Shown: positions 1 through 64,000 of the stretch, piece after piece
How positions within the stretch are numbered: position 1 is the stretch's first letter
Layout of the letters: every line of letters starts with the position of its first letter
Assembly (NCBI GenBank): GCA_015709495.1
Contig: CP054189.1
Span: forward strand, 62,001 to 126,000
Source of the DNA: Chthonomonadaceae bacterium
GTDB taxonomy: Bacteria > Armatimonadota > Fimbriimonadia > Fimbriimonadales > Fimbriimonadaceae
Reading direction: 5' to 3'
DNA length: 64,000 nucleotides
The notes under the pieces: model-generated
The model's database searches: none
Seen by the model: only the letters and a program-made list of their open reading frames with translations
What the model was told of the DNA's origin: nothing
Position numbers and translations under genes: made by a program

Positions 1-935
1 GAATAAACTCCCGCAAGCTCGCCGAAGGTATCGAGGATCAGGTAATCGCCCGTTTCCCCCTTAGAGCGCAGGGCGACTCCGCCAAGAGCCCTGGTCACGG
101 ACTCCACCAGCGCTGGCGCGGATTCAAGATGGCGGGGCGCATGAACTACGCGAACTCGCTCGGGGCCGACGAGCCGGATCGCCTCGACCACCAACGATTC
201 CTCGGCGGAATCCCGCGTCGATCCCACGACCACGACAGGCTTGTCGCGGGAAAGCCCCAGTTCCGTTCGCCACCGCTCCTCGTCTTCAGAGGCGGCTTGG
301 CCCCCCTCATCGAACTTCGAATTGCCCTGTACCTCGACCTGAACTGCGCCCAGGGCGCGTATCCGCTCGGCGTCGCCCTCCGTTTGCATCAGACAGCGGT
401 CCACGAATCTCAGCAGCGCGCGATAGAATCCGCGAACGCGCCGGGCCCGCCGAAAACTGCGGTCGCTGATGCGCCCGTTCACGACAAGAGTCCGCGCCCC
501 GAACGCCTTGGCGGCCCAGAAGAAATTCATCCAAAGCTCGGTTTCCATGACCGCTACCACGGAAGGGCGCGCCGACGACATCGCACGAACCTGAAACCGC
601 AGGAGGTCGATCGGGAAATACACGAGGTGATCGGCAAGTTCGGGCACCAAAGACTCGGCGATCTGGTGCCCCGAACTTGTAGTGACGCTCAACACGACCT
701 CCGCTTGGGGCCAAGCAGCGCGCAGTTCCTTCAGAATCGGCCTTGCGGCGACGACCTCGCCCACCGAAACCGCATGGAGCCACACGCGGGGGCGGTCCGG
801 GTTGGGCCGAAGGCGGTAGTTCCCTAAGCGCTCCCGCCAATTCGGGCCTCCCTGCCTCCGCGAAGCCCTCCAGAGCATCCAGGGCAGCCAGAGGGGAGCG
901 AGAAGCGGAAGCGCCAAGTTGTAGAGCCAAAACAT
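1..935 (-). CDS. waaA: 3-deoxy-D-manno-octulosonic acid (Kdo) transferase, 3' end off window
   Basis: Reading the minus strand from the ATG at 935 gives an open frame to the window edge, so the stop lies outside; about 311 codons are visible. The protein opens with MFWLYNLALPLLAPLWLPW, a membrane-anchoring segment, and contains WLHAVSVGEVVAAKPIL, VLSVTTSSGHQIAE and VMETELWMNFFWAAK, all hallmark blocks of the N-terminal WaaA domain, followed by VVVVGSTRDSAEE of the C-terminal GT-B half. WaaA transfers Kdo from CMP-Kdo to lipid A at the inner face of the cytoplasmic membrane, so the organism should make LPS. It starts 7 nt after the purC stop and is probably cotranscribed with purC and the hydrolase upstream. 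Confidence 0.9.
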   Translation of the reverse strand, partial: MFWLYNLALPLLAPLWLPWMLWRASRRQGGPNWRERLGNYRLRPNPDRPRVWLHAVSVGEVVAARPILKELRAAWPQAEVVLSVTTSSGHQIAESLVPELADHLVYFPIDLLRFQVRAMSSARPSVVAVMETELWMNFFWAAKAFGARTLVVNGRISDRSFRRARRVRGFYRALLRFVDRCLMQTEGDAERIRALGAVQVEVQGNSKFDEGGQAASEDEERWRTELGLSRDKPVVVVGSTRDSAEESLVVEAIRLVGPERVRVVHAPRHLESAPALVESVTRALGGVALRSKGETGDYLILDTFGELAGVY

Positions 936-942
936 ACGAAAA

Positions 943-1848
943 TCAAACTCCGACTGGCATCGCCAAAGGCCGCCCCGTGATTCGTTGGAAGGCCTCAAGG
1001 TACTTGTCGCGAGTTTGGCGAACGATATCTTCAGGAAGCTCGGGGCCCGGCGGCCGCTTGTCCCATTGGATGGATTCGAGGTAATCGCGGACGAATTGCT
1101 TGTCGAACGACGGTTGCGGCCCACCCGGCTGATACCGCGCGGCGTCCCAATACCGCGAACTATCCGGCGTAAGGGCTTCGTCGATCCATACGAGTCCCTC
1201 GTCGTCGATTCCAAACTCGAACTTCGTGTCGGCGAGGATCAGACCCCGCTCGGCGCAGTACTCCGAAGCAAGCGCGAAGAGCCGGAGCGTGAGATCTCGT
1301 AGGTTCGTTGCGAGGTCCCGGCCCACGATCTCGGCCATCTCGTCGAACGAAATGTTCTGATCGTGGCCGTCGGTGGCCTTGGTCGCGGGCGTGAAGATCG
1401 GTGCGTCCAGTCGGCCCGCTTCCGGGATATTAGGAGGCAGGTCCAGCCCGTGCAGGCGCCCTCCCTGCGAAACGTACTCCTTATATAGCGAACCGACGAG
1501 GTACCCACGAGCGACGCATTCAACCATGAGCGGCTGCGACTTCCGAACGATCATCGACCGGCCCAGGAGTTCGGGGCCAGCACCAGGCACGCGCCGCCGG
1601 ATGTCCTCGTCTGAGGTCGAAACGACGTGGTTTCGGCATACGGAACTCAATCGTTCGAACCAAAACGCGCTCAGTTGGTTGAGCACTCGGCCTTTGTCAG
1701 GGATGCCGTTCGCCATCACGACGTCGAATGCGGAAATCCGGTCGGTCGAGACGAGGAGCAATTCGCTTCCGAGGTCGAAAATATCGCGCACCTTGCCTTG
1801 ATGCGTGGGACCTCGGCCCGCGACAGACGCTTGAAGCAGTGGCTTCAT
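943..1848 (-). CDS. purC: Phosphoribosylaminoimidazole-succinocarboxamide synthase
   Basis: SAICAR synthetase joins aspartate to CAIR in purine synthesis. The 301-residue protein carries HQGKVRDIFDLG near its N-terminus, LLVSTDRISAFDVVM, VECVARGYLVGS, GHDQNISFDEM, LADTKFEFGI and DEALTPDSSRYWD, which are the conserved substrate and ATP-binding blocks of the roughly 300-residue branch of the family. The open frame extends 73 codons further upstream to 2067, but that part has no family similarity and lies across the hydrolase gene; the ATG at 1848 (MKPLLQAS) follows the hydrolase stop by 7 nt and is the natural start. It probably shares an operon with the hydrolase and waaA. Confidence 0.95.
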   Translation of the reverse strand: MKPLLQASVAGRGPTHQGKVRDIFDLGSELLLVSTDRISAFDVVMANGIPDKGRVLNQLSAFWFERLSSVCRNHVVSTSDEDIRRRVPGAGPELLGRSMIVRKSQPLMVECVARGYLVGSLYKEYVSQGGRLHGLDLPPNIPEAGRLDAPIFTPATKATDGHDQNISFDEMAEIVGRDLATNLRDLTLRLFALASEYCAERGLILADTKFEFGIDDEGLVWIDEALTPDSSRYWDAARYQPGGPQPSFDKQFVRDYLESIQWDKRPPGPELPEDIVRQTRDKYLEAFQRITGRPLAMPVGV

Positions 1849-1855
1849 GAGTCGA

Positions 1856-2746
1856 TTATGGTCGCTTGCCCTCACTTGGGGACACGGCCTCCGGGGGCGC
1901 GAGTTCCTGAACGAAGTCCTGGAGCGCACGATAGTACGCCTCGCTATGAACCCAGCGACCTTCGGAATGGCCGCAGCCCGGCATCCAGACGATTTTGGCG
2001 TTGCCGTTCGATGCTCCTTGAACTCGGAGGGCCTCGGAGGGCAGAGCGAGGTCGTCTTGGTCGCCATGAATCATAAGTACCGGCTTGGTGAACTGCCGAA
2101 TCGCGCGAGCCACGTCGTGCCCGGCTGGGTTCAGTCCGGCCAGTGGCGCGGCGATCCACATCACCGGATAGAGCGCGGCAGCCAGCGGCCGGCCCCCCAA
2201 GAATCTCCACCATCCGACGATCGCCTCGCTCAACTTGCCGTAGACGCTATCGAGAATTAGCGCGTCGGCAAGGGACGGGTCCTTTTCGCAAGCGAACACG
2301 CATGCCGCCGCGCCCATGCTGCTGCCCATGAGGATCATCGGAACGCCGGGATGCCGGCTTCGAGCGAACCGAACGGCTTCGGCGACCTCCTCGCGCTCTC
2401 TCACCCCAAACCCCACCTTATGGCGAGTGCTCTTGCCGTGGCCTCTCAGGTCGATCAGCAGGCTCGCACACCCCCACGAGTGAAGCTGGGCAGCGACTGG
2501 GGCGAGTTCGGAACGGTTCATGATGTAGCCGTGAGCGAGGACGACGACCGCGCTGGGTTTCTTCGCGTCGACCCACCAACCTCGAATCACGCCGACCTTG
2601 GGGAGCTTGAGCTCGATTTCCTCCTGCGGGACGCCGACGGAGCTTGGCGAGAAGAAAAGCGGCGATCGCGCAGGATAGAGACTGAATAGCGCGACCCCAA
2701 GCAGAAGGAGCAAATACACTCCGAACAGAACATAGAGCACGATCAT
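1856..2746 (-). CDS. Membrane-anchored alpha/beta hydrolase (serine aminopeptidase-like)
   Basis: 296 residues. An N-terminal hydrophobic segment (about residues 1-24, YVLFGVYLLLLLGVALFSLY) is a probable signal anchor. The rest is an alpha/beta hydrolase: VVVLAHGYIMNRSE supplies the oxyanion loop, MGSSMGAAA the nucleophile elbow with Ser in GSSMG, HGDQDDLALPSEA the acid residue and PGCGHSEG the catalytic His. Such proteins resemble BEM46/YqkD-type hydrolases; the substrate cannot be deduced. First gene of a likely hydrolase-purC-waaA transcription unit. Confidence 0.85.
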   Translation of the reverse strand: MIVLYVLFGVYLLLLLGVALFSLYPARSPLFFSPSSVGVPQEEIELKLPKVGVIRGWWVDAKKPSAVVVLAHGYIMNRSELAPVAAQLHSWGCASLLIDLRGHGKSTRHKVGFGVREREEVAEAVRFARSRHPGVPMILMGSSMGAAACVFACEKDPSLADALILDSVYGKLSEAIVGWWRFLGGRPLAAALYPVMWIAAPLAGLNPAGHDVARAIRQFTKPVLMIHGDQDDLALPSEALRVQGASNGNAKIVWMPGCGHSEGRWVHSEAYYRALQDFVQELAPPEAVSPSEGKRP

Positions 2747-2839
2747 CGCGGAACGTCCCCAAGGCGGCGCTTCGTAGCTGTTCTTCGTGCCGAGCGCGAG
2801 AGGGCGGCTCGAATTCGGTTACAATTCCAGAGTTCCAAC

Positions 2840-3187
2840 ATGTTTGCGCTCAACTTCTACTCTGACCTCTACGGCGATATCCTCAAGAACAATCGAAAGA
2901 CCGCCACGATTCGATTGGGCGACAAGTCGGCCAAATATCAGACCGGGATGATCGTCTGGATCACCATCGGCCCTCGTTTTGGGCGCCGCCAGAAGCTATA
3001 CAGCGCAATTATCGACCGGGTTGAGGTGAAGAAGATTTCCGAGCTTTCGCCGAGGGACGTCGAGCGAGAAAACCCTGAATTTCGTTCCTCCGACGAAGTG
3101 ATCTCGCTTCTATCTAGGGTCTACGGGGACTTCGTCACCCCCGAACACCTGGTTACTGTCGTGTACTTTTCTCGGGTCGACGAATAG
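2840..3187 (+). CDS. ASCH/PUA-like domain protein
   Basis: A 115-residue single-domain protein. It reads LNFYSDLYGDILKNNRKTATIRLGD, a pattern typical of ASCH-fold proteins, which are PUA-related and predicted to bind RNA or modified nucleosides. The central GMIVWITIGP and the C-terminal LVTVVYFSRV fit strands of the beta barrel. It stands alone on plus between two minus-strand units and ends 4 nt before the stop of the convergent FHA gene. Specific function is unknown. Confidence 0.7.
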   Translation: MFALNFYSDLYGDILKNNRKTATIRLGDKSAKYQTGMIVWITIGPRFGRRQKLYSAIIDRVEVKKISELSPRDVERENPEFRSSDEVISLLSRVYGDFVTPEHLVTVVYFSRVDE

Positions 3188-3190
3188 CCC

Positions 3191-3664
3191 TCACGCTTCC
3201 GACACGCGGAACACGAACCGCGCGTTGCCGAAGGCGACTTCATCGCCATCCACCAGCGGGCTGGATTCCACGCGCTCGAAATCCCCGCGAAGCACGTAGC
3301 TCCCGTTCGATGACCCAAGGTCTTCGAGCAGCCAGCCTTCTTCGCTCAGCGTAATCCGGGCGTGCTTGCGCGAGATGTACTGCGCCTCGTCGAGCGACGC
3401 GAGATCGACATCAACCGGGCCAACCGTTGGATCGAACCTACCCACTGTGGCTGGGGGACGAAACTCGAACGTCATATCGGTTTCGACACCGTTCCGCTTC
3501 AATACCAACCTCGCCGTAGAAGGACCGCCTTCGTCGACCGAGTCCTCAGCGTCAACATCCGCCTCGGGGCTTTCGACCTCCTCGTCATCCCCATCGATGG
3601 GGGCGTCCTCCACCTGGTCCTCGCCCTCCAGTTCCGTGCCTTTCAGTTCGTCGTTCTCAACCAT
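3191..3664 (-). CDS. FHA-domain protein
   Basis: 157 residues from the ATG at 3664. The first 60 residues are highly acidic and low in complexity (ELEGEDQVEDAPIDGDDEEVE). The C-terminal half is a forkhead-associated domain that binds phosphothreonine: VGRFDPTVGPVDVDL, ISRKHARITL with the key Ser, Arg and His, and LEDLGSSNGSYV. The start overlaps the stop of the upstream symporter gene by 8 nt, which implies translational coupling. An earlier in-frame start at 3739 would lie fully inside the symporter gene and lacks domain sequence. It may read out Ser/Thr kinase signalling, but no kinase is in this window. Confidence 0.85.
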   Translation of the reverse strand: MVENDELKGTELEGEDQVEDAPIDGDDEEVESPEADVDAEDSVDEGGPSTARLVLKRNGVETDMTFEFRPPATVGRFDPTVGPVDVDLASLDEAQYISRKHARITLSEEGWLLEDLGSSNGSYVLRGDFERVESSPLVDGDEVAFGNARFVFRVSEA

Positions 3665-5129
3665 CGTTGTTCCCTCGCGCTCTCCTAAACGCTCGACCGA
3701 TTGCCAATACTGTAGCCGAAACGGCCAGACCGGGTACAAGGGTGCCCAAACTGAATGCCGTCTCCATGACCTTGACTTCGAGGAACGGGTTGTTGGTTCG
3801 CAGCCCGTATGCCATCCAACTCAGCGAGGTTCCCAGCGAGATCGCTATGGACACGGCCCAAACCGCGCCCTTTCGAAGAGGACTCTTCGTTCGGTAGCTG
3901 AGAAGCACAGGGATCAAGAGCGCTCCCACCACCGCTCCGCTCCACGTGTACCAGAGCTGCACGATGCTTTGGACCGCAAGGGCAACGCCCACGGCCAACA
4001 GCGTCGAGACCGCCACTCCAACCCGTGTCCAGGCGTTTACGACCTTCTCGTCGCTGATCCGCAGGGCGCGGCAAACGATGTCCCTCCCCAGCGAGCCGCC
4101 GCTGACGAGCGAGTATCCCACCATCGCCGAAACGATCGTTCCCGCCAATCCGCAAAAGAACAATGCGTTGAGGCCGTCCGGCAGAATCTGGCTTCCAAAG
4201 AGGGGGAAGATCGCCAGGCGTTCGAGAGACGAAGCGTCGGGCGCAATGGCTGGGCCGAGGGCCAGCGCATACATGCCGGTCGAGATGCTGAGGATGTCGA
4301 ACACCATCCAGAAGCCCACCGACCAAAGGACCCCCGTCCTTCCCACTTCGGGCCGGGCGGCGCTAGCGACCCTCTGATGAAACGCTGGATCGACAAATGT
4401 CCAAGCTCCCAGGATCATGAAGGATGCGACCGCGATCCAGCCCTGCCCGCCGGTGAGCGTCAACAGCGCGCTGGGCTCGATGTCGGCCCAGGTCTCGATG
4501 GGGGGATAATTCGCGACGCACCATCCCACCATTACGCCAAATCCTACATACATCATCGCAAACGCGAGAATCGAAACCCTTGCGTCGGCGAGGAGCCCCC
4601 CACGGTACAAAAAGGCAGTTCCGGCTAGTGCACCGACGAGCACAGAAACGCCGATCCCCCACCCCGTCAACACCTGGACCAACACGCCGAGCATGAGTAC
4701 GTGGGCGGCAGGCACAGCGAGTAGCAGAATCGCTCCCGAGGCCACAAGAGCGGTTTCCCGTCCAAAGCTCTCCTCAAACTTTTCAGGGATGCTGATCGGC
4801 TTCTCGTTCCGCACCCGCCTGGCCAAAATCAAAGAGTAAAGAATCCCAAAAAGGTAATACGGAACGCCGAGCAATAGCCAAGTTCCTAAGCCAAAGTAGG
4901 ACACGGACTCTCCGATTCCCAAAACGCCCCCATACCAGGTGCTGACCAAGGTCGCGACGAACACCGGAAGCGAGAGCGAGCGGCCCGCGGCGAGGTATTG
5001 CAGTACGGTGTTCTGCTTGAGTTTTGCCGAGAAACCTAGCGCAAACAACGCCCCCAAGAACAGCGCCACAACGACCCAGTCGATCGGGCCCAGCTTGGTT
5101 TGCCCCACCGCAAACCCAAGCCCTACCAT
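3657..5129 (-). CDS. Sodium:solute symporter (SSS family)
   Basis: 490 residues with about 13 hydrophobic segments. The pattern DWVVVALFLGALFALGF near the N-terminus, AAGRSLSLPVFVATLVSTWY, the GIGESVSYFGLG stretch and LFFCGLAGTIVSAMVGYSLV fit the LeuT-fold solute:sodium symporter family (sugar, amino acid, pantothenate or proline transporters). Substrate is unknown. The chosen ATG at 5129 overlaps the thiamine pyrophosphokinase stop (ATGGTAG), and its own stop overlaps the FHA start, so the three genes are translationally linked. The linkage to thiN makes a thiamine-related substrate conceivable, but nothing in the sequence shows it. Confidence 0.85.
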   Translation of the reverse strand: MVGLGFAVGQTKLGPIDWVVVALFLGALFALGFSAKLKQNTVLQYLAAGRSLSLPVFVATLVSTWYGGVLGIGESVSYFGLGTWLLLGVPYYLFGILYSLILARRVRNEKPISIPEKFEESFGRETALVASGAILLLAVPAAHVLMLGVLVQVLTGWGIGVSVLVGALAGTAFLYRGGLLADARVSILAFAMMYVGFGVMVGWCVANYPPIETWADIEPSALLTLTGGQGWIAVASFMILGAWTFVDPAFHQRVASAARPEVGRTGVLWSVGFWMVFDILSISTGMYALALGPAIAPDASSLERLAIFPLFGSQILPDGLNALFFCGLAGTIVSAMVGYSLVSGGSLGRDIVCRALRISDEKVVNAWTRVGVAVSTLLAVGVALAVQSIVQLWYTWSGAVVGALLIPVLLSYRTKSPLRKGAVWAVSIAISLGTSLSWMAYGLRTNNPFLEVKVMETAFSLGTLVPGLAVSATVLAIGRAFRRARGNNDG

Positions 5130-5779
5130 TGCGGTAGTTCCTCTGCCGGAAACTCGACCGTGAGCAAAGCGGCTCCTTGAAGCACCGAGGCCGAAACAAG
5201 CTCTCCAGACGCTCGGTTCGAGACACTGGAGAGGCCTGTGGGGCTTAACTTGGCCGAATCGAGCGGCCATCGCACACCCGCGAGCGTCGCTGCCGTAGGG
5301 TCGGCCAGCGGCAACATCGAAACTCGCCTTTCGCACCGGGATGGGACTTCAACCTCCTCGTTCATTCTAAGAACCCACCCGATCCCTGTTCGCAGGACGA
5401 TGCGAACCCGCAACGGCGCTTTTGCGGCGCTATGAAGCGTAGCGAGCACATGGTCGATCTGGTCGCCTTCGACGCCAAACAAAGTGATCTCCGTATGCCC
5501 CTGCCTCGCAGCATAGGCGAGCAGTTTGTCGCAATCTGTTGTGGATTGGCCCGGATCATGAACGAGTTCGATCGCCCTCTCTGCGTGCAATTCCTGCAAC
5601 CTCGACAGCATCGACGTCGAATCCAGATCGCCGACCACGGCTGCAGGCATCAGGCCCAATCGCACGAGCCGGTCGGCCCCGCCATCCGCCGCGTACACCT
5701 CGTCGGCAGACCGCGCCCAAACGAGCAAGGCCGCATCCGCCGCATCGCCCCCTGCTAAGACTCCGAGCACTCGCGCCAT
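5123..5779 (-). CDS. Thiamine pyrophosphokinase-like protein
   Basis: 218 residues from MARVLGVLAGG; a start 12 codons earlier (5815) is also open. Family blocks seen are YAADGGADRLVRLG, AAVVGDLDS, STTDCDKLLAYA and LFGVEGDQIDHVLATL, the nucleotide and Mg-binding motifs of ThiN, which converts thiamine to thiamine diphosphate. The C-terminal half (substrate-binding domain) is more diverged but keeps the expected length. First gene of the three-gene overlapping unit with the symporter and FHA protein. Confidence 0.85.
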   Translation of the reverse strand: MARVLGVLAGGDAADAALLVWARSADEVYAADGGADRLVRLGLMPAAVVGDLDSTSMLSRLQELHAERAIELVHDPGQSTTDCDKLLAYAARQGHTEITLFGVEGDQIDHVLATLHSAAKAPLRVRIVLRTGIGWVLRMNEEVEVPSRCERRVSMLPLADPTAATLAGVRWPLDSAKLSPTGLSSVSNRASGELVSASVLQGAALLTVEFPAEELPQW

Positions 5780-5965
5780 CCGGACTATTCTATCCCGGCG
5801 CGATACCTCTCGCACTCAGACAGGTAGACAAGACAAGGCGCAAACCTGTATCAAGGAGGCCCAAGAAAATCGACGAAAAAAGTCGAAAGTTCTCCTTCCC
5901 TTGCCGATGAAGGCTTTGAATGCCTCTCCTTGTCGATTCTTGACAGCTATCGGAGCTACATGGGG

Positions 5966-5994
5966 TGGTCATGTCCTGACCCAGTGTGTATAAT
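5966..5994 (+). promoter_or_regulatory. Putative sigma-70 promoter of dnaA
   Basis: A perfect -10 hexamer TATAAT sits at 5989-5994, with TGGTCA (4 of 6 to the consensus) at 5966-5971 and a 17-nt spacer. It lies 65 nt upstream of the dnaA start in the 280-nt gap between the divergent thiN and dnaA genes. I saw no cluster of DnaA boxes there. Confidence 0.55.
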
Positions 5995-6059
5995 CGTCTC
6001 TCACCCCGCGCCATTACCGACCCGAAAGGGTCCGACTCCTCAAGGGACTTGGGATTCTG

Positions 6060-7427
6060 ATGGACCAGTATTCGTTCGACGACACCGACTCGCAAATCCG
6101 CCTGCGAGGGGCCTGGGAACAGGTCTTGCTCAGGCTTGCTTCGGAGATCTCTCCGGCATGGATGGAGAGGTTCATCAAACCGCTGGCGCCCAAAGACTTC
6201 ACGGACGGCGTGGCCACCCTCGTCGCGCCGGGCAAGTTTGTTCGAGAGTGGATTCGGGAGAGGTACGCCGACAAGCTCCAAGAAATGCTCTCGGACGAGT
6301 TTGGCGAGCCTGTGGGATTGCGGTTGGTCGCCGCCCCGCAAGAAAAGCCCTCGGTCCCCACTCAGCCCACCGTCGCCAAGCCGCCCATCGAATCGACGGC
6401 CCTCAATCTCGTCGAAAGGTACTCCTTCGAGTCCTTCATCATCGGCCCCAGCAACCGGCTAGCCTACGCCGGAGCGAAGGCCGTGGCCGATCAGCCGGGA
6501 AACAAGTACAACCCGCTGTTCATCTACGGGCCGTCGGGAGTCGGCAAGACTCACCTGCTCCACTCCATCGCGAGGGAGATTCTCAACCGAGAGCCGGGAC
6601 TGCCGATCGTGTACGTCTCCGCCCAGCAGTTCGCCGAGCAGTTCGTCAACGCTCTGCAAACGAAGGGGATCGACCAGTTCCGGAGGTCGCAGCGCACCGG
6701 CGGGATTTGGCTGGTCGACGACATTCAGTTCATCGCAGGCAAGGACCGGACGCAAGAGGAGTTATTCCACACGTTCAACCACCTTCATACGCTCGGGAAA
6801 CAGATCGTGCTTTGCTCCGATCGGCCGCCGCGCGACCTCGTGTTGATGGACGAAAGGCTTAGGTCGAGGTTCGAGGCTGGGCTCGTCGCCGACATTCAGC
6901 CGCCGGACACTGAAACCCGATGCGCCATCCTCCTCAGCAAGGCCAAGCAGGAAGGCATCGAGATCTCGAACGACCTCGCCATGTACCTCGCCGAGAACGT
7001 CCCCGGCAACGTCCGCATCCTCGAAGGCGCCCTTACAAAGATCGCCGCGCAGGCCAGCGTCGAAGGCCACGAGATCGACACCGAGACCGCGGAGCGAGTG
7101 ATCGAGCAGTACTACCGAAATCAAACCCGTTTGCGCCCGTCGTTCGGACAAATTGTCGGCGCGGTAAGCGGCCACTATCGCATCAGCGTGGAGGACATCT
7201 GCGGGCAGTCTCGCAAGGCGCCCATCGTCCACGCGCGGCACGTCGCCGTGTACCTGGTGCGCGAGCTCACGGGCGACAGTTGGAAGCAGATCGGATCGCT
7301 CTTTGGCGACCGTGACCACACCTCGATGATGCACGGGCACCGCAAGGTTTCCGAGCTGATCGCCGAGGACCGCGAAGTGCGTTCGACGGTCAAGGTTCTC
7401 ATGCGGAACCTGTTTCCGGACGGCTAG
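6060..7427 (+). CDS. dnaA: Chromosomal replication initiator protein DnaA
   Basis: 455 residues, typical length. Domain I is residues 1-90 (WEQVLLRLASEISPAWMERF), a short linker follows, and the AAA+ domain begins near 115 (YSFESFIIGPSNRLAYAGA). Walker A is GPSGVGKT at 157-164, Walker B IWLVDDIQF around 216-224, and sensor 2 lies in NVRILEGAL. The C-terminal DNA-binding signature DHTSMMHGHRKV starts at 419. DnaA-ATP binds and opens the origin. The next gene is a creatininase-family enzyme 3 nt downstream, not dnaN, so the classic dnaA-dnaN order is absent. Confidence 0.97.
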   Translation: MDQYSFDDTDSQIRLRGAWEQVLLRLASEISPAWMERFIKPLAPKDFTDGVATLVAPGKFVREWIRERYADKLQEMLSDEFGEPVGLRLVAAPQEKPSVPTQPTVAKPPIESTALNLVERYSFESFIIGPSNRLAYAGAKAVADQPGNKYNPLFIYGPSGVGKTHLLHSIAREILNREPGLPIVYVSAQQFAEQFVNALQTKGIDQFRRSQRTGGIWLVDDIQFIAGKDRTQEELFHTFNHLHTLGKQIVLCSDRPPRDLVLMDERLRSRFEAGLVADIQPPDTETRCAILLSKAKQEGIEISNDLAMYLAENVPGNVRILEGALTKIAAQASVEGHEIDTETAERVIEQYYRNQTRLRPSFGQIVGAVSGHYRISVEDICGQSRKAPIVHARHVAVYLVRELTGDSWKQIGSLFGDRDHTSMMHGHRKVSELIAEDREVRSTVKVLMRNLFPDG

Positions 7428-7429
7428 CC

Positions 7430-8197
7430 ATGAAGCTCGCGACTTCCACGTGGGACGAGGTCGAGGCGTTCGACCGCGAAGCCGTGGTGGTGATTCCGAC
7501 AGGGTCCCTCGAACAGCACGGGCGCCATTTGCCGCTATTTACCGACTCGCTCTTAGTCACCGCCGTCGCAGAAGCGGCCGAAGTCGCGCTACCCGGCGAG
7601 ATTCTGCTGACTCCCACGCTGTGGCTGGGCGCTTCGGGGCACCACCTCGCGTTTCCGGGGTCCCTCAGCAACTCGTTCGAAGCCTACATGGGCGCAATCG
7701 AGTCGGTGATCGCCTCGCTCTCGCGCCACGAGTTTCGCAAGTTCTATGTTCTCAACGGCCATGGGGGGAATACGGACGCCAACAGCATGATTCTTCGGAA
7801 GGTCAAGGAGCGCAGCAGGAACCTCACGGTGGGCCACAGCGGGTACTTCGCCTTCATCGGAGAGGTCGCCGCTCAGGTGTTAAAGGGGCCGCTCAAGGAG
7901 ATTCGGCACTCTTGCGAAGCTGAGGTCAGCCTGATGATGCACCTGCATCCCGACCTCGTTCGCAGCGAGCGCATCCGCGACGATGGGCTCTCGCCGACGC
8001 CCCCGCTCAAGGGCGTCATCCACTTTTTCGACGAGATGACCGAACAGGGATCGTTGGGATACGCCACCTACGCCGAGCCAGCAACGGGGAAGGCTCTCTT
8101 TGAAGCGGCGGTCGCAGGGGTCGTTCAAGAACTCCACACCCTTTATGAGGGCTACGTCTTGGAGGGAATCGAAGCCCTCACTCCAAAAAACGGATAG
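7430..8197 (+). CDS. Creatininase/creatinine amidohydrolase family protein
   Basis: 255 residues. Family metal-binding motifs are present: IPTGSLEQHGRHLP (Glu and His ligands), TDSLL, GASGHHLAFPGSLS and VLNGHGGNTDANS, with RHSCEAEVSLMM later. These enzymes are dinuclear metal amidohydrolases, including creatininase and MftE-type mycofactocin peptidases. No mycofactocin genes are nearby, so the substrate is open. It begins 2 nt after the dnaA stop and is probably cotranscribed. Confidence 0.88.
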   Translation: MKLATSTWDEVEAFDREAVVVIPTGSLEQHGRHLPLFTDSLLVTAVAEAAEVALPGEILLTPTLWLGASGHHLAFPGSLSNSFEAYMGAIESVIASLSRHEFRKFYVLNGHGGNTDANSMILRKVKERSRNLTVGHSGYFAFIGEVAAQVLKGPLKEIRHSCEAEVSLMMHLHPDLVRSERIRDDGLSPTPPLKGVIHFFDEMTEQGSLGYATYAEPATGKALFEAAVAGVVQELHTLYEGYVLEGIEALTPKNG

Positions 8198-8215
8198 AAT
8201 CCTCACGTGAAATCC

Positions 8216-8836
8216 ATGCGAATTCAGTCTATGACGGGCGTCCTGGTGGCCGTGGCGGCCTCCGCTTCGGCCTGGGCTTCCGGCGATGAGGATGCCTCTG
8301 CCAAGGTCGTCCTCGTCCCGGACCTTAAGATCGGTGCAATTCCGGCGGGCGACGGGCTGTTCCGAAATTGGGCTCTCGAAGTCGGCGTCTATGTTCCGAC
8401 TAGCGGCGAGATGCGCGACGCGTTCGAGGACGGCCTGATTCGGCTGGGCTTGAGACCGTACCGGATGCGCGAGCCGTCCAAGTGGCGGCAAACGACCGAC
8501 ATCACGATCGTCAGCGCGAGCCGGAAGGGCAACCGAATGTTCCTGCTGCCTGTGGCGCTCGGCCTTACGAGGTCGTTTGGCGACGCGGACGGAAGAAACC
8601 TCGCGTTCGTTTCGTTTGGCGCCGGGCCGGCGTTCTACGACTACGCGATCACCCGGCCTTCGAACTTGACGCGGTACTCCACCCAGAAGGTGGGAGCGAG
8701 CGGCTACGTCGAAGCTGGGGTTCAACTTCAGAACCGACTTACCTTAACCGGCCGCTACCAGTGGTTCAGCGAAAGCCACGGCTTCGACTTCAGCGGCGTC
8801 TCAGCGTCGGTCGCGTTCGTCGTGGCCCGCTGGTAG
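8216..8836 (+). CDS. Exported beta-barrel-like outer membrane protein
   Basis: 206 residues from the ATG at 8216 (a GTG at 8207 is also possible). A signal peptide is clear: MTGVLVAVAASASAWASGDE with cleavage likely after WAS. The mature part alternates polar and hydrophobic residues in strands (LEVGVYVPTSGEM, LPVALGLTRSFG, LTLTGRYQWFS) and ends in VSASVAFVVARW, an aromatic C-terminal residue typical of outer membrane barrels. Similar proteins are annotated as outer-membrane beta-barrel domain proteins; no specific role can be assigned. Confidence 0.6.
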   Translation: MRIQSMTGVLVAVAASASAWASGDEDASAKVVLVPDLKIGAIPAGDGLFRNWALEVGVYVPTSGEMRDAFEDGLIRLGLRPYRMREPSKWRQTTDITIVSASRKGNRMFLLPVALGLTRSFGDADGRNLAFVSFGAGPAFYDYAITRPSNLTRYSTQKVGASGYVEAGVQLQNRLTLTGRYQWFSESHGFDFSGVSASVAFVVARW

Positions 8837-8856
8837 GGTTGCGTTAGCGAAATCGC

Positions 8857-10125
8857 ATGGCGAAGGGCACGCTCGCATCGACCACGGAACCGGCGGAGCG
8901 TTGCGTATTGGTCTTCATCAACGACGACGAGTCCGAAGACGGGGTCGTGGAGGCCGAACTCGAGGGCCTTTGCGAGGCTTCAGGGGCTGAAGTCGTTGGG
9001 AGTCTCAGGCAAAGGCTGAACCGCCCCGTCGCATCGACCTTCATTGGGAAGGGCAAGGTCGAAGAACTCACGGTTCTCGCCAAGGAAACAGGCGCAGACG
9101 TCGCGATCGTCGACGGCGAACTGAACGCAGTCCAAACCCGAAACCTCTCCGAGGCGCTCGAGTGCAGGGTCGTCGATCGAACCCAGCTCATCCTCGACAT
9201 CTTTGCCCGGAGGGCGCACACGAGAGAGGGCCTATTGCAGGTCGAACTTGCTCAACTGACCTATCTCCTGCCGAAACTCATGACCCTGTACACGAAGTTC
9301 GAACGGCAGAAGGGAGGGATCGGTCTGCGCGGCCCTGGCGAACAAAAGCTCGAATCAGACCGAAGGATGGTCCGAGAACGGATTTCGAAGCTGAAGTTGG
9401 AACTTGAGGATGTCCGGCGGGTGCGCGAGCAACAGCGGGTGGGCAGGCGAAAGTTCCCGTTTCCGTTCGCTTCCCTCGTCGGCTACACGAGCGCGGGAAA
9501 ATCCACTCTTATGAACCGGCTTGCGGGAACGGAACTGCTAGCCGACGCAATGCCTTTTGCCACACTCGATCCAACGACTCGAAAGATCGACTTGCCCGAA
9601 GGGTACAGCTTGTTCTTGACCGATACGGTAGGGTTCATTCGAAACCTCCCCACTCACTTGATCGCGGCTTTCCGCGCGACGCTCGAAGAGGTCGCTTTTG
9701 CTGATCTCGTGATCCATGTCGTGGACGTCTCGCACCCCGGATGGGAAATGCAGGCGGACACCGTCGTCGAGACCCTGGAGGAACTCGGCGCGGCGGACAA
9801 GCCGATCCTCACCGTATTCAACAAGATCGACCAACTTCCCGATCGGTCTGCGCTTAGGGCATTGATCGCGGAATGGCCGAACTCCGTCGCGATCAGCGCG
9901 CTGCGGGGCGAGGGAATGGCGGATTTCCTCGACCATGTTCTCTCGAACGTTCGCGCCTTGCTCAAGCCGATTTCGGTTCTGATCCCCTACTCTGAGGCTC
10001 ATTTCGTGCAGGAGTGCTACGACTTCGGGCGGGTTCACCAAGTGGACTACGCCGAAGAAGGGATCAAGGTCGTGGCTGAGGTCGTGTCGGACCTTGCCGA
10101 GCGGCTGAAGCGCTACGCGAAGTGA
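8857..10125 (+). CDS. hflX: GTPase HflX
   Basis: 422 residues. The N-terminal HflX domain shows STFIGKGKVEEL (about 60-71), VAIVDGELNAVQTRNL and LRGPGEQKLESDRR. The G domain has Walker A GYTSAGKST at 209-217, switch II DTVGFIRNLP and NKID of G4. HflX is a ribosome-associated GTPase that splits stalled or heat-inactivated ribosomes. Start ATG at 8857 follows the barrel-protein gene by 20 nt. Confidence 0.95.
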   Translation: MAKGTLASTTEPAERCVLVFINDDESEDGVVEAELEGLCEASGAEVVGSLRQRLNRPVASTFIGKGKVEELTVLAKETGADVAIVDGELNAVQTRNLSEALECRVVDRTQLILDIFARRAHTREGLLQVELAQLTYLLPKLMTLYTKFERQKGGIGLRGPGEQKLESDRRMVRERISKLKLELEDVRRVREQQRVGRRKFPFPFASLVGYTSAGKSTLMNRLAGTELLADAMPFATLDPTTRKIDLPEGYSLFLTDTVGFIRNLPTHLIAAFRATLEEVAFADLVIHVVDVSHPGWEMQADTVVETLEELGAADKPILTVFNKIDQLPDRSALRALIAEWPNSVAISALRGEGMADFLDHVLSNVRALLKPISVLIPYSEAHFVQECYDFGRVHQVDYAEEGIKVVAEVVSDLAERLKRYAK

Positions 10126-10460
10126 GGCCGGACGCATTCGACCCGCGGCAAAACGTCTGGGCTCAACATGGCCAGGACCGCAGGGGCGGAGGCGAACCCA
10201 CTATCGCAAGTACTTAGAGACGCCCCAATCTATGAGCAGGAGTCTCGTAGCGTTCCTGTCGAAATTCTGTATAGAATCGATTCCTCCTTTTGGAATCGCC
10301 GTTATTGGGAGCGCTGAACGGCGCGGAATGGGACTATCGGAACGCCTTCAGTACTCTGGGCGAATCCCTTTCGGCCCTTAGGCGTCCAAGTTGAGGATCG
10401 ACGAATGTCAGAAATGTGGCGAGCTCGGTTTTCGGGAGCATGAATTAGGAGGGCATGAAA
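10126..10460. other. Intergenic region with a short inverted repeat
   Basis: No convincing gene in this 335-nt gap. An inverted repeat with a 7-bp stem CGATTCC/GGAATCG and 7-nt loop lies at 10278-10298, without a T-run on either side. A TATAGAAT box-like element is at 10270-10277. The end holds a strong Shine-Dalgarno AGGAGGG at 10447-10453. Confidence 0.4.
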
Positions 10461-13193
10461 ATGTGGATTTCCGCAATTGTTGGGCTATTGGGACTCGCGC
10501 AATTGCCGGGTCAAACGCCGCCCGAAGGGCCGCTTTCGTTTCGGGCGATCTCGTCGGGGAGCGCCCTGCCTGCAAGCGGGCACGGCGTCAGGGCAAGCGC
10601 ACCTGTCCGAGCCGCGATGAATGGCGGCTCTGTCCTGATCTATCAGTTTGAAAACAAGAAGTGCCCTCCCGGAACGAAGCTGGCGGGCACGAAACACGTT
10701 AACATCTTGGTTCTTTACTTGGACGATTCGGAGGATTCCAACCAGCTAATTGTCGACCAGCGAAAATCAACTGCGCAGATCACGCTCCGCGGTTTGATGG
10801 ACCGATGGGAGCCGGCGGCGGATTATTGTGAGAGCGGGGATTTTGTCAAGGCGGCTTCGGGGCGAGGGAGCGTGACCGCCTCCTTCCGGACGATGAGCCA
10901 CCTGACGCCGCGCACCTTTACGATCGCGGGAGTCACAGGCTCTGTCACAGGTCCAGGAATCTCCGAGTCTCTCACGCTGATGCCGAACTCTCCGGTGGCG
11001 GGTTCCTCCGTAGCGCTTGAAGAATACGGCGATATCCTTCAGGGCAATCCGGCTGCGGAGAAGATGAAGCCTCTGCTCGTCGCTACGATGGGCGGCACCA
11101 AGATCGTCGATCGGGCCCCCACAGTGATCGTCCAGATCACGACGAGCTCCTCGGCAGACACGCTCGGCCTCACGATCCACAAGCCCGACGTGCTGGGGGG
11201 AGGGCCCGTTTCTGAGACCGACGAGGAATCGATCGGCGCTCAGACCTTCGTCAACCTTGACAATGACGACCGGGACGACAAGTTCGACATCGACGACGCC
11301 AACGTTCAAGGCGATGACGAACTGGTGAAGCTCGTTCTCAAGATCATCCCGAAGCGTTCGCCAGGGGGCGGCTTGGGCAATTGCCGACTGAACGTTATCG
11401 AAGACTCTCCTTCCGTAAAGCTATGGACGACAGCGAACAAGGGCGCCCCCTTCGATGCCACCAAGCCGATACGAGTCCCCGAAGACTTCCAGCGCGACGG
11501 AAACGCGTTGAAGAAAGAAATCTGGGTGGAGGGCACCCAAGCACATTCGAAGCAACGCGCCACGCGATTCGAATTCATGTACTCTGAGATTCCAGACTTC
11601 AAGGATGTCGCTTGCCTGACGGTCATCGGCATCGACAAGCTGGAGTGGAAGGGCGAAAAGAACAGTGAAAACGACGACGACGTGCTCACGGAAGATCCGA
11701 ACTATGGAACGCCGAACGCCGCATTCGGCGGCATCGACACTACCGCTCTTCGGATTATTCCTCTGCTCGATGGACTAAAGGCGTATCGGGTATTTCCGGG
11801 CGCGCGGTTCGTTAATGGCAAGCCCGAGCGTCAGCCTCGTAAGTTTGTTCGATTGGAGGCGACGCTCTCCGTCACACCGACCGAACCGATTCCAGTCCAA
11901 TTCGAGTCGTTCGACGTCGATGACACGTGGTCGATGACCCAGTTATTGGATCCTGAGCGAGCGGCCGAAGACAATCGCGGCGCTGTCGCCGGCCCCAACC
12001 CGAAGGCAGGGAGGTTTATCGCGGAGAAGCCCGACGGCATCAAGGAGGCCGTTTTCTCGGCCAAGTCCGTATCGGTCGCGTTCGAAGTGACGATGCAACC
12101 AGGGGACAACTTCCGCGTCGTCGCCAACGGAGACCGCAAGTTCCTTCTCGATCTGCACAACAACGACAATGAACTCGGAACCGGCCCTGCGTCCCGATGG
12201 AATACGGACAAGCAACTCATCGTGAACCCTTATGTTCTGAAGGCGAATCCAAGGAGTCCCAAGGACGCGGAGGTTCTCCATCCGAACTCCTATGTCAGCC
12301 CCACGCTAACGGTCTGGCGGCGCATGTACGTCGAAGTCGACCGGATGGACGTCGTCGCGGACAATAACGTCGAAGGGCATATCGTGAAGCTGTTCCCCAA
12401 CGATCCCGCGCCTGGATTCACGCGGGTGGTGCTCGACAAGAACATATCCTCGGAGATGGACGTCTGGCCCCTCGGAATGCAGAACAGCTTCGAAGGAGGC
12501 AAGCTGAAGATCGGGCGCGGGGAATTCCCTGTTACGAACAACACAGCTAACTACTGGAAGGCGGATGAGGTTACCGTCCGGGGCTCGGTCCCCTCGACCG
12601 CGGTCGGGATGATCTACGAGCTCCAAGACGACGACGTAAGGCATGGATTCGACGAAGGGGACCCGCTTCCCCCCCTCGACACCCGAACCGTCGCCGACCG
12701 GTATCTGCCAGCCTACATAGTGCCGGATTTCACGACGCTGGAGGCCACGAATCTGACCAAGGTCGCGCCGTTCAAGGCGCACGTTTTCGGAGTCTCTGCG
12801 AAGCACCTTCGCCCGTTGTTCCGATTCGACCATATCGTCCACGAGGCTAACCCAACAGCTTGGTGCGTGTATCTGCTCGCCGCCTTCGAATGTGTGGCGC
12901 TGCAGGATGGCGACCCGATGCAGGAGTTCAAAACGGGCGGCATTGTGGACGAAGTCGGCGCTGGGCAAGGCGCATTGATCTTCTTGGAGGGCCTGAACGA
13001 ACTCTCTGGCGCGGAGAACGGGGGGATTCGTAAGGCCACAACGTCTCTGGGCCAGGGCGAACAGGACAGCATCGCCCACGAACTCGCTCACTTGCTGGGG
13101 GCCGACCATCCCGACGGGGGCATTATGGACCAAGTTTCTGACCGATTCACCGAGGTTTCTCTGGCAAAAATGAGGAGCATCAAGAACCCATGA
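10461..13193 (+). CDS. Large secreted protein with C-terminal metzincin-type zinc protease motif
   Basis: 910 residues from the ATG at 10461, chosen because the Shine-Dalgarno AGGAGGG ends 7 nt before it; an ATG at 10455 is too close to that site. The N-terminus MWISAIVGLLGLAQLPG is a signal peptide. Most of the protein has no family I recognise; a stretch TFVNLDNDDRDDKFD is acidic and could bind Ca. Near the C-terminus HELAHLLGADH (His 873 and 877, Gly 880, His 883) is a full HExxHxxGxxH zinc motif, followed by GIMDQ, a plausible Met-turn. This fits a secreted metallopeptidase, though the catalytic domain is small. Its stop overlaps the next start as ATGA. Confidence 0.65.
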   Translation: MWISAIVGLLGLAQLPGQTPPEGPLSFRAISSGSALPASGHGVRASAPVRAAMNGGSVLIYQFENKKCPPGTKLAGTKHVNILVLYLDDSEDSNQLIVDQRKSTAQITLRGLMDRWEPAADYCESGDFVKAASGRGSVTASFRTMSHLTPRTFTIAGVTGSVTGPGISESLTLMPNSPVAGSSVALEEYGDILQGNPAAEKMKPLLVATMGGTKIVDRAPTVIVQITTSSSADTLGLTIHKPDVLGGGPVSETDEESIGAQTFVNLDNDDRDDKFDIDDANVQGDDELVKLVLKIIPKRSPGGGLGNCRLNVIEDSPSVKLWTTANKGAPFDATKPIRVPEDFQRDGNALKKEIWVEGTQAHSKQRATRFEFMYSEIPDFKDVACLTVIGIDKLEWKGEKNSENDDDVLTEDPNYGTPNAAFGGIDTTALRIIPLLDGLKAYRVFPGARFVNGKPERQPRKFVRLEATLSVTPTEPIPVQFESFDVDDTWSMTQLLDPERAAEDNRGAVAGPNPKAGRFIAEKPDGIKEAVFSAKSVSVAFEVTMQPGDNFRVVANGDRKFLLDLHNNDNELGTGPASRWNTDKQLIVNPYVLKANPRSPKDAEVLHPNSYVSPTLTVWRRMYVEVDRMDVVADNNVEGHIVKLFPNDPAPGFTRVVLDKNISSEMDVWPLGMQNSFEGGKLKIGRGEFPVTNNTANYWKADEVTVRGSVPSTAVGMIYELQDDDVRHGFDEGDPLPPLDTRTVADRYLPAYIVPDFTTLEATNLTKVAPFKAHVFGVSAKHLRPLFRFDHIVHEANPTAWCVYLLAAFECVALQDGDPMQEFKTGGIVDEVGAGQGALIFLEGLNELSGAENGGIRKATTSLGQGEQDSIAHELAHLLGADHPDGGIMDQVSDRFTEVSLAKMRSIKNP

Positions 13194-14077
13194 AGCCGTT
13201 GGTCCCGTTGTTTGTGTCGCTGTTGTGCGGAAGCGCGATCGCCCAGGAGTTCTCGGGCTTGGCGCTCGAAGCAAGGGCTGAGAAGGCTACGTATGCCATG
13301 AGCGAGCCCGTGACTCTAACGGTTCGGGCGTCCAACCCGACGCCAACGGCCGTGATGGCGCACGCCGACCTCTCGCCGTCTTACGGACTCCTGGAGATTC
13401 ACATCGCCGCTTCAGGCGGCGACTTCCGCCGCTACTCAGGTTGGGGCTGGGGTGCCCGCGCGGCCCGTCCAGGCCCGGTCAAGATGGCGCCCGGCGACGC
13501 GATCGCTTCGGAAGTTGTGATCTTCCCCGCCCATCCTATGCGGGATGGCGGCGACTCCCCGCCCGTAGCGACGGTGCTGGATCGACCCGGCAAATACCGT
13601 TTCCGTGTCTCCTGGGCCAACCTCGGGTTCGAGGAACGAATTCAGGCGGCTGATTTCGAAGTCGAGATTCAGGCGCCGAGCGAAGAGGACTCCGTGCTAG
13701 GGAAGGCGGTCTCGCGGGACCCTGAACTCGCGGCCTTTCTTGCAGTTGGGGGGAGCGACGCGACCGCCGTAAAGGCAGAGAAGCTCCTCCAAGACGTGGG
13801 GAACGCGGCCGGCGCAGGCCATCTTGCTCTCAGCTTGGGCCGCCATTACATCGAAGCGCGCGACACGAAGAAAGCGGAGCCTTTTCTGACGAGGGCCCTG
13901 AACGGGCCTGCTGGTTCGGCACAGAAGCGCAAGGCGTTGCTGCTGCTTGTGCAGGCTGGGATGATGCAAAAGGACGAAGTTCGGGCTCTTAATCTCCTTC
14001 GGGAGGCCGAACCGGACTTTGCAGGCAGCGTCGATGAGGCCGTGTATCGGGCCATGCTACGCGAGATCGGTGGGTAG
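13190..14077 (+). CDS. Exported protein with Ig-like and helical-repeat regions
   Basis: 295 residues. Signal peptide MKPLVPLFVSLLCGSAIAQE. The N-terminal half (AEKATYAMSEPVTLTVRASNPTPTAV) resembles a beta-sandwich adhesion or protease-inhibitor-like domain; the C-terminal 120 residues are alpha-helical and TPR-like (LALSLGRHYIEARDTKKAEPFL, LLLLVQAGMMQKDEVRALNLL). It overlaps the metzincin-like gene by 4 nt, so the pair is probably made together and exported. Function unknown. Confidence 0.65.
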   Translation: MKPLVPLFVSLLCGSAIAQEFSGLALEARAEKATYAMSEPVTLTVRASNPTPTAVMAHADLSPSYGLLEIHIAASGGDFRRYSGWGWGARAARPGPVKMAPGDAIASEVVIFPAHPMRDGGDSPPVATVLDRPGKYRFRVSWANLGFEERIQAADFEVEIQAPSEEDSVLGKAVSRDPELAAFLAVGGSDATAVKAEKLLQDVGNAAGAGHLALSLGRHYIEARDTKKAEPFLTRALNGPAGSAQKRKALLLLVQAGMMQKDEVRALNLLREAEPDFAGSVDEAVYRAMLREIGG

Positions 14078-14085
14078 GAAGGATA

Positions 14086-14162
<77 letters not shown>

Positions 14163-14353
14163 GGGAGGAGTTGAAGATACCCAACCGGCACGCGCCCGCG
14201 TCAATTGGGGGACCGAAGGACCGGGACATCGTTTCGTGACGAACGGCCCCTGCCGAACGTCTGAAGTACGGCACCGGTAGACATAGCGGGTTCACTCTCG
14301 CTAAAATGAGACGGGCTCCTATGGGATGCCCGCTGCTAAGGAGTATTGGATCG

Positions 14354-16018
14354 ATGCGATTGACGCGGATTCTGGTCATCACGGCCGCCTTTGCTGGGCT
14401 CGCGGTCTTTTCTCAGGCCCAGTTCACGGGCCCAACCCCTCTGGCTTGGCGCTGGGCAAACCCCACGACCGTGCCTTCTTACGGGGCGCCTGTCGTCCGA
14501 GGCGACGACGTGTTTCTCGCGGTCGGCAACCGAATGTTCTGCGTCGATCGCCGCAACGGGAACACCAAGTGGAAGTACCCGCAGGTCGAGGCGATCCCTG
14601 CGTATTTCCGGTCGGGCGCCGTACTCGCGGGCGACACCCTCGTGGCCGCAGCGGACAACCAGTTGCTGTACGCTGTCGATGCCGCCACAGGCGCGCCCAA
14701 GTGGCAGTATTCCGCCGCTTCGCCGATCTTCGGCCAGCCTGTCGTCGTCGCGGACGCGATCGTCTTCAAGCTGAGCGACAACACCCTCGTAGCGGTGAAA
14801 TCCGAGACCGGCGAGCTGATTTGGTCCGCTCCCTACCGGGTGTTCAACGGACTCAACGGCGGGCTTTGCGGGTTTGAGACCGGCGTCATCTACATGACCC
14901 AAAACTCCGAGATCGTCCACCTCAACGTTCCGACAGGACGCGAGCTTTGGCGAAAGCGGTTCACCGTCGTTTACGGAGACTCCACTCCCATACTCTATAG
15001 CGACACGCTTTACGTGAACAACGGCACTTGGGTCGCCGCGCTCAATGCGATCACGGGGACCGTTCGCTGGCAACAGAACGTGGGCGAAATGCTCGCCTTT
15101 AGCCCCGCGGTGTCCGTCGAGGGCGTGTTCGTCGTCACTCGAGAAGGTAAGGCTTATGTTTTTGACACTCTTACGGGACGCCCGAAACTGCGAACCCCGG
15201 TCGTTCTGGGCTCAACGCCCACGGTGCAGCCTTCGGCCGTAGGCAAGATGTACCTTGCGCCGCTTGCCAGTGGGGCGATGGTGGTCGTCAACCCGGCCGA
15301 CGGAGCGATCGTCTGGTCGTATCTGATTCGGCCGCTCGTCGAGGGCATGAAGGCGAGCGCTTCATCGACAACCTCAGGAGGTCGGGGAGGCGCTGAGGCC
15401 GGAGGAGCAGGTGGAGGCGCTGGTGGCGGCCGCGGCGGCCTCAGCGGAGGCGCGGGCGGACTGGCCGGTGGAGGGGCCGGAGGAGGCACCCAAACCGAGG
15501 AGCGAATCATCGCCGTGCCCGCATCAGGACAAACGGTGCTCGTCGGAAAGACTCTTCTCGTTCCTGCCAGCGACGGTAGCTTGCTCGCATTTGATCCCGA
15601 ATTGGGTGTCGATCTAACGGGCCCCGACGTGAGAATGGTTTGGCCCACGCCTGGCGATCAAGTCGGAGGCACTCCGCCCCTCGAACTCATCTTCCGTATC
15701 GACGATTTGGCCTCGGGAGTCAACAGCTCGACCCTCAAGATCACGGTCAACGATAAGGAGATGGAGTTCGACTACGGCCGCGATGGCTTTGCGATCGTTC
15801 GAATTTCGCGGTTTACGAAGAACACGCCCCTCCAAGACGGCCGCAAGTCGATCAAAGTTACGGTCACCGACTGGTTGGGCAACACCACCGTTGCCGAGTA
15901 TTCGCTCACGATCGACAACACGTTGCCCGTTCCGGTGCGTCCGGGTACCGAGTCCACCACAACGGGCGGTACGCGACCCGGCGGTGGCGGCGGACGGGGT
16001 GGGGGCGGAACCCGCTGA
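14354..16018 (+). CDS. Exported PQQ-type beta-propeller protein with Gly-rich linker
   Basis: 554 residues from ATG 14354, preceded by AAGGAG at 14338-14343; the longer frame from 14306 lacks an RBS and would bury the signal peptide MRLTRILVITAAFAGLAVFSQAQ. Repeats such as DRRNGNTKWKYP, DAATGAPKWQY, KSETGELIWS and NAITGTVRWQQ are PQQ/WD-like propeller blades. A glycine-rich linker spans about residues 340-380. A C-terminal Ig-like domain (LASGVNSSTLKITVND) ends in another Gly/Arg-rich tail. Probably periplasmic or surface; binding of PQQ itself is not implied. Confidence 0.75.
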   Translation: MRLTRILVITAAFAGLAVFSQAQFTGPTPLAWRWANPTTVPSYGAPVVRGDDVFLAVGNRMFCVDRRNGNTKWKYPQVEAIPAYFRSGAVLAGDTLVAAADNQLLYAVDAATGAPKWQYSAASPIFGQPVVVADAIVFKLSDNTLVAVKSETGELIWSAPYRVFNGLNGGLCGFETGVIYMTQNSEIVHLNVPTGRELWRKRFTVVYGDSTPILYSDTLYVNNGTWVAALNAITGTVRWQQNVGEMLAFSPAVSVEGVFVVTREGKAYVFDTLTGRPKLRTPVVLGSTPTVQPSAVGKMYLAPLASGAMVVVNPADGAIVWSYLIRPLVEGMKASASSTTSGGRGGAEAGGAGGGAGGGRGGLSGGAGGLAGGGAGGGTQTEERIIAVPASGQTVLVGKTLLVPASDGSLLAFDPELGVDLTGPDVRMVWPTPGDQVGGTPPLELIFRIDDLASGVNSSTLKITVNDKEMEFDYGRDGFAIVRISRFTKNTPLQDGRKSIKVTVTDWLGNTTVAEYSLTIDNTLPVPVRPGTESTTTGGTRPGGGGGRGGGGTR

Positions 16019-16045
16019 TCGGGACGCCTTCACGGGTGCGAACCG

Positions 16046-17119
16046 ATGAGCGAGATCGCGCTCTGGCAACTGTTGGCGAGCGCTAACGTCCCGCCCTGGA
16101 AGGCCGAGCAAATCGTTCAGGCCGTTCGCATTCCGCGTATCGTAGCCGAGCCGTCGGGTGTGCAGTCCTACGAGCACGTGCGCCAGGCTCTGCTCAGGCA
16201 GCCTTCACTTTTCGACACAGAACGAGAGAGAATCGTCAAGGCGAACCTCGAACCCGTGGCCAAGGCGGTGTTCGGCGGCGTTCGAATGACCTCTCGCAAG
16301 ACTCTTCCCCGACGAATCCGCGCTGTGGACGACTTCCCAGCGGCGCTGTTTACCCGGGGTGATCCTTCGGTGCTCGAACGCCCCACCGTTGCGATCGCGG
16401 GCACTCGGGCGGCCTCGCCCTATGGCAAAGCGGCGGCGATCAAGTTCGCGGAAGAGCTTGCGAATCGAGGCGTGACGATCCTCACCGGAGGAGCGCTTGG
16501 AATCGAAGCCGCGGCGCACTCTGGGGCATTCGCGGCGGGCGGACCCTCGGTGGCCCTGCCCGCGGCGGGTGTGGACAAGGCGTACCCGGCGTCCCACAAC
16601 ACCTTGTTCCAACGCATCATCGATAACGGCTGCCTCATGAGCCCGTTTCCCCTCGGAACCGTCATGCACGCCCACCTGTTTTCGTTTCGCAATCGCGTGA
16701 TCGCCGCGCTCGCGGACGCCGTCTTGATGATCGAGGCGCCCGAAGGCAGCGGGTCGCTTTCCACCGCCAACGCCGCAGCCGAACTCGGCCGTCAGGTCTT
16801 CGTCGTGCCCAGCAACATCACCTCGCTCTCGTTTCGGGGGTCGCACGCGCTGATTCGGATGGGCGCGACCCTCGTCGATCATCCCAACCAGGTGCTTCTC
16901 GACCTCGGGCTCCCGACTTCCCCACCCAAGCCGACGCCTGAATCCCTGACCGAGTCCCAGCAGAAGATTCTCGAAGCGATCGGAACGAACTTGGCTTCCA
17001 CCGACCAGATCACCGAGGCCACGGGCTTGGAACCCTCCACGGTCATGGCGGAGCTCACCGTACTCGAATTCTCCGGCAAGGTCATTCGCTCGCAAGAGGG
17101 GTATTCGGTTTGCCCGTGA
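16046..17119 (+). CDS. dprA: DNA processing protein DprA
   Basis: 357 residues. A Rossmann-type DprA domain shows VAIAGTRAASPYGKAAA, TILTGGALGIEAAAHSGA, PFPLGTVMHAHLFSFRNRVIAALADAVLMIEA and SLSTANAAAELGRQVFVVPSN. The glycine motif reads TGGALGIE rather than the usual SGGARGID, a mild divergence. The last 60 residues form a winged helix (ESQQKILEAIGTNLASTDQITEATGL). DprA loads RecA on incoming ssDNA, suggesting natural transformation capacity. The stop overlaps the nagA GTG start. Confidence 0.93.
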   Translation: MSEIALWQLLASANVPPWKAEQIVQAVRIPRIVAEPSGVQSYEHVRQALLRQPSLFDTERERIVKANLEPVAKAVFGGVRMTSRKTLPRRIRAVDDFPAALFTRGDPSVLERPTVAIAGTRAASPYGKAAAIKFAEELANRGVTILTGGALGIEAAAHSGAFAAGGPSVALPAAGVDKAYPASHNTLFQRIIDNGCLMSPFPLGTVMHAHLFSFRNRVIAALADAVLMIEAPEGSGSLSTANAAAELGRQVFVVPSNITSLSFRGSHALIRMGATLVDHPNQVLLDLGLPTSPPKPTPESLTESQQKILEAIGTNLASTDQITEATGLEPSTVMAELTVLEFSGKVIRSQEGYSVCP

Positions 17120-18165
17120 CGCGTTTCCTGACTTTGGGGAGCGAAGGGTTCGGGGTTTATGAACCCGAAGAAGGCCTCCCTCCGGGTTCGTGGAAACGGG
17201 TCGAAGCCCCTGCGGACGCCGTCCTTTGCCCGGGTTTCGTCGACATCCACATTCACGGCGCGCTCGGAATCGACACGATGACGGCTTCGCCCGAGGAGTT
17301 CGTGAGTCTTTGCGACTGGCTCGCCGAACAAGGGTACGAGCGTTGGCTCCCGACGACCGTTTGTTGCAAGGCCGACGCCGCGCTTTCAGTGGCAGAGCGC
17401 TTGCCCGAGCACCCGATGATAGCGGGGTTCCACCTCGAAGGCCCCTTTCTCAGCCCCAAGTTCCCGGGCGCGCAGCCCGAATCCGAAATCGCCCCACCGC
17501 CCGCTTTCGACGATCCCGCTTGGTGCCCCGTTTTCCGGCACCCCAAGCTGAAGATCGTGACCCTCGCTCCTGAGCGGGAGGGCGCATTGCCCCTCATTTC
17601 CGCGCTCGCAAAGCGGGGCGTCGCCGTCAGCATGGGTCACACCGACGCTACATTCGACGAAGCCTCCAGAGGGTTCTCCGCGGGACTCAGGAGCGCGACT
17701 CACACATTCAACGCAATGCGCGGCCTTCATCACCGCGAGCCCGGCGCGCTTGGATTCGCGCTTTTTGAGGAAGGGCTCTGCGCGGAGTTGATCTACGACC
17801 GCAAGCATGTCAGCCCTGAGGCGGCCTCGATTCTCCTGAAGTGCAAGCGGCCGGACAAGGTCATCGCCGTGAGCGATAGCTCGCCCGCGACTGGATTGCA
17901 GGAGGGTACGGCGCTCACGCTTTGGGGCAACCAAGCCGAAGTGATCGACGGGAGGGTTAGGCTCGTCGGAACAAACACGCTCGCCGGCAGCACGAGCACC
18001 CTGCTCGATGCGTTTCGCAACCTTGGGGCGGACTTCGGCCTTGAGGTTGCGATCTCCCTCGCGTCGACAAATCCACGAAGACTTCTGGGGCTCGAAGGCC
18101 CGCCCGGCGTGCTCCTCACCTTCGGGCTCGACCTGTCCCTGAAGGAGATCGCACATCCCACGTAA
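17116..18165 (+). CDS. nagA: N-acetylglucosamine-6-phosphate deacetylase
   Basis: 349 residues from a GTG at 17116 that forms a GTGA overlap with the dprA stop; a TTG at 17110 is the alternative. NagA blocks are PGFVDIHIHGALGIDTM, AGFHLEGPFLSPKFPG, VSMGHTDATFDEA and THTFNAMRGLHHREPGALG, with AVSDSSPATGL near the acid residue. It removes acetate from GlcNAc-6-P in amino-sugar and cell-wall recycling. No other nag genes are next to it. Confidence 0.93.
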   Translation: MTRFLTLGSEGFGVYEPEEGLPPGSWKRVEAPADAVLCPGFVDIHIHGALGIDTMTASPEEFVSLCDWLAEQGYERWLPTTVCCKADAALSVAERLPEHPMIAGFHLEGPFLSPKFPGAQPESEIAPPPAFDDPAWCPVFRHPKLKIVTLAPEREGALPLISALAKRGVAVSMGHTDATFDEASRGFSAGLRSATHTFNAMRGLHHREPGALGFALFEEGLCAELIYDRKHVSPEAASILLKCKRPDKVIAVSDSSPATGLQEGTALTLWGNQAEVIDGRVRLVGTNTLAGSTSTLLDAFRNLGADFGLEVAISLASTNPRRLLGLEGPPGVLLTFGLDLSLKEIAHPT

Positions 18166-18277
18166 AGCTGAAGCGATCGTTGCGTTCGGAGTGGCAGCTT
18201 CCGGCCCTCGAACCACATGGTACGTTCCTCGTCTTGTTCGAAGGATTCCGGGTAGAGTCTGCTCCTAAGGCAAACCG

Positions 18278-20122
18278 ATGTCGACTTTGGGCCGTATCAA
18301 GCACATTCTGTTTGGACGACCGATCCATTCCAAGCTGGCACACCATGAGCGGCTCGCCGTGCTACTTGCCCTTCCCGTGTTCGCATCGGACGCGCTTTCC
18401 TCAACGGCCTACGCAGGCGAAGAAATCCTTCTGGTTTTGAGGACGGGAGGATCCTCGTCGCTGTCGCTTCTCACTCCGATTGCCGTCGCACTGGTCCTCT
18501 TGCTCTGGACGGTCGTGTTTTCGTATTACCAAACGATTCACGCCTACCCTCAGGGAGGAGGTTCGTACCGGGTTTCCTCCGAAAACCTCGGGCCATTTTG
18601 GGGTCTGATGGCGGGCGGTGCGTTGCTCATCGGCTACGTGCTCACGGTCGCCGTCTCGGTCGCCGCGGGAGCAGCCGCGATCATCGCCATGCTGCCTATG
18701 TTGCAGCCCTATGCGGTCTTGATCGCTTCCGCCTCCGTCGCGCTCATCGCCACGATCAACCTACGAGGTGCGCGGGAGAGTGGGCTTGTGTTTGCGGTCC
18801 CGACGTACTCCTTCGTCTTGCTGCTCCTCGTGCTGACGGGGACGGGGGCGGTGCTCGCCGCTTCCGGCCACACCGAACCCCTCGACAACTCTCGGCTCGG
18901 ATCCGGCGCGGAGGGCCTCGTGGGCCTCGCGTATCTCTTCTTTATCGTCAAGGCGTTCGTTGCGGGGTGCACAGCTCTCACCGGAACCGAAGCGATCGCG
19001 GACGGAGTGCTCGCCTTCAAAGCGCCCGAGGCCAAGAACGCCGCGCACACGCTCGTGCTCATGGCGGCCCTTCTTTCGATTCTCTTCGTCGGGACGAGTT
19101 GGTGTCTCCAGTACTTCCACATTCTGCCGATGGACTTTAGCGAACCGGGATACCGCCCCGTGATGGCACAACTCGCCGCGGCTCTCTTCGGCGACAACAG
19201 CGTCTTCTTCTACCTCACCCAAGCAGCCACGGCGCTCATTCTGTTCTTGGCCGCAAATACGGGTTTTGCCGATTTTCCCCGCCTTTCGATGTTCATGGCC
19301 CGCGATGGCTATCTGCCGCGCCAACTCACCTCCCTGGGCGACCGCCTTGTATATCAAAACGGCATCCTCACGCTCGCGGTGCTCTCCGTCGGGCTGCTCG
19401 CTCTCAAGAACGCGAACACTCACGGTCTGATTCCCCTCTACGCGATCGGCGTCTTCCTCTCCTTTACTCTGAGCCAGTCGGGGATGGTGGGCTGGTGGCT
19501 GAAGTCGAAGCGCCGGTCGTGGAAAAAGTGGGTGAGCTTCGGAGGGGCATTGGTTACGGCTACAGTGACCGTGATGCTGCTCGTCGGCAGGTGGTCCGAA
19601 GGGTCGTGGATTACGCTGGTGGCGCTCGCGGTGTGCCTTGCGTTCTTCTTGCGCATCAAGAGGCATTACGACTGGCTGGCGAAGAAGCTGAACGTCGAAG
19701 AGCGCGACCGGATTCCCAAATCGAAGACCATCGTGCTCTTGCTCGTTCCTCGGCTCCACAAAGGGATCCTCGAAGCGATTTCTTACGCGCAGGCGCTCAC
19801 CAAGGACTGCCGGGCGGTTCACGTCACCTTGGACGAGCGGAGCGCGAAGCGAATCCGAGACGACTGGATTCGCGTTGGAACGCAGATTCCCCTCGTGATT
19901 CTTGAATCGCCCTTCCGATCTCTCGTCGAACCGATCATCGAGTATGTCGATCAGGCGATCGCCGAAAACCCAGGTAACACTGTCACGGTGATCGTCCCCC
20001 AGGCCATTCCCAAATATGCGTGGCAAGGGCTCCTGCATAGCAACATTGCGACGGTTCTCAAGAAGAGATTGGCCTCGCGGAAGAACGTGGTAATAACGAA
20101 CGTGAGGTACTTCTTGGAATGA
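18278..20122 (+). CDS. APC-superfamily amino acid permease
   Basis: 614 residues with about 12 transmembrane segments, then a soluble C-terminal domain of roughly 150 residues. The start LALPVFASDALSSTAYAGEEILLVL is typical of a subgroup of APC permeases annotated as amino acid permeases; HAYPQGGGSYRVSSENLGP matches the family's second conserved block. The C-terminal domain (SKTIVLLLVPRLHKGILEAISYAQAL) looks like a USP-like regulatory tail. It overlaps the STAS-USP gene by ATGA. Confidence 0.85.
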   Translation: MSTLGRIKHILFGRPIHSKLAHHERLAVLLALPVFASDALSSTAYAGEEILLVLRTGGSSSLSLLTPIAVALVLLLWTVVFSYYQTIHAYPQGGGSYRVSSENLGPFWGLMAGGALLIGYVLTVAVSVAAGAAAIIAMLPMLQPYAVLIASASVALIATINLRGARESGLVFAVPTYSFVLLLLVLTGTGAVLAASGHTEPLDNSRLGSGAEGLVGLAYLFFIVKAFVAGCTALTGTEAIADGVLAFKAPEAKNAAHTLVLMAALLSILFVGTSWCLQYFHILPMDFSEPGYRPVMAQLAAALFGDNSVFFYLTQAATALILFLAANTGFADFPRLSMFMARDGYLPRQLTSLGDRLVYQNGILTLAVLSVGLLALKNANTHGLIPLYAIGVFLSFTLSQSGMVGWWLKSKRRSWKKWVSFGGALVTATVTVMLLVGRWSEGSWITLVALAVCLAFFLRIKRHYDWLAKKLNVEERDRIPKSKTIVLLLVPRLHKGILEAISYAQALTKDCRAVHVTLDERSAKRIRDDWIRVGTQIPLVILESPFRSLVEPIIEYVDQAIAENPGNTVTVIVPQAIPKYAWQGLLHSNIATVLKKRLASRKNVVITNVRYFLE

Positions 20123-20904
20123 TCGTTGAATCGTACGAGGACGTGATCCGCCTTTCGGGCAAACTGCTGGACAATTTTTGGGAGACCATCCATACGGCGA
20201 TCTCCCTGACCCTGAAGCGGCACCCCACGGGGGTTATCATCGACTGCTCGGGCATTACGGAGTGCAATCACGCTGGCGCGGAGACGTTCGTCAACGCTAT
20301 GGAATACATCGATTCCCACGACGCGCGGATCATCTGCGTAGGGATGCCGGCTCAGGTACTGGAAGTGTTCAAGTCGACGCCTGAAGTGCGTTCGCAACTG
20401 CCGATGGCGGATTCGATCGAGCAGGCCCGGCGATCTCTCGACCTTCTCGCCGCGGGGGGGCCACAAAAGCGGAAACTGCAGTACCAGCCCCAAAGTAGGG
20501 TCGTCTTGCTCCTAACGGGCGATGAAAGGGACAAGGAGGGATGCGCGCAAGCGCAAAGAGTGGCGGACACCGAGCAGGCTGAGGTCATTCTCACCTACGT
20601 GATCTCGGTCCCCCGAGACTTGCCGCTTCAGGCGCCTATGGAACGCGACGAGCAGCGAGCCCTTGCGGCGGTCGAAGAAGCCACGAAGTTCTTTGAGACC
20701 AAGGGCATCCCCTCGAAGCCGGTCGTCGCTAGGGCGCGAGACATTGCCTCAGGCCTCGACGAGGTCTTGCAGGAACAGAGCGCCAAGAGGCTGGTCGTGC
20801 CTCTCTCGGCCAACCCCGACAGGCTCGAAGTCCAGTTGGAACTCGTCCGTTCGATCCTGACGAAGATCAAGGCGAACGTCGTGTTTTCGACCCCCGCGCA
20901 CTGA
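20119..20904 (+). CDS. STAS domain-universal stress protein-like fusion
   Basis: 261 residues. Residues 1-105 look like a STAS domain (TGVIIDCSGITECNHAGAETFVNAM) of the anti-sigma antagonist and transporter-tail type. Residues 125-258 resemble an UspA-type nucleotide-binding domain (SRVVLLLTGDERDKEG through LDEVLQEQSAKRLVVPLS). The ATGA overlap with the upstream permease suggests a regulatory partner for it. This is inferred from fold patterns; the exact USP motif is diverged. Confidence 0.7.
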   Translation: MIVESYEDVIRLSGKLLDNFWETIHTAISLTLKRHPTGVIIDCSGITECNHAGAETFVNAMEYIDSHDARIICVGMPAQVLEVFKSTPEVRSQLPMADSIEQARRSLDLLAAGGPQKRKLQYQPQSRVVLLLTGDERDKEGCAQAQRVADTEQAEVILTYVISVPRDLPLQAPMERDEQRALAAVEEATKFFETKGIPSKPVVARARDIASGLDEVLQEQSAKRLVVPLSANPDRLEVQLELVRSILTKIKANVVFSTPAH

Positions 20905-20906
20905 GT

Positions 20907-21842
20907 TTAGTGCGAGTTGGCGGCGCTGGCCTTTTCGAGCCGGTCCCAAACCGCCTCCCACGAGGGCTCCTCTGGGGGGCGCTCGACAAAGATTTCAGGA
21001 GGTCGCTCAGCGTCCAGTTTGTGAAGAGCGTCGTACATCGCCGCGCCGTAAGCGGCCGGATCGAGGGGCATCTTGATCTGCTTCGACGTCGACGGCTGGT
21101 CGAACGTAAGCCCGGTCTGGTCGGGTTCGAGCACGTCCACGAGAACCACCTTCGCTTGGGGGGCATAGTGCCGGGGATATTGGCCGGGCGAGCGCCGGAT
21201 CCCATCCGGGGGGACCGAGCCGGGCACAACCTTCAGCGCAGCTTGAATGCTGGCGCGAGACACGCCACCGGGTCGCAGGATTCGAGGGGGGAACGCCGTT
21301 ACGTCGATGACGGTCGATTCAAGCCCGATCGAACACGGGCCGCCGTCGATCACCAAATCAACGGCTTCGGCTAGCTCAGGATCGAGGTGCTCCACCCGCG
21401 TTGCCGACAGGCGAGTAAACGGGTTAGCGCTTGGGGCTGCCACGGGCACTCCGGCGTACTGAATCACATCGAGAGCGACCGGGTGGTTGGGCATCCGCAA
21501 CGCCACGGTATCCAGCCCGGCGCAGGTGACGTCGGGGATGGAAGGCTTTCGCTTCACTACGAGCGTCAGCGGTCCGGGCCACTCTCGCTCGGCGAGCAGT
21601 TCGGCTTCCCGGGGCCATTCCATAGCGAGCTCTTTCGCCTGCTGGACCGAGCCAACGTGGACGATCAAGGGGTTCTCGAGCGGACGCCGCTTGACTTGAT
21701 ACAGTCGGCAGATCGCGGCTTCATTCAGTGCGTTGGCGGCAAGCCCATAGACGGTCTCAGTCGGCAGTATCACCAGTCCGCCCTCCCGAATGATGCGCCC
21801 GGCTTCCTTGAGACTTTCGCTGGTTGCTTGTAACACCCTCAT
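20907..21842 (-). CDS. L-threonylcarbamoyladenylate synthase (Sua5-type)
   Basis: 311 residues, the long Sua5 form rather than short TsaC. The YrdC domain shows GGLVILPTETVYGLAANAL, QVKRRPLENPLIVHV, PGPLTLVVKRK, VALRMPNHPVAL and APSANPFTRLSAT; the C-terminal Sua5 domain follows (SPGQYPRHYAPQAKVVLVD). It makes threonylcarbamoyl-AMP for t6A37 of ANN-decoding tRNAs. Start overlaps the aroE stop by ATGA. Confidence 0.93.
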   Translation of the reverse strand: MRVLQATSESLKEAGRIIREGGLVILPTETVYGLAANALNEAAICRLYQVKRRPLENPLIVHVGSVQQAKELAMEWPREAELLAEREWPGPLTLVVKRKPSIPDVTCAGLDTVALRMPNHPVALDVIQYAGVPVAAPSANPFTRLSATRVEHLDPELAEAVDLVIDGGPCSIGLESTVIDVTAFPPRILRPGGVSRASIQAALKVVPGSVPPDGIRRSPGQYPRHYAPQAKVVLVDVLEPDQTGLTFDQPSTSKQIKMPLDPAAYGAAMYDALHKLDAERPPEIFVERPPEEPSWEAVWDRLEKASAANSH

Positions 21843-22642
21843 CGCAATGCCCTTAGCATAGCCTCTTGAGGTATCTGCTTGCCCAACCAGTACTCAAGCG
21901 ACCGGGCGCCTTGGGCCGCCAGCATGAGCTTTCCGTCCACTGCGACAAACCCTTTCGACCTGGCGAGAGCTACGAACGGGGTCGCTTCCTCGCCGTAACT
22001 GAGGTCGTAGAAAAGCGCGCCCGCTTCCACTCGACTCCAATCTACGTCGGGGACTTCACCAAAGAGGGAGGCCGAAGTCGCGTTGATAACCAGGCAGCAC
22101 TCGCCAGGATCGGGACGATCGAGAGCCTTAGCCCCGCAATCCAGACGCCCCACCAACTCCTCGGCGCGACTCGCAGTGCGGTTGAACACGCCCACTTGCC
22201 ACCCAGCGTCGCAAAGGGCGGCCACAACGGCCCTCGCGGCTCCTCCCGCGCCCAATACCAGCGCCCGTCCGATTCGCTCACACAGCCCATCGAGCGTGTC
22301 CATGAAACCGGGCGCGTCGGTGTTCGCGCCTTCCCTTGTGCGGAGATCGACCGTGTTGGCGGCCTCCACCCGACGGGCGAAATCGGAGAGCGTCTCGCAC
22401 CATTCCATGGCGTCTTTTTTGTGGGGAACGGTTACGTTTACGCCCCAATACCCTTGCGCCCGAAGGAAGTCCAGCGCTTCTTTGGCCGAGCCTCCCGGGA
22501 CGTGAATCGCGACGTACGAGTAGGGGTAGCCCAGTTCAGCCAGCGCACGGGAGTACATTTGAGGACCCAGCGAGTGCTTCACGGGGTCGCCGATGACCGC
22601 GAACTCCGCTTGCGGGGCTTCTCGCCAGTCAAAGACGCTCAG
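21839..22642 (-). CDS. aroE: Shikimate dehydrogenase, apparent CTG start
   Basis: About 267 residues. Motifs are FAVIGDPVKHSLGPQMYSRA, YWGVNVTVPHKKDAME (catalytic Lys), ANTDAPGFMDTL and the NADP site VLGAGGAARAVVAAL, then INATSASLFG. There is no ATG, GTG or TTG near the family start. A CTG at 22642-22640 overlaps the upstream stop as CTGA and has GGAGGA 7 nt upstream (within the preceding codons), so CTG is the likely start. In-frame starts further upstream extend through the HAD-GtrA gene and add unrelated residues. AroE reduces 3-dehydroshikimate. Confidence 0.85.
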   Translation of the reverse strand: MSVFDWREAPQAEFAVIGDPVKHSLGPQMYSRALAELGYPYSYVAIHVPGGSAKEALDFLRAQGYWGVNVTVPHKKDAMEWCETLSDFARRVEAANTVDLRTREGANTDAPGFMDTLDGLCERIGRALVLGAGGAARAVVAALCDAGWQVGVFNRTASRAEELVGRLDCGAKALDRPDPGECCLVINATSASLFGEVPDVDWSRVEAGALFYDLSYGEEATPFVALARSKGFVAVDGKLMLAAQGARSLEYWLGKQIPQEAMLRALR

Positions 22643-23751
22643 TCCGGGTCCTCCTGCCGAAAAGCCCAGAACTTCTGGCCCGAGAAGTTCCAAAAGGCGA
22701 CCACGGCCGTCGCCACCAACGTCGCGACCGCCCAACTCCTGTTTGGATGCCCGGCGATGACGTTGTTGAGAAGGGTCGAGATGAGCAAGTTGAGGCCCAT
22801 CCCCGAAACGGTCACCCAAATGAAGCGGTGAAACTGCTTGAGAGCCCGGTCGCGCCCTTTGATCCGGAAGGTCCAGCGGCGGTTCCAGAAGAAGCTGTTG
22901 AGAATCGCGAGCCCGGCCGTAAAGAACTTGAGCACGGGGAAGGCCGCGTCGGAAGGCTTCGCGGCAAAGGCGAATAGCGACGGGTTCCAGTCCAGAAGCG
23001 CCCTGCCCAGCGCCGTGCCCATCGGTGCGTTGCCGACGGGGACCTTGAACATGAACAGGTAATGCAGCCCTGCGTCGATCAGAAACGAAGTTCCTCCGAC
23101 CATCGAGAACTTGAGGAACTGCCGCACGATCGGCAAGCGATGGAACTGAGTCCGATCCTTAGGAGTCGATTCGGGAAGTGGCGCGGTTTCTTGCATGGGC
23201 TCGGCGATCGTTCGATAGAGGAATCGCTTAAGAATCCGCTCTCCGATTCGACTGATCTTTGTACCCACAAAATCGCGGGGAGTCAAAGGCTCGAGCCAAA
23301 TCGAGTCGATTCCCGCGCGGTTCGCGCCCCAAACGTCGGTGAAGATCTGATCGCCTACCATCACCGCAGCGGCCGCCTCGACTCGGAACTCTTCGAGCGC
23401 GCGAAAGTAGAGCGCGGGGTTGGGCTTGAACTTCCCGTAGAAGTACTTCACCTGGAGTTCTCCCGCAATGCGCTCAAGTCGTTTCGGGTGGCGGGTGTTG
23501 CTGATCAAGCACATCTCGAGGCCCGCCGCACGAGCCTCGCGAACCCACCTCGCGGTCTCCTCCGGAATCTCGTCTCGCCCCCAAGGCAGCACCGTATTAT
23601 CGACGTCGAGCATCACGAGGCGCTTCCCGCTTTCAAAGAGTTCCAAAGGCGTGAGATCGCCGAGCCTTCGAACCGCCCGGTGCGGGCTGAACTTCCGCAG
23701 AGCGTACGGGAGTTGGCCGCGGTCAAACTCACCCTCCCGAAACCTGCTCAA
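22639..23751 (-). CDS. Fusion of YqeG-type HAD phosphatase and GtrA-like membrane protein
   Basis: 370 residues. Residues 1-165 match the YqeG/HAD-IIIA phosphatase type: LVMLDVDNTVLPWG (nucleophile Asp), LISNTRHPKRLE, KFKPNPALYFRALEE and VGDQIFTDVWGANRAGI. After a linker, residues about 205-370 form a four-helix GtrA-like domain (QFLKFSMVGGTSFLIDAGLHYL, FFWNRRWTFR, FWNFSGQKFWAF), used in polysaccharide or lipid-linked sugar transfer. Fusing the two is uncommon to my knowledge and suggests membrane-associated phosphatase action. It overlaps mltG by 4 nt. Confidence 0.85.
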   Translation of the reverse strand: MSRFREGEFDRGQLPYALRKFSPHRAVRRLGDLTPLELFESGKRLVMLDVDNTVLPWGRDEIPEETARWVREARAAGLEMCLISNTRHPKRLERIAGELQVKYFYGKFKPNPALYFRALEEFRVEAAAAVMVGDQIFTDVWGANRAGIDSIWLEPLTPRDFVGTKISRIGERILKRFLYRTIAEPMQETAPLPESTPKDRTQFHRLPIVRQFLKFSMVGGTSFLIDAGLHYLFMFKVPVGNAPMGTALGRALLDWNPSLFAFAAKPSDAAFPVLKFFTAGLAILNSFFWNRRWTFRIKGRDRALKQFHRFIWVTVSGMGLNLLISTLLNNVIAGHPNRSWAVATLVATAVVAFWNFSGQKFWAFRQEDPD

Positions 23752-24791
23752 GGGCCGCCCTCCTCCGCCGCAAGGACTCGCTTTCGCTTGGCGATGTTGG
23801 CAAGATGCTCGGCGTAGGTGGCGCTGAACAGGTGGCTTCCGTCGGGCAGGGCCACATAGTAAAGGTAGTCGTGCTGTGAGGGATTGAGCGCCGCGTCGAC
23901 GCTCTTTGCAGTTGGCGAGCAGATCGGCCCAGGAGGCAACCCGCCGTAGCGATAGGTGTTATAGGGCGAGTCGGTGTCCTGAATCTCCTTGCGGGAGAGG
24001 TTTTTCCATTCGTCGAGCGCATAGAGCACTGTGGCGTCGATCTGAAGCCTCATCCCGATCCGAAGCCGGTTTTCGATCACGCCCGCCACGAGAGGTCGTT
24101 CGTCGTCTCGGGCCACTTCGAGTTCGATGAGCGACGCGACGATCAGCGCCCGATGCAGGTCGTCGGGTAGGGGCTTCTTGCGAATGACCCTGTCTTCGAA
24201 CGCCCTGAGCTGGCGCAAAACCACACCTTCTGCGCCGAGGAGCGGAGGCAGGTCGTACGTGTCCGGGTAAAGGTATCCCTCGAGCGTGCCACCTTCCGGC
24301 AGCCGAAACCCGACCTTGTCCTGGTACCGGATGGGTTCCCGAATCGCGGCGGCGTACTCCTCCGCGGTGCAAACGCCCTGCTGTTCGAGAAGGCGGCCCG
24401 TTCGGCTGGCCCAGTTCGTCTCCGGGATTCGCACCATGCGCCTTACGGGGACCGTCAGCGCCTTGTAAAGCTCTTTGGGAGACATCCCGGGGCGGATTTC
24501 GTAGGTTCCCTCGCCGATCGTTCGGGGCGCATTCACGGCTTGGCCATATCGAAACCAAACGTTGGCATTCCGGACGACGCCACGACTCGATAGCTCGTAC
24601 ATGGCCTCACGAAGCCCTTTCGGCGTTTCGACACGAAAATAGAACTCGTCGCCCGCCGGCAAGGGCTGGAGTTGGCCCCGAAACCAGAGCCCCGCGAGCG
24701 CCAGGGCCGCGGCGACAAGAAGGCACGCGCCTCCCACGACTCGCCCCAGCCGAGCCCCCGAACCCCGCGCGGGTTTATTCCCCATGCGCAT
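23748..24791 (-). CDS. mltG: Endolytic murein transglycosylase MltG
   Basis: 347 residues. N-terminal transmembrane helix (VVGGACLLVAAALALAGLWF), a LysM-like region, and the YceG domain with ALIVASLIELEVARDDE (catalytic Glu region), AGVIENRLRIGMRLQIDATVLYAL, DSPYNTYRYGGLPPGPI and SQHDYLYYVA. MltG cleaves nascent glycan strands and sets their length. The start overlaps the end of ruvX; ATG at 24785 is an alternative. Confidence 0.95.
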   Translation of the reverse strand: MRMGNKPARGSGARLGRVVGGACLLVAAALALAGLWFRGQLQPLPAGDEFYFRVETPKGLREAMYELSSRGVVRNANVWFRYGQAVNAPRTIGEGTYEIRPGMSPKELYKALTVPVRRMVRIPETNWASRTGRLLEQQGVCTAEEYAAAIREPIRYQDKVGFRLPEGGTLEGYLYPDTYDLPPLLGAEGVVLRQLRAFEDRVIRKKPLPDDLHRALIVASLIELEVARDDERPLVAGVIENRLRIGMRLQIDATVLYALDEWKNLSRKEIQDTDSPYNTYRYGGLPPGPICSPTAKSVDAALNPSQHDYLYYVALPDGSHLFSATYAEHLANIAKRKRVLAAEEGGP

Positions 24792-25179
24792 ACCTCGAAA
24801 GAATCCTCAGTGCGGCGGCGGAATCGATCTTGGACCTTACTCGCGGCGCGGACAAGCTCATCTCCTTGAGAGCATCTTCCGACTCTTGGCTCGAAAACGA
24901 TTCGTCGACCTCATGCACCGCCCAACCCAAGGCCCGCAAACCCTCGGCCAGCTTCCGGCAGAGGCGCCCCATATTGCCGCTTCCCAACGGGTTGTAGGGG
25001 ACTCCGACTACGATCGCTTCGACGCGCTCACTCGTGGCGACTTCGGCGATTCGCCGAGCGTCCTTGGCGAGGCTCCCGCTCGCAGCAATCACCGGCAGCA
25101 ACGTACCTCCGAACGGCTCTGTCTCAGCGACCGCGATGCCGATCCGAGCGCTTCCCCAATCGACCCCCAAAACTCTCAA
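24775..25179 (-). CDS. ruvX: Putative pre-16S rRNA nuclease (RuvX/YqgF)
   Basis: 134 residues, family length. RNase H-like motifs: LGVDWGSARIGIAV (Asp7), VGVPYN and VDESFSSQESEDAL, then KIDSAAALRILSRY, where DSAAA supplies the late acidic residue. Role is 5' processing of 16S rRNA. It starts within the upstream phosphatase stop (ATGA) and overlaps mltG. Confidence 0.93.
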   Translation of the reverse strand: MRVLGVDWGSARIGIAVAETEPFGGTLLPVIAASGSLAKDARRIAEVATSERVEAIVVGVPYNPLGSGNMGRLCRKLAEGLRALGWAVHEVDESFSSQESEDALKEMSLSAPRVRSKIDSAAALRILSRYAHGE

Positions 25180-25928
25180 CTCGCAAACGCCTCGATGATT
25201 AGAGAATGGAGGAGACCGTTCGAACTGATCGCTTCCGAACCGGGCGGCCGCCCGCCTCGAAAATCAGTGCAACGCCCGCCGGCTTCCTCGACGATCAAAC
25301 GCATGGACGAGATGTCCCATGGGCGAACCACGGGGTCGATCATAGCCTCAATCCGACCCGTTGCCACAAGGGCGTGGCCGTAGGCGTCCGTCCAGGTTCG
25401 CGTTGCCCGGCAGACTTGGGCGAGTTGGGCTAATCCCTGGGCTCTCCCTTGGGCATCCATCGAAGCATGGCTGCCGCAACTCAAGGTCGCCTCCTCCATC
25501 GACCGAACCTTCGACACCCGGCACGGCCTGCCGTTCCAAAATGCGCCCGCCCCCTTCTCGGCGTACACGACCTCGCCAAGGGCCGGCAAGTAGCAAACTG
25601 CGACTAGGGGCTCGCCCGACTCTTCGAAGCTGAGGAGGGTGGCATAGAGCGGTACCCCGCAGACGAAGGACTTGGTACCGTCGATCGGGTCGATCACCCA
25701 GCCGGTTCCCCCTTCGAGCCGTCCGCCCTCTTCTTCCCCCAAAACGTCGTCGCGGGGATATTCTTGGGAGATGAGGTCGCGGATCTCGCGCTCCGCTTCC
25801 GTATCCGCCCGAGTGAGCGGCGAGCCATCCTGCTTGTATTCGATCGGCGCGCCCGTTTGGAAGTAAGCGAGCGTTCGGCGGCCAGCGCGATGGGCCGCAT
25901 CGAGGGCGAACGCGAGCCTGGGCGTCAT
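25176..25928 (-). CDS. Inositol monophosphatase family phosphatase (HisN-like)
   Basis: 250 residues. Metal-binding motifs: LGEEEGG (about 63-69), DPIDGTKSFVCGVPLYATLL (Asp80, Asp83, Gly, Thr) and VRPWDISSMRLIVEEAGG. The ordering matches histidinol-phosphate phosphatase HisN or myo-inositol monophosphatase; the choice cannot be made here. First gene of an overlapping minus-strand chain through ruvX, mltG, the HAD-GtrA fusion, aroE and the Sua5 gene. Confidence 0.85.
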   Translation of the reverse strand: MTPRLAFALDAAHRAGRRTLAYFQTGAPIEYKQDGSPLTRADTEAEREIRDLISQEYPRDDVLGEEEGGRLEGGTGWVIDPIDGTKSFVCGVPLYATLLSFEESGEPLVAVCYLPALGEVVYAEKGAGAFWNGRPCRVSKVRSMEEATLSCGSHASMDAQGRAQGLAQLAQVCRATRTWTDAYGHALVATGRIEAMIDPVVRPWDISSMRLIVEEAGGRCTDFRGGRPPGSEAISSNGLLHSLIIEAFAS

Positions 25929-25999
25929 GGAAGCTGAGTGTACCGGGAGTCGAGCGCGCCGAGGCTCGCCAGGTCCCAGAAGCCTTCGGGGGCCGTCGG

Positions 26000-26005
26000 T
26001 ATAAT
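26000..26005 (+). promoter_or_regulatory. -10 box of tRNA-Ala
   Basis: TATAAT lies 26 nt before the tRNA 5' end. A good -35 hexamer is not evident at 17 nt spacing. Confidence 0.45.
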
Positions 26006-26031
26006 GCGGATTCCAAGCGCTTCCAAAGCGT

Positions 26032-26106
26032 GGGGGTATAGCTCAGCGGGAGAGCACCTGCTTTGCAAGCAGGGGGTCGCCGGTTCGAATCCGGCTACCT
26101 CCACCA
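26032..26106 (+). tRNA. tRNA-Ala (TGC), integration target
   Basis: Complete cloverleaf: acceptor GGGGGTA with TACCTCC, D-arm AGCTCAGCGGGAGAGC, anticodon TGC at 26064-26066, T-loop GTTCGAATC, encoded CCA. The 3' end lies in the left direct repeat of the island and overlaps the last codons of the convergent serine recombinase. Confidence 0.96.
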
Positions 26107-27648
26107 ATCTACAGATTTGCCGTTTTCCGCGCTGCCTCCGGCCCCCTCTATTGCCACGTTTAGCATCAAATCGAAGGGCATATTGAGATCTGCGACCACT
26201 TTTTCACCGTCAAATTTGCAGTTCGAGAGCATTGCGGAGACGATTTGGCGTTTTTCGTCCGGACCGGCTGATTTGAACCTAAGATGGGCGGTTTTGGCGA
26301 GTTCTAGAATCTCCACTGCCTCGTCGTAGGAACGCGATTCTTGACCAGACAGGGACGCCATCGTTACCTCGATGTCCCGTATCTCACTAACGAGGGCCTG
26401 CTTCTTTTCTTTGTGTTCTTCACGGCTAAGAACGCCGTCGGCGTAGTCGTCGTAAAGGCGCTCTCGCCTGGATTTCGCTCGTCTTAGCTGGCCCTCCAGT
26501 GCCGCCATCCGGGCGGCATCGACGGTGCGCTCCTCTTCATATTGGGCCCGCACGTCCTTACAGAGTTCTTCGAGAATGAAGTCAGGGAGGACGAGTCCCT
26601 CCAAGAGTGAGACGAAGTAATCGTCAAAAACCTCTTCGCGGACGAACGGTCGTTCGCAGGCGTGCATACCCGTGCAGTGATAGTAGGTGTACTTGCCTTT
26701 CTTGACCTCGCCAGACATTTGGTGGCCGCAGGCGCAGCGAAGCATTCCTCGATAGGCAAGGTTTTTGGCTCCGTAGCGGACACGGCTGGTGCCACGTCCG
26801 GACATCACATCCTGAATCGTCTGCCATGTCGCCTCAGAAATCAGTGGCTCGTGAACGCCGTCATTGTCAACGCCGTTCCATCGTATGATCCCGCAGTAAG
26901 CGGGGTTTCGGAGGATGTCCTCCATCCCGCTCTTGTGGAGTCGATTACCCTTTTTGGTTCTGAGCCCAAGTTCATCCGCTCGAACCGCCAAGGTCTTGAT
27001 CGAATGCGAGCCGCTTGCATATTCGAGCAACAACTGCCGCACGATTGGTCCACGCGCAGGATCTATGGCGATCATCTTGCGTTTCGTTCCTGGCTCGGGG
27101 ACGTTCAAATAGCCGAGGGGCGCGTGGGTGGGATAGATGCCCTGGTGGACCTTTTCGTTCAGGCCCTTGCGGATTTCTTCCGAGAGATTCTCCGAATAGT
27201 TCTCCGCAAAGAGAACCTTGAAGCGGTGGACGAGTCGTTCATGAGCCTTTGCATCCGGTTTCTGCCAGCGATTCTCCTTAAGAAAGAAGGCAGAGATGTT
27301 CAAACTTTCGAGTAGCAAGTCGTCTCTTCGGTTTCGAGTGAGTCGATCTGTCTTTTCTGTGAGGATAAATGCGCCTGGAAACTCAGCCAGCATGCGCACC
27401 ATGTCTGTAAACGCAGGTCGAGCGGACCCTTTCGCGGTGCGGCTTTCAACGAAGTCACCGATAATCTTGCACTTGTTTCGCTCAGCCCACGATTGTGCCT
27501 CGCGAAGTTGGGAATCTAGGCTCCAGCCCTCGTCCTCTTGCTCCTTCGTCGAAACACGCCGGTAGAGCACACATATTGAATCGTCTTTGGCCGATTGTGT
27601 TAGGGCTGATCGTCCAGAAGATAGTTTTGAGTTGCGGTTGATTTGCAT
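26095..27648 (-). CDS. Large serine recombinase (candidate island integrase)
   Basis: 517 residues. Resolvase domain: ICVLYRRVSTKEQ with catalytic Ser33, ILTEKTDRLTRNRRD, and ENLSEEIRKGLNEKVHQGIYP leading into the recombinase domain (PAYCGIIRWNG). A zinc ribbon follows (CACGHQMS with later YYHCTGMHAC), then a coiled-coil segment (about 380-440). This is the serine-integrase/transposon architecture. The last codons overlap the 3' 12 nt of tRNA-Ala, so the integration site supplies the stop. It is the best candidate for island mobilisation. Confidence 0.92.
   Translation of the reverse strand: MQINRNSKLSSGRSALTQSAKDDSICVLYRRVSTKEQEDEGWSLDSQLREAQSWAERNKCKIIGDFVESRTAKGSARPAFTDMVRMLAEFPGAFILTEKTDRLTRNRRDDLLLESLNISAFFLKENRWQKPDAKAHERLVHRFKVLFAENYSENLSEEIRKGLNEKVHQGIYPTHAPLGYLNVPEPGTKRKMIAIDPARGPIVRQLLLEYASGSHSIKTLAVRADELGLRTKKGNRLHKSGMEDILRNPAYCGIIRWNGVDNDGVHEPLISEATWQTIQDVMSGRGTSRVRYGAKNLAYRGMLRCACGHQMSGEVKKGKYTYYHCTGMHACERPFVREEVFDDYFVSLLEGLVLPDFILEELCKDVRAQYEEERTVDAARMAALEGQLRRAKSRRERLYDDYADGVLSREEHKEKKQALVSEIRDIEVTMASLSGQESRSYDEAVEILELAKTAHLRFKSAGPDEKRQIVSAMLSNCKFDGEKVVADLNMPFDLMLNVAIEGAGGSAENGKSVDWWR
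26099..26114. repeat. Left attachment-type direct repeat of the island
   Basis: CTCCACCAATCTACAG spans the tRNA-Ala 3' end and recurs at 55907-55922 as CTCCACCAATCCACAG (15 of 16 identical). Weaker matching continues on the right (TTT then TTTTCC at the same spacing in both copies). Confidence 0.7.
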
Positions 27649-27851
27649 TTTCGAAGTCCTGAGAGGAAGTCGCGCAATCTTCGCTTCGCATTGTCTGCTT
27701 CCTCAGTTGTTATGTTGCGACCGTAAGCCTTCGAGAGCCTTTCGCGAAACCTGTCCTGACAATTGGGAAGATCGTCGCGGATCGGTTCGCGACGGTATCT
27801 GACAGGAAAACCCCGTAACGGGGAGACTCGAAATCGAAGGCAAGCGGTCAT
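27600..27851 (-). CDS. Small hypothetical protein upstream of the recombinase
   Basis: 83 residues, basic, with a likely helical part DRFRERLSKAYGRNITTEEA. It overlaps the recombinase start region by 49 nt in another frame and may be translationally linked. No family recognised; it could be a recombination directionality or excision factor by position only. Confidence 0.4.
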   Translation of the reverse strand: MTACLRFRVSPLRGFPVRYRREPIRDDLPNCQDRFRERLSKAYGRNITTEEADNAKRRLRDFLSGLRKCKSTATQNYLLDDQP

Positions 27852-27899
27852 ATAGATATGTTCGTTCTTTTTGGATCAAAATCGGTCGATTAAATGGTA

Positions 27900-27925
27900 G
27901 TGGGCACGAAAATGATCGTGCCCAC
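27900..27925 (-). terminator. Strong hairpin downstream of the GHKL gene
   Basis: Perfect 10-bp stem GTGGGCACGA/TCGTGCCCAC with a 6-nt loop, 16 nt after the GHKL stop. The trailing T-run is weak (ATTTAAT), so termination efficiency is uncertain. Confidence 0.6.
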
Positions 27926-27940
27926 CTTCTTTGCCCTTCC

Positions 27941-29512
27941 TTAAGCCGCGTCGTGCTCGTCGTGGATTTCGTCAGACGCGATACCCGACCAACGAACGAG
28001 CAAGAAGTTGACGCGCTCTACCAGAGCGGGAGCAAGTTGGCACTCCTCATCTCGCATCAATAGTTCGATGAGCACCGTCTCAGCGACGTATGAATCCGCG
28101 CCGTCAACCTTCGCATAGCCTGGGAAGTTCTTGTTGATTTGGATGACAACCCTGCCGTCTTCTTCAACGATGGCCGAGCGAATGTCCGGCGTGCCCGCAA
28201 CTATCTCGATTTCTGGGCAGTCCTTGCCGTTCTTGAGCCGACGCATTAATCTGCGCAGAGTTCCCACCGCGTCATCAGGTGCCGGAGATTTCGGCGTGTT
28301 CTCCCGACCCGTCTTCTCGCCTTTGGGCTCCTTAGAGCCCTCGGACTTCTCCCGAGGTTCTCGTGGCTTGCGGCCCTCGTTTCCTTCCCCAGACGGCGAA
28401 GTCTGCTCTTCTACTGGCTCATCGCCTACGCCTTCTGCTAGGTGCTTGAAGACGGCCTTGAGTTGACTGCGGACTCTCTTTGCCGTCTTCTTCTCTCGAC
28501 CGAGAATCTTCTCGTCATGCCCTTCACGCAGTTGCTTGATGAGGGCGGCACATTGCGCAAGCACGGCGTGTCCCAGGTCTTTGAAGACCTGATCGTCGCC
28601 CTCCACGAACCCGGACTTGTTGAGATTGGGAGTAAGACCATCAAGCTCAAGCTCGGAGACGAACTGGTTGAGGGAGCCTTTTGCGGCGAAGTTGAAGCCG
28701 AACGATTCGTTCTCGACCATCATGCGGCCCTTGGCAAAGAGCCGGAATCCAGCCTTGACATATCCGTCCTTCAACCTTCCGCGTTCCAGTCGACCGGCCC
28801 AGCCCTTAGCGGTGACGTCGCCTACTTTGACGTCAATCGGGATTTTCCCGATCGACGCATCGAGCGGCAAATCGACTGGCTTGACCAGCGAGCCGTTGAC
28901 GACAATTTTAAGCTGCCCGAACCGGAGGAGCCGGTCGTATACGGTGGCAAGGTCTCGCATGAGCGAATCGACTCTCCACTGACGGCCGTTGATGACGTCC
29001 TCGATTTCGATGCGTACGCACCCCGATTTAAGAGAGCATCGTTGGACGGTCGCAGGAGCGCTCGCTGGGTCATGCGGTGTGGGAACACCGAAGTCTGCAA
29101 AGTCCGTTCGATTCCGCCAGTTGAGGTCCTCGAACATCCAAAGCTCAGACTCGCCTGCCTTCTTTGCCCAGAGCCGGAGCGAGTCGCCCAAGTAGCCGCA
29201 AGCCGATTTTCCACCTTGGCCGTAATGTCCGATGTCGTTCACGGTGTGATGAGCGCCTTCGCCCCAGTTGAGCCAAGTTGCGATTTCGGCCGCGCCCATT
29301 CCCAAGCCTCCAATGCTTTCCACGACAATCCGATTTCCGGGCTTGTCGAGCAGGATATTGATGGTGCACTCTTGGTCGCCCATTGCGTCGACCGCGTTGT
29401 CCACCAGTTCACACACCGCATGGCTGATGCTCGAATAAGACGAGCACAGTGCGGCGATGATACGTCGAGAAGCGCTTTCGCGCCAGTTTACTTGTGAGAT
29501 TAAGTTACTCAT
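27941..29512 (-). CDS. GHKL (Hsp90/MORC-like) ATPase domain protein
   Basis: 523 residues from MSNLISQVNW (an earlier start at 29545 adds 11). The N-terminal ATP-binding fold shows N box CELVDNAVDA (Glu35, Asp38, Asn39), G1 region SIGGLGMGAAEIATWL and G2 IGHYGQGGKSACGYLG. The order fits stand-alone prokaryotic GHKL ATPases related to MORC proteins. A middle domain follows, then a strongly charged linker (about 365-410, many Lys, Glu and Pro) and a C-terminal domain ending near DEIHDEHDAA. Such ATPases occur in defence loci, but no effector motif is seen here. Confidence 0.8.
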   Translation of the reverse strand: MSNLISQVNWRESASRRIIAALCSSYSSISHAVCELVDNAVDAMGDQECTINILLDKPGNRIVVESIGGLGMGAAEIATWLNWGEGAHHTVNDIGHYGQGGKSACGYLGDSLRLWAKKAGESELWMFEDLNWRNRTDFADFGVPTPHDPASAPATVQRCSLKSGCVRIEIEDVINGRQWRVDSLMRDLATVYDRLLRFGQLKIVVNGSLVKPVDLPLDASIGKIPIDVKVGDVTAKGWAGRLERGRLKDGYVKAGFRLFAKGRMMVENESFGFNFAAKGSLNQFVSELELDGLTPNLNKSGFVEGDDQVFKDLGHAVLAQCAALIKQLREGHDEKILGREKKTAKRVRSQLKAVFKHLAEGVGDEPVEEQTSPSGEGNEGRKPREPREKSEGSKEPKGEKTGRENTPKSPAPDDAVGTLRRLMRRLKNGKDCPEIEIVAGTPDIRSAIVEEDGRVVIQINKNFPGYAKVDGADSYVAETVLIELLMRDEECQLAPALVERVNFLLVRWSGIASDEIHDEHDAA

Positions 29513-29557
29513 TTCGTTTTTCCTTGTTGCGCCCTTGCGCAACAACCGACTACGGGG

Positions 29558-30175
29558 CTACTCTGCGGTTTTGAGGAAAATCTGGTTGTTGCCAAGCGCG
29601 TCTTGACACAGGTAGTCCAAATACGGGTACGGCATGGACTCAAACAAGACTCCGCTGCAAATCGATAATTTTAGGTAGTGGAGATTCTCCGTCACGTAAA
29701 GAACTAGATGTTCTCCGAAATCGCCAACAAAGAACTGGAACTGTGCGTCGACCTCGTGAGGCATTGATGACTCACGCAGGTCTAGCAGATAGTCGCGCAA
29801 ACTCCTTTGTGTGATACGAAGCGGTTTCCGTCTTGTCCGGATCGCCAGGGCGTTCGTCTCAGAGCACGGCAGTGAAAGCGCGACGCCTTTGCCAATGAAC
29901 TTGTCCAGCCGCGAGATTCGTGTCTCGATCCACACAATCTGATTTCGCCTGCGCTCAAGCAGGGATTTCCCAAGGTCGCACAGCATCCTTGCTTTCTCCG
30001 CGCGCGCGAGGTAGTACGCAGAGAGATACAGGTTTGCGGGGTTCGTCGAAATGGGAACGCAATCATCTCCAATGCTGATGACGCCGCTGACGCGAACCGA
30101 GTCAGCAATGCCCAGCGGCATCGCATTGAATTCGTGGTGATACTTCCAAAGGTCCATTGCATTTGCCTTCCTCAT
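29558..30175 (-). CDS. Hypothetical protein paired with the GHKL ATPase
   Basis: About 205 residues from MRKANAMDLWKYH; MDLWKYH six codons later is equally plausible, and the open frame reaches 30304. It has no motif I recognise. It is cotranscribed with the GHKL gene (45 nt gap), transcribed away from the second recombinase. Possibly a specificity partner, by position only. Confidence 0.5.
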   Translation of the reverse strand: MRKANAMDLWKYHHEFNAMPLGIADSVRVSGVISIGDDCVPISTNPANLYLSAYYLARAEKARMLCDLGKSLLERRRNQIVWIETRISRLDKFIGKGVALSLPCSETNALAIRTRRKPLRITQRSLRDYLLDLRESSMPHEVDAQFQFFVGDFGEHLVLYVTENLHYLKLSICSGVLFESMPYPYLDYLCQDALGNNQIFLKTAE

Positions 30176-30325
30176 AATGGAGGGCCATTGTGCGGGCCAC
30201 CAGATTCTTAATTCAAGGGTCCGGAAAAGAATTATCGAATTTGATGTAGGTGGTTGTCGGATGCGCTTAGAAGAATAGCCACAGATGCGCGCGATCAGAT
30301 TCAAACAAGGATGGTGTTATTGTGC

Positions 30326-30347
30326 GGCGTTGATAACTGTTAACGCC
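30326..30347. promoter_or_regulatory. Palindrome in divergent intergenic region
   Basis: GGCGTT and AACGCC arms flank a 10-nt centre between the divergent hypothetical gene and serine recombinase. Candidate operator or recombinase site. Confidence 0.4.
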
Positions 30348-30395
30348 ACTCATGAATATCCTCAAAACCAGATCAAGCGCTGATAGAGAGTTGTT

Positions 30396-32174
30396 ATGAG
30401 AAAGGAACGAGAACTAGCACCGCTACAGTGGGGCGACCCGATGAACGCCACGCTTCGGGTCGCGATCTATGCGCGAAAATCGACGGCGACAGAAGGCAAA
30501 TCGCACAGCTGTGAAGAGCAAATCGAACGATGCCTCCAAGACGCGAAGAGTTTCGGTTTCGCCGAGGCCAACATCGTCGTTTTCGAGGAGCCCGAGGGCC
30601 AGAAGGGCGACTGGTATTGGGACGACGGTCGCGGAAGGCATGATGGCCCTTGCCGACCTGAGTTGAGCAAACTGATGCGCTTGGTTGAGTCTGGAGACAT
30701 TGACGTGGTGATGGTCTACAAGGCAGACCGCTTTTACCGGGATAACGGCGTTGCCGATGCGCTTCTCAAGCGGTTTCGCGAACTTGGTGTCCGGCTCATC
30801 GCCCAAGGAAGAGATGTGGAAGTCCACTCCGCGCGCGGACTATATCAAGCGGCCGTCGATGGCGCTGCTGCCCGGCAATGGCGAGACCAGATTTCCGAGG
30901 ATATTCGGCGCGACCACAGATTCAAGGCTGAGCGTGGGATGTTCTCCCGAAATCCTAGTTGCCTTGGCTTCCGCTCAAAAGGTCGTGGAACCCAAGCTGT
31001 CGATCCGATTCCGGACGAATTGGAAATCGTACGACGGGTCTTTGGGCTCTTCGTCCACGGGGAGAACGGTGAAGGGCCGCTTGGCATCACTGCAATCGCC
31101 AATCGTTTCATGGACGAGGGTGTCCGCGTCGCCGTCTCGGCAAAGAACCACCGGGTCAAGCACCCGGACAAAGTGCACACGTCTCAGATTCGCACGATTC
31201 TGACCAACTGTATGTACGCGGGCAGGTGGAGACATCTCGGCAGAGAGTTTGAAACGGAGCGGCTCTTGGTGCCGGGCTTTGATGGCGAACTAGAGACAGT
31301 CGTTCCGCTGGCTCTCTATGAAGCCGCTCAACGCAAACTTGAACGTAGTACAGTTCCCGGCAGGAAGGGACTTGGTTTAGCCCATTTGCTTACGTCTATT
31401 GCGGTTTGCGGTGAATGCGGTCGCCCGCTTAGAACTCAGCAACGAAAGCGCGGAGATGGCACCGTCAGACTCCAGTTCATATGTTCGCACTTGCGAGGAG
31501 ACCGGCCATGCAGCCGGAAGGGGACTCGGGCCATCCAAGTTGAATTGGTGGACAGTTGGGTTTTTGAGCATCTCTCGCCGCTACTCTGGGCACAACTCAA
31601 GCAACTGGAATCTTCAACAGGACGTGATGGACTTCTGGAGAAGAAGACGGCGCTCGAACGGAAACTTGCTGAACAACGTGAGCGCGAGTCCACCGAACTC
31701 GTGCGCCTGTCCACCGTTCTCGATTCGGTGCAACTGGCGGGAGTTGCCACGGAACTCCGGGAAGAGCGGATAGCGCTTGAAGCGAATCTGGCTGATGTCT
31801 CGAGGCAAATCGCCACTCCAAACCAGCCAGATGCGAGCGAACTGCTGGATCTTCGCGATCTGCCGCTCGCGAAGGCGAAGGAACTCATCCGTCGGTCACT
31901 GCTATGGCTCGCGATGACACATCGGGGTGTTGTGGCAATGACGACATGGGGCACGTATTGCGCTGCACCGTTCGTCGAAGCGCCGAAGGGCTACAAAACG
32001 CAAGAATCGAAGCGGCGCATCGCACCTGTCTGCCCCGTCGCTTCACTTGGGTGCGCCAGTTGGTTTGTGAATCCGGACGAGTTCGTTCGAGGGCAACGCG
32101 AATATCAGCCCGCGCGAATGCGTAACCTCGCGGACCACGAGGTTGTCCACACTCTTTGGCGCGAGGCAGCCTAG
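30396..32174 (+). CDS. Second large serine recombinase
   Basis: 592 residues; MNATLRVAIYARKS at residue 16 is an alternative start. Catalytic Ser29 lies in VAIYARKSTATEG, followed by DIDVVMVYKADRFYRDNG and AARQWRDQISEDIRRDHRFK. The recombinase domain (TILTNCMYAGRWRHLG) and zinc ribbon (CGECGRPLRTQQRKRG with later FICSHLRGDRPC) are present, then a coiled coil (LLEKKTALERKLAEQRERES). It is not closely similar to the first recombinase by eye. It may mobilise a nested element or act in rearrangement. Confidence 0.9.
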   Translation: MRKERELAPLQWGDPMNATLRVAIYARKSTATEGKSHSCEEQIERCLQDAKSFGFAEANIVVFEEPEGQKGDWYWDDGRGRHDGPCRPELSKLMRLVESGDIDVVMVYKADRFYRDNGVADALLKRFRELGVRLIAQGRDVEVHSARGLYQAAVDGAAARQWRDQISEDIRRDHRFKAERGMFSRNPSCLGFRSKGRGTQAVDPIPDELEIVRRVFGLFVHGENGEGPLGITAIANRFMDEGVRVAVSAKNHRVKHPDKVHTSQIRTILTNCMYAGRWRHLGREFETERLLVPGFDGELETVVPLALYEAAQRKLERSTVPGRKGLGLAHLLTSIAVCGECGRPLRTQQRKRGDGTVRLQFICSHLRGDRPCSRKGTRAIQVELVDSWVFEHLSPLLWAQLKQLESSTGRDGLLEKKTALERKLAEQRERESTELVRLSTVLDSVQLAGVATELREERIALEANLADVSRQIATPNQPDASELLDLRDLPLAKAKELIRRSLLWLAMTHRGVVAMTTWGTYCAAPFVEAPKGYKTQESKRRIAPVCPVASLGCASWFVNPDEFVRGQREYQPARMRNLADHEVVHTLWREAA

Positions 32175-32198
32175 CCGCTTTTTCCTCATTTCTAGGCT

Positions 32199-32220
32199 CC
32201 TCGGCGATATCTCGCTGAGG
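32199..32220 (+). promoter_or_regulatory. Hairpin that covers a ribosome binding site
   Basis: CCTCGGCGA pairs with TCGCTGAGG (one G-T) around a TATC loop. The Shine-Dalgarno GAGG at 32217-32220 lies in the stem, 7 nt before the ATG at 32228. Confidence 0.45.
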
Positions 32221-32227
32221 AACCCAC

Positions 32228-32530
32228 ATGTTAGACAACGAAACCATATTCGAATCACTGGACCTCCTTGGTATCGCTAACGCGCTCCAGGAGAACCCCA
32301 CGTCCGGCTTGCTTTGGATCGAGACGATCCAGGGCAAACCCCTTGTCTTCGTCATCACACCGTGGCGAGGCATGCTCTCGCCGATCCAGACCCAACACAT
32401 ACGGAGCCTTAACCCTGCTGGGTGCACTTTGATGATTTGGTCCGACGCCAAGAACGAGATGGAAATTGTCGAGATCGGGGTCATAGACCCGAACACTGCG
32501 TTGGACGTTGAATCAATCGGCGTTCGCTGA
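32228..32530 (+). CDS. Hypothetical protein, 100 residues
   Basis: It reads LDLLGIANALQENPTSGLLWIETIQGKPLVFVIT and then SPIQTQHIRSLNPAGCTLMIW, loosely recalling the end of VRR-NUC-type folds, but without visible catalytic residues. Convergent with the peptidase gene at 32537. No firm assignment. Confidence 0.5.
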   Translation: MLDNETIFESLDLLGIANALQENPTSGLLWIETIQGKPLVFVITPWRGMLSPIQTQHIRSLNPAGCTLMIWSDAKNEMEIVEIGVIDPNTALDVESIGVR

Positions 32531-32536
32531 CGACCT

Positions 32537-34132
32537 TCAGTTATCCCGAAACCACTCTAGCATCGCGAGGGTAATGCTGTCATCGGCGAAGCCAACGGCG
32601 TTGGGGTTTCGCAAGACCCGTAAGACCTTCCGGTCATACTCGATGGCGCGAAAGAAGAAGTTTCCCTGCAGTATTGCCGTCGCGTCAAAAAGAAGCTCTA
32701 AGACCGGAACTTCGCCCTGACATGCGACGGCACGCCAGAGAAAACGGGGCATCGATTGAGACAATATCTCCTGGGCATAAGCTCCTGTTATGAGTTGTGC
32801 GTCGAAGAGTTCCGATTTCAATTCAGAACCAGTTGTTAAGAACAAGTCCCATTCCAGCACGCCTGGCAGCGAAACGTACCCAAATCCGCTGAGGTTTCCG
32901 AGCAACGAGGCAAACTCCTTCATCCCTTTTAGGGCCTCCCTAAAGGTAATTCGCATTTTAGGATAAAGGGGAACGATTAAGGTTTCAGGAACCACAAATA
33001 CGCTGCCAAGCTCTTCCGAATCTCCTGCCCAAGACGACTCCATAAAATAGGTCTTTCGGGATCTACGAAGCTCGTCGTCCCACTCATAGAACGAGCCACT
33101 GGCCGATAGAACAAGTCTTGAAAATGGGCCTACTTGGTCGTCATGCGCATAGAACTTGTCAATTCGTGTTGCTCTCCAATACATACTCGTATCCCCGAAC
33201 GTGAGGACCGACTGATTGGACATGTGGTATCCAGTAAGAACGAGAGCATGACGCCCATCCCATCTGCCGCGATCGCGTTTTGCCTTTAGCCTATCCTGCG
33301 TGTCAACAAGGGATGCAACCATGACGACGGGCACTCCCGCTCGGAGGTAAGCGTACGCCTCGGCCTGCAGGTCCTCTCTTCTTGGAACCTCAGAAAAGTG
33401 CGGCTCTAGATTCATCTTTCGAATGGCGTCGCCCATCTGTTCCAAGGTAAGTCCATCCTTGGCGGGAAGAGTCCTAGATTGGAGGCCGTGGAGCGCCATC
33501 GCGTGTTTAGTGATCTCGACTGGGGTTGGCACGGGATGGCCAAATCGCGTTGCAGTGCCCTGAAAAGTCGACCAAAGGGCGGCCGTTGCGCAACGCGCGA
33601 CCTCGGTATCCTGCTCCTGAAAGGCAAGAGAGCGAACCGTGAGGGAGACGCCGAAGAGACTCACATCATAGTTCCGCAACGCCGGGAAATGCCTTCCTGT
33701 TGACTCGGTTGGGTACGTACGCAGGCATGTCCGACCAATGAATGTTTGGGGTAAAGGCTTGACGACAACAAAGCCCAGGTATTGCTTCGAGTTCAATTTC
33801 GAACGAAGAAAAGAAGTTCGGTGCGACTGATTTGCCAGGAAGTTGTCGAGATCTTCCACGGCAAAGCTAGATTTAAAGAAATGAATCCGAACACAGTAGC
33901 GATCTGGAGGACGGAAGCACCGGCCGTAATAGCCTACGAAGTCTTCTAGGTAATCGCGATCGACATAGTGTTCTTCGACGACGATTGTTTTGGCTTTCAG
34001 TGCTCGGAAGTAGTCCCTAAAGTAAATGCTGTGGAACTTCCCTGCAACGAACTCTTCACTTGCGCCAGCATGCTTTTGAAAGAGGCGCTGCAACGCATCG
34101 AAGCTATAGGGATGGACTTGATAGCCGCTCAA
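32537..34132 (-). CDS. Putative C39/papain-like cysteine peptidase
   Basis: 531 residues from a TTG start at 34132 (no usable ATG nearby; AGGTG lies upstream). The C-terminal half contains EQDTEVARCATAALWSTF with a candidate Gln174/Cys181 pair, and GRHALVLTGYHMSN with candidate His295, the layout of C39 and papain-like peptidases; TFGDTSMYW could supply the acid (Asp314). Residues 1-170 have no recognised family. It is the last gene of the minus-strand unit diverging from the ubiquitin-like operon, so it may process or act downstream of it. Activity is predicted only. Confidence 0.5.
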   Translation of the reverse strand: MSGYQVHPYSFDALQRLFQKHAGASEEFVAGKFHSIYFRDYFRALKAKTIVVEEHYVDRDYLEDFVGYYGRCFRPPDRYCVRIHFFKSSFAVEDLDNFLANQSHRTSFLRSKLNSKQYLGFVVVKPLPQTFIGRTCLRTYPTESTGRHFPALRNYDVSLFGVSLTVRSLAFQEQDTEVARCATAALWSTFQGTATRFGHPVPTPVEITKHAMALHGLQSRTLPAKDGLTLEQMGDAIRKMNLEPHFSEVPRREDLQAEAYAYLRAGVPVVMVASLVDTQDRLKAKRDRGRWDGRHALVLTGYHMSNQSVLTFGDTSMYWRATRIDKFYAHDDQVGPFSRLVLSASGSFYEWDDELRRSRKTYFMESSWAGDSEELGSVFVVPETLIVPLYPKMRITFREALKGMKEFASLLGNLSGFGYVSLPGVLEWDLFLTTGSELKSELFDAQLITGAYAQEILSQSMPRFLWRAVACQGEVPVLELLFDATAILQGNFFFRAIEYDRKVLRVLRNPNAVGFADDSITLAMLEWFRDN

Positions 34133-34138
34133 GCGTCT

Positions 34139-34477
34139 TCACCTCGTGAGCGGCCTCCTCATCTTTTCAGAATCGACCCGTGCCCTTTCGTTCCATTCTT
34201 CAACACCCTGGCGGGCCCTACGAATCGATTCCCGAACAACCTTGATCTGATCTTCAGTGAATACAACCTCTTCCAGAGAGACTTTCTGTTGCGAGGTTTT
34301 CTTCGATTTCGGTTTTGAACTGATGAGATCCCCCACTGCGTGGCGCACGCCCCGCGTGTCCATAAGTATGGACGGTTTCACCGGGCACTTGGCTGCAATC
34401 GGTCTCCTGGACTCGGGATTATTGGCCTGAATCCTCCGAGCGTTCGTCAGTTTCGAGTGGATCTTCGACATCATCAT
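34139..34477 (-). CDS. Small basic hypothetical protein
   Basis: About 112 residues from the ATG triplet at 34477/34474/34471; a start at 34363 would give 74. The C-terminus is helical and charged (EDQIKVVRESIRRARQGVEEW). It overlaps the upstream gene by 59 nt if the long start is used, and ends 6 nt before the peptidase start. Function unknown. Confidence 0.45.
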   Translation of the reverse strand: MMMSKIHSKLTNARRIQANNPESRRPIAAKCPVKPSILMDTRGVRHAVGDLISSKPKSKKTSQQKVSLEEVVFTEDQIKVVRESIRRARQGVEEWNERARVDSEKMRRPLTR

Positions 34478-34751
34478 GGGCTTCTGACTTGCCTGTAACC
34501 AACAGGTCTCTCTGCGATCGCTGACCGAACGCCCACTTGCCCTGTCCCTGGTCGGAGTCCAGTTGCGCCCGGAGCTTCTTGAGCTTCCGAACAATGGCGG
34601 CATCAAGCTTCATCATGTCGAGGCCAAGACCTTCCAGTCGGCTCTCGACGTCCTCGGCGGTCAGTTGGTCTGCGGGTTCTTCGGCATTCACCGAAAACGT
34701 GGCTAGCGAGGCCAGTAGGTTCAGGTTGTTGTTCTTCATGGCGTGGTTCAC
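34419..34751 (-). CDS. Small acidic hypothetical protein
   Basis: 110 residues from GTG 34751, which forms a GTGA overlap with the sigma-like gene stop; the ATG at 34739 is an alternative. A helical middle (AEDVESRLEGLGLDMMKLDAAI) precedes a charged tail. Unknown; an anti-sigma or adaptor role is conceivable by position only. Confidence 0.5.
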   Translation of the reverse strand: MNHAMKNNNLNLLASLATFSVNAEEPADQLTAEDVESRLEGLGLDMMKLDAAIVRKLKKLRAQLDSDQGQGKWAFGQRSQRDLLVTGKSEAHDDVEDPLETDERSEDSGQ

Positions 34752-35386
34752 TTGGTGCTGAGAAATGGCTTGCCCTTGGCGTTAATGACTTGGGTTCGAA
34801 GTGAGTCAAGTTCCTTGCGCAACGCATCGCATCGATATCGTGTGATCCCCAGTTGCTCTTGGAGGGCTTTCCAGTTCACTTCACTCCGATCTGGGTCGTC
34901 ATGGAACTGGTCTCGCGCGGCGATCAGGAGCCTCTTCAGGTCTCCGTCCGCCGCTTCCACGAGGGAAGTGACGATTTCCCTCGCATCCTGCTCGGCAGCA
35001 TCCGGCCCCGGACCTTCGATGGCTGCCGCTTCCTCCAAGGGCACCTGTGGCCATCGTGAGCGGCTCACCCATTTTTCCGCGTCCCGAGTAATGAACGGAC
35101 GGAGGCAGTTCATCACGAGGTACTTCCAGAATCGTTCGTCGACTGGCTTGGTCAAATCGCCTCGCTCCGTATCAAACCTAGTGGACGAGTCCTTAGTGCA
35201 TCGTGCAAAAGCTTCTGAAACGGCTGCAAGGGCGTAGTCGAACGCACGCTCAGCGTAGTTCCCACCGCCGAAGCCATGCCTGGCCATCATTCGGATGGCC
35301 TCGTAGGTCAGCTTCTTTACGATTACCGCCCAACGCCGGTCATCGTGAGAATCTAGGAAGCGTTTAAGTTTGTCGTCCAATATCAA
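34748..35386 (-). CDS. Sigma-70-like (ECF-type) regulator
   Basis: 212 residues. Region-2-like features: YAERAFDYALAAVSEAFA, then FDTERGDL and FWKYLVMNCLRPFITRDAEKW, resembling the sigma 2 helices with the usual aromatic run. The C-terminal WKALQEQLGITRYRCDALRKEL resembles the region-4 helix-turn-helix. It heads the minus-strand unit and is divergent from the multi-ubiquitin gene, so it may control both. It could instead be a sigma-like DNA-binding protein. Confidence 0.5.
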   Translation of the reverse strand: MILDDKLKRFLDSHDDRRWAVIVKKLTYEAIRMMARHGFGGGNYAERAFDYALAAVSEAFARCTKDSSTRFDTERGDLTKPVDERFWKYLVMNCLRPFITRDAEKWVSRSRWPQVPLEEAAAIEGPGPDAAEQDAREIVTSLVEAADGDLKRLLIAARDQFHDDPDRSEVNWKALQEQLGITRYRCDALRKELDSLRTQVINAKGKPFLSTK

Positions 35387-35456
35387 TGTCTCCAGTGGGC
35401 GGGCTTCCGGGGCCCGACCGCCTTCAATCTATATATGCGGGTGAGAATGCGTTTGG

Positions 35457-35477
35457 TGCTGATGGCCCAAATCAGCA
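35457..35477. promoter_or_regulatory. Operator-like palindrome between divergent operons
   Basis: TGCTGAT and ATCAGCA arms (perfect 7 bp, 7-nt spacer) in the 156-nt gap shared by the sigma-like gene and the multi-ubiquitin gene. Confidence 0.45.
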
Positions 35478-35542
35478 TCCCCGGCACTTTCGCCCGCATA
35501 GTTTAGACGTGACCGCAATCCACGGCGGTCCGGAGGAAACAG

Positions 35543-36070
35543 ATGGCAGAGAATATTGAGATTGAAGAAGCCGACATCGAGGAATGCGCGAAGAGCGGAC
35601 TTGACGTGCCCCACGCTCGAAAGTTCCGGGTGCGAATCGACGACCATGTACACGTTGTTGAGGGAGCGATCCACGATCGCGAGTTTTTGCTTGGCCTCGT
35701 GGGAAAGAACTCTGAGGAATTCGAACTTGTCGAAGAGTTTGCGATTGCTGATCAGAACGAAGTCGTCGAGAAGTCGATACAAGTTGACCTGCGGATGAAG
35801 GGGCTAAGGGGCTTTGTCACCGCGCATCGCCACCATGTGCCAAGACTCGTGGTGATCAAGATTGACGACAAAGAGTACAAGGTGAACGAGGGCCCAACAA
35901 CCGGTGCGAAGCTGCGATCCCTCCCACCTGTTCCCGACGATCGAGATCTGTGGCTTGAGCGCAAGGGGGATGATGAGAAGATCACACCAGATGCAATCGT
36001 TGATGTTCGGGATCACATGTGCTTCTACACAGCGCCGAGCACCATCAATCCGGGGGCAAGGCGGCTATGA
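35543..36070 (+). CDS. Multi-ubiquitin-like protein (two UBL domains)
   Basis: 175 residues; a strong GGAGG at 35532-35536 precedes the ATG. Residues about 27-97 (FRVRIDDHVHVVEGAIHD) and 101-171 (VVIKIDDKEYKVNEGP) are two beta-grasp repeats of the multiubiquitin type (PF14452 family as I know it). The second ends HMCFYTAPSTINPGARRL. A JAB peptidase could trim the last four residues to expose Gly171. The gene overlaps the E2 gene (ATGA). The UBL would be conjugated to targets by the next two genes. Confidence 0.88.
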   Translation: MAENIEIEEADIEECAKSGLDVPHARKFRVRIDDHVHVVEGAIHDREFLLGLVGKNSEEFELVEEFAIADQNEVVEKSIQVDLRMKGLRGFVTAHRHHVPRLVVIKIDDKEYKVNEGPTTGAKLRSLPPVPDDRDLWLERKGDDEKITPDAIVDVRDHMCFYTAPSTINPGARRL

Positions 36071-36465
36071 TGCAACTCCCGGACGACGACGAGCAGTTTC
36101 TCAGTGAACTCGGGCTACCTTGGAACCTCCACCCCGATGGGGATTCAGCAGGATTCCTGGTTGTCGACCAATTCTGCGTGTCAGGAGGTGGCCTCGGCCC
36201 CAGCCCGATTCAACTGATGATTCGCATTCCTGCGCAGTACCCCCTGTCCAAATTGGACATGTGGTACTGCTCGCCTGCCGTCCGCCACCAATCGACCGGC
36301 GCTTTCCCTCCACAAGCCGACGTGCATGAAACTTTCCTCGGAATTAGCTGGCAGCGGTTCTCACGACACCTAAATGACGGTTGCTGGAAACCCGGCATCG
36401 ATGGCCTCCGGACCTTCTTTCGTTTCATCCTTCGCGAACTGCAAGGCAAGGATGGGCACAAGTGA
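36067..36465 (+). CDS. Prokaryotic E2-like protein (Prok-E2 family E)
   Basis: 132 residues from ATG 36067, an ATGA overlap. It reads LPDDDEQFLSELGLPWNLHP, IQLMIRIPAQYPLSKLDMWY, and HETFLGISWQRFSRHLNDG then CWKPGIDGLRTFF, matching the family-E E2 fold (ubiquitin-conjugating-like) with the WxPG equivalent of the E2 WSPAL segment. No Cys lies where E2 enzymes carry the catalytic one; Ser94 and Ser99 are near, and Cys106 just before WKPG. It overlaps the next gene (GTGA). Confidence 0.85.
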   Translation: MMQLPDDDEQFLSELGLPWNLHPDGDSAGFLVVDQFCVSGGGLGPSPIQLMIRIPAQYPLSKLDMWYCSPAVRHQSTGAFPPQADVHETFLGISWQRFSRHLNDGCWKPGIDGLRTFFRFILRELQGKDGHK

Positions 36466-37823
36466 AGTTCACGCTGACCCTTTTGGAAAGCCATATGGAT
36501 GAGCTTCGCTCACTCACTTTTTCCCTCCCTGGCTGCGAAGGAGCGGCGTTCATTCTATGTTCGCGTTCCGAAACCCAGGAGGAGCATCGGCTCATTGCTC
36601 ACACAATCGTTCCTGTCGCGGACGCCGACTACCTTGAGCGCAGACCTGACTTCCTCTCCTTGGCTTCGGACTGCTATGTGCGCGCCGCCAAGGAAGCTCG
36701 GAATGGAGGGTACAGCGTGGTGTTCGCGCACTCTCATCCTGGAGGATTCTTGGAGTATTCAGATCAAGACGACCGCGAAGAGCCGAAGCTTCAACAGTTC
36801 TTGGGTAGCCGCGTGCCGGAGCCAATACATGGATCTCTTGTCCTAACGGCTGACGGAGTCATCGGTCGGGTATGGAAGCAAGGAGCCTTCACGCCAATAG
36901 ATCGTGTAAGAGTGATCGGTCGCCGATTTGCCTTTCATGACCGAACGCGCAAGCGATCCGTCATGGAGTTCTTCGACCGACAAGTTCGAGCTTTCGGTGA
37001 TGATGCACAGCGTATTCTTCAGAGCCTCCATATCGGCGTTGTGGGTGCTGGCGGCACGGGATCGGCCGTCGCAGAGCAACTGATCCGTCTTGGCGTTGGC
37101 AAGATCAGTGTCTTTGACGGTGACAAGCTTGACACAACCAACATTAACCGCGTCTTTGGAAGCGGATCGAAGGACGGCGGCAAGCATAAGGTGGACCTTG
37201 TTGGGTCAAATGCCAAGAGGATTGGCGTCGGAACTCGAATCAACGAGTATCCCGATCATATTTCTCATCTGGAGACGGCACTCCACCTAAGAGATTGTGA
37301 TGTCGTCTTCGGGTGCACCGATTTGGAAGCGCCGAGAGGGTTGCTGATTAGTCTGGCCCTTCGCTACTACATTCCAGTTTTCGACATGGGCGTCAAGATT
37401 GACTCGCAGGATGAGAAGATTCACGACGTCATCGGGCGTGTCACGCTACTGCTTCCTGGTGAAGCCTGCCTATTCTGTCGTGGACGAATCTCAGGTGAAG
37501 GCATCCTCTATGAAGGCATGTCACCAGAGGAACGCGAAATCCGAGCAAAGGAAGGATACGCGCCTGAACTCGGGTCACCTAATCCGGCAGTTATCACGTT
37601 CACATCGATGGTGGCGTCGCTCGCGATCAACGAATTGCTCCACCGCCTAACGGGCTTCATGGGGGAGGAAAAGGAGTCATCCGAGGTTCTTTGCTTCTTT
37701 GACAAGCTGGTGTTCCGGAGGAATCGTCCGCAGCCTGGGCCAGATTGTCTCTGTGGCCTAAAGACGCGTTGGGGGAAGGGTGATTCCAGACTGTTCCTGG
37801 ACGTTGTCTGGAGGAGTGGCTAG
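36462..37823 (+). CDS. JAB deubiquitinase-like/E1 (ThiF) fusion protein
   Basis: 453 residues from the GTG at 36462 (GTGA overlap with the E2 stop). Residues about 1-150 form a JAB/MPN domain with the exact zinc motif H90-x-H92-x7-S100-x2-D103 in FAHSHPGGFLEYSDQDD. Residues 185-420 are an E1/ThiF adenylation domain: IGVVGAGGTGSAVAEQLIRLGVG, VFDGDKLDTTNINR (Asp219, Arg230), CTDLEAPRG, and zinc pairs CLFC (336/339) and CLCG (429/431). No Cys is present in the region 340-410, where E1s place the thioester Cys. The protein would both activate and remove UBLs. Confidence 0.9.
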   Translation: MKFTLTLLESHMDELRSLTFSLPGCEGAAFILCSRSETQEEHRLIAHTIVPVADADYLERRPDFLSLASDCYVRAAKEARNGGYSVVFAHSHPGGFLEYSDQDDREEPKLQQFLGSRVPEPIHGSLVLTADGVIGRVWKQGAFTPIDRVRVIGRRFAFHDRTRKRSVMEFFDRQVRAFGDDAQRILQSLHIGVVGAGGTGSAVAEQLIRLGVGKISVFDGDKLDTTNINRVFGSGSKDGGKHKVDLVGSNAKRIGVGTRINEYPDHISHLETALHLRDCDVVFGCTDLEAPRGLLISLALRYYIPVFDMGVKIDSQDEKIHDVIGRVTLLLPGEACLFCRGRISGEGILYEGMSPEEREIRAKEGYAPELGSPNPAVITFTSMVASLAINELLHRLTGFMGEEKESSEVLCFFDKLVFRRNRPQPGPDCLCGLKTRWGKGDSRLFLDVVWRSG

Positions 37824-38236
37824 CACCATTCCACACGCCCATTTCGAATCCAATAATGCGAGCCGCAAGTTTGGGAATCCACGGAAGGAAACACACTGTA
37901 CTGCCCCAACCGAGTCATCTCGATGTTCCACTTCGGAGACTGGGACCGCATCAGATTGAGACAGACAATCTCACCACAACCGCAAGGACACGTGAAGTAA
38001 AGCCACTTTTCGTGGCCCTCCGGGGCAAGCACGGCGAAATGCCCTTGCTCCGCCAGTGACATGGCTTCTTGCCGTGTTTCCGCGTATGCGAGACGCCCGA
38101 GTTCTGCCGGAGCTAATCCGGTTCCGTGTTTCGCAGCCTTGGCCCGGAACGACCGGATACGAGTCCAGCAAAGCCCAACAGAGGTAGCCACCCAACGACC
38201 GAATGACGCGGCGATGCTTCCGAGACGCCGAATCAC
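37820..38236 (-). CDS. DUF6527-like protein convergent with the E1 gene
   Basis: 138 residues from a GTG at 38236, which overlaps the stop of an Rhs leader remnant (GTGA). Features are FTCPCGCGEIVCLNL (Cys83, 85, 87) and VFPSVDSQTCGSHYWIRNGRVEWC, the signature of DUF6527, a family often next to E1/E2/multi-ubiquitin genes. Its stop TAG interleaves with that of the E1-JAB gene (shared CTAG). It may be an additional UBL peptidase or target-linked factor; the role is inferred. Confidence 0.7.
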   Translation of the reverse strand: MIRRLGSIAASFGRWVATSVGLCWTRIRSFRAKAAKHGTGLAPAELGRLAYAETRQEAMSLAEQGHFAVLAPEGHEKWLYFTCPCGCGEIVCLNLMRSQSPKWNIEMTRLGQYSVFPSVDSQTCGSHYWIRNGRVEWC

Positions 38237-38424
38237 GATTGATCAAGCACTCCGACTTGCGCGAAGAGATCGGGATGCGCAGAGTAAGGATTGCGAAGAA
38301 CCGGGTCCACCACCGAGCCGTGACTCTGGGCAAACTGCCGCTGGGTCCCGCCCGCCGAAGGAGAACGATCCCAAGGAGAAGGAGCGCTCGCGTCGAAACT
38401 GCGGGAAGAGGCGGAGGGGGTCAT
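38233..38424 (-). pseudogene. Truncated Rhs N-terminal leader
   Basis: 63 codons read MTPSASSRSFDASAPSPWD and match the first 50 residues of the three Rhs proteins (QSHGSVVDPVL block), then diverge and stop. The stop overlaps the DUF6527 GTG. It is the remnant of a fourth Rhs copy whose body has been lost, probably by recombination. Confidence 0.75.
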
Positions 38425-38483
38425 GGGGGACTTCTATGCTAGGAGATGACGGGGCAGACCGGGGAACGCGTTGCGCGGGCAAC

Positions 38484-39050
38484 TCAGCTTCCCGGCAATC
38501 TCTTTACGATATTCAAAGCTCCCTGCTTGGTAATGACAATGTAGACGCTCCTATCTGGGACGAACGGAATAGCCTGAAGCTCGGCCCGCCAACTCTTCCG
38601 AGACTTATCATCCGCCGTAATTGTACACTGAAACTCCGTCATTGACGGCACTACTTTCCTTACCCACAGTATAAGGTCAACCACGATATCGGGAGCCACA
38701 CCCGCCGATGTTCCACTGAAAGCGTCGCGTGACACATGCAACGATTGGATTTGCCCACTCAATCCTACCGTCAAGTCTGCCAATACAGCTACTGGCTTCC
38801 GCCCCCCCTTTATTATCGTTGATGATGTGGGACGGAGTATGGTGATTCGTGAAATCTTGTGCTTTGAGTCTTCGGAGAATCGAACAACGAACGGAGGTTG
38901 CAGAGCAGATGTGGCGGCTACGCTCTTCATCGCAATACTGAGTTCGCTCCGGTTTACTTCCTCAATTTGATCCATTTCAGTCACACAAATAGTTGCCACT
39001 GTCAAGATTGCAGCGCTTGATAGAACGTAGCATTTGGCGGCAATACTCAA
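38484..39050 (-). CDS. Exported or membrane protein after Rhs1 (candidate immunity)
   Basis: 188 residues from a TTG at 39050 that forms TTGA with the Rhs1 stop; ATGs at 39077 and 39068 are alternatives. MSIAAKCYVLSSAAILTVATICV is a signal anchor. The rest has no recognised family. As it directly follows Rhs1 and differs from the proteins after Rhs2 and Rhs3, it may protect against the Rhs1 tip. Confidence 0.55.
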   Translation of the reverse strand: MSIAAKCYVLSSAAILTVATICVTEMDQIEEVNRSELSIAMKSVAATSALQPPFVVRFSEDSKHKISRITILRPTSSTIIKGGRKPVAVLADLTVGLSGQIQSLHVSRDAFSGTSAGVAPDIVVDLILWVRKVVPSMTEFQCTITADDKSRKSWRAELQAIPFVPDRSVYIVITKQGALNIVKRLPGS

Positions 39051-42000
39051 GGCAAGACTACTCCACATCCTCGGCATATCTCTTTAACCTTGTCACTTGG
39101 TATCGTATTCCCCGCCTTGCACTTCTTCTTCAATAACGCACAATGGCGGCATTTTTCCTTGTGGCACTGCGTCGCGAACACCGAGCCGTCATTGGGACAC
39201 TTCTCAGCCAAGCACTTGACAGATATGTGATATGCATGACATTCTTCTTTGTCTGGGTTTTTCCCCGGATCGAAAAAGGGTTGGCATACGGGACCAGAGC
39301 TTGGGCAAGTGATGTCGTCAAAGTGATCGCGCTCGTGCCGTTTGTAACACTCCTCTATTACCGTCCCTTTCCACGCATCAGGACCCCAGTAACAAGGGCA
39401 TTTTGTTTGCCCCACGCAGATTACGCCGCCCCACCCAACAGCCTTGCTTTTGTATTTCGCACACTCCGCGTCACAGTCCACTGTGAACCCTGAAGGGTCA
39501 ATGGAGTTAGCCGGATTCGCTATGGCATATCTGAATGCAAAATCGAAAGGCCATAGTGGATCGGTCTGCATCCACCTGCCGAGTTTCTTGTACAACTCTC
39601 TGGCCCGCACGTAATCTCTTTCTGCTGTGTCGTTGTAGTAGCCGTAGGCGGCGATGTAGACGAAGGGGATGGAGATCTTGGTCAGAGCAGAGGCGCGAGT
39701 GCCGTAGGGATATAGCTCAATGAGACTTCCAAGCGAAGCGCCTGCGGAGATCTCTTTGACGAGAGATCCAAGCGGATCGGTGAGCAGGTCTTTGCTTCCG
39801 CAGGAAACGATCTCCGAGTCCAGGGTGAGCACCACGCGGTTCTGGGTCGGCTCGTTCAGGAGCAGGTAGTCGCTTCCGTCCCACACCATCGTGGTGACGT
39901 CGAGAGTCGGCGGGTCTTGGCTGACGTTCGTCGTGGCCACGGACCGCCTGAGCCCGTCGCCGTCAAAGCTGTAGGTGGTCTTGTCTCCGGATGGTTCGGT
40001 AACGACAGCGAGTTGGTCTTGCCCGTTGTAGGCGTAGCCGGTGGTGGAGTTCCCCGTGATCTCGCTCTCCAGGGCTCCGTAGCCAGTCCAGGCATAGGTA
40101 GTGAGACTCGCTCCTTCCACCATTGTGACCAAGCGGTCCGCCGCGTTGAAGGTGAAGGTCCTCGGGAAGTTTCCGCCTTCCCACATCGTCTTGAGGTTCC
40201 CAACCCCGTCGAGGGTGTAGGTGCAGACCTGCCCCGCCTTTTGCTGGCCGGTCAAGCGGTACAGATCGTCGTAGCTCCAGGTGATGGGGTTGCCGTCGAG
40301 GTTTCTCGTGAGGCGGTTGCCCACTGGGTCGTAGCCGTCCACGATGGTGCAAAGGGGAGTCGCTCCCGAATACTCGATCTGCGTCGTCAGTTGCCCCCGG
40401 TTGTCGAAGGCATACTTCCTCGTCGTGCCGTTGCCCAGCATCATGGTGGTGCGGCGGGAGTCCGCGTCGTAGGCCATGGTGTAAAGCGCGTTGCCCGGTT
40501 TCTGCGCGGTGGCGAGGCGGTTGAGAGAGTCGAACGCGAACGTGAAGAGCCCGGTAGCGACCAGGTTCAGGCTTGTGCGGTTTCCATTGGGGTCGTAACC
40601 ATAGGCTTGGACGAATCCCGCCGCATCCGTCTGGCCGCTCTGCCTTCCGAGGGCGTCGAAGCTGTACGTGCTGGTGCCGCCCCAGTCGACCATCGTGGTC
40701 CTGCGTCCCACCCTGTCATAAGCGAACGTCGCGATCTTGCCGTCCGGGAACATGGTGGCGGTGTTCTGGCCCGCCGCGTCGAACGTATAGCTCCGCACCC
40801 GGTTTGCAGCGTCGGCCATCGTGACGATCCGGCTTGCGAGGTCGTACCCATATTGCCTGGCGTTTTCGCCAAGCTGGTTCTGCACCACTGCCAGCCGACC
40901 AACGGTGTCATAGATATTGGTGACGTAGCCGCCGTTGGCGTCCCTGGTCGAGACGAGCCTGCTTTGCGCGTCGAACGCGTAGGTGGTCCGGTACCCAAGC
41001 GCATCGATCGTCGCTTCGGGAAGATTACGGTTTGAGAAATATGCGCTCGTCGTCAGCTTGCCGTTCGCGTCCTGCACCACGGTCCGGTTGCCCGCTGGGT
41101 CATAGCTGTAGCTGGTCCGGTATCCAAGAGCGTCTTGGCTCGCCGAAAGCTGCCCCGCCGCGTCGAAGATTTGGGTCGTCCTGAACCCCAGCGGCGAAAC
41201 CGAGGCGATCTGCCTTCCCACTTTGTCGAAGACGCTCGTGGCGAGGTTCCCTTGGGGGTCCATCCGCGCAACCAGGTCGCGGTTGTCGTACACGCTCGTC
41301 CAGACGTTGCCTCTCGGGTCCTGCACCCCGGTGAGCCGGTTTGAAAAGTCGTAGGTGTAGCTCGTCCTGAAGCCAAGGGCGTTCTCGTCCGCCACTTTGC
41401 GGTTTCCGGTGTAATGGACAGTCGTGAGGTTGCCCAGCGCGTCCATCATCCCCGACGGGCGGTTCATGTTGTCGAAGTTGTAGGTGGTGACAAAGCCGAG
41501 CGGATTCATCTCCGTCACCCGGCTCTTGAAGCGGTTGTAGGTGTAGCTGGTTCGCTCGTTCAATGGGTTTGCGACCGCGACGAGCATGCACGAATCCCAC
41601 ACGAAGGTCGTTCTGGCCCCATTGAGGTCCACCGAGGCGACGAGGTTGTCCCCTGCGTCGTACACCATCGATCTGGCGACCGAATCCCCCGGCTGCTGCA
41701 CGCTCGTCCTTCGCCCCAACTCGTCATAGCCGTAGGTCACCACGCTGCCGTCGCTGTAGAGCGTGCTGGCAAGGTTCCCGAACCCGTCGTAGGCGTGGGT
41801 GGTGAAGAGCCCTCTGCCGTCTTGAGTGCTCAGGAGGCTTCCGTCCCCGTTCCAGGCGTAGGTGGTCCTTCTGCCCAAGGGGTCGATCCTCGCCGTCATC
41901 CTCCTGGAGCCGTCGTACGTGAAGCTCCAGATGCTGCCCAAGGCGTCCGTCATCGTCGTGAGGTTCAGGCTCGCATCATATTGGTACGTGGTCGCATAGC

Positions 42001-43150
42001 CCAGAGCGTCGAAGGCCACCAGCGGCTGCCCCGAGCCGTTGTAGCTCACGCTCGTCACCGTGCCGTAAGGCTCGATCCTCTTCGTCTGATATCCGTTGCT
42101 GTCGTAGGCGAAGCTCGTCGTGTACCCTTCCGGGTGGATGATCCTGTCGATTCCAAATCCGCCCGCGATGTAGGTGGTGATGGCACCGCTGGGGTCTTGG
42201 CGCTGGGAGCCGCTCCAGGTCATGGGGCCGCCGTAGGCGTACGTCCACACCCCCGAGCCTGCCGCCACGCTCGCCACCCGGTTTGCGCCGTCGTAAGCGT
42301 ACGTCGTGGCAAACCCTCTCGGGTCTTCGATCCGGGTGAGCAGGTCCCCCGTGTAGGAGTTCTTCGTCGTGCAGCCAAGCGGAGTCGTCAGGGTCGTCAA
42401 CTGCCGCGAGCCGTCGTACATCATCGTCCAGCGGCGGCCGCCCCAGTCCTCGATGTAGTCGAGCAGACTCGTAGGCGATCCTCCCGCCGTGTACGCGAAG
42501 GTGACCTTGCGGCCACCAGGCACCTCGATGTTTTTCAAGAGGTTCGTCTCGGGGCTCGTCCCGTAGGTGAAGGTGTGGCGGTTGCCGCTGGCGTCTTCCA
42601 CCCTCCCGATCTGGTACCGCACCGGAGAGCCGCCCTGGTTCTTGTCGTACACCATCTTCTTCCCGTCGGGGAAGGTCTCGATGAAGGCGTCTAAGCTGGA
42701 GTTGTAGACGAGGCTCGTTCCCGCATACTGGGTGGACACCCCGCTGTACGTCGTCGTGAAACCGCTCGTGGACCCGGCCGTGAACTCGTACACCTTCTCA
42801 TCGCCGCGCACCACCTGGGCCGAGTTGCCCGACTCCTCGTTCTTCAGCACGTAGCAGTTCGTCGAGAGCGAGCGCTTCTTGCCGTACGCCCCATTGGCGC
42901 TGGAGCGAGAGTTGTAGAAGAGGTTGATCTCAAGGTCGAAGCCCTTCGCCTTGAGCAAAATGTCCGGGTCCACAAGCAAAGCTCCCGACACCGGGTCGGG
43001 ATGCGGAAAGTGGGGGTTGTGCAAAACTGGGTCCACCACCGAGCCATGACTCTGGGCCAACTGCCGCTGGGTCCCGCCCGCCGAAGGAGAACGATCCCAA
43101 GGACTGGGAGCACTCGCATCGAAAGATCTGGCGGAGGACGAAGTGGACAT
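39047..43150 (-). CDS. Rhs/YD-repeat protein 1 with HExxH-containing tip
   Basis: 1367 residues. No secretion signal peptide is evident; the leader is Ser/Pro-rich (SFDASAPSPWDRSPSAGG). Residues about 50-1190 are dozens of YD repeats (TTYAYDGANR, YSYDPAGNRT) that should form the Rhs shell. The core ends RARELYKKLGRWMQTDPLWP, the usual tip boundary. The tip (about 167 residues) is Cys-rich and contains YKRHERDHFDD, a possible HExxH zinc-protease motif. Compared with copies 2 and 3 the core is almost identical, while leader and tip differ. Confidence 0.9.
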   Translation of the reverse strand: MSTSSSARSFDASAPSPWDRSPSAGGTQRQLAQSHGSVVDPVLHNPHFPHPDPVSGALLVDPDILLKAKGFDLEINLFYNSRSSANGAYGKKRSLSTNCYVLKNEESGNSAQVVRGDEKVYEFTAGSTSGFTTTYSGVSTQYAGTSLVYNSSLDAFIETFPDGKKMVYDKNQGGSPVRYQIGRVEDASGNRHTFTYGTSPETNLLKNIEVPGGRKVTFAYTAGGSPTSLLDYIEDWGGRRWTMMYDGSRQLTTLTTPLGCTTKNSYTGDLLTRIEDPRGFATTYAYDGANRVASVAAGSGVWTYAYGGPMTWSGSQRQDPSGAITTYIAGGFGIDRIIHPEGYTTSFAYDSNGYQTKRIEPYGTVTSVSYNGSGQPLVAFDALGYATTYQYDASLNLTTMTDALGSIWSFTYDGSRRMTARIDPLGRRTTYAWNGDGSLLSTQDGRGLFTTHAYDGFGNLASTLYSDGSVVTYGYDELGRRTSVQQPGDSVARSMVYDAGDNLVASVDLNGARTTFVWDSCMLVAVANPLNERTSYTYNRFKSRVTEMNPLGFVTTYNFDNMNRPSGMMDALGNLTTVHYTGNRKVADENALGFRTSYTYDFSNRLTGVQDPRGNVWTSVYDNRDLVARMDPQGNLATSVFDKVGRQIASVSPLGFRTTQIFDAAGQLSASQDALGYRTSYSYDPAGNRTVVQDANGKLTTSAYFSNRNLPEATIDALGYRTTYAFDAQSRLVSTRDANGGYVTNIYDTVGRLAVVQNQLGENARQYGYDLASRIVTMADAANRVRSYTFDAAGQNTATMFPDGKIATFAYDRVGRRTTMVDWGGTSTYSFDALGRQSGQTDAAGFVQAYGYDPNGNRTSLNLVATGLFTFAFDSLNRLATAQKPGNALYTMAYDADSRRTTMMLGNGTTRKYAFDNRGQLTTQIEYSGATPLCTIVDGYDPVGNRLTRNLDGNPITWSYDDLYRLTGQQKAGQVCTYTLDGVGNLKTMWEGGNFPRTFTFNAADRLVTMVEGASLTTYAWTGYGALESEITGNSTTGYAYNGQDQLAVVTEPSGDKTTYSFDGDGLRRSVATTNVSQDPPTLDVTTMVWDGSDYLLLNEPTQNRVVLTLDSEIVSCGSKDLLTDPLGSLVKEISAGASLGSLIELYPYGTRASALTKISIPFVYIAAYGYYNDTAERDYVRARELYKKLGRWMQTDPLWPFDFAFRYAIANPANSIDPSGFTVDCDAECAKYKSKAVGWGGVICVGQTKCPCYWGPDAWKGTVIEECYKRHERDHFDDITCPSSGPVCQPFFDPGKNPDKEECHAYHISVKCLAEKCPNDGSVFATQCHKEKCRHCALLKKKCKAGNTIPSDKVKEICRGCGVVLP
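39549..43100 (-). repeat. Rhs core repeat, copy 1
   Basis: Near-identical to 44143-47787 and 48654-52298 at the nucleotide level; begins at the GGCCATAG before the tip boundary. The upstream 50 nt of copy 1 and its 5' leader differ from the other two. Confidence 0.9.
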
Positions 43151-43184
43151 GGGGCTTGATCAGATTGGAAAGCACAGCAAAGTC

Positions 43185-43607
43185 TCACCATTGTGTGACC
43201 GGTATCCAGATCCGAGATAGTGGTGCCTCCAATCCAGATTTCCATTTTGTGCTTCGCACGATTTCCAGTTGAGTGTCCGCATTGGCTATAATCGGGCTCT
43301 GAAAATCAACCACGAAGTTGGATGAACACCCCTTCTCAATCGCCCCCAAAGCAATCGGAAGGCGAGTCAATGGCCTTTGCCCAGCGATCTTCAGGTCACG
43401 CACAACATAGTCCATGACGTCATCACTTGCAAAAACTGTGATGCGTATACGCTTCCGATCACTTGACAAGATCGCAACTTTAGGCATTGGCTCATTGGCG
43501 ATTCCCTCTTGAATTCTGGTGAGTGCCTGTTCCTCGGGGGATTGGATGGTACAGCCAACCGCGAAAGCCATCCACAAACAAACCACGAAATTTCTTGCTT
43601 TCAACAT
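43185..43607 (-). CDS. Lipoprotein after Rhs2 (candidate immunity)
   Basis: 140 residues. The N-terminus MLKARNFVVCLWMAFAVGC ends in a lipobox (FAVGC) with lipidation Cys19, so it is probably membrane-anchored and faces the periplasm. No family recognised. It starts 9 nt after the Rhs2 stop. Confidence 0.65.
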   Translation of the reverse strand: MLKARNFVVCLWMAFAVGCTIQSPEEQALTRIQEGIANEPMPKVAILSSDRKRIRITVFASDDVMDYVVRDLKIAGQRPLTRLPIALGAIEKGCSSNFVVDFQSPIIANADTQLEIVRSTKWKSGLEAPLSRIWIPVTQW

Positions 43608-43616
43608 TGAATCACG

Positions 43617-46600
43617 CTAACCAAACATCATGTCGCGCCAGTCTCCGGGACGCCCTATTGCCCCTGAACATTCCGATGACTTAGGGCTATAGAACAGCCA
43701 AGTAGTCATTGGTGGTCCGGTAAAACAGTCGATAATAATCTGGGTAGCGAAACCGGAGCAGCGCTTTCCAGCGCCCTTTCGTTTCCAGTAGCAGTTTGCG
43801 TAACCTGGGAATGGCCGGTCACAATGGCAGACCTCAGTATTAAGCGTCCAGTTCGCTACAAATTTCTTGTACTTGCATGTGCAGATCTTCGGATCGCACA
43901 ATTCAAGGGGAATACTAATTGAAATGGGACCGGCACCGATGGAAACGGTTACCTCGCCACCCGAGGCAGATACATTACAAGTTCCTTTTTCAAAAGGTGG
44001 CTTTTTCGGGTCGTATATCGGTTTGCCTAAATAGGTTCTGATGTTCCCAACATCCTGAATTGTCTCACATCGCGGGTCCAGACCACTGTTATCTCTATAT
44101 GATACTGGTGAGTTGAAAGAGTATTCGTAGGACTCCGCTGTGGGCCATAGTGGATCGGTTTGCATCCACCTGCCCAGTTTCTTGTACAACTCTCTGGCCC
44201 GCACGTAATCTCTTTCTGCTGTGTCGTTGTAGTAGCCGTAGGCGGCGATGTAGACGAAGGGGATGGAAATCTTGGTCAGAGCAGAGGCGCGAGTGCCGTA
44301 GGGATATAGCTCAATGAGACTTCCAAGCGAAGCGCCTGCGGAGATCTCTTTGACGAGAGATCCAAGCGGATCGGTGAGCAGGTCTTTGCTTCCGCAGGAA
44401 ACGATCTCCGAGTCCAGGGTGAGCACCACGCGGTTCTGGGTCGGCTCGTTCAGGAGCAGGTAGTCGCTTCCGTCCCACACCATCGTGGTGACGTCGAGAG
44501 TCGGCGGGTCTTGGCTGACGTTCGTCGTGGCCACGGACCGCCTGAGCCCGTCGCCGTCAAAGCTGTAGGTGGTCTTGTCTCCGGATGGTTCGGTAACGAC
44601 AGCGAGTTGGTCTTGCCCGTTGTAGGCGTAGCCGGTGGTGGAGTTCCCCGTGATCTCGCTCTCCAGGGCTCCGTAGCCAGTCCAGGCATAGGTAGTGAGA
44701 CTCGCTCCTTCCACCATTGTGACCAAGCGGTCCGCCGCGTTGAAGGTGAAGGTCCTCGGGAAGTTTCCGCCTTCCCACATCGTCTTGAGGTTCCCAACCC
44801 CGTCGAGGGTGTAGGTGCAGACCTGCCCCGCCTTTTGCTGGCCGGTCAAGCGGTACAGATCGTCGTAGCTCCAGGTGATGGGGTTGCCGTCGAGGTTTCT
44901 CGTGAGGCGGTTGCCCACTGGGTCGTAGCCGTCCACGATGGTGCAAAGGGGAGTCGCTCCCGAATACTCGATCTGCGTCGTCAGTTGCCCCCGGTTGTCG
45001 AAGGCATACTTCCTCGTCGTGCCGTTGCCCAGCATCATGGTGGTGCGGCGGGAGTCCGCGTCGTAGGCCATGGTGTAAAGCGCGTTGCCCGGTTTCTGCG
45101 CGGTGGCGAGGCGGTTGAGAGAGTCGAACGCGAACGTGAAGAGCCCGGTAGCGACCAGGTTCAGGCTTGTGCGGTTTCCATTGGGGTCGTAACCATAGGC
45201 TTGGACGAATCCCGCCGCATCCGTCTGGCCGCTCTGCCTTCCGAGGGCGTCGAAGCTGTACGTGCTGGTGCCGCCCCAGTCGACCATCGTGGTCCTGCGT
45301 CCCACCCTGTCATAAGCGAACGTCGCGATCTTGCCGTCCGGGAACATGGTGGCGGTGTTCTGGCCCGCCGCGTCGAACGTATAGCTCCGCACCCGGTTTG
45401 CAGCGTCGGCCATCGTGACGATCCGGCTTGCGAGGTCGTACCCATATTGCCTGGCGTTTTCGCCAAGCTGGTTCTGCACCACTGCCAGCCGACCAACGGT
45501 GTCATAGATATTGGTGACGTAGCCGCCGTTGGCGTCCCTGGTCGAGACGAGCCTGCTTTGCGCGTCGAACGCGTAGGTGGTCCGGTACCCAAGCGCATCG
45601 ATCGTCGCTTCGGGAAGATTACGGTTTGAGAAATATGCGCTCGTCGTCAGCTTGCCGTTCGCGTCCTGCACCACGGTCCGGTTGCCCGCTGGGTCATAGC
45701 TGTAGCTGGTCCGGTATCCAAGAGCGTCTTGGCTCGCCGAAAGCTGCCCCGCCGCGTCGAAGATTTGGGTCGTCCTGAACCCCAGCGGCGAAACCGAGGC
45801 GATCTGCCTTCCCACTTTGTCGAAGACGCTCGTGGCGAGGTTCCCTTGGGGGTCCATCCGCGCAACCAGGTCGCGGTTGTCGTACACGCTCGTCCAGACG
45901 TTGCCTCTCGGGTCCTGCACCCCGGTGAGCCGGTTTGAAAAGTCGTAGGTGTAGCTCGTCCTGAAGCCAAGGGCGTTCTCGTCCGCCACTTTGCGGTTTC
46001 CGGTGTAATGGACAGTCGTGAGGTTGCCCAGCGCGTCCATCATCCCCGACGGGCGGTTCATGTTGTCGAAGTTGTAGGTGGTGACAAAGCCGAGCGGATT
46101 CATCTCCGTCACCCGGCTCTTGAAGCGGTTGTAGGTGTAGCTGGTTCGCTCGTTCAATGGGTTTGCGACCGCGACGAGCATGCACGAATCCCACACGAAG
46201 GTCGTTCTGGCCCCATTGAGGTCCACCGAGGCGACGAGGTTGTCCCCTGCGTCGTACACCATCGATCTGGCGACCGAATCCCCCGGCTGCTGCACGCTCG
46301 TCCTTCGCCCCAACTCGTCATAGCCGTAGGTCACCACGCTGCCGTCGCTGTAGAGCGTGCTGGCAAGGTTCCCGAACCCGTCGTAGGCGTGGGTGGTGAA
46401 GAGCCCTCTGCCGTCTTGAGTGCTCAGGAGGCTTCCGTCCCCGTTCCAGGCGTAGGTGGTCCTTCTGCCCAAGGGGTCGATCCTCGCCGTCATCCTCCTG
46501 GAGCCGTCGTACGTGAAGCTCCAGATGCTGCCCAAGGCGTCCGTCATCGTCGTGAGGTTCAGGCTCGCATCATATTGGTACGTGGTCGCATAGCCCAGAG

Positions 46601-47744
46601 CGTCGAAGGCCACCAGCGGCTGCCCCGAGCCGTTGTAGCTCACGCTCGTCACCGTGCCGTAAGGCTCGATCCTCTTCGTCTGATATCCGTTGCTGTCGTA
46701 GGCGAAGCTCGTCGTGTACCCTTCCGGGTGGATGATCCTGTCGATTCCAAATCCGCCCGCGATGTAGGTGGTGATGGCACCGCTGGGGTCTTGGCGCTGG
46801 GAGCCGCTCCAGGTCATGGGGCCGCCGTAGGCGTACGTCCACACCCCCGAGCCTGCCGCCACGCTCGCCACCCGGTTTGCGCCGTCGTAAGCGTACGTCG
46901 TGGCAAACCCTCTCGGGTCTTCGATCCGGGTGAGCAGGTCCCCCGTGTAGGAGTTCTTCGTCGTGCAGCCAAGCGGAGTCGTCAGGGTCGTCAACTGCCG
47001 CGAGCCGTCGTACATCATCGTCCAGCGGCGGCCGCCCCAGTCCTCGATGTAGTCGAGCAGACTCGTAGGCGATCCTCCCGCCGTGTACGCGAAGGTGACC
47101 TTGCGGCCACCAGGCACCTCGATGTTTTTCAAGAGGTTCGTCTCGGGGCTCGTCCCGTAGGTGAAGGTGTGGCGGTTGCCGCTGGCGTCTTCCACCCTCC
47201 CGATCTGGTACCGCACCGGAGAGCCGCCCTGGTTCTTGTCGTACACCATCTTCTTCCCGTCGGGGAAGGTCTCGATGAAGGCGTCTAAGCTGGAGTTGTA
47301 GACGAGGCTCGTTCCCGCATACTGGGTGGACACCCCGCTGTACGTCGTCGTGAAACCGCTCGTGGACCCGGCCGTGAACTCGTACACCTTCTCATCGCCG
47401 CGCACCACCTGGGCCGAGTTGCCCGACTCCTCGTTCTTCAGCACGTAGCAGTTCGTCGAGAGCGAGCGCTTCTTGCCGTACGCCCCATTGGCGCTGGAGC
47501 GAGAGTTGTAGAAGAGGTTGATCTCAAGGTCGAAGCCCTTCGCCTTGAGCAAAATGTCCGGGTCCACAAGCAAAGCTCCCGACACCGGGTCGGGATGCGG
47601 AAAGTGGGGGTTGTGCAAAACTGGGTCCACCACCGAGCCATGACTCTGGGCCAACTGCCGCTGGGTCCCGCCCGCAGAAGGAGAACGGTCCCAAGGAGAA
47701 GGGGCGCTCGCGTCGAAGCTGCGGACAGAGGCGGTGGTGGACAT
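43617..47744 (-). CDS. Rhs/YD-repeat protein 2
   Basis: 1375 residues. Leader MSTTASVRSFDASAPSPWD, YD-repeat shell as in Rhs1, boundary RARELYKKLGRWMQTDPLWP. The 175-residue tip (PTAESYEYSFNSPVSYRDNSG onward) is Cys-rich and unrecognised; a beta-rich middle reads GGEVTVSIGAGPISISIPLEL. No toxin motif is visible. Upstream 43 nt are identical to those of Rhs3. Confidence 0.9.
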   Translation of the reverse strand: MSTTASVRSFDASAPSPWDRSPSAGGTQRQLAQSHGSVVDPVLHNPHFPHPDPVSGALLVDPDILLKAKGFDLEINLFYNSRSSANGAYGKKRSLSTNCYVLKNEESGNSAQVVRGDEKVYEFTAGSTSGFTTTYSGVSTQYAGTSLVYNSSLDAFIETFPDGKKMVYDKNQGGSPVRYQIGRVEDASGNRHTFTYGTSPETNLLKNIEVPGGRKVTFAYTAGGSPTSLLDYIEDWGGRRWTMMYDGSRQLTTLTTPLGCTTKNSYTGDLLTRIEDPRGFATTYAYDGANRVASVAAGSGVWTYAYGGPMTWSGSQRQDPSGAITTYIAGGFGIDRIIHPEGYTTSFAYDSNGYQTKRIEPYGTVTSVSYNGSGQPLVAFDALGYATTYQYDASLNLTTMTDALGSIWSFTYDGSRRMTARIDPLGRRTTYAWNGDGSLLSTQDGRGLFTTHAYDGFGNLASTLYSDGSVVTYGYDELGRRTSVQQPGDSVARSMVYDAGDNLVASVDLNGARTTFVWDSCMLVAVANPLNERTSYTYNRFKSRVTEMNPLGFVTTYNFDNMNRPSGMMDALGNLTTVHYTGNRKVADENALGFRTSYTYDFSNRLTGVQDPRGNVWTSVYDNRDLVARMDPQGNLATSVFDKVGRQIASVSPLGFRTTQIFDAAGQLSASQDALGYRTSYSYDPAGNRTVVQDANGKLTTSAYFSNRNLPEATIDALGYRTTYAFDAQSRLVSTRDANGGYVTNIYDTVGRLAVVQNQLGENARQYGYDLASRIVTMADAANRVRSYTFDAAGQNTATMFPDGKIATFAYDRVGRRTTMVDWGGTSTYSFDALGRQSGQTDAAGFVQAYGYDPNGNRTSLNLVATGLFTFAFDSLNRLATAQKPGNALYTMAYDADSRRTTMMLGNGTTRKYAFDNRGQLTTQIEYSGATPLCTIVDGYDPVGNRLTRNLDGNPITWSYDDLYRLTGQQKAGQVCTYTLDGVGNLKTMWEGGNFPRTFTFNAADRLVTMVEGASLTTYAWTGYGALESEITGNSTTGYAYNGQDQLAVVTEPSGDKTTYSFDGDGLRRSVATTNVSQDPPTLDVTTMVWDGSDYLLLNEPTQNRVVLTLDSEIVSCGSKDLLTDPLGSLVKEISAGASLGSLIELYPYGTRASALTKISIPFVYIAAYGYYNDTAERDYVRARELYKKLGRWMQTDPLWPTAESYEYSFNSPVSYRDNSGLDPRCETIQDVGNIRTYLGKPIYDPKKPPFEKGTCNVSASGGEVTVSIGAGPISISIPLELCDPKICTCKYKKFVANWTLNTEVCHCDRPFPGYANCYWKRKGAGKRCSGFATQIIIDCFTGPPMTTWLFYSPKSSECSGAIGRPGDWRDMMFG

Positions 47745-47787
47745 GGGGTTACATTTCGGCTAGGAGATGACAGGGCAGACCGGGGTT
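44143..47787 (-). repeat. Rhs core repeat, copy 2
   Basis: Covers core, leader and 43 nt of upstream sequence (to the shared GGGGTT at 47782-47787). A few substitutions versus copy 3 are visible, for example near the tip boundary. Confidence 0.9.
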
Positions 47788-47789
47788 CA

Positions 47790-48167
47790 TCATAAGGAAA
47801 CTCGCCTGAGCGGTATGGGCTTAACCACCTCATCTATGCCCGTCTCCGTACGCGCGTGTATGAGGCGGCCAGAATCGAACTCTAACACTAGCGCGTAGTG
47901 CGGGGACACGACCGAAAGCGGGTCCGATCTCGTTATCACCCAATATGGTTGGGGTCCTTCGAACTTCTCAATGTTGGTGTTGGCTGGCAGGGCGAGACGA
48001 ACCTCTTGTTGCGTCATTCCTCTTCGTAACGTTCGGGAGACCCACTCTGGGCTAACCAACGGAACACTCTTGATGAGCCACAAGCACCACAACAGAGGTA
48101 TAGAAACTATTGCCATCCACGTTAGGAACCGATGCACGCCTCTTTGGCCGACCCTGAGTGCTGTCAT
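47790..48167 (-). CDS. Membrane-anchored protein after Rhs3 (candidate immunity)
   Basis: 125 residues from ATG 48167, an ATGA overlap with the Rhs3 stop. MTALRVGQRGVHRFLTW then AIVSIPLLWCLWLIKSV is one transmembrane helix. RRGMTQQEVRLALP resembles the helix of SmpA/OmlA-like (BamE-fold) domains, a weak hint. Sits between Rhs3 and Rhs2. Confidence 0.6.
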   Translation of the reverse strand: MTALRVGQRGVHRFLTWMAIVSIPLLWCLWLIKSVPLVSPEWVSRTLRRGMTQQEVRLALPANTNIEKFEGPQPYWVITRSDPLSVVSPHYALVLEFDSGRLIHARTETGIDEVVKPIPLRRVSL

Positions 48168-51100
48168 GGCAGATAGCCTCGACATGCCGGTGGGCATGGC
48201 CGTCCGCAAAAGGTCTTACAGAAGTCCACTATTGTTGGAGTAGTCTCCAACCACGGATTGATAGCAACTCCTACTCGACAGAGAATCCACTCGAATCGTG
48301 GTGCATAACAACCGTTCTCGTCGTCCGGCGGACAACTGAAATAGGCACAGGTTTGCCCATGGATCTTGTACGTTGTTTGAAATGGCGGCTTACCAACAAC
48401 AATAGCATCTGCGGGCAGCCACTTTCCGCACGGCGGACTCTTGTTGACGTCGCCAGTTTCAGGCAACACCCAAATCTGAACTCCTTTACAGTTACAGTCA
48501 ATGTAGACTTGCCCCAATCGGGAAATAGGATTCAGGGGAAGGCTGCAACAAGGAACTGCACTCTTCACTTTCTTTTGCTTTTGGGGCAACAAACCTGCGC
48601 CATCTGACAATGCTATTGGATTAGCAGCGACGTAAAGGTAGTTCCTCTGATTGGGCCATAGTGGATCGGTCTGCATCCACCTGCCGAGTTTCTTGTACAA
48701 CTCTCTGGCCCGCACGTAATCTCTTTCTGCTGTGTCGTTGTAGTAGCCGTAGGCGGCGATGTAGACGAAGGGGATGGAGATCTTGGTCAGAGCAGAGGCG
48801 CGAGTGCCGTAGGGATATAGCTCAATGAGACTTCCAAGCGAAGCGCCTGCGGAGATCTCTTTGACGAGAGATCCAAGCGGATCGGTGAGCAGGTCTTTGC
48901 TTCCGCAGGAAACGATCTCCGAGTCCAGGGTGAGCACCACGCGGTTCTGGGTCGGCTCGTTCAGGAGCAGGTAGTCGCTTCCGTCCCACACCATCGTGGT
49001 GACGTCGAGAGTCGGCGGGTCTTGGCTGACGTTCGTCGTGGCCACGGACCGCCTGAGCCCGTCGCCGTCAAAGCTGTAGGTGGTCTTGTCTCCGGATGGT
49101 TCGGTAACGACAGCGAGTTGGTCTTGCCCGTTGTAGGCGTAGCCGGTGGTGGAGTTCCCCGTGATCTCGCTCTCCAGGGCTCCGTAGCCAGTCCAGGCAT
49201 AGGTAGTGAGACTCGCTCCTTCCACCATTGTGACCAAGCGGTCCGCCGCGTTGAAGGTGAAGGTCCTCGGGAAGTTTCCGCCTTCCCACATCGTCTTGAG
49301 GTTCCCAACCCCGTCGAGGGTGTAGGTGCAGACCTGCCCCGCCTTTTGCTGGCCGGTCAAGCGGTACAGATCGTCGTAGCTCCAGGTGATGGGGTTGCCG
49401 TCGAGGTTTCTCGTGAGGCGGTTGCCCACTGGGTCGTAGCCGTCCACGATGGTGCAAAGGGGAGTCGCTCCCGAATACTCGATCTGCGTCGTCAGTTGCC
49501 CCCGGTTGTCGAAGGCATACTTCCTCGTCGTGCCGTTGCCCAGCATCATGGTGGTGCGGCGGGAGTCCGCGTCGTAGGCCATGGTGTAAAGCGCGTTGCC
49601 CGGTTTCTGCGCGGTGGCGAGGCGGTTGAGAGAGTCGAACGCGAACGTGAAGAGCCCGGTAGCGACCAGGTTCAGGCTTGTGCGGTTTCCATTGGGGTCG
49701 TAACCATAGGCTTGGACGAATCCCGCCGCATCCGTCTGGCCGCTCTGCCTTCCGAGGGCGTCGAAGCTGTACGTGCTGGTGCCGCCCCAGTCGACCATCG
49801 TGGTCCTGCGTCCCACCCTGTCATAAGCGAACGTCGCGATCTTGCCGTCCGGGAACATGGTGGCGGTGTTCTGGCCCGCCGCGTCGAACGTATAGCTCCG
49901 CACCCGGTTTGCAGCGTCGGCCATCGTGACGATCCGGCTTGCGAGGTCGTACCCATATTGCCTGGCGTTTTCGCCAAGCTGGTTCTGCACCACTGCCAGC
50001 CGACCAACGGTGTCATAGATATTGGTGACGTAGCCGCCGTTGGCGTCCCTGGTCGAGACGAGCCTGCTTTGCGCGTCGAACGCGTAGGTGGTCCGGTACC
50101 CAAGCGCATCGATCGTCGCTTCGGGAAGATTACGGTTTGAGAAATATGCGCTCGTCGTCAGCTTGCCGTTCGCGTCCTGCACCACGGTCCGGTTGCCCGC
50201 TGGGTCATAGCTGTAGCTGGTCCGGTATCCAAGAGCGTCTTGGCTCGCCGAAAGCTGCCCCGCCGCGTCGAAGATTTGGGTCGTCCTGAACCCCAGCGGC
50301 GAAACCGAGGCGATCTGCCTTCCCACTTTGTCGAAGACGCTCGTGGCGAGGTTCCCTTGGGGGTCCATCCGCGCAACCAGGTCGCGGTTGTCGTACACGC
50401 TCGTCCAGACGTTGCCTCTCGGGTCCTGCACCCCGGTGAGCCGGTTTGAAAAGTCGTAGGTGTAGCTCGTCCTGAAGCCAAGGGCGTTCTCGTCCGCCAC
50501 TTTGCGGTTTCCGGTGTAATGGACAGTCGTGAGGTTGCCCAGCGCGTCCATCATCCCCGACGGGCGGTTCATGTTGTCGAAGTTGTAGGTGGTGACAAAG
50601 CCGAGCGGATTCATCTCCGTCACCCGGCTCTTGAAGCGGTTGTAGGTGTAGCTGGTTCGCTCGTTCAATGGGTTTGCGACCGCGACGAGCATGCACGAAT
50701 CCCACACGAAGGTCGTTCTGGCCCCATTGAGGTCCACCGAGGCGACGAGGTTGTCCCCTGCGTCGTACACCATCGATCTGGCGACCGAATCCCCCGGCTG
50801 CTGCACGCTCGTCCTTCGCCCCAACTCGTCATAGCCGTAGGTCACCACGCTGCCGTCGCTGTAGAGCGTGCTGGCAAGGTTCCCGAACCCGTCGTAGGCG
50901 TGGGTGGTGAAGAGCCCTCTGCCGTCTTGAGTGCTCAGGAGGCTTCCGTCCCCGTTCCAGGCGTAGGTGGTCCTTCTGCCCAAGGGGTCGATCCTCGCCG
51001 TCATCCTCCTGGAGCCGTCGTACGTGAAGCTCCAGATGCTGCCCAAGGCGTCCGTCATCGTCGTGAGGTTCAGGCTCGCATCATATTGGTACGTGGTCGC

Positions 51101-52255
51101 ATAGCCCAGAGCGTCGAAGGCCACCAGCGGCTGCCCCGAGCCGTTGTAGCTCACGCTCGTCACCGTGCCGTAAGGCTCGATCCTCTTCGTCTGATATCCG
51201 TTGCTGTCGTAGGCGAAGCTCGTCGTGTACCCTTCCGGGTGGATGATCCTGTCGATTCCAAATCCGCCCGCGATGTAGGTGGTGATGGCACCGCTGGGGT
51301 CTTGGCGCTGGGAGCCGCTCCAGGTCATGGGGCCGCCGTAGGCGTACGTCCACACCCCCGAGCCTGCCGCCACGCTCGCCACCCGGTTTGCGCCGTCGTA
51401 AGCGTACGTCGTGGCAAACCCTCTCGGGTCTTCGATCCGGGTGAGCAGGTCCCCCGTGTAGGAGTTCTTCGTCGTGCAGCCAAGCGGAGTCGTCAGGGTC
51501 GTCAACTGCCGCGAGCCGTCGTACATCATCGTCCAGCGGCGGCCGCCCCAGTCCTCGATGTAGTCGAGCAGACTCGTAGGCGATCCTCCCGCCGTGTACG
51601 CGAAGGTGACCTTGCGGCCACCAGGCACCTCGATGTTTTTCAAGAGGTTCGTCTCGGGGCTCGTCCCGTAGGTGAAGGTGTGGCGGTTGCCGCTGGCGTC
51701 TTCCACCCTCCCGATCTGGTACCGCACCGGAGAGCCGCCCTGGTTCTTGTCGTACACCATCTTCTTCCCGTCGGGGAAGGTCTCGATGAAGGCGTCTAAG
51801 CTGGAGTTGTAGACGAGGCTCGTTCCCGCATACTGGGTGGACACCCCGCTGTACGTCGTCGTGAAACCGCTCGTGGACCCGGCCGTGAACTCGTACACCT
51901 TCTCATCGCCGCGCACCACCTGGGCCGAGTTGCCCGACTCCTCGTTCTTCAGCACGTAGCAGTTCGTCGAGAGCGAGCGCTTCTTGCCGTACGCCCCATT
52001 GGCGCTGGAGCGAGAGTTGTAGAAGAGGTTGATCTCAAGGTCGAAGCCCTTCGCCTTGAGCAAAATGTCCGGGTCCACAAGCAAAGCTCCCGACACCGGG
52101 TCGGGATGCGGAAAGTGGGGGTTGTGCAAAACTGGGTCCACCACCGAGCCATGACTCTGGGCCAACTGCCGCTGGGTCCCGCCCGCAGAAGGAGAACGGT
52201 CCCAAGGAGAAGGGGCGCTCGCGTCGAAACTGCGGACAGAGGCGGTGGTGGACAT
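48164..52255 (-). CDS. Rhs/YD-repeat protein 3
   Basis: 1363 residues. Leader and core as in Rhs2, tip of about 163 residues after the TDPLWP boundary (NQRNYLYVAANPIALSDGAG onward), Cys-rich (CCSLPL, CNCKG, CKTFCGRPCPPAC). No recognised toxin fold. It heads the Rhs array and follows the Cys-rich small protein. Confidence 0.9.
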   Translation of the reverse strand: MSTTASVRSFDASAPSPWDRSPSAGGTQRQLAQSHGSVVDPVLHNPHFPHPDPVSGALLVDPDILLKAKGFDLEINLFYNSRSSANGAYGKKRSLSTNCYVLKNEESGNSAQVVRGDEKVYEFTAGSTSGFTTTYSGVSTQYAGTSLVYNSSLDAFIETFPDGKKMVYDKNQGGSPVRYQIGRVEDASGNRHTFTYGTSPETNLLKNIEVPGGRKVTFAYTAGGSPTSLLDYIEDWGGRRWTMMYDGSRQLTTLTTPLGCTTKNSYTGDLLTRIEDPRGFATTYAYDGANRVASVAAGSGVWTYAYGGPMTWSGSQRQDPSGAITTYIAGGFGIDRIIHPEGYTTSFAYDSNGYQTKRIEPYGTVTSVSYNGSGQPLVAFDALGYATTYQYDASLNLTTMTDALGSIWSFTYDGSRRMTARIDPLGRRTTYAWNGDGSLLSTQDGRGLFTTHAYDGFGNLASTLYSDGSVVTYGYDELGRRTSVQQPGDSVARSMVYDAGDNLVASVDLNGARTTFVWDSCMLVAVANPLNERTSYTYNRFKSRVTEMNPLGFVTTYNFDNMNRPSGMMDALGNLTTVHYTGNRKVADENALGFRTSYTYDFSNRLTGVQDPRGNVWTSVYDNRDLVARMDPQGNLATSVFDKVGRQIASVSPLGFRTTQIFDAAGQLSASQDALGYRTSYSYDPAGNRTVVQDANGKLTTSAYFSNRNLPEATIDALGYRTTYAFDAQSRLVSTRDANGGYVTNIYDTVGRLAVVQNQLGENARQYGYDLASRIVTMADAANRVRSYTFDAAGQNTATMFPDGKIATFAYDRVGRRTTMVDWGGTSTYSFDALGRQSGQTDAAGFVQAYGYDPNGNRTSLNLVATGLFTFAFDSLNRLATAQKPGNALYTMAYDADSRRTTMMLGNGTTRKYAFDNRGQLTTQIEYSGATPLCTIVDGYDPVGNRLTRNLDGNPITWSYDDLYRLTGQQKAGQVCTYTLDGVGNLKTMWEGGNFPRTFTFNAADRLVTMVEGASLTTYAWTGYGALESEITGNSTTGYAYNGQDQLAVVTEPSGDKTTYSFDGDGLRRSVATTNVSQDPPTLDVTTMVWDGSDYLLLNEPTQNRVVLTLDSEIVSCGSKDLLTDPLGSLVKEISAGASLGSLIELYPYGTRASALTKISIPFVYIAAYGYYNDTAERDYVRARELYKKLGRWMQTDPLWPNQRNYLYVAANPIALSDGAGLLPQKQKKVKSAVPCCSLPLNPISRLGQVYIDCNCKGVQIWVLPETGDVNKSPPCGKWLPADAIVVGKPPFQTTYKIHGQTCAYFSCPPDDENGCYAPRFEWILCRVGVAINPWLETTPTIVDFCKTFCGRPCPPACRGYLP

Positions 52256-52298
52256 GGGGTTACATTTCGGCTAGGAGATGACAGGGCAGACCGGGGTT
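48654..52298 (-). repeat. Rhs core repeat, copy 3
   Basis: Same extent and near-identical sequence as copy 2, including the 43-nt upstream leader. Confidence 0.9.
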
Positions 52299-52537
52299 AC
52301 CGCCATGTCTGCAGGCGCAGGGACGTAGGGTGGAATGACGGCGACACCCTCGCAGCAATCTGTGCACTCAATGGGCGAGTGCCCTACGTTTCCGCAGGTG
52401 CTTGTGAATGCGCTGGGATCGGACTGAATGTAGTACATCAATTGGTCTGGCCTTCCAGACCCTGCGAGCGGAGCCTTGTCAGGCCCTCCTCCACATCCGC
52501 ACGACGACGGAACGGCAAATGGTTTGTTGCTACTCAT
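52271..52537 (-). CDS. Cys-rich small protein
   Basis: 88 residues from ATG 52537, an ATGA overlap with the IscU-like stop. MSSNKPFAVPSSCGCGGG then CGNVGHSPIECTDCCEG gives eight Cys in total, with no signal peptide. Candidate substrate of the Fe-S-like or glycosyl machinery encoded upstream, or a metal carrier. Unrecognised. Confidence 0.65.
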   Translation of the reverse strand: MSSNKPFAVPSSCGCGGGPDKAPLAGSGRPDQLMYYIQSDPSAFTSTCGNVGHSPIECTDCCEGVAVIPPYVPAPADMAVTPVCPVIS

Positions 52538-52893
52538 TTCATATCCTCTGAAAAAGCTCTTTTGATGGCGTCGACGACAAGCGCAGGGCAATGGCCCTTG
52601 CCTTCAGGGAGCCCACCAAGAAGCAGGGCAATATCGCGAGCATCCATCGCCAGGGCTTGAGCGATCGACTTGCCCTTCAGAAACTCTGCCGCGAAACTGG
52701 CACAAGCCACCGCAGCCGGACAGCCGTAGGTCTCGTAAGAGCCTCGAACGATCGTTTGACCTTCGACCTCAAACCAAAGGAGCGCGTAAGGGCCGCCGCC
52801 GGGATCGCCCGCCTGACCGAAACGGTTGGCACCTTCAAGGGGACCCGTATTGCGCGGGTTCAGCGTGTGATCGAGAACTGCGGCGCTGAACAC
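52534..52893 (-). CDS. IscU/NifU-N-like protein lacking one cluster cysteine
   Basis: 119 residues. LNPRNTGPLEGANRFGQAGDPGG, YETYGCPAAVACASFAAEFLKGKS and GHCPALVVDAIKRA follow the IscU scaffold, with Cys58 and Cys102 at the second and third ligand positions. The first ligand (usually in GxPxCGD) is replaced by Gly in GDPGGG, so a standard Fe-S scaffold function is doubtful. No iscS or sufS is adjacent. It precedes the Cys-rich protein and Rhs3 in one likely operon. Confidence 0.85.
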   Translation of the reverse strand: MFSAAVLDHTLNPRNTGPLEGANRFGQAGDPGGGPYALLWFEVEGQTIVRGSYETYGCPAAVACASFAAEFLKGKSIAQALAMDARDIALLLGGLPEGKGHCPALVVDAIKRAFSEDMK

Positions 52894-52974
52894 TCCCAGA
52901 AATCCCTCTAGATGATTATGATACGCCTATCTTTCCCAGAAAGTTCACCAATATCGAGAAGATTTCCCAAAAGC

Positions 52975-55806
52975 TCATCGGCCCTGAGTCAAGCCCGCAT
53001 CTTGCATCCAGTCGGAACGCATCCTGTGCCAAGTCTCGCTTTGCCCATCGAATCTCTCGATATGGTCCAAACAGTCTTTTGCGGTCTTGAGATCGCCGAA
53101 GGCACGGGCCATAGAAAAGAGTTCGACCACGATTGCGAGATCTCCCGGCTTCATCGAGATCGCGGCACGTAAGTGCTCGCCTGCTTCGCGATAGTTTCCG
53201 AGGCGGGCCAGTGCCAAAGCGAGGTTGATGCGCAGCCCCGGGCCGAGAATGCCCAATTCGATGCTGGAGAAGTGGCCGGAGATGTCCTGCCCCATAACGG
53301 CGCGGTATGCCTCAACCGCTTCGGCGGGCCGGTCGGCGTCGGCGAGAAATTGGCCTTTCCGGTAGAGGAGTTCGGGATCGCCAGGGCATGCCTCAAGCCC
53401 AGCCAGAACTGTCTGCATTCCTTCCTCCTTCTTGCCCTGTAGGTTTTGGGACACCGCCAGCAGTGCGTACGCTTTCCTGAGGATCGTCTCCCCGGCCCTG
53501 CAACGATGGATGCTCCGCGAAAGGAAGTCCTCTGCCTCGGGATACTCCTTGTTGTAGTGATGGGTCATCCCGATGTTGAACAGCACGAACGGGTGATCAG
53601 GCTTTTCTTTGAGTTCGAGCGCAAGGAGTTTGGCATCACGCTCCCGTTTTCGCGTTTGCCCCTCTTCGCTTGTGTCGTAGCCCGAGTGGAGCACCTCGAC
53701 GTTCAGGTAGCCAACATCCCCGACCGTCTCTCTGATGGATGGCAGAATCTGTTCGTGTATCCGGTGTTCCCACTTCAGCGTAGGCTTGTTTCGAAAGAGC
53801 TTTACATGATCCACAACGGTTCCAAACGTGGGATCGTCGGTAACGAACCGGACTTTCATGTAGAACCCGGCGAGGTATGGAGGCGCATTGAGGACGGCGT
53901 GGACCATTCCCTCACCAGTAGCCCACGGCAGCGTGTCATCCGCGTCCATCCAAAACAGCCACTTGCCGGTTGCGTACTTCATGGATTCGTTGCGAGCGGC
54001 GGCGAAGTCGTCACACCACTTGAACTTGTGGACTTCAGCGCCGTACTCCTTGGCGATCTCGATCGTCTTGTCGGTCGAGCCGGTGTCGACGACGACGATC
54101 TGGTTGAAGAACGGCTTGGCTGATTTCAGGCAGTCTCCTAAGACGCGCTCCTCGTTCTTCGCGATCATGAAGAGACTGATATCCGCTCGCTTCACAAGCC
54201 TCACGAGTTCCTTCTCCACCTTGTCGGGCCTTCGTTCAGGCTTGAATTTGATTGGTTCTGGATTCTCAAGTCCTGGCAAGTGAGAAACGAAGCCGGTCTC
54301 CACGTCCCGTTTCCATTTGGCTTCGTAGTAACGCTGGTTGCTGGCAAACATGGCGAACTTGTCTTCGGGACTCCGTTCCAAACTCTGATTGCCCTCATGG
54401 TGGACGAACGCCCGGTTTGCGATGAGCATCCGGTATCCAGCCCTTCGCAATCGGTAGCAGAAGTCGTTGTCCTCGAACATGCCGATGCCAAAGCCCGTGT
54501 CGAACGGCCCCACCTCGTTCCAAACTGACCGCTTGACTGCAAGACAGAACCCCACGAGCATGTCCGTCTCCGCATCGTCCACTTCGCGGGACGCAATGTC
54601 CTCAGCGAAGAGTTCGATCCCGCTCTTCTGGGTATAGGTCACGCCCGTCCGCTGAAAATGGCCGACATAATTGCTCCGAGGACCCGCCGCCGCGACGGTG
54701 CCTCCTTGGCCCAGAGAATCCACGAGCCGGATAAGTCCCGCCCTTGGCACAATCGTGTCGCTGTTAAGCAACACCACGACCTCGCCTGTTGCCTCGGAGA
54801 CCCCTCGATTGCAGGTCGCCGCGAACCCGAAGTTGTCAGGATTTCGGACGAGCCGGGCAAACGGATATCGCTCTACGACATCAGGTGCGTTGTCTGGCGA
54901 CTTGTCGTCGACCACGATCACCTCCGAGATTAGGCCCTGACAACGCTGAAGACTGTCAAGGCAGGCTTCGATGTCCTTTGGTCCACCGTAAAGAGGTATG
55001 ACCACAGATACTCGTGGCCAGTTGCCTTCTGGCTCAACTGGTTCTGAATGAAGAGGGTCTTCGCCGCCGTTTGCAGCGAGGTATGCTTCCCAGGCAGGTT
55101 TCAGTACGTCAGGCAATGGAATCCGTTCGGCGAAACCGTAGCACTCGGGATGGGTGGGATGCAGGTTCATGAGCAACCGCTCGGAATCCCATTGATCCCA
55201 GATGCGTTCCTTCCATCCTTCCACTACTTCGTCTTTGTGGGACCAAGACCCAATCTTCTGCAGGATGCGTTTGTCCGGTCCGCAATAGCTTAGGTGATGG
55301 AGCACCCCTAACTCGGCGGTCAAGGCGAGAGGCCGTTTCCCTTGATATTCTCTGATGAACTTGTGGTCGACAGTTTGAGGGTTGATGAGAAGCACCGGAC
55401 GAATGCGCTCGCGAGGGCGGATCACATACTCCGGGCTCTTCCAGTACGTGTCCATGTCCACATGGACCTCATCGGACAGTTCGGTTGCCGCGACTTCGAG
55501 CAGAGTCGCGAGGAGTTGAGGAGACAGAACTTCGTCGGTGTCGGGGATGAGCAGGCGATCGATTCCTTGGGCGCGTGCCCACTGAATCGTCGCGGCGCGG
55601 TGCTCGCTCTCGCCATCCCACGAACCCTCAATGATCTCTGCACCTAGGGCCTTTATTGCCTTTCGCGCCGCTTGCCACTTCCCAGCCTTGCCCGACCATG
55701 CCTTGCGGTTCAGGAACACAGTCGCTGGGATGTCTGGCCCCAAAGACCTGAGGACAGCCTCAAGGTAGAGGACGTCATCATGACAGACCAGGGCGGCACG
55801 CAGCAT
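52975..55806 (-). CDS. Large multi-domain glycosyltransferase with TPR tail
   Basis: 943 residues. Residues 1-250 resemble a GT-like N-terminal domain (LLIPDTDEVLSPQ). A GT2 domain at about 268-510 has VSVVIPLYGGPKDIEACLDSL, IVVDDKSPDN, LNSDTIVPRAG and FGIGMFEDNDFCYRLRRAGY. A second GT2-like domain at about 545-760 has ISLFMIAKNEERVLGDCLKS, VVVDTGSTDKT and FWMDADDTLP. The C-terminal 180 residues are TPR-like. The promoter-like TACAAT lies only 5 nt upstream of the ATG. It may glycosylate surface proteins or polymers; a link to the Rhs array is positional only. Confidence 0.85.
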   Translation of the reverse strand: MLRAALVCHDDVLYLEAVLRSLGPDIPATVFLNRKAWSGKAGKWQAARKAIKALGAEIIEGSWDGESEHRAATIQWARAQGIDRLLIPDTDEVLSPQLLATLLEVAATELSDEVHVDMDTYWKSPEYVIRPRERIRPVLLINPQTVDHKFIREYQGKRPLALTAELGVLHHLSYCGPDKRILQKIGSWSHKDEVVEGWKERIWDQWDSERLLMNLHPTHPECYGFAERIPLPDVLKPAWEAYLAANGGEDPLHSEPVEPEGNWPRVSVVIPLYGGPKDIEACLDSLQRCQGLISEVIVVDDKSPDNAPDVVERYPFARLVRNPDNFGFAATCNRGVSEATGEVVVLLNSDTIVPRAGLIRLVDSLGQGGTVAAAGPRSNYVGHFQRTGVTYTQKSGIELFAEDIASREVDDAETDMLVGFCLAVKRSVWNEVGPFDTGFGIGMFEDNDFCYRLRRAGYRMLIANRAFVHHEGNQSLERSPEDKFAMFASNQRYYEAKWKRDVETGFVSHLPGLENPEPIKFKPERRPDKVEKELVRLVKRADISLFMIAKNEERVLGDCLKSAKPFFNQIVVVDTGSTDKTIEIAKEYGAEVHKFKWCDDFAAARNESMKYATGKWLFWMDADDTLPWATGEGMVHAVLNAPPYLAGFYMKVRFVTDDPTFGTVVDHVKLFRNKPTLKWEHRIHEQILPSIRETVGDVGYLNVEVLHSGYDTSEEGQTRKRERDAKLLALELKEKPDHPFVLFNIGMTHHYNKEYPEAEDFLSRSIHRCRAGETILRKAYALLAVSQNLQGKKEEGMQTVLAGLEACPGDPELLYRKGQFLADADRPAEAVEAYRAVMGQDISGHFSSIELGILGPGLRINLALALARLGNYREAGEHLRAAISMKPGDLAIVVELFSMARAFGDLKTAKDCLDHIERFDGQSETWHRMRSDWMQDAGLTQGR

Positions 55807-55906
55807 GATCTATTGTACAATTGACGACATTGCGCTGTCCTAGCAAGCGAGCCTTTCAGCGCGATGACCTGGCATCGGCGAGGCAGTTCTAAGAGCGTCC
55901 ACCAAT

Positions 55907-55922
55907 CTCCACCAATCCACAG
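55907..55922. repeat. Right attachment-type direct repeat of the island
   Basis: CTCCACCAATCCACAG, 15 of 16 matching the tRNA-Ala 3' repeat. A TCCACCAATC unit is also duplicated in tandem just before it (55898-55907), which may record an earlier insertion. Confidence 0.65.
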
Positions 55923-55927
55923 GTTTT

Positions 55928-57007
55928 TCATTTTCCGGCCTTGCCCCTGGCCTGGCCCGGCTTCACTTGCCCCGTCAGCCGGTAGAGGTCGTCGTACGTC
56001 CATGTCGCAACCGTTCCGTTGACGCTACGGGTCATGCGGTTGCCGACGGCATCGTAACTGTCGATCAAGGTCACGATCGGCACGTTCGAAGAGTTCAGTT
56101 CCACTTGCGTCGTCAGTTGCGAACGCATATCATAATCATACAGCCTTTTGCTCCCGTTGCCAAGCATCATGGTGGTGCGGCGAGAGTCCGCGTCGTAGGC
56201 CATGGTGTGCAGCGCGTTGCCCGGTTTCTGCGCGGTGGCAAGGCGGTTCAGAGAGTCGAAGGCGAACGTGAAGAGCCCGGTGCCGACGAGGTTCAGTCCC
56301 GTGCGGTTGCCGTTGGGGTCATACCCGTAGGCTTGGACGAATCCCGCCGCGTCGGTCTGGCCGCTTTGACGGCCGAGGGCGTCGAAGTTGTAGGTGCTGG
56401 TGCCGCCCCAGTCGACCATGGTGGTTCTTCGGCCCACCTTGTCGAAGGCGAACGTCGCGATCTCGCCGTCTGGGAAAATGGTGACGGTGCTCTGCCCCGC
56501 CGCATCGAAGGTGTAGCTGCGCACCCGGTTGGCGGCGTCCGCCATCGTGACGATCCGCCCGGCTAGGTCGTAGCCAAACTGCCGGGCGTTCTCGCCGAGC
56601 TGGTTCTGCACGAGCGCGATACGGCCCACAACGTCATAGACGTTCGTGACGTAGCCCCCGTTCGCGTCTCTCGTGGAGACGAGCCTGCTTTGCGCATCGA
56701 ACGCGTAGGTGGTCCGGTACCCCATCGCATCGATCGTCGCTTCGGGAAGATTTCTGTTGCTGAAGTACGAGGTCGTCGTCAGCTTGCCGTTGGCGTCCTG
56801 CACCACCGTGCGGTTGCCCGCTGGGTCGTAGCTGTAGCTGGTGAGATATCCGAGTTGATCTTGGCTCGCCGAATGCTGGCCCGCCGCGTCGAATATCTGG
56901 GTCGTCCTGAACCCGAGCGGCGAAACGCTCGCGATGCTGGCGCCCGCATCGATCTCCTGGAGGACCTTGATGATCTGGTCCTCGCTGTAACGTTTTCCTC
57001 TGCTCAT
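55928..57007 (-). pseudogene. IS3-orfA/Rhs chimeric pseudogene
   Basis: 359 codons. Residues 1-25 (MSRGKRYSEDQIIKVLQEID) match the N-terminus of IS3-family OrfA transposases, after which the frame continues in Rhs core (IASVSPLGFRTTQIFDAAGQ). The Rhs part is roughly 90% like the island copies by eye and ends at TGQVKPGQA, where the shell should continue; six unrelated residues follow. Both ends are truncated. The fusion point shares IASV, a short common stretch of both parents. Confidence 0.8.
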
Positions 57008-57072
57008 GAGTGTCTCCTTGATTCCAGACGAAAAAGGTCAAACTCGAGGCTGGTCAGTTTTTGGGGGACCAG
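56925..57072 (-). mobile_element. IS3-family insertion sequence end fragment
   Basis: From a terminal-like TGGTCCCCCAAAAACTGACC (57071 downward) through an AAGGAG ribosome site to the first 25 orfA codons. CTGGTC and GACCAG form inverted arms at 57050-57072. The other IS end and the transposase body are absent. Confidence 0.6.
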
Positions 57073-57227
57073 GCAGCAGCGGCAACGAAGCTGCCGTAAG
57101 GTCACGAGTTCATTGACGAACCTTTAGGCCGTCCGGCTCCCTCCACCCATCTCAAGTTCCCTTCAACTGACGTCTGGTAAACTCGCCCCTTGCCGAGGCG
57201 AGTATTTGCCTCGCTATCGACCACGCC
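57073..57227. other. Intergenic region upstream of tig
   Basis: 155 nt holding no gene I can support. A hairpin with 6-bp stem CGAGGC/GCCTCG and 8-nt loop lies at 57194-57213, just upstream of the tig start. Confidence 0.4.
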
Positions 57228-58508
57228 ATGCAAGTCACCCGCGAAGACCTCAACCCCTGCACGATTCAACTGACCATCTCTTGTGACCCCGAACAGGTGC
57301 AGAACGGTATCACCAGGACGTTCAAGGACCTGGCCAAGCGAATCCGAGTGCCCGGCTTTCGGCCGGGAACCGCTCCTCGCGCCGTTCTCGAAAAAATGGT
57401 GAGCCCGGAGGAGGTCAACGAGATGGCCCTCGACAACATCGTTCGAAGCGCGTTTCGCGCCGCGCTCAAGGAGCAGGAACTCCAGCCCTATAGCCAGCCC
57501 TCCGTCGAACTGAAGGAGATGAAGCCCGAGGAGGGAGTCTGCGAGTTCGTCGCGAAGGTCCCTCTCGAGCCTCAAGTTCAACTCGGCGAGTACAAGGACC
57601 TCCCGGTCGAAGTCCCCAAGCTCGAAGTCGAGGAGGACGAAGTCGAGGCCCAGATCGAAGAACTGCGAAAGCGCAGGTCCACCCGCGAAGTCGTGAAAAA
57701 CCGCGGCGTTCTGGAGGGTGACGTCGCTGTGGTCAATGTGTCGATCGAGGGCGAAGCCGATGAAGGGCGCACGTTCATGGCCATCGCTGGAAAGACCTTT
57801 CCCGATCTCGATCAAGCGCTCTTAGGAATGAAGGCCGAGGAGATGAAGAGCGCGGAGCTGAGCTTCCCAGAGGGGTTTCAAGAGGCCGATTGGGCCGGCC
57901 AGAAACACAAAGTCAAGATCACCTTGCGCTCGCTGAGCGCGGTGAAGCTGCCCGAACTCGACGAGTCGTTCGCGCAGGAGTTTTCTACGGAGAGCGTCGA
58001 GGAGTTGCGAGAGAAGGTCCGCAATGTTCTGGTGGGCGCCAAGGTCGCGATGCGCGACGAGTATGTCGTGGAGCAGATCATGGACGCCCTACTCAAATCG
58101 AGCGAAATCCATGTCCCCGACACGATGTGGGAACAGGTCACGCGGCAACGGCTGCGGGAGATCGCAATGGAGCAGCGCGAAGAAGGCAAGTCCCTCGAAG
58201 AATACGCCAAGGAGCAGGGGATGACGGCCGAAACGCTCGAAGAAGAACTCCGCCGCGAGGCCCAGACGTTCGTAAAACGGGCCGTCGCCATCCAACGTAT
58301 CTTCAAAGACGAGCAGATGAAGCTGACTCAGCACGACCTTTCGACCGAATTGATCGCGATGGCGAGGGAATTGGAGATCGAGCCCGACGAGTTGCTGAAA
58401 CAACTGAAAGCCTCGAACTCGATCGAAGACGTCCACCATCGCGCGATCAACCGAAAGGTCTCGGAGTTCCTCCGTGAAAGCGCAAAAATCGTCGAAGTCG
58501 GAGGATAA
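57228..58508 (+). CDS. tig: Trigger factor
   Basis: 426 residues. The ribosome-binding signature GFRPGTAPR occurs at about 44-52 in the N-terminal domain. The central FKBP-type segment (GDVAVVNVSIEGEADEGRTF) and a helical C-terminal chaperone domain follow. Trigger factor binds nascent chains at the exit tunnel. It is followed by clpP and clpX in the common order. Confidence 0.95.
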   Translation: MQVTREDLNPCTIQLTISCDPEQVQNGITRTFKDLAKRIRVPGFRPGTAPRAVLEKMVSPEEVNEMALDNIVRSAFRAALKEQELQPYSQPSVELKEMKPEEGVCEFVAKVPLEPQVQLGEYKDLPVEVPKLEVEEDEVEAQIEELRKRRSTREVVKNRGVLEGDVAVVNVSIEGEADEGRTFMAIAGKTFPDLDQALLGMKAEEMKSAELSFPEGFQEADWAGQKHKVKITLRSLSAVKLPELDESFAQEFSTESVEELREKVRNVLVGAKVAMRDEYVVEQIMDALLKSSEIHVPDTMWEQVTRQRLREIAMEQREEGKSLEEYAKEQGMTAETLEEELRREAQTFVKRAVAIQRIFKDEQMKLTQHDLSTELIAMARELEIEPDELLKQLKASNSIEDVHHRAINRKVSEFLRESAKIVEVGG

Positions 58509-58569
58509 TTCCGGCGTCGGGGTTCGGTTGAAGCTGCCTTGTGCCAATACTCTTGAGAACGGGTGAGTT

Positions 58570-59163
58570 ATGGAAGGAATGGGTGTTCCGTTTGTCATCG
58601 AACAGACTTCTCGCGGTGAGCGCAGCTACGACATCTGGTCGAGGCTGCTCAAAGACCGCATCGTGTTTCTTGGGACGGCGATCGACGACTACGTCGCGAA
58701 TCTGATCATCGCCCAACTCTTGTTCCTCGAAAAGGAAGACCCGGACAAGGACATCGACTTCTACATCCATAGCCCTGGCGGGTCGGTGAGCGCGGGACTA
58801 GCCATCTATGACGCTATGCAGATCATCAAGTGCGACGTGGCGACCACGTGCGTCGGGCAGGCCGCGTCGATGGGTGCGGTCCTACTTGCGGGCGGCGCCA
58901 AGGGCAAGCGACTCTGTCTCCAACACGCGCGAGTGATGATTCACCAGGTCAGCAGCGGGTTTCAGGGCACGGCGGCCGACATCAACGTCCAAGTCGCAGA
59001 AACGAATCGATATATGGATATGTTGTTGCAAATCATGGCCAATCACACCGGGCAGGACATCGAGAAGATTCGAAAGGACATCGATCGTGACTACTTCATG
59101 GGCGCAGATGAGGCGAAAAATTACGGCGTCGTAGATAAGGTCTTGAGTCGAGCCGAACGATAA
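58570..59163 (+). CDS. clpP: ATP-dependent Clp protease proteolytic subunit
   Basis: 197 residues. Catalytic triad: Ser100 in [14 protein letters not shown], His125 in MIHQVSSG and Asp174 in [11 protein letters not shown]. The N-terminal [20 protein letters not shown] is canonical. It forms the barrel degraded-substrate chamber with ClpX. Confidence 0.97.
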
Positions 59164-59181
59164 TTGGATTGAGGCAACTGA

Positions 59182-60462
59182 ATGGCGAGGACGATCGAAC
59201 GCAACAACACCTGCTGCCTTTGCGGCAAGACCAAGGAGCAGGTACGGAAACTCATTGTGGGCCTTCATGGGGCCGTTTGCTCGGAATGCGTCGAGCTCTG
59301 CAACGAGATCATTGACTCGGGACCGGCTGGGGAGCCCCGAGAAGTCGAAGTCAAGAAGAAATCAGCCCCGTTGCTGAACGAGGTCCCCAAGCCCAAGCAG
59401 ATCGTCGAGATCCTCGATCAGTACGTGATCGGCCAGTCGGATGCCAAGCGCGCGCTTTCCGTGGCCGTCTACAACCATTACAAGCGAATCGGCGGAGCGC
59501 AAGACTCCGACGTCGAACTCCAGAAGAGCAACATCCTGCTCATCGGGCCTACGGGAACGGGGAAAACGCTTCTTGCGCAAACGCTCGCCAGGTTGCTCAA
59601 CGTCCCATTCGCTATCGCCGACGCGACCTCGTTGACGGAGGCCGGTTATGTGGGCGAAGACGTCGAAAACATCCTGCTTCGGCTCCTGCAAGTGGCCGAG
59701 ACTATGGACCCCCACAATGCCCGCGCACTCGCAGAAAGGGGGATCATCTACGTCGATGAGATCGACAAGGTCGCCCGCAAGAGCGATAACCCCTCGATCA
59801 CGCGCGATGTCAGCGGCGAGGGCGTGCAACAAGCCCTTCTGAAGATTCTCGAAGGCACGACGGCCAACGTCCCTCCGCAGGGTGGGCGCAAACACCCTCA
59901 GCAGGAGTACTTGCAGGTCAACACGGCCAACATCCTTTTCATCTGCGGCGGCGCTTTCGAAGGCATCGAAGACACGATTCGCCGGCGCATGAAGGAAAAC
60001 GTCATGGGCTTCCGCGCCAACCCACAGGGTAAGGCCAAGAAGGAAGAAAAAGTGCTGCGGCACGTCCTCCCTGAAGACCTTTTGAAAGCTGGGTTGATCC
60101 CGGAGTTCATCGGCCGGCTGCCCGTGATTGCGACGCTCGACAACCTCGATGAAGACGCGTTCGTGAGAATCCTAACCGAGCCGAAGAACGCACTGGTGAA
60201 GCAGTACCAGAGGTTTTTTGAACTCGACGGCGTGACGCTGGAGTTCGAAGAGGGCGCGCTTCGGGAGATCGCGCAGGAGGCCATTCGACGGAAGACCGGG
60301 GCGAGGGCTCTTCGGGCGATCGTCGAGCAGATCATGCTGGACGTCATGTACGAGGCCCCCAGCAACGAGAAGATCAAGAGGGTTGTCGTTCCCAAGGGCG
60401 TTCTGTCCGAGGGCAAGGCGCCAGTCGTGTTCGACGACGGCGAAATCCGCCAGGCTTCCTAG
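59182..60462 (+). CDS. clpX: ClpX ATPase, Clp protease unfoldase
   Basis: 426 residues. Zinc-binding domain [14 protein letters not shown] (Cys11, 14) and CSECVELC (Cys33, 36); Walker A GPTGTGKT at 122-129; Walker [12 protein letters not shown]; sensor region [18 protein letters not shown]-terminal [20 protein letters not shown]. Full length. It starts 18 nt after the clpP stop. Confidence 0.97.
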
Positions 60463-60616
60463 GCCCCGTCCGAGGTCATCTCGTAGCCAGCTCCGCAGGC
60501 CCGATGGGCCGACAGGATGAAGCGCTGGGCGCAGCCTTAGAATTCGGAGCCCGGAACGAACAACGCCTTATGGGGGCGAAACGCTCCTCAAAGGCAGCGA
60601 CACAGACAGCCCAGTT

Positions 60617-60650
60617 GGCAGGAACCGGGCGCGATCGCTCAGTTCCTGCC
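60617..60650. other. Inverted repeat between convergent clpX and PEP-CTERM genes
   Basis: 9-bp stem GGCAGGAAC/GTTCCTGCC with a 16-nt loop containing GCGATCGC. Position between convergent genes suits a bidirectional stop, but no T-run follows. Confidence 0.45.
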
Positions 60651-60696
60651 GATCTGATCTCCTATTCTTACCTTGGTAGGCAGTGGGGCGATCCGA

Positions 60697-61302
60697 CTAT
60701 TTCTTGCGGCGTCGAATCAGCGCGAGGCTCGCAACTCCCAACCCGGCAATCGTGGTCGGTTCAGGGACCACGGTAATGCTCTGGTTGTTGATCGCGATCG
60801 CGGCAAGATCCTCGCCAGCAGTCTCGGGCGCGTCCATTTCAAACGTCTTGATGGCGCGAAGTCTCTGGACGCAGCTCGACAACACGAGGGTGTCGGACCA
60901 AACGGGGCTGCTGGAGCTGTCAAAGGTGACGGCGACGGATGCGAGCGGCGCACCGATGATCGTGCCGAACTCATCGATCTCGTAGACCACCTCGGTGAAC
61001 TCGATCGTGCCGGATCCGAGGATCGCTTGGGCCAGCGTGACGGTCGCTTCGACGGCGCACATAAGCGCTCCCGCGTCGGCATCGTACTGGATCGTCAGCG
61101 TGCCGGTACGGATTCCCGGGGCATCGCCCACGCCCGCGTTCGGCGTATAGAACGTGATCGAATTCGCATCGAAGCCGAAGGTCGCGCCATCGGACAGGGG
61201 CGCCGAGGCGAAGATGACGTTGGAGAAGGTGACAGAATAGCCAAGGGCAGCCGCGGCCAACAGGCCCACGCCCACGCCCGTTCGAATGGGAGTCTTGTTC
61301 AT
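60697..61302 (-). CDS. PEP-CTERM sorting-signal protein
   Basis: 201 residues. Signal peptide MNKTPIRTGVGVGLLAAAAL, a beta-rich exported domain, and the C-terminal sorting signal VPEPTTIAGLGVASLALIRR with the PEP motif, transmembrane stretch and basic tail. The PEP-CTERM pathway (archaeosortase/exosortase) anchors or sorts such proteins to the cell surface. The cargo function is unknown. Confidence 0.85.
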   Translation of the reverse strand: MNKTPIRTGVGVGLLAAAALGYSVTFSNVIFASAPLSDGATFGFDANSITFYTPNAGVGDAPGIRTGTLTIQYDADAGALMCAVEATVTLAQAILGSGTIEFTEVVYEIDEFGTIIGAPLASVAVTFDSSSSPVWSDTLVLSSCVQRLRAIKTFEMDAPETAGEDLAAIAINNQSITVVPEPTTIAGLGVASLALIRRRKK

Positions 61303-61466
61303 ATTTGTTTTCCTTTCTGATCAAGAAGACAGCCAGCAAACTCGCTGACTGATTCATCGCCTAAGCGACGCGAGTATTGTACGACAATTCTCGTGAAATG
61401 CAGCAAAAAATGCTGGCAAGGCGCAACAGACTCGTATAATTGCTGGGCGCATCGGGTAGGGGACAA

Positions 61467-61496
61467 AGCAAAACGACCCCGATTTGCGGGGCCGTT
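61467..61496 (-). terminator. Rho-independent terminator after 5S rRNA
   Basis: On minus, stem ACGGCCCCG/CGGGGTCGT with a 5-nt loop, followed by TTTTGCTTT. It lies about 13 nt after the 5S 3' end. Confidence 0.8.
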
Positions 61497-61508
61497 CTTG
61501 AAAGCTCT

Positions 61509-61627
61509 ATCCGGGCGGCGTCCATATCTCCCGGGACCTTTCGGACCAAGTACTTCCGGCGCTGAGGGGCTTAACTGCCGTGTTCGGGATGGGAACGGGT
61601 GTTTCCCCCTCGCCATGGCCACCCGAA
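61509..61627 (-). rRNA. rrf: 5S ribosomal RNA
   Basis: About 119 nt. Terminal helix TTCGGGTGGC with GCCGCCCGGA, loop region CATCCCGAACACGGCAGTTA typical of 5S rRNA. Ends placed by the terminal pairing. Lies after the 23S gene in the usual order. Confidence 0.9.
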
Positions 61628-61707
61628 TAGAAATCGTGAAACCGAAATCTAAATCGAGCTGACGTTGCATAGCGGACAGCGGAGTCATCCATCGAACCAT
61701 TGGAGGA

Positions 61708-64000
<2,293 letters not shown>

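Follow-up and report, generated by a model that had tools for sequence, protein, structure and literature searches.

The question raised by this locus was whether three overlapping genes, encoding a ubiquitin-like (Ubl) protein, an E2-like protein and a JAB-E1 fusion, make up a complete conjugation operon on a mobile island, as an initial annotation of the DNA had stated, and to which known system they belong. The window, as we call the whole stretch of 64,000 nucleotides that was analyzed, is from a Chthonomonadaceae bacterium, and all coordinates given below are positions within it. The locus is a Bub (bacterial ubiquitination-like) operon of an already known kind, with some local variation. 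Gene content, homology, folds, conservation, the island and its empty site were established directly here. We consider it probable that the full description holds, namely a Bub operon that is the same as type 6e of Iyer 2006, was acquired horizontally on a tRNA-Ala island, and acts by the atypical tagging proposed below. The local peculiarities are an apparently chimeric BubA with two Ubl domains that ends in ...INPG-ARRL, an inverted DUF6527 gene, and the lack of an HTH/ImmA regulator pair.

Gene content of the operon and relationship to known systems

In the region from 35543 to 37823, three genes overlap on the plus strand, and all reading frames are open. The first gene (35543..36070) encodes a BubA-like protein of 175 aa with two Ubl domains, recognized by Pfam Multi_ubiq, by homology of domain 1 and by folds. 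The second (36067..36465, ATG at 36067) encodes a BubB-like protein of 132 aa of Prok-E2 family E, recognized by PF14462, PDB 9eae_C and a structural model, and the third (36462..37823, GTG start at 36462) encodes a BubCD-like JAB/JAMM isopeptidase-ThiF/E1 fusion of 453 aa, recognized by PDB and Pfam matches. The overlaps described earlier, ATGA between genes 1 and 2 (36067-36070) and GTGA between genes 2 and 3 (36462-36465), were found in the sequence, and the family calls were right. The initial annotation overlooked a fourth gene, which encodes a DUF6527 zinc-finger protein (37820..38236, minus strand; PF20137, 72 bits). It is convergent with the JAB-E1 gene, and the two stop codons overlap in a common CTAG. 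A promoter search gave no clear candidate, with predicted sites no more frequent than in shuffled sequences.

The JAB-E1 protein matched the Citrobacter BubCD chains 9ea4, 9ea5 and 9eav in the PDB (E=1.5e-44, residues 15-399). ThiF matched residues 172-430 with 113.6 bits; Prok-JAB, at 22.5 bits (E=1.1e-4, residues 10-111), was slightly under the Pfam cut-off of 25. All of the JAMM residues (E26, H90, H92, S100, D103) are nevertheless present in the JAB domain, and the adenylation domain is intact (GxGGTGS, NxNR, Lys and CTD...R). The zinc and nucleotide motifs reported for this protein thus stand, and both the JAMM residues and the adenylation motifs are conserved in homologues. The E1 domain also has a CxxC...CxC zinc site. 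Outside this site, the only widely common cysteine is the C of CTD, beside the adenylation Asp. We rejected it as an E1 catalytic cysteine: the same residue is found in ThiF/MoeB enzymes, and it is therefore no sign of a thioester-forming E1.

BubA consists of domain 1 (approximately residues 25-95) and domain 2 (approximately residues 101-171), with one above-threshold Multi_ubiq match, to domain 2 (24.8 bits; Pfam cut-off 24.5). The protein ends in ...STINPG171-ARRL, a Gly followed by a tail of four residues. Gly171 is conserved among homologues, whose tails have 0-4 residues, and this pattern is compatible with JAB trimming the tail. The top folds for the BubA model, which was good for domain 2 only and had low confidence for domain 1, were the solved multi-ubiquitin proteins 9cd2, 9d59 and 9d5a; the sequence match to 9cd2 was weak (E=0.18). 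The nearest sequence to domain 1 (residues 1-100) was a Ubl from the Citrobacter-type clade (L030, E=1.3e-8); domain 2 instead came closest to the clade with INPG termini (L046, L040 and L002; E=4e-12 to 2e-11). Because the affinities of the two domains differ and the clade mates of the window carry a single Ubl domain, BubA seems, from these sequence comparisons, to be a chimera in which domain 1 was added from another Bub lineage.

Homologues of BubCD, BubB and BubA are all present in the window. The solved Citrobacter Bub proteins (PDB 9ea4, 9ea5, 9ea8, 9eae, 9eav) match those of the window in the JAB-E1 fusion, alignable over 385 residues, in a Cys-less E2 with WQRxSRH, in the multi-Ubl protein, and in all gene roles. 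The two systems differ in that Citrobacter BubCD lacks the CxxC...CxC zinc site kept by the window E1, the window E1 is in another sub-clade, and the Ubl there terminates in INPG followed by a short tail rather than in TEG as in the Citrobacter-type rows. The gene set and order were matched in 20 other loci from Proteobacteria, Cyanobacteria, Deinococcota, Acidobacteriota and relatives of the host; these loci came from plasmids and genomes and were selected for a similar E1 or E2.

As the initial annotation had noted, related gene sets were already described in comparative genomics; the Citrobacter Bub structures document this operon type as well. Type 6e of Iyer, Burroughs and Aravind 2006 comprises a polyUbl, an inactive E2/RWD-like domain, a JAB fused to an E1, and protein Y, which binds metal and has the spacing C-x3-C-x(35-38) (PMC1779556). 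The one to three Ubl repeats of that type correspond in the window to Multi_ubiq plus a homologous N-terminal Ubl; an E2/RWD-like protein without a catalytic Cys lies between the Ubl and the E1; and a JAB domain, below the Pfam cut-off but with all JAMM residues, is at the N-terminus of the E1-like module. The DUF6527 protein has the zinc pattern C-x3-C-x36-C-x2-H. We infer that it is protein Y, because the cysteine spacing and the gene position agree. It differs from type 6e in being encoded on the opposite strand, and the last zinc pair is printed as H-x2-C in PMC1779556 but is C-x2-H in the window.

Two other systems were rejected on architecture. Bil (BilABCD) has the same Ubl, E2, JAB and E1 logic and a two-domain Ubl, but its JAB and E1 are encoded separately, its E1 is a pseudodimer that includes a Cys domain, and the catalytic residue of its E2 is Cys138 (PMC11354881). 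In the window, a single adenylation domain is fused to JAB, and the E2 has SRH in place of the CEHH motif that holds the Bil cysteine. The type II CBASS Cap2/Cap3 and 6A-6B systems have in common with the window the similarity of the ThiF/E1 adenylation domain, and there is no E2-E1 fusion, CD-NTase or metallo-beta-lactamase partner beside the window operon.

The E2-like protein, DUF6527 and a proposed route of tagging

BubB was matched by Prok-E2_E (PF14462) with 111.6 bits (E=2.6e-32) and, in a search of PDB chains with its sequence, by Citrobacter BubB (9eae_C, E=1.4e-8). Its AlphaFold model (pLDDT 82) superimposed on Citrobacter BubB with Z=17.5 and an rmsd of 1.9 Å over 124 residues (VIA-align), and more weakly on eukaryotic E2/UEV folds (Z about 8-9). 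In the alignment of homologues, S99-R100-H101 is at the active-site position and there is no catalytic Cys; the candidates C37, C68 and C105 were rejected, as none is conserved. S-R-H or an equivalent is found at this site in 17 of 18 Bub-branch homologues (window not counted), and the motif is WQRFSRH in the window and WQRWSRH or a near variant in the Bub rows. The sister E2 branch mostly has CLH at the aligned stretch (g41-type rows); L035 and L036 have Cys there too, and L034 has Ser. As aligned, then, Ser99 is at a position that is mostly Cys in sister E2s. With SRH in place of Cys, the claim of a "complete" operon, in the sense of a thioester cascade, is unsupported. The pattern suggests either a Ser-based step or a non-catalytic role of the E2, and sequence alone is compatible with both.

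In genus g41 of the same order (L008-L029, L071-L080), nearly every genome has a family-E E2 that carries CLH and often comes together with a JAB-E1, in contrast to the sporadic Bub operons.

Of the loci from the same clades, all 20 besides the window carry DUF6527, in each case on the strand of the operon; it is inverted only in the window, which could mean that the unit is partly disarranged. Including the window, it adjoins all 21 examined operons of the SRH/HVH branches and none of the four loci of the neighboring E2 branch (L034-L037), a branch that mostly has Cys at that position. From this distribution we tentatively suggest, as a possibility on the doubtful side, that the family-E E2 without Cys may have DUF6527 as an obligate functional partner, either E3-like or a zinc finger that forms complexes, and would itself work through Ser-Arg-His instead of Cys. 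A search of the PDB with DUF6527 returned designed propellers and one chance match only.

Two features next to DUF6527 were also observed. In the INPG-clade plasmids L040 (5718-6617) and L046 (5601-6536), a further conserved ORF lies directly downstream of DUF6527 (E=1.7e-111 between the two), and its counterpart is absent from the window. In the window, the DUF6527 gene is beside a truncated Rhs N-terminus (38270-38428, minus strand), about 83-88% identical to three full copies, which marks the junction between the Bub cassette and an Rhs array.

Reversible protein tagging with BubA by an atypical route is, judging from these comparisons, the most likely function of the gene products. The JAB domain would cut the BubA tail after Gly171 and free ARRL, as suggested by the conserved Gly and the short variable tails, and the E1 domain would adenylate Gly171 with ATP, consistent with its intact motifs and its homology to solved BubCD. 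The Cys-less E2 would dock on the JAB-E1 protein and present or carry BubA, probably using Ser99-Arg100-His101, so that the intermediate would be of ester type and not a thioester. BubA would then be joined to target proteins and could be taken off again by the JAB domain, with DUF6527 as a fixed zinc-finger partner, perhaps in target or complex recognition. Work by Ye in 2026 reportedly argues for an atypical route.

The same proteins could be arranged differently. Ser99 could have a structural role while the E2 serves purely as scaffold, which is what Iyer et al. proposed. In that case, the E2-like protein would be a catalytically dead RWD/UEV-like fold that only positions BubA or the substrate, while the E1 hands BubA straight to targets. 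There is no Cys across the family, Iyer et al. 2006 judged this type of domain inactive for want of Cys (PMC1779556), and our model is equally near to Cys-less Tsg101-type UEV folds and to active E2s (Z about 8.7 each). The near invariance of S-R-H at the active-site position in the Bub branch argues against a dead scaffold, as does the Cys at the aligned position in sister E2s, which suggests that a catalytic role was kept, and we regard the scaffold as unlikely. The closest solved Ubls are multi-ubiquitin filaments of Citrobacter and Methylobacterium, and from them one might suppose that the system is mainly a sensor or stress device based on Ubl assembly into filaments, and not target tagging. 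We find this improbable, since such a device would have no need of an intact E1 and JAB. In addition, the Ubl of the filament type is said to have three domains, unlike the two domains of mixed lineage in the window BubA.

The tRNA-Ala island

The mobile island proposed in the initial annotation was borne out. A tRNA-Ala gene (TGC; 26032..26106, plus strand; ARAGORN) is the integration site. Its 3' end carries the attL core TCCACCAATC (26100..26109, plus strand), and attR (55898..55917, plus strand) consists of two tandem copies of TCCACCAATC, at 55898 and 55908; the chance expectation for this core in the window is 0.16. In a genome of the same species that lacks the insert (G062), the tRNA-Ala gene joins directly to the sequence of window position 55907 onward. 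From this empty site and the copies of TCCACCAATC, the insert extends from about 26110 to 55907 (29.8 kb). There are two large serine recombinases, both with PF00239, PF07508 and PF13408: a Ccr-like one by attL (26095..27648, minus strand), which is likely the island integrase, and a second at 30396..32174 (plus strand). Two insertions, one after the other, may have left the tandem att core at the right end, which together with the two different recombinases suggests stacked insertions at tRNA-Ala.

The operon is sparsely distributed among the relatives of the host. Within the window's family, four of 85 genomes contain the E2 family; the same-species genome G062 does not. In the E1 tree, the window falls in a clade of five rows (97/97) with L003, an acidobacterium with 45% identity to the window, L002, a Variovorax, L040 and L046. 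All members of this clade end the Ubl in an INPG-type terminus; in the clade mates, INPG or LNPG is followed by one or two residues, and TEG or TTEG is the ending of most other rows. A genome of the window's own family (G011, L030) falls instead in the Citrobacter-type E1 clade. Horizontal acquisition follows from the nearest operon relatives being an acidobacterium and Variovorax rather than members of the family.

The island has other cargo. Three Rhs/YD-repeat proteins of 1363-1375 aa (39047-43150, 43617-47744 and 48164-52255, minus strand) are nearly identical over most of their length and differ at their C-terminal ends, resembling a polymorphic-toxin array, and small ORFs between them may be immunity genes. 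A GHKL-type ATPase of 534 aa (27941-29545, minus strand; HATPase_c_3, 36.6 bits; no PADLOC match) adjoins an orphan ORF of 248 aa, possibly another island-borne system.

Regulation and possible functions

An HTH/ImmA-type pair or fusion lies upstream in 15 of the 20 other loci (14 by homology search and L038 by annotation), and the window operon has no HTH/ImmA homologue beside it. Without this pair, control of the window operon may differ or be lost. Of 544 reported Bub operons, 219 are near CapW or CapH+CapP and 59 are near CapK+CapS (PMC13373217). Such DNA-damage regulators, frequent at Bub operons, are common but not defining. Two genes divergent from the operon were considered as replacement regulators, for a protein of 212 aa that looks sigma-factor-like by eye (34748-35386, minus strand) and for a protein of 531 aa (32537-34132, minus strand). 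Both were rejected, with no homologue near other Bub loci. The 531-aa protein has sparse relatives in nine other genomes of the phylum and on four plasmids (26-41% identity); no relative of the 212-aa protein was found on plasmids, nor, in a search run without a positive control, in seven of these genomes.

The biological purpose of the operon may be a stress or a phage response. The missing regulator pair, the inverted DUF6527 and the truncated Rhs start adjoining it would be expected of a decaying passenger on the island, a reading that we consider highly improbable given four open frames, intact translational overlaps, and the presence of all catalytic and zinc residues. An anti-phage defence role is a possibility that we take seriously without favoring it. 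The operon is mobile, sporadic and near recombinases, its relatives carry HTH/ImmA regulators of a type tied to immune operons (PMC13373217), and Bil and CBASS, to which it is related, are defence systems. The link to phage defence made in the initial annotation holds for those two systems; for Bub operons themselves, protection against phage is undemonstrated according to the same 2026 paper (PMC13373217). No PADLOC model matched the Ubl, E2 or DUF6527, and the matches to E1 cover the adenylation domain only. No relative of the JAB-E1 protein was found in viral and phage collections, a result that is neutral for defence.

These results add a Bub operon to a genome most of whose close relatives have none, and show that Bub was transferred on a serine-recombinase island, for which there is a clear empty site. 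They also provide comparative arguments that a Ser-Arg-His motif would take the place of the cysteine in the E2, and that DUF6527, a zinc finger predicted in 2006 and without a matching solved structure here, would be a constant part of the pathway.
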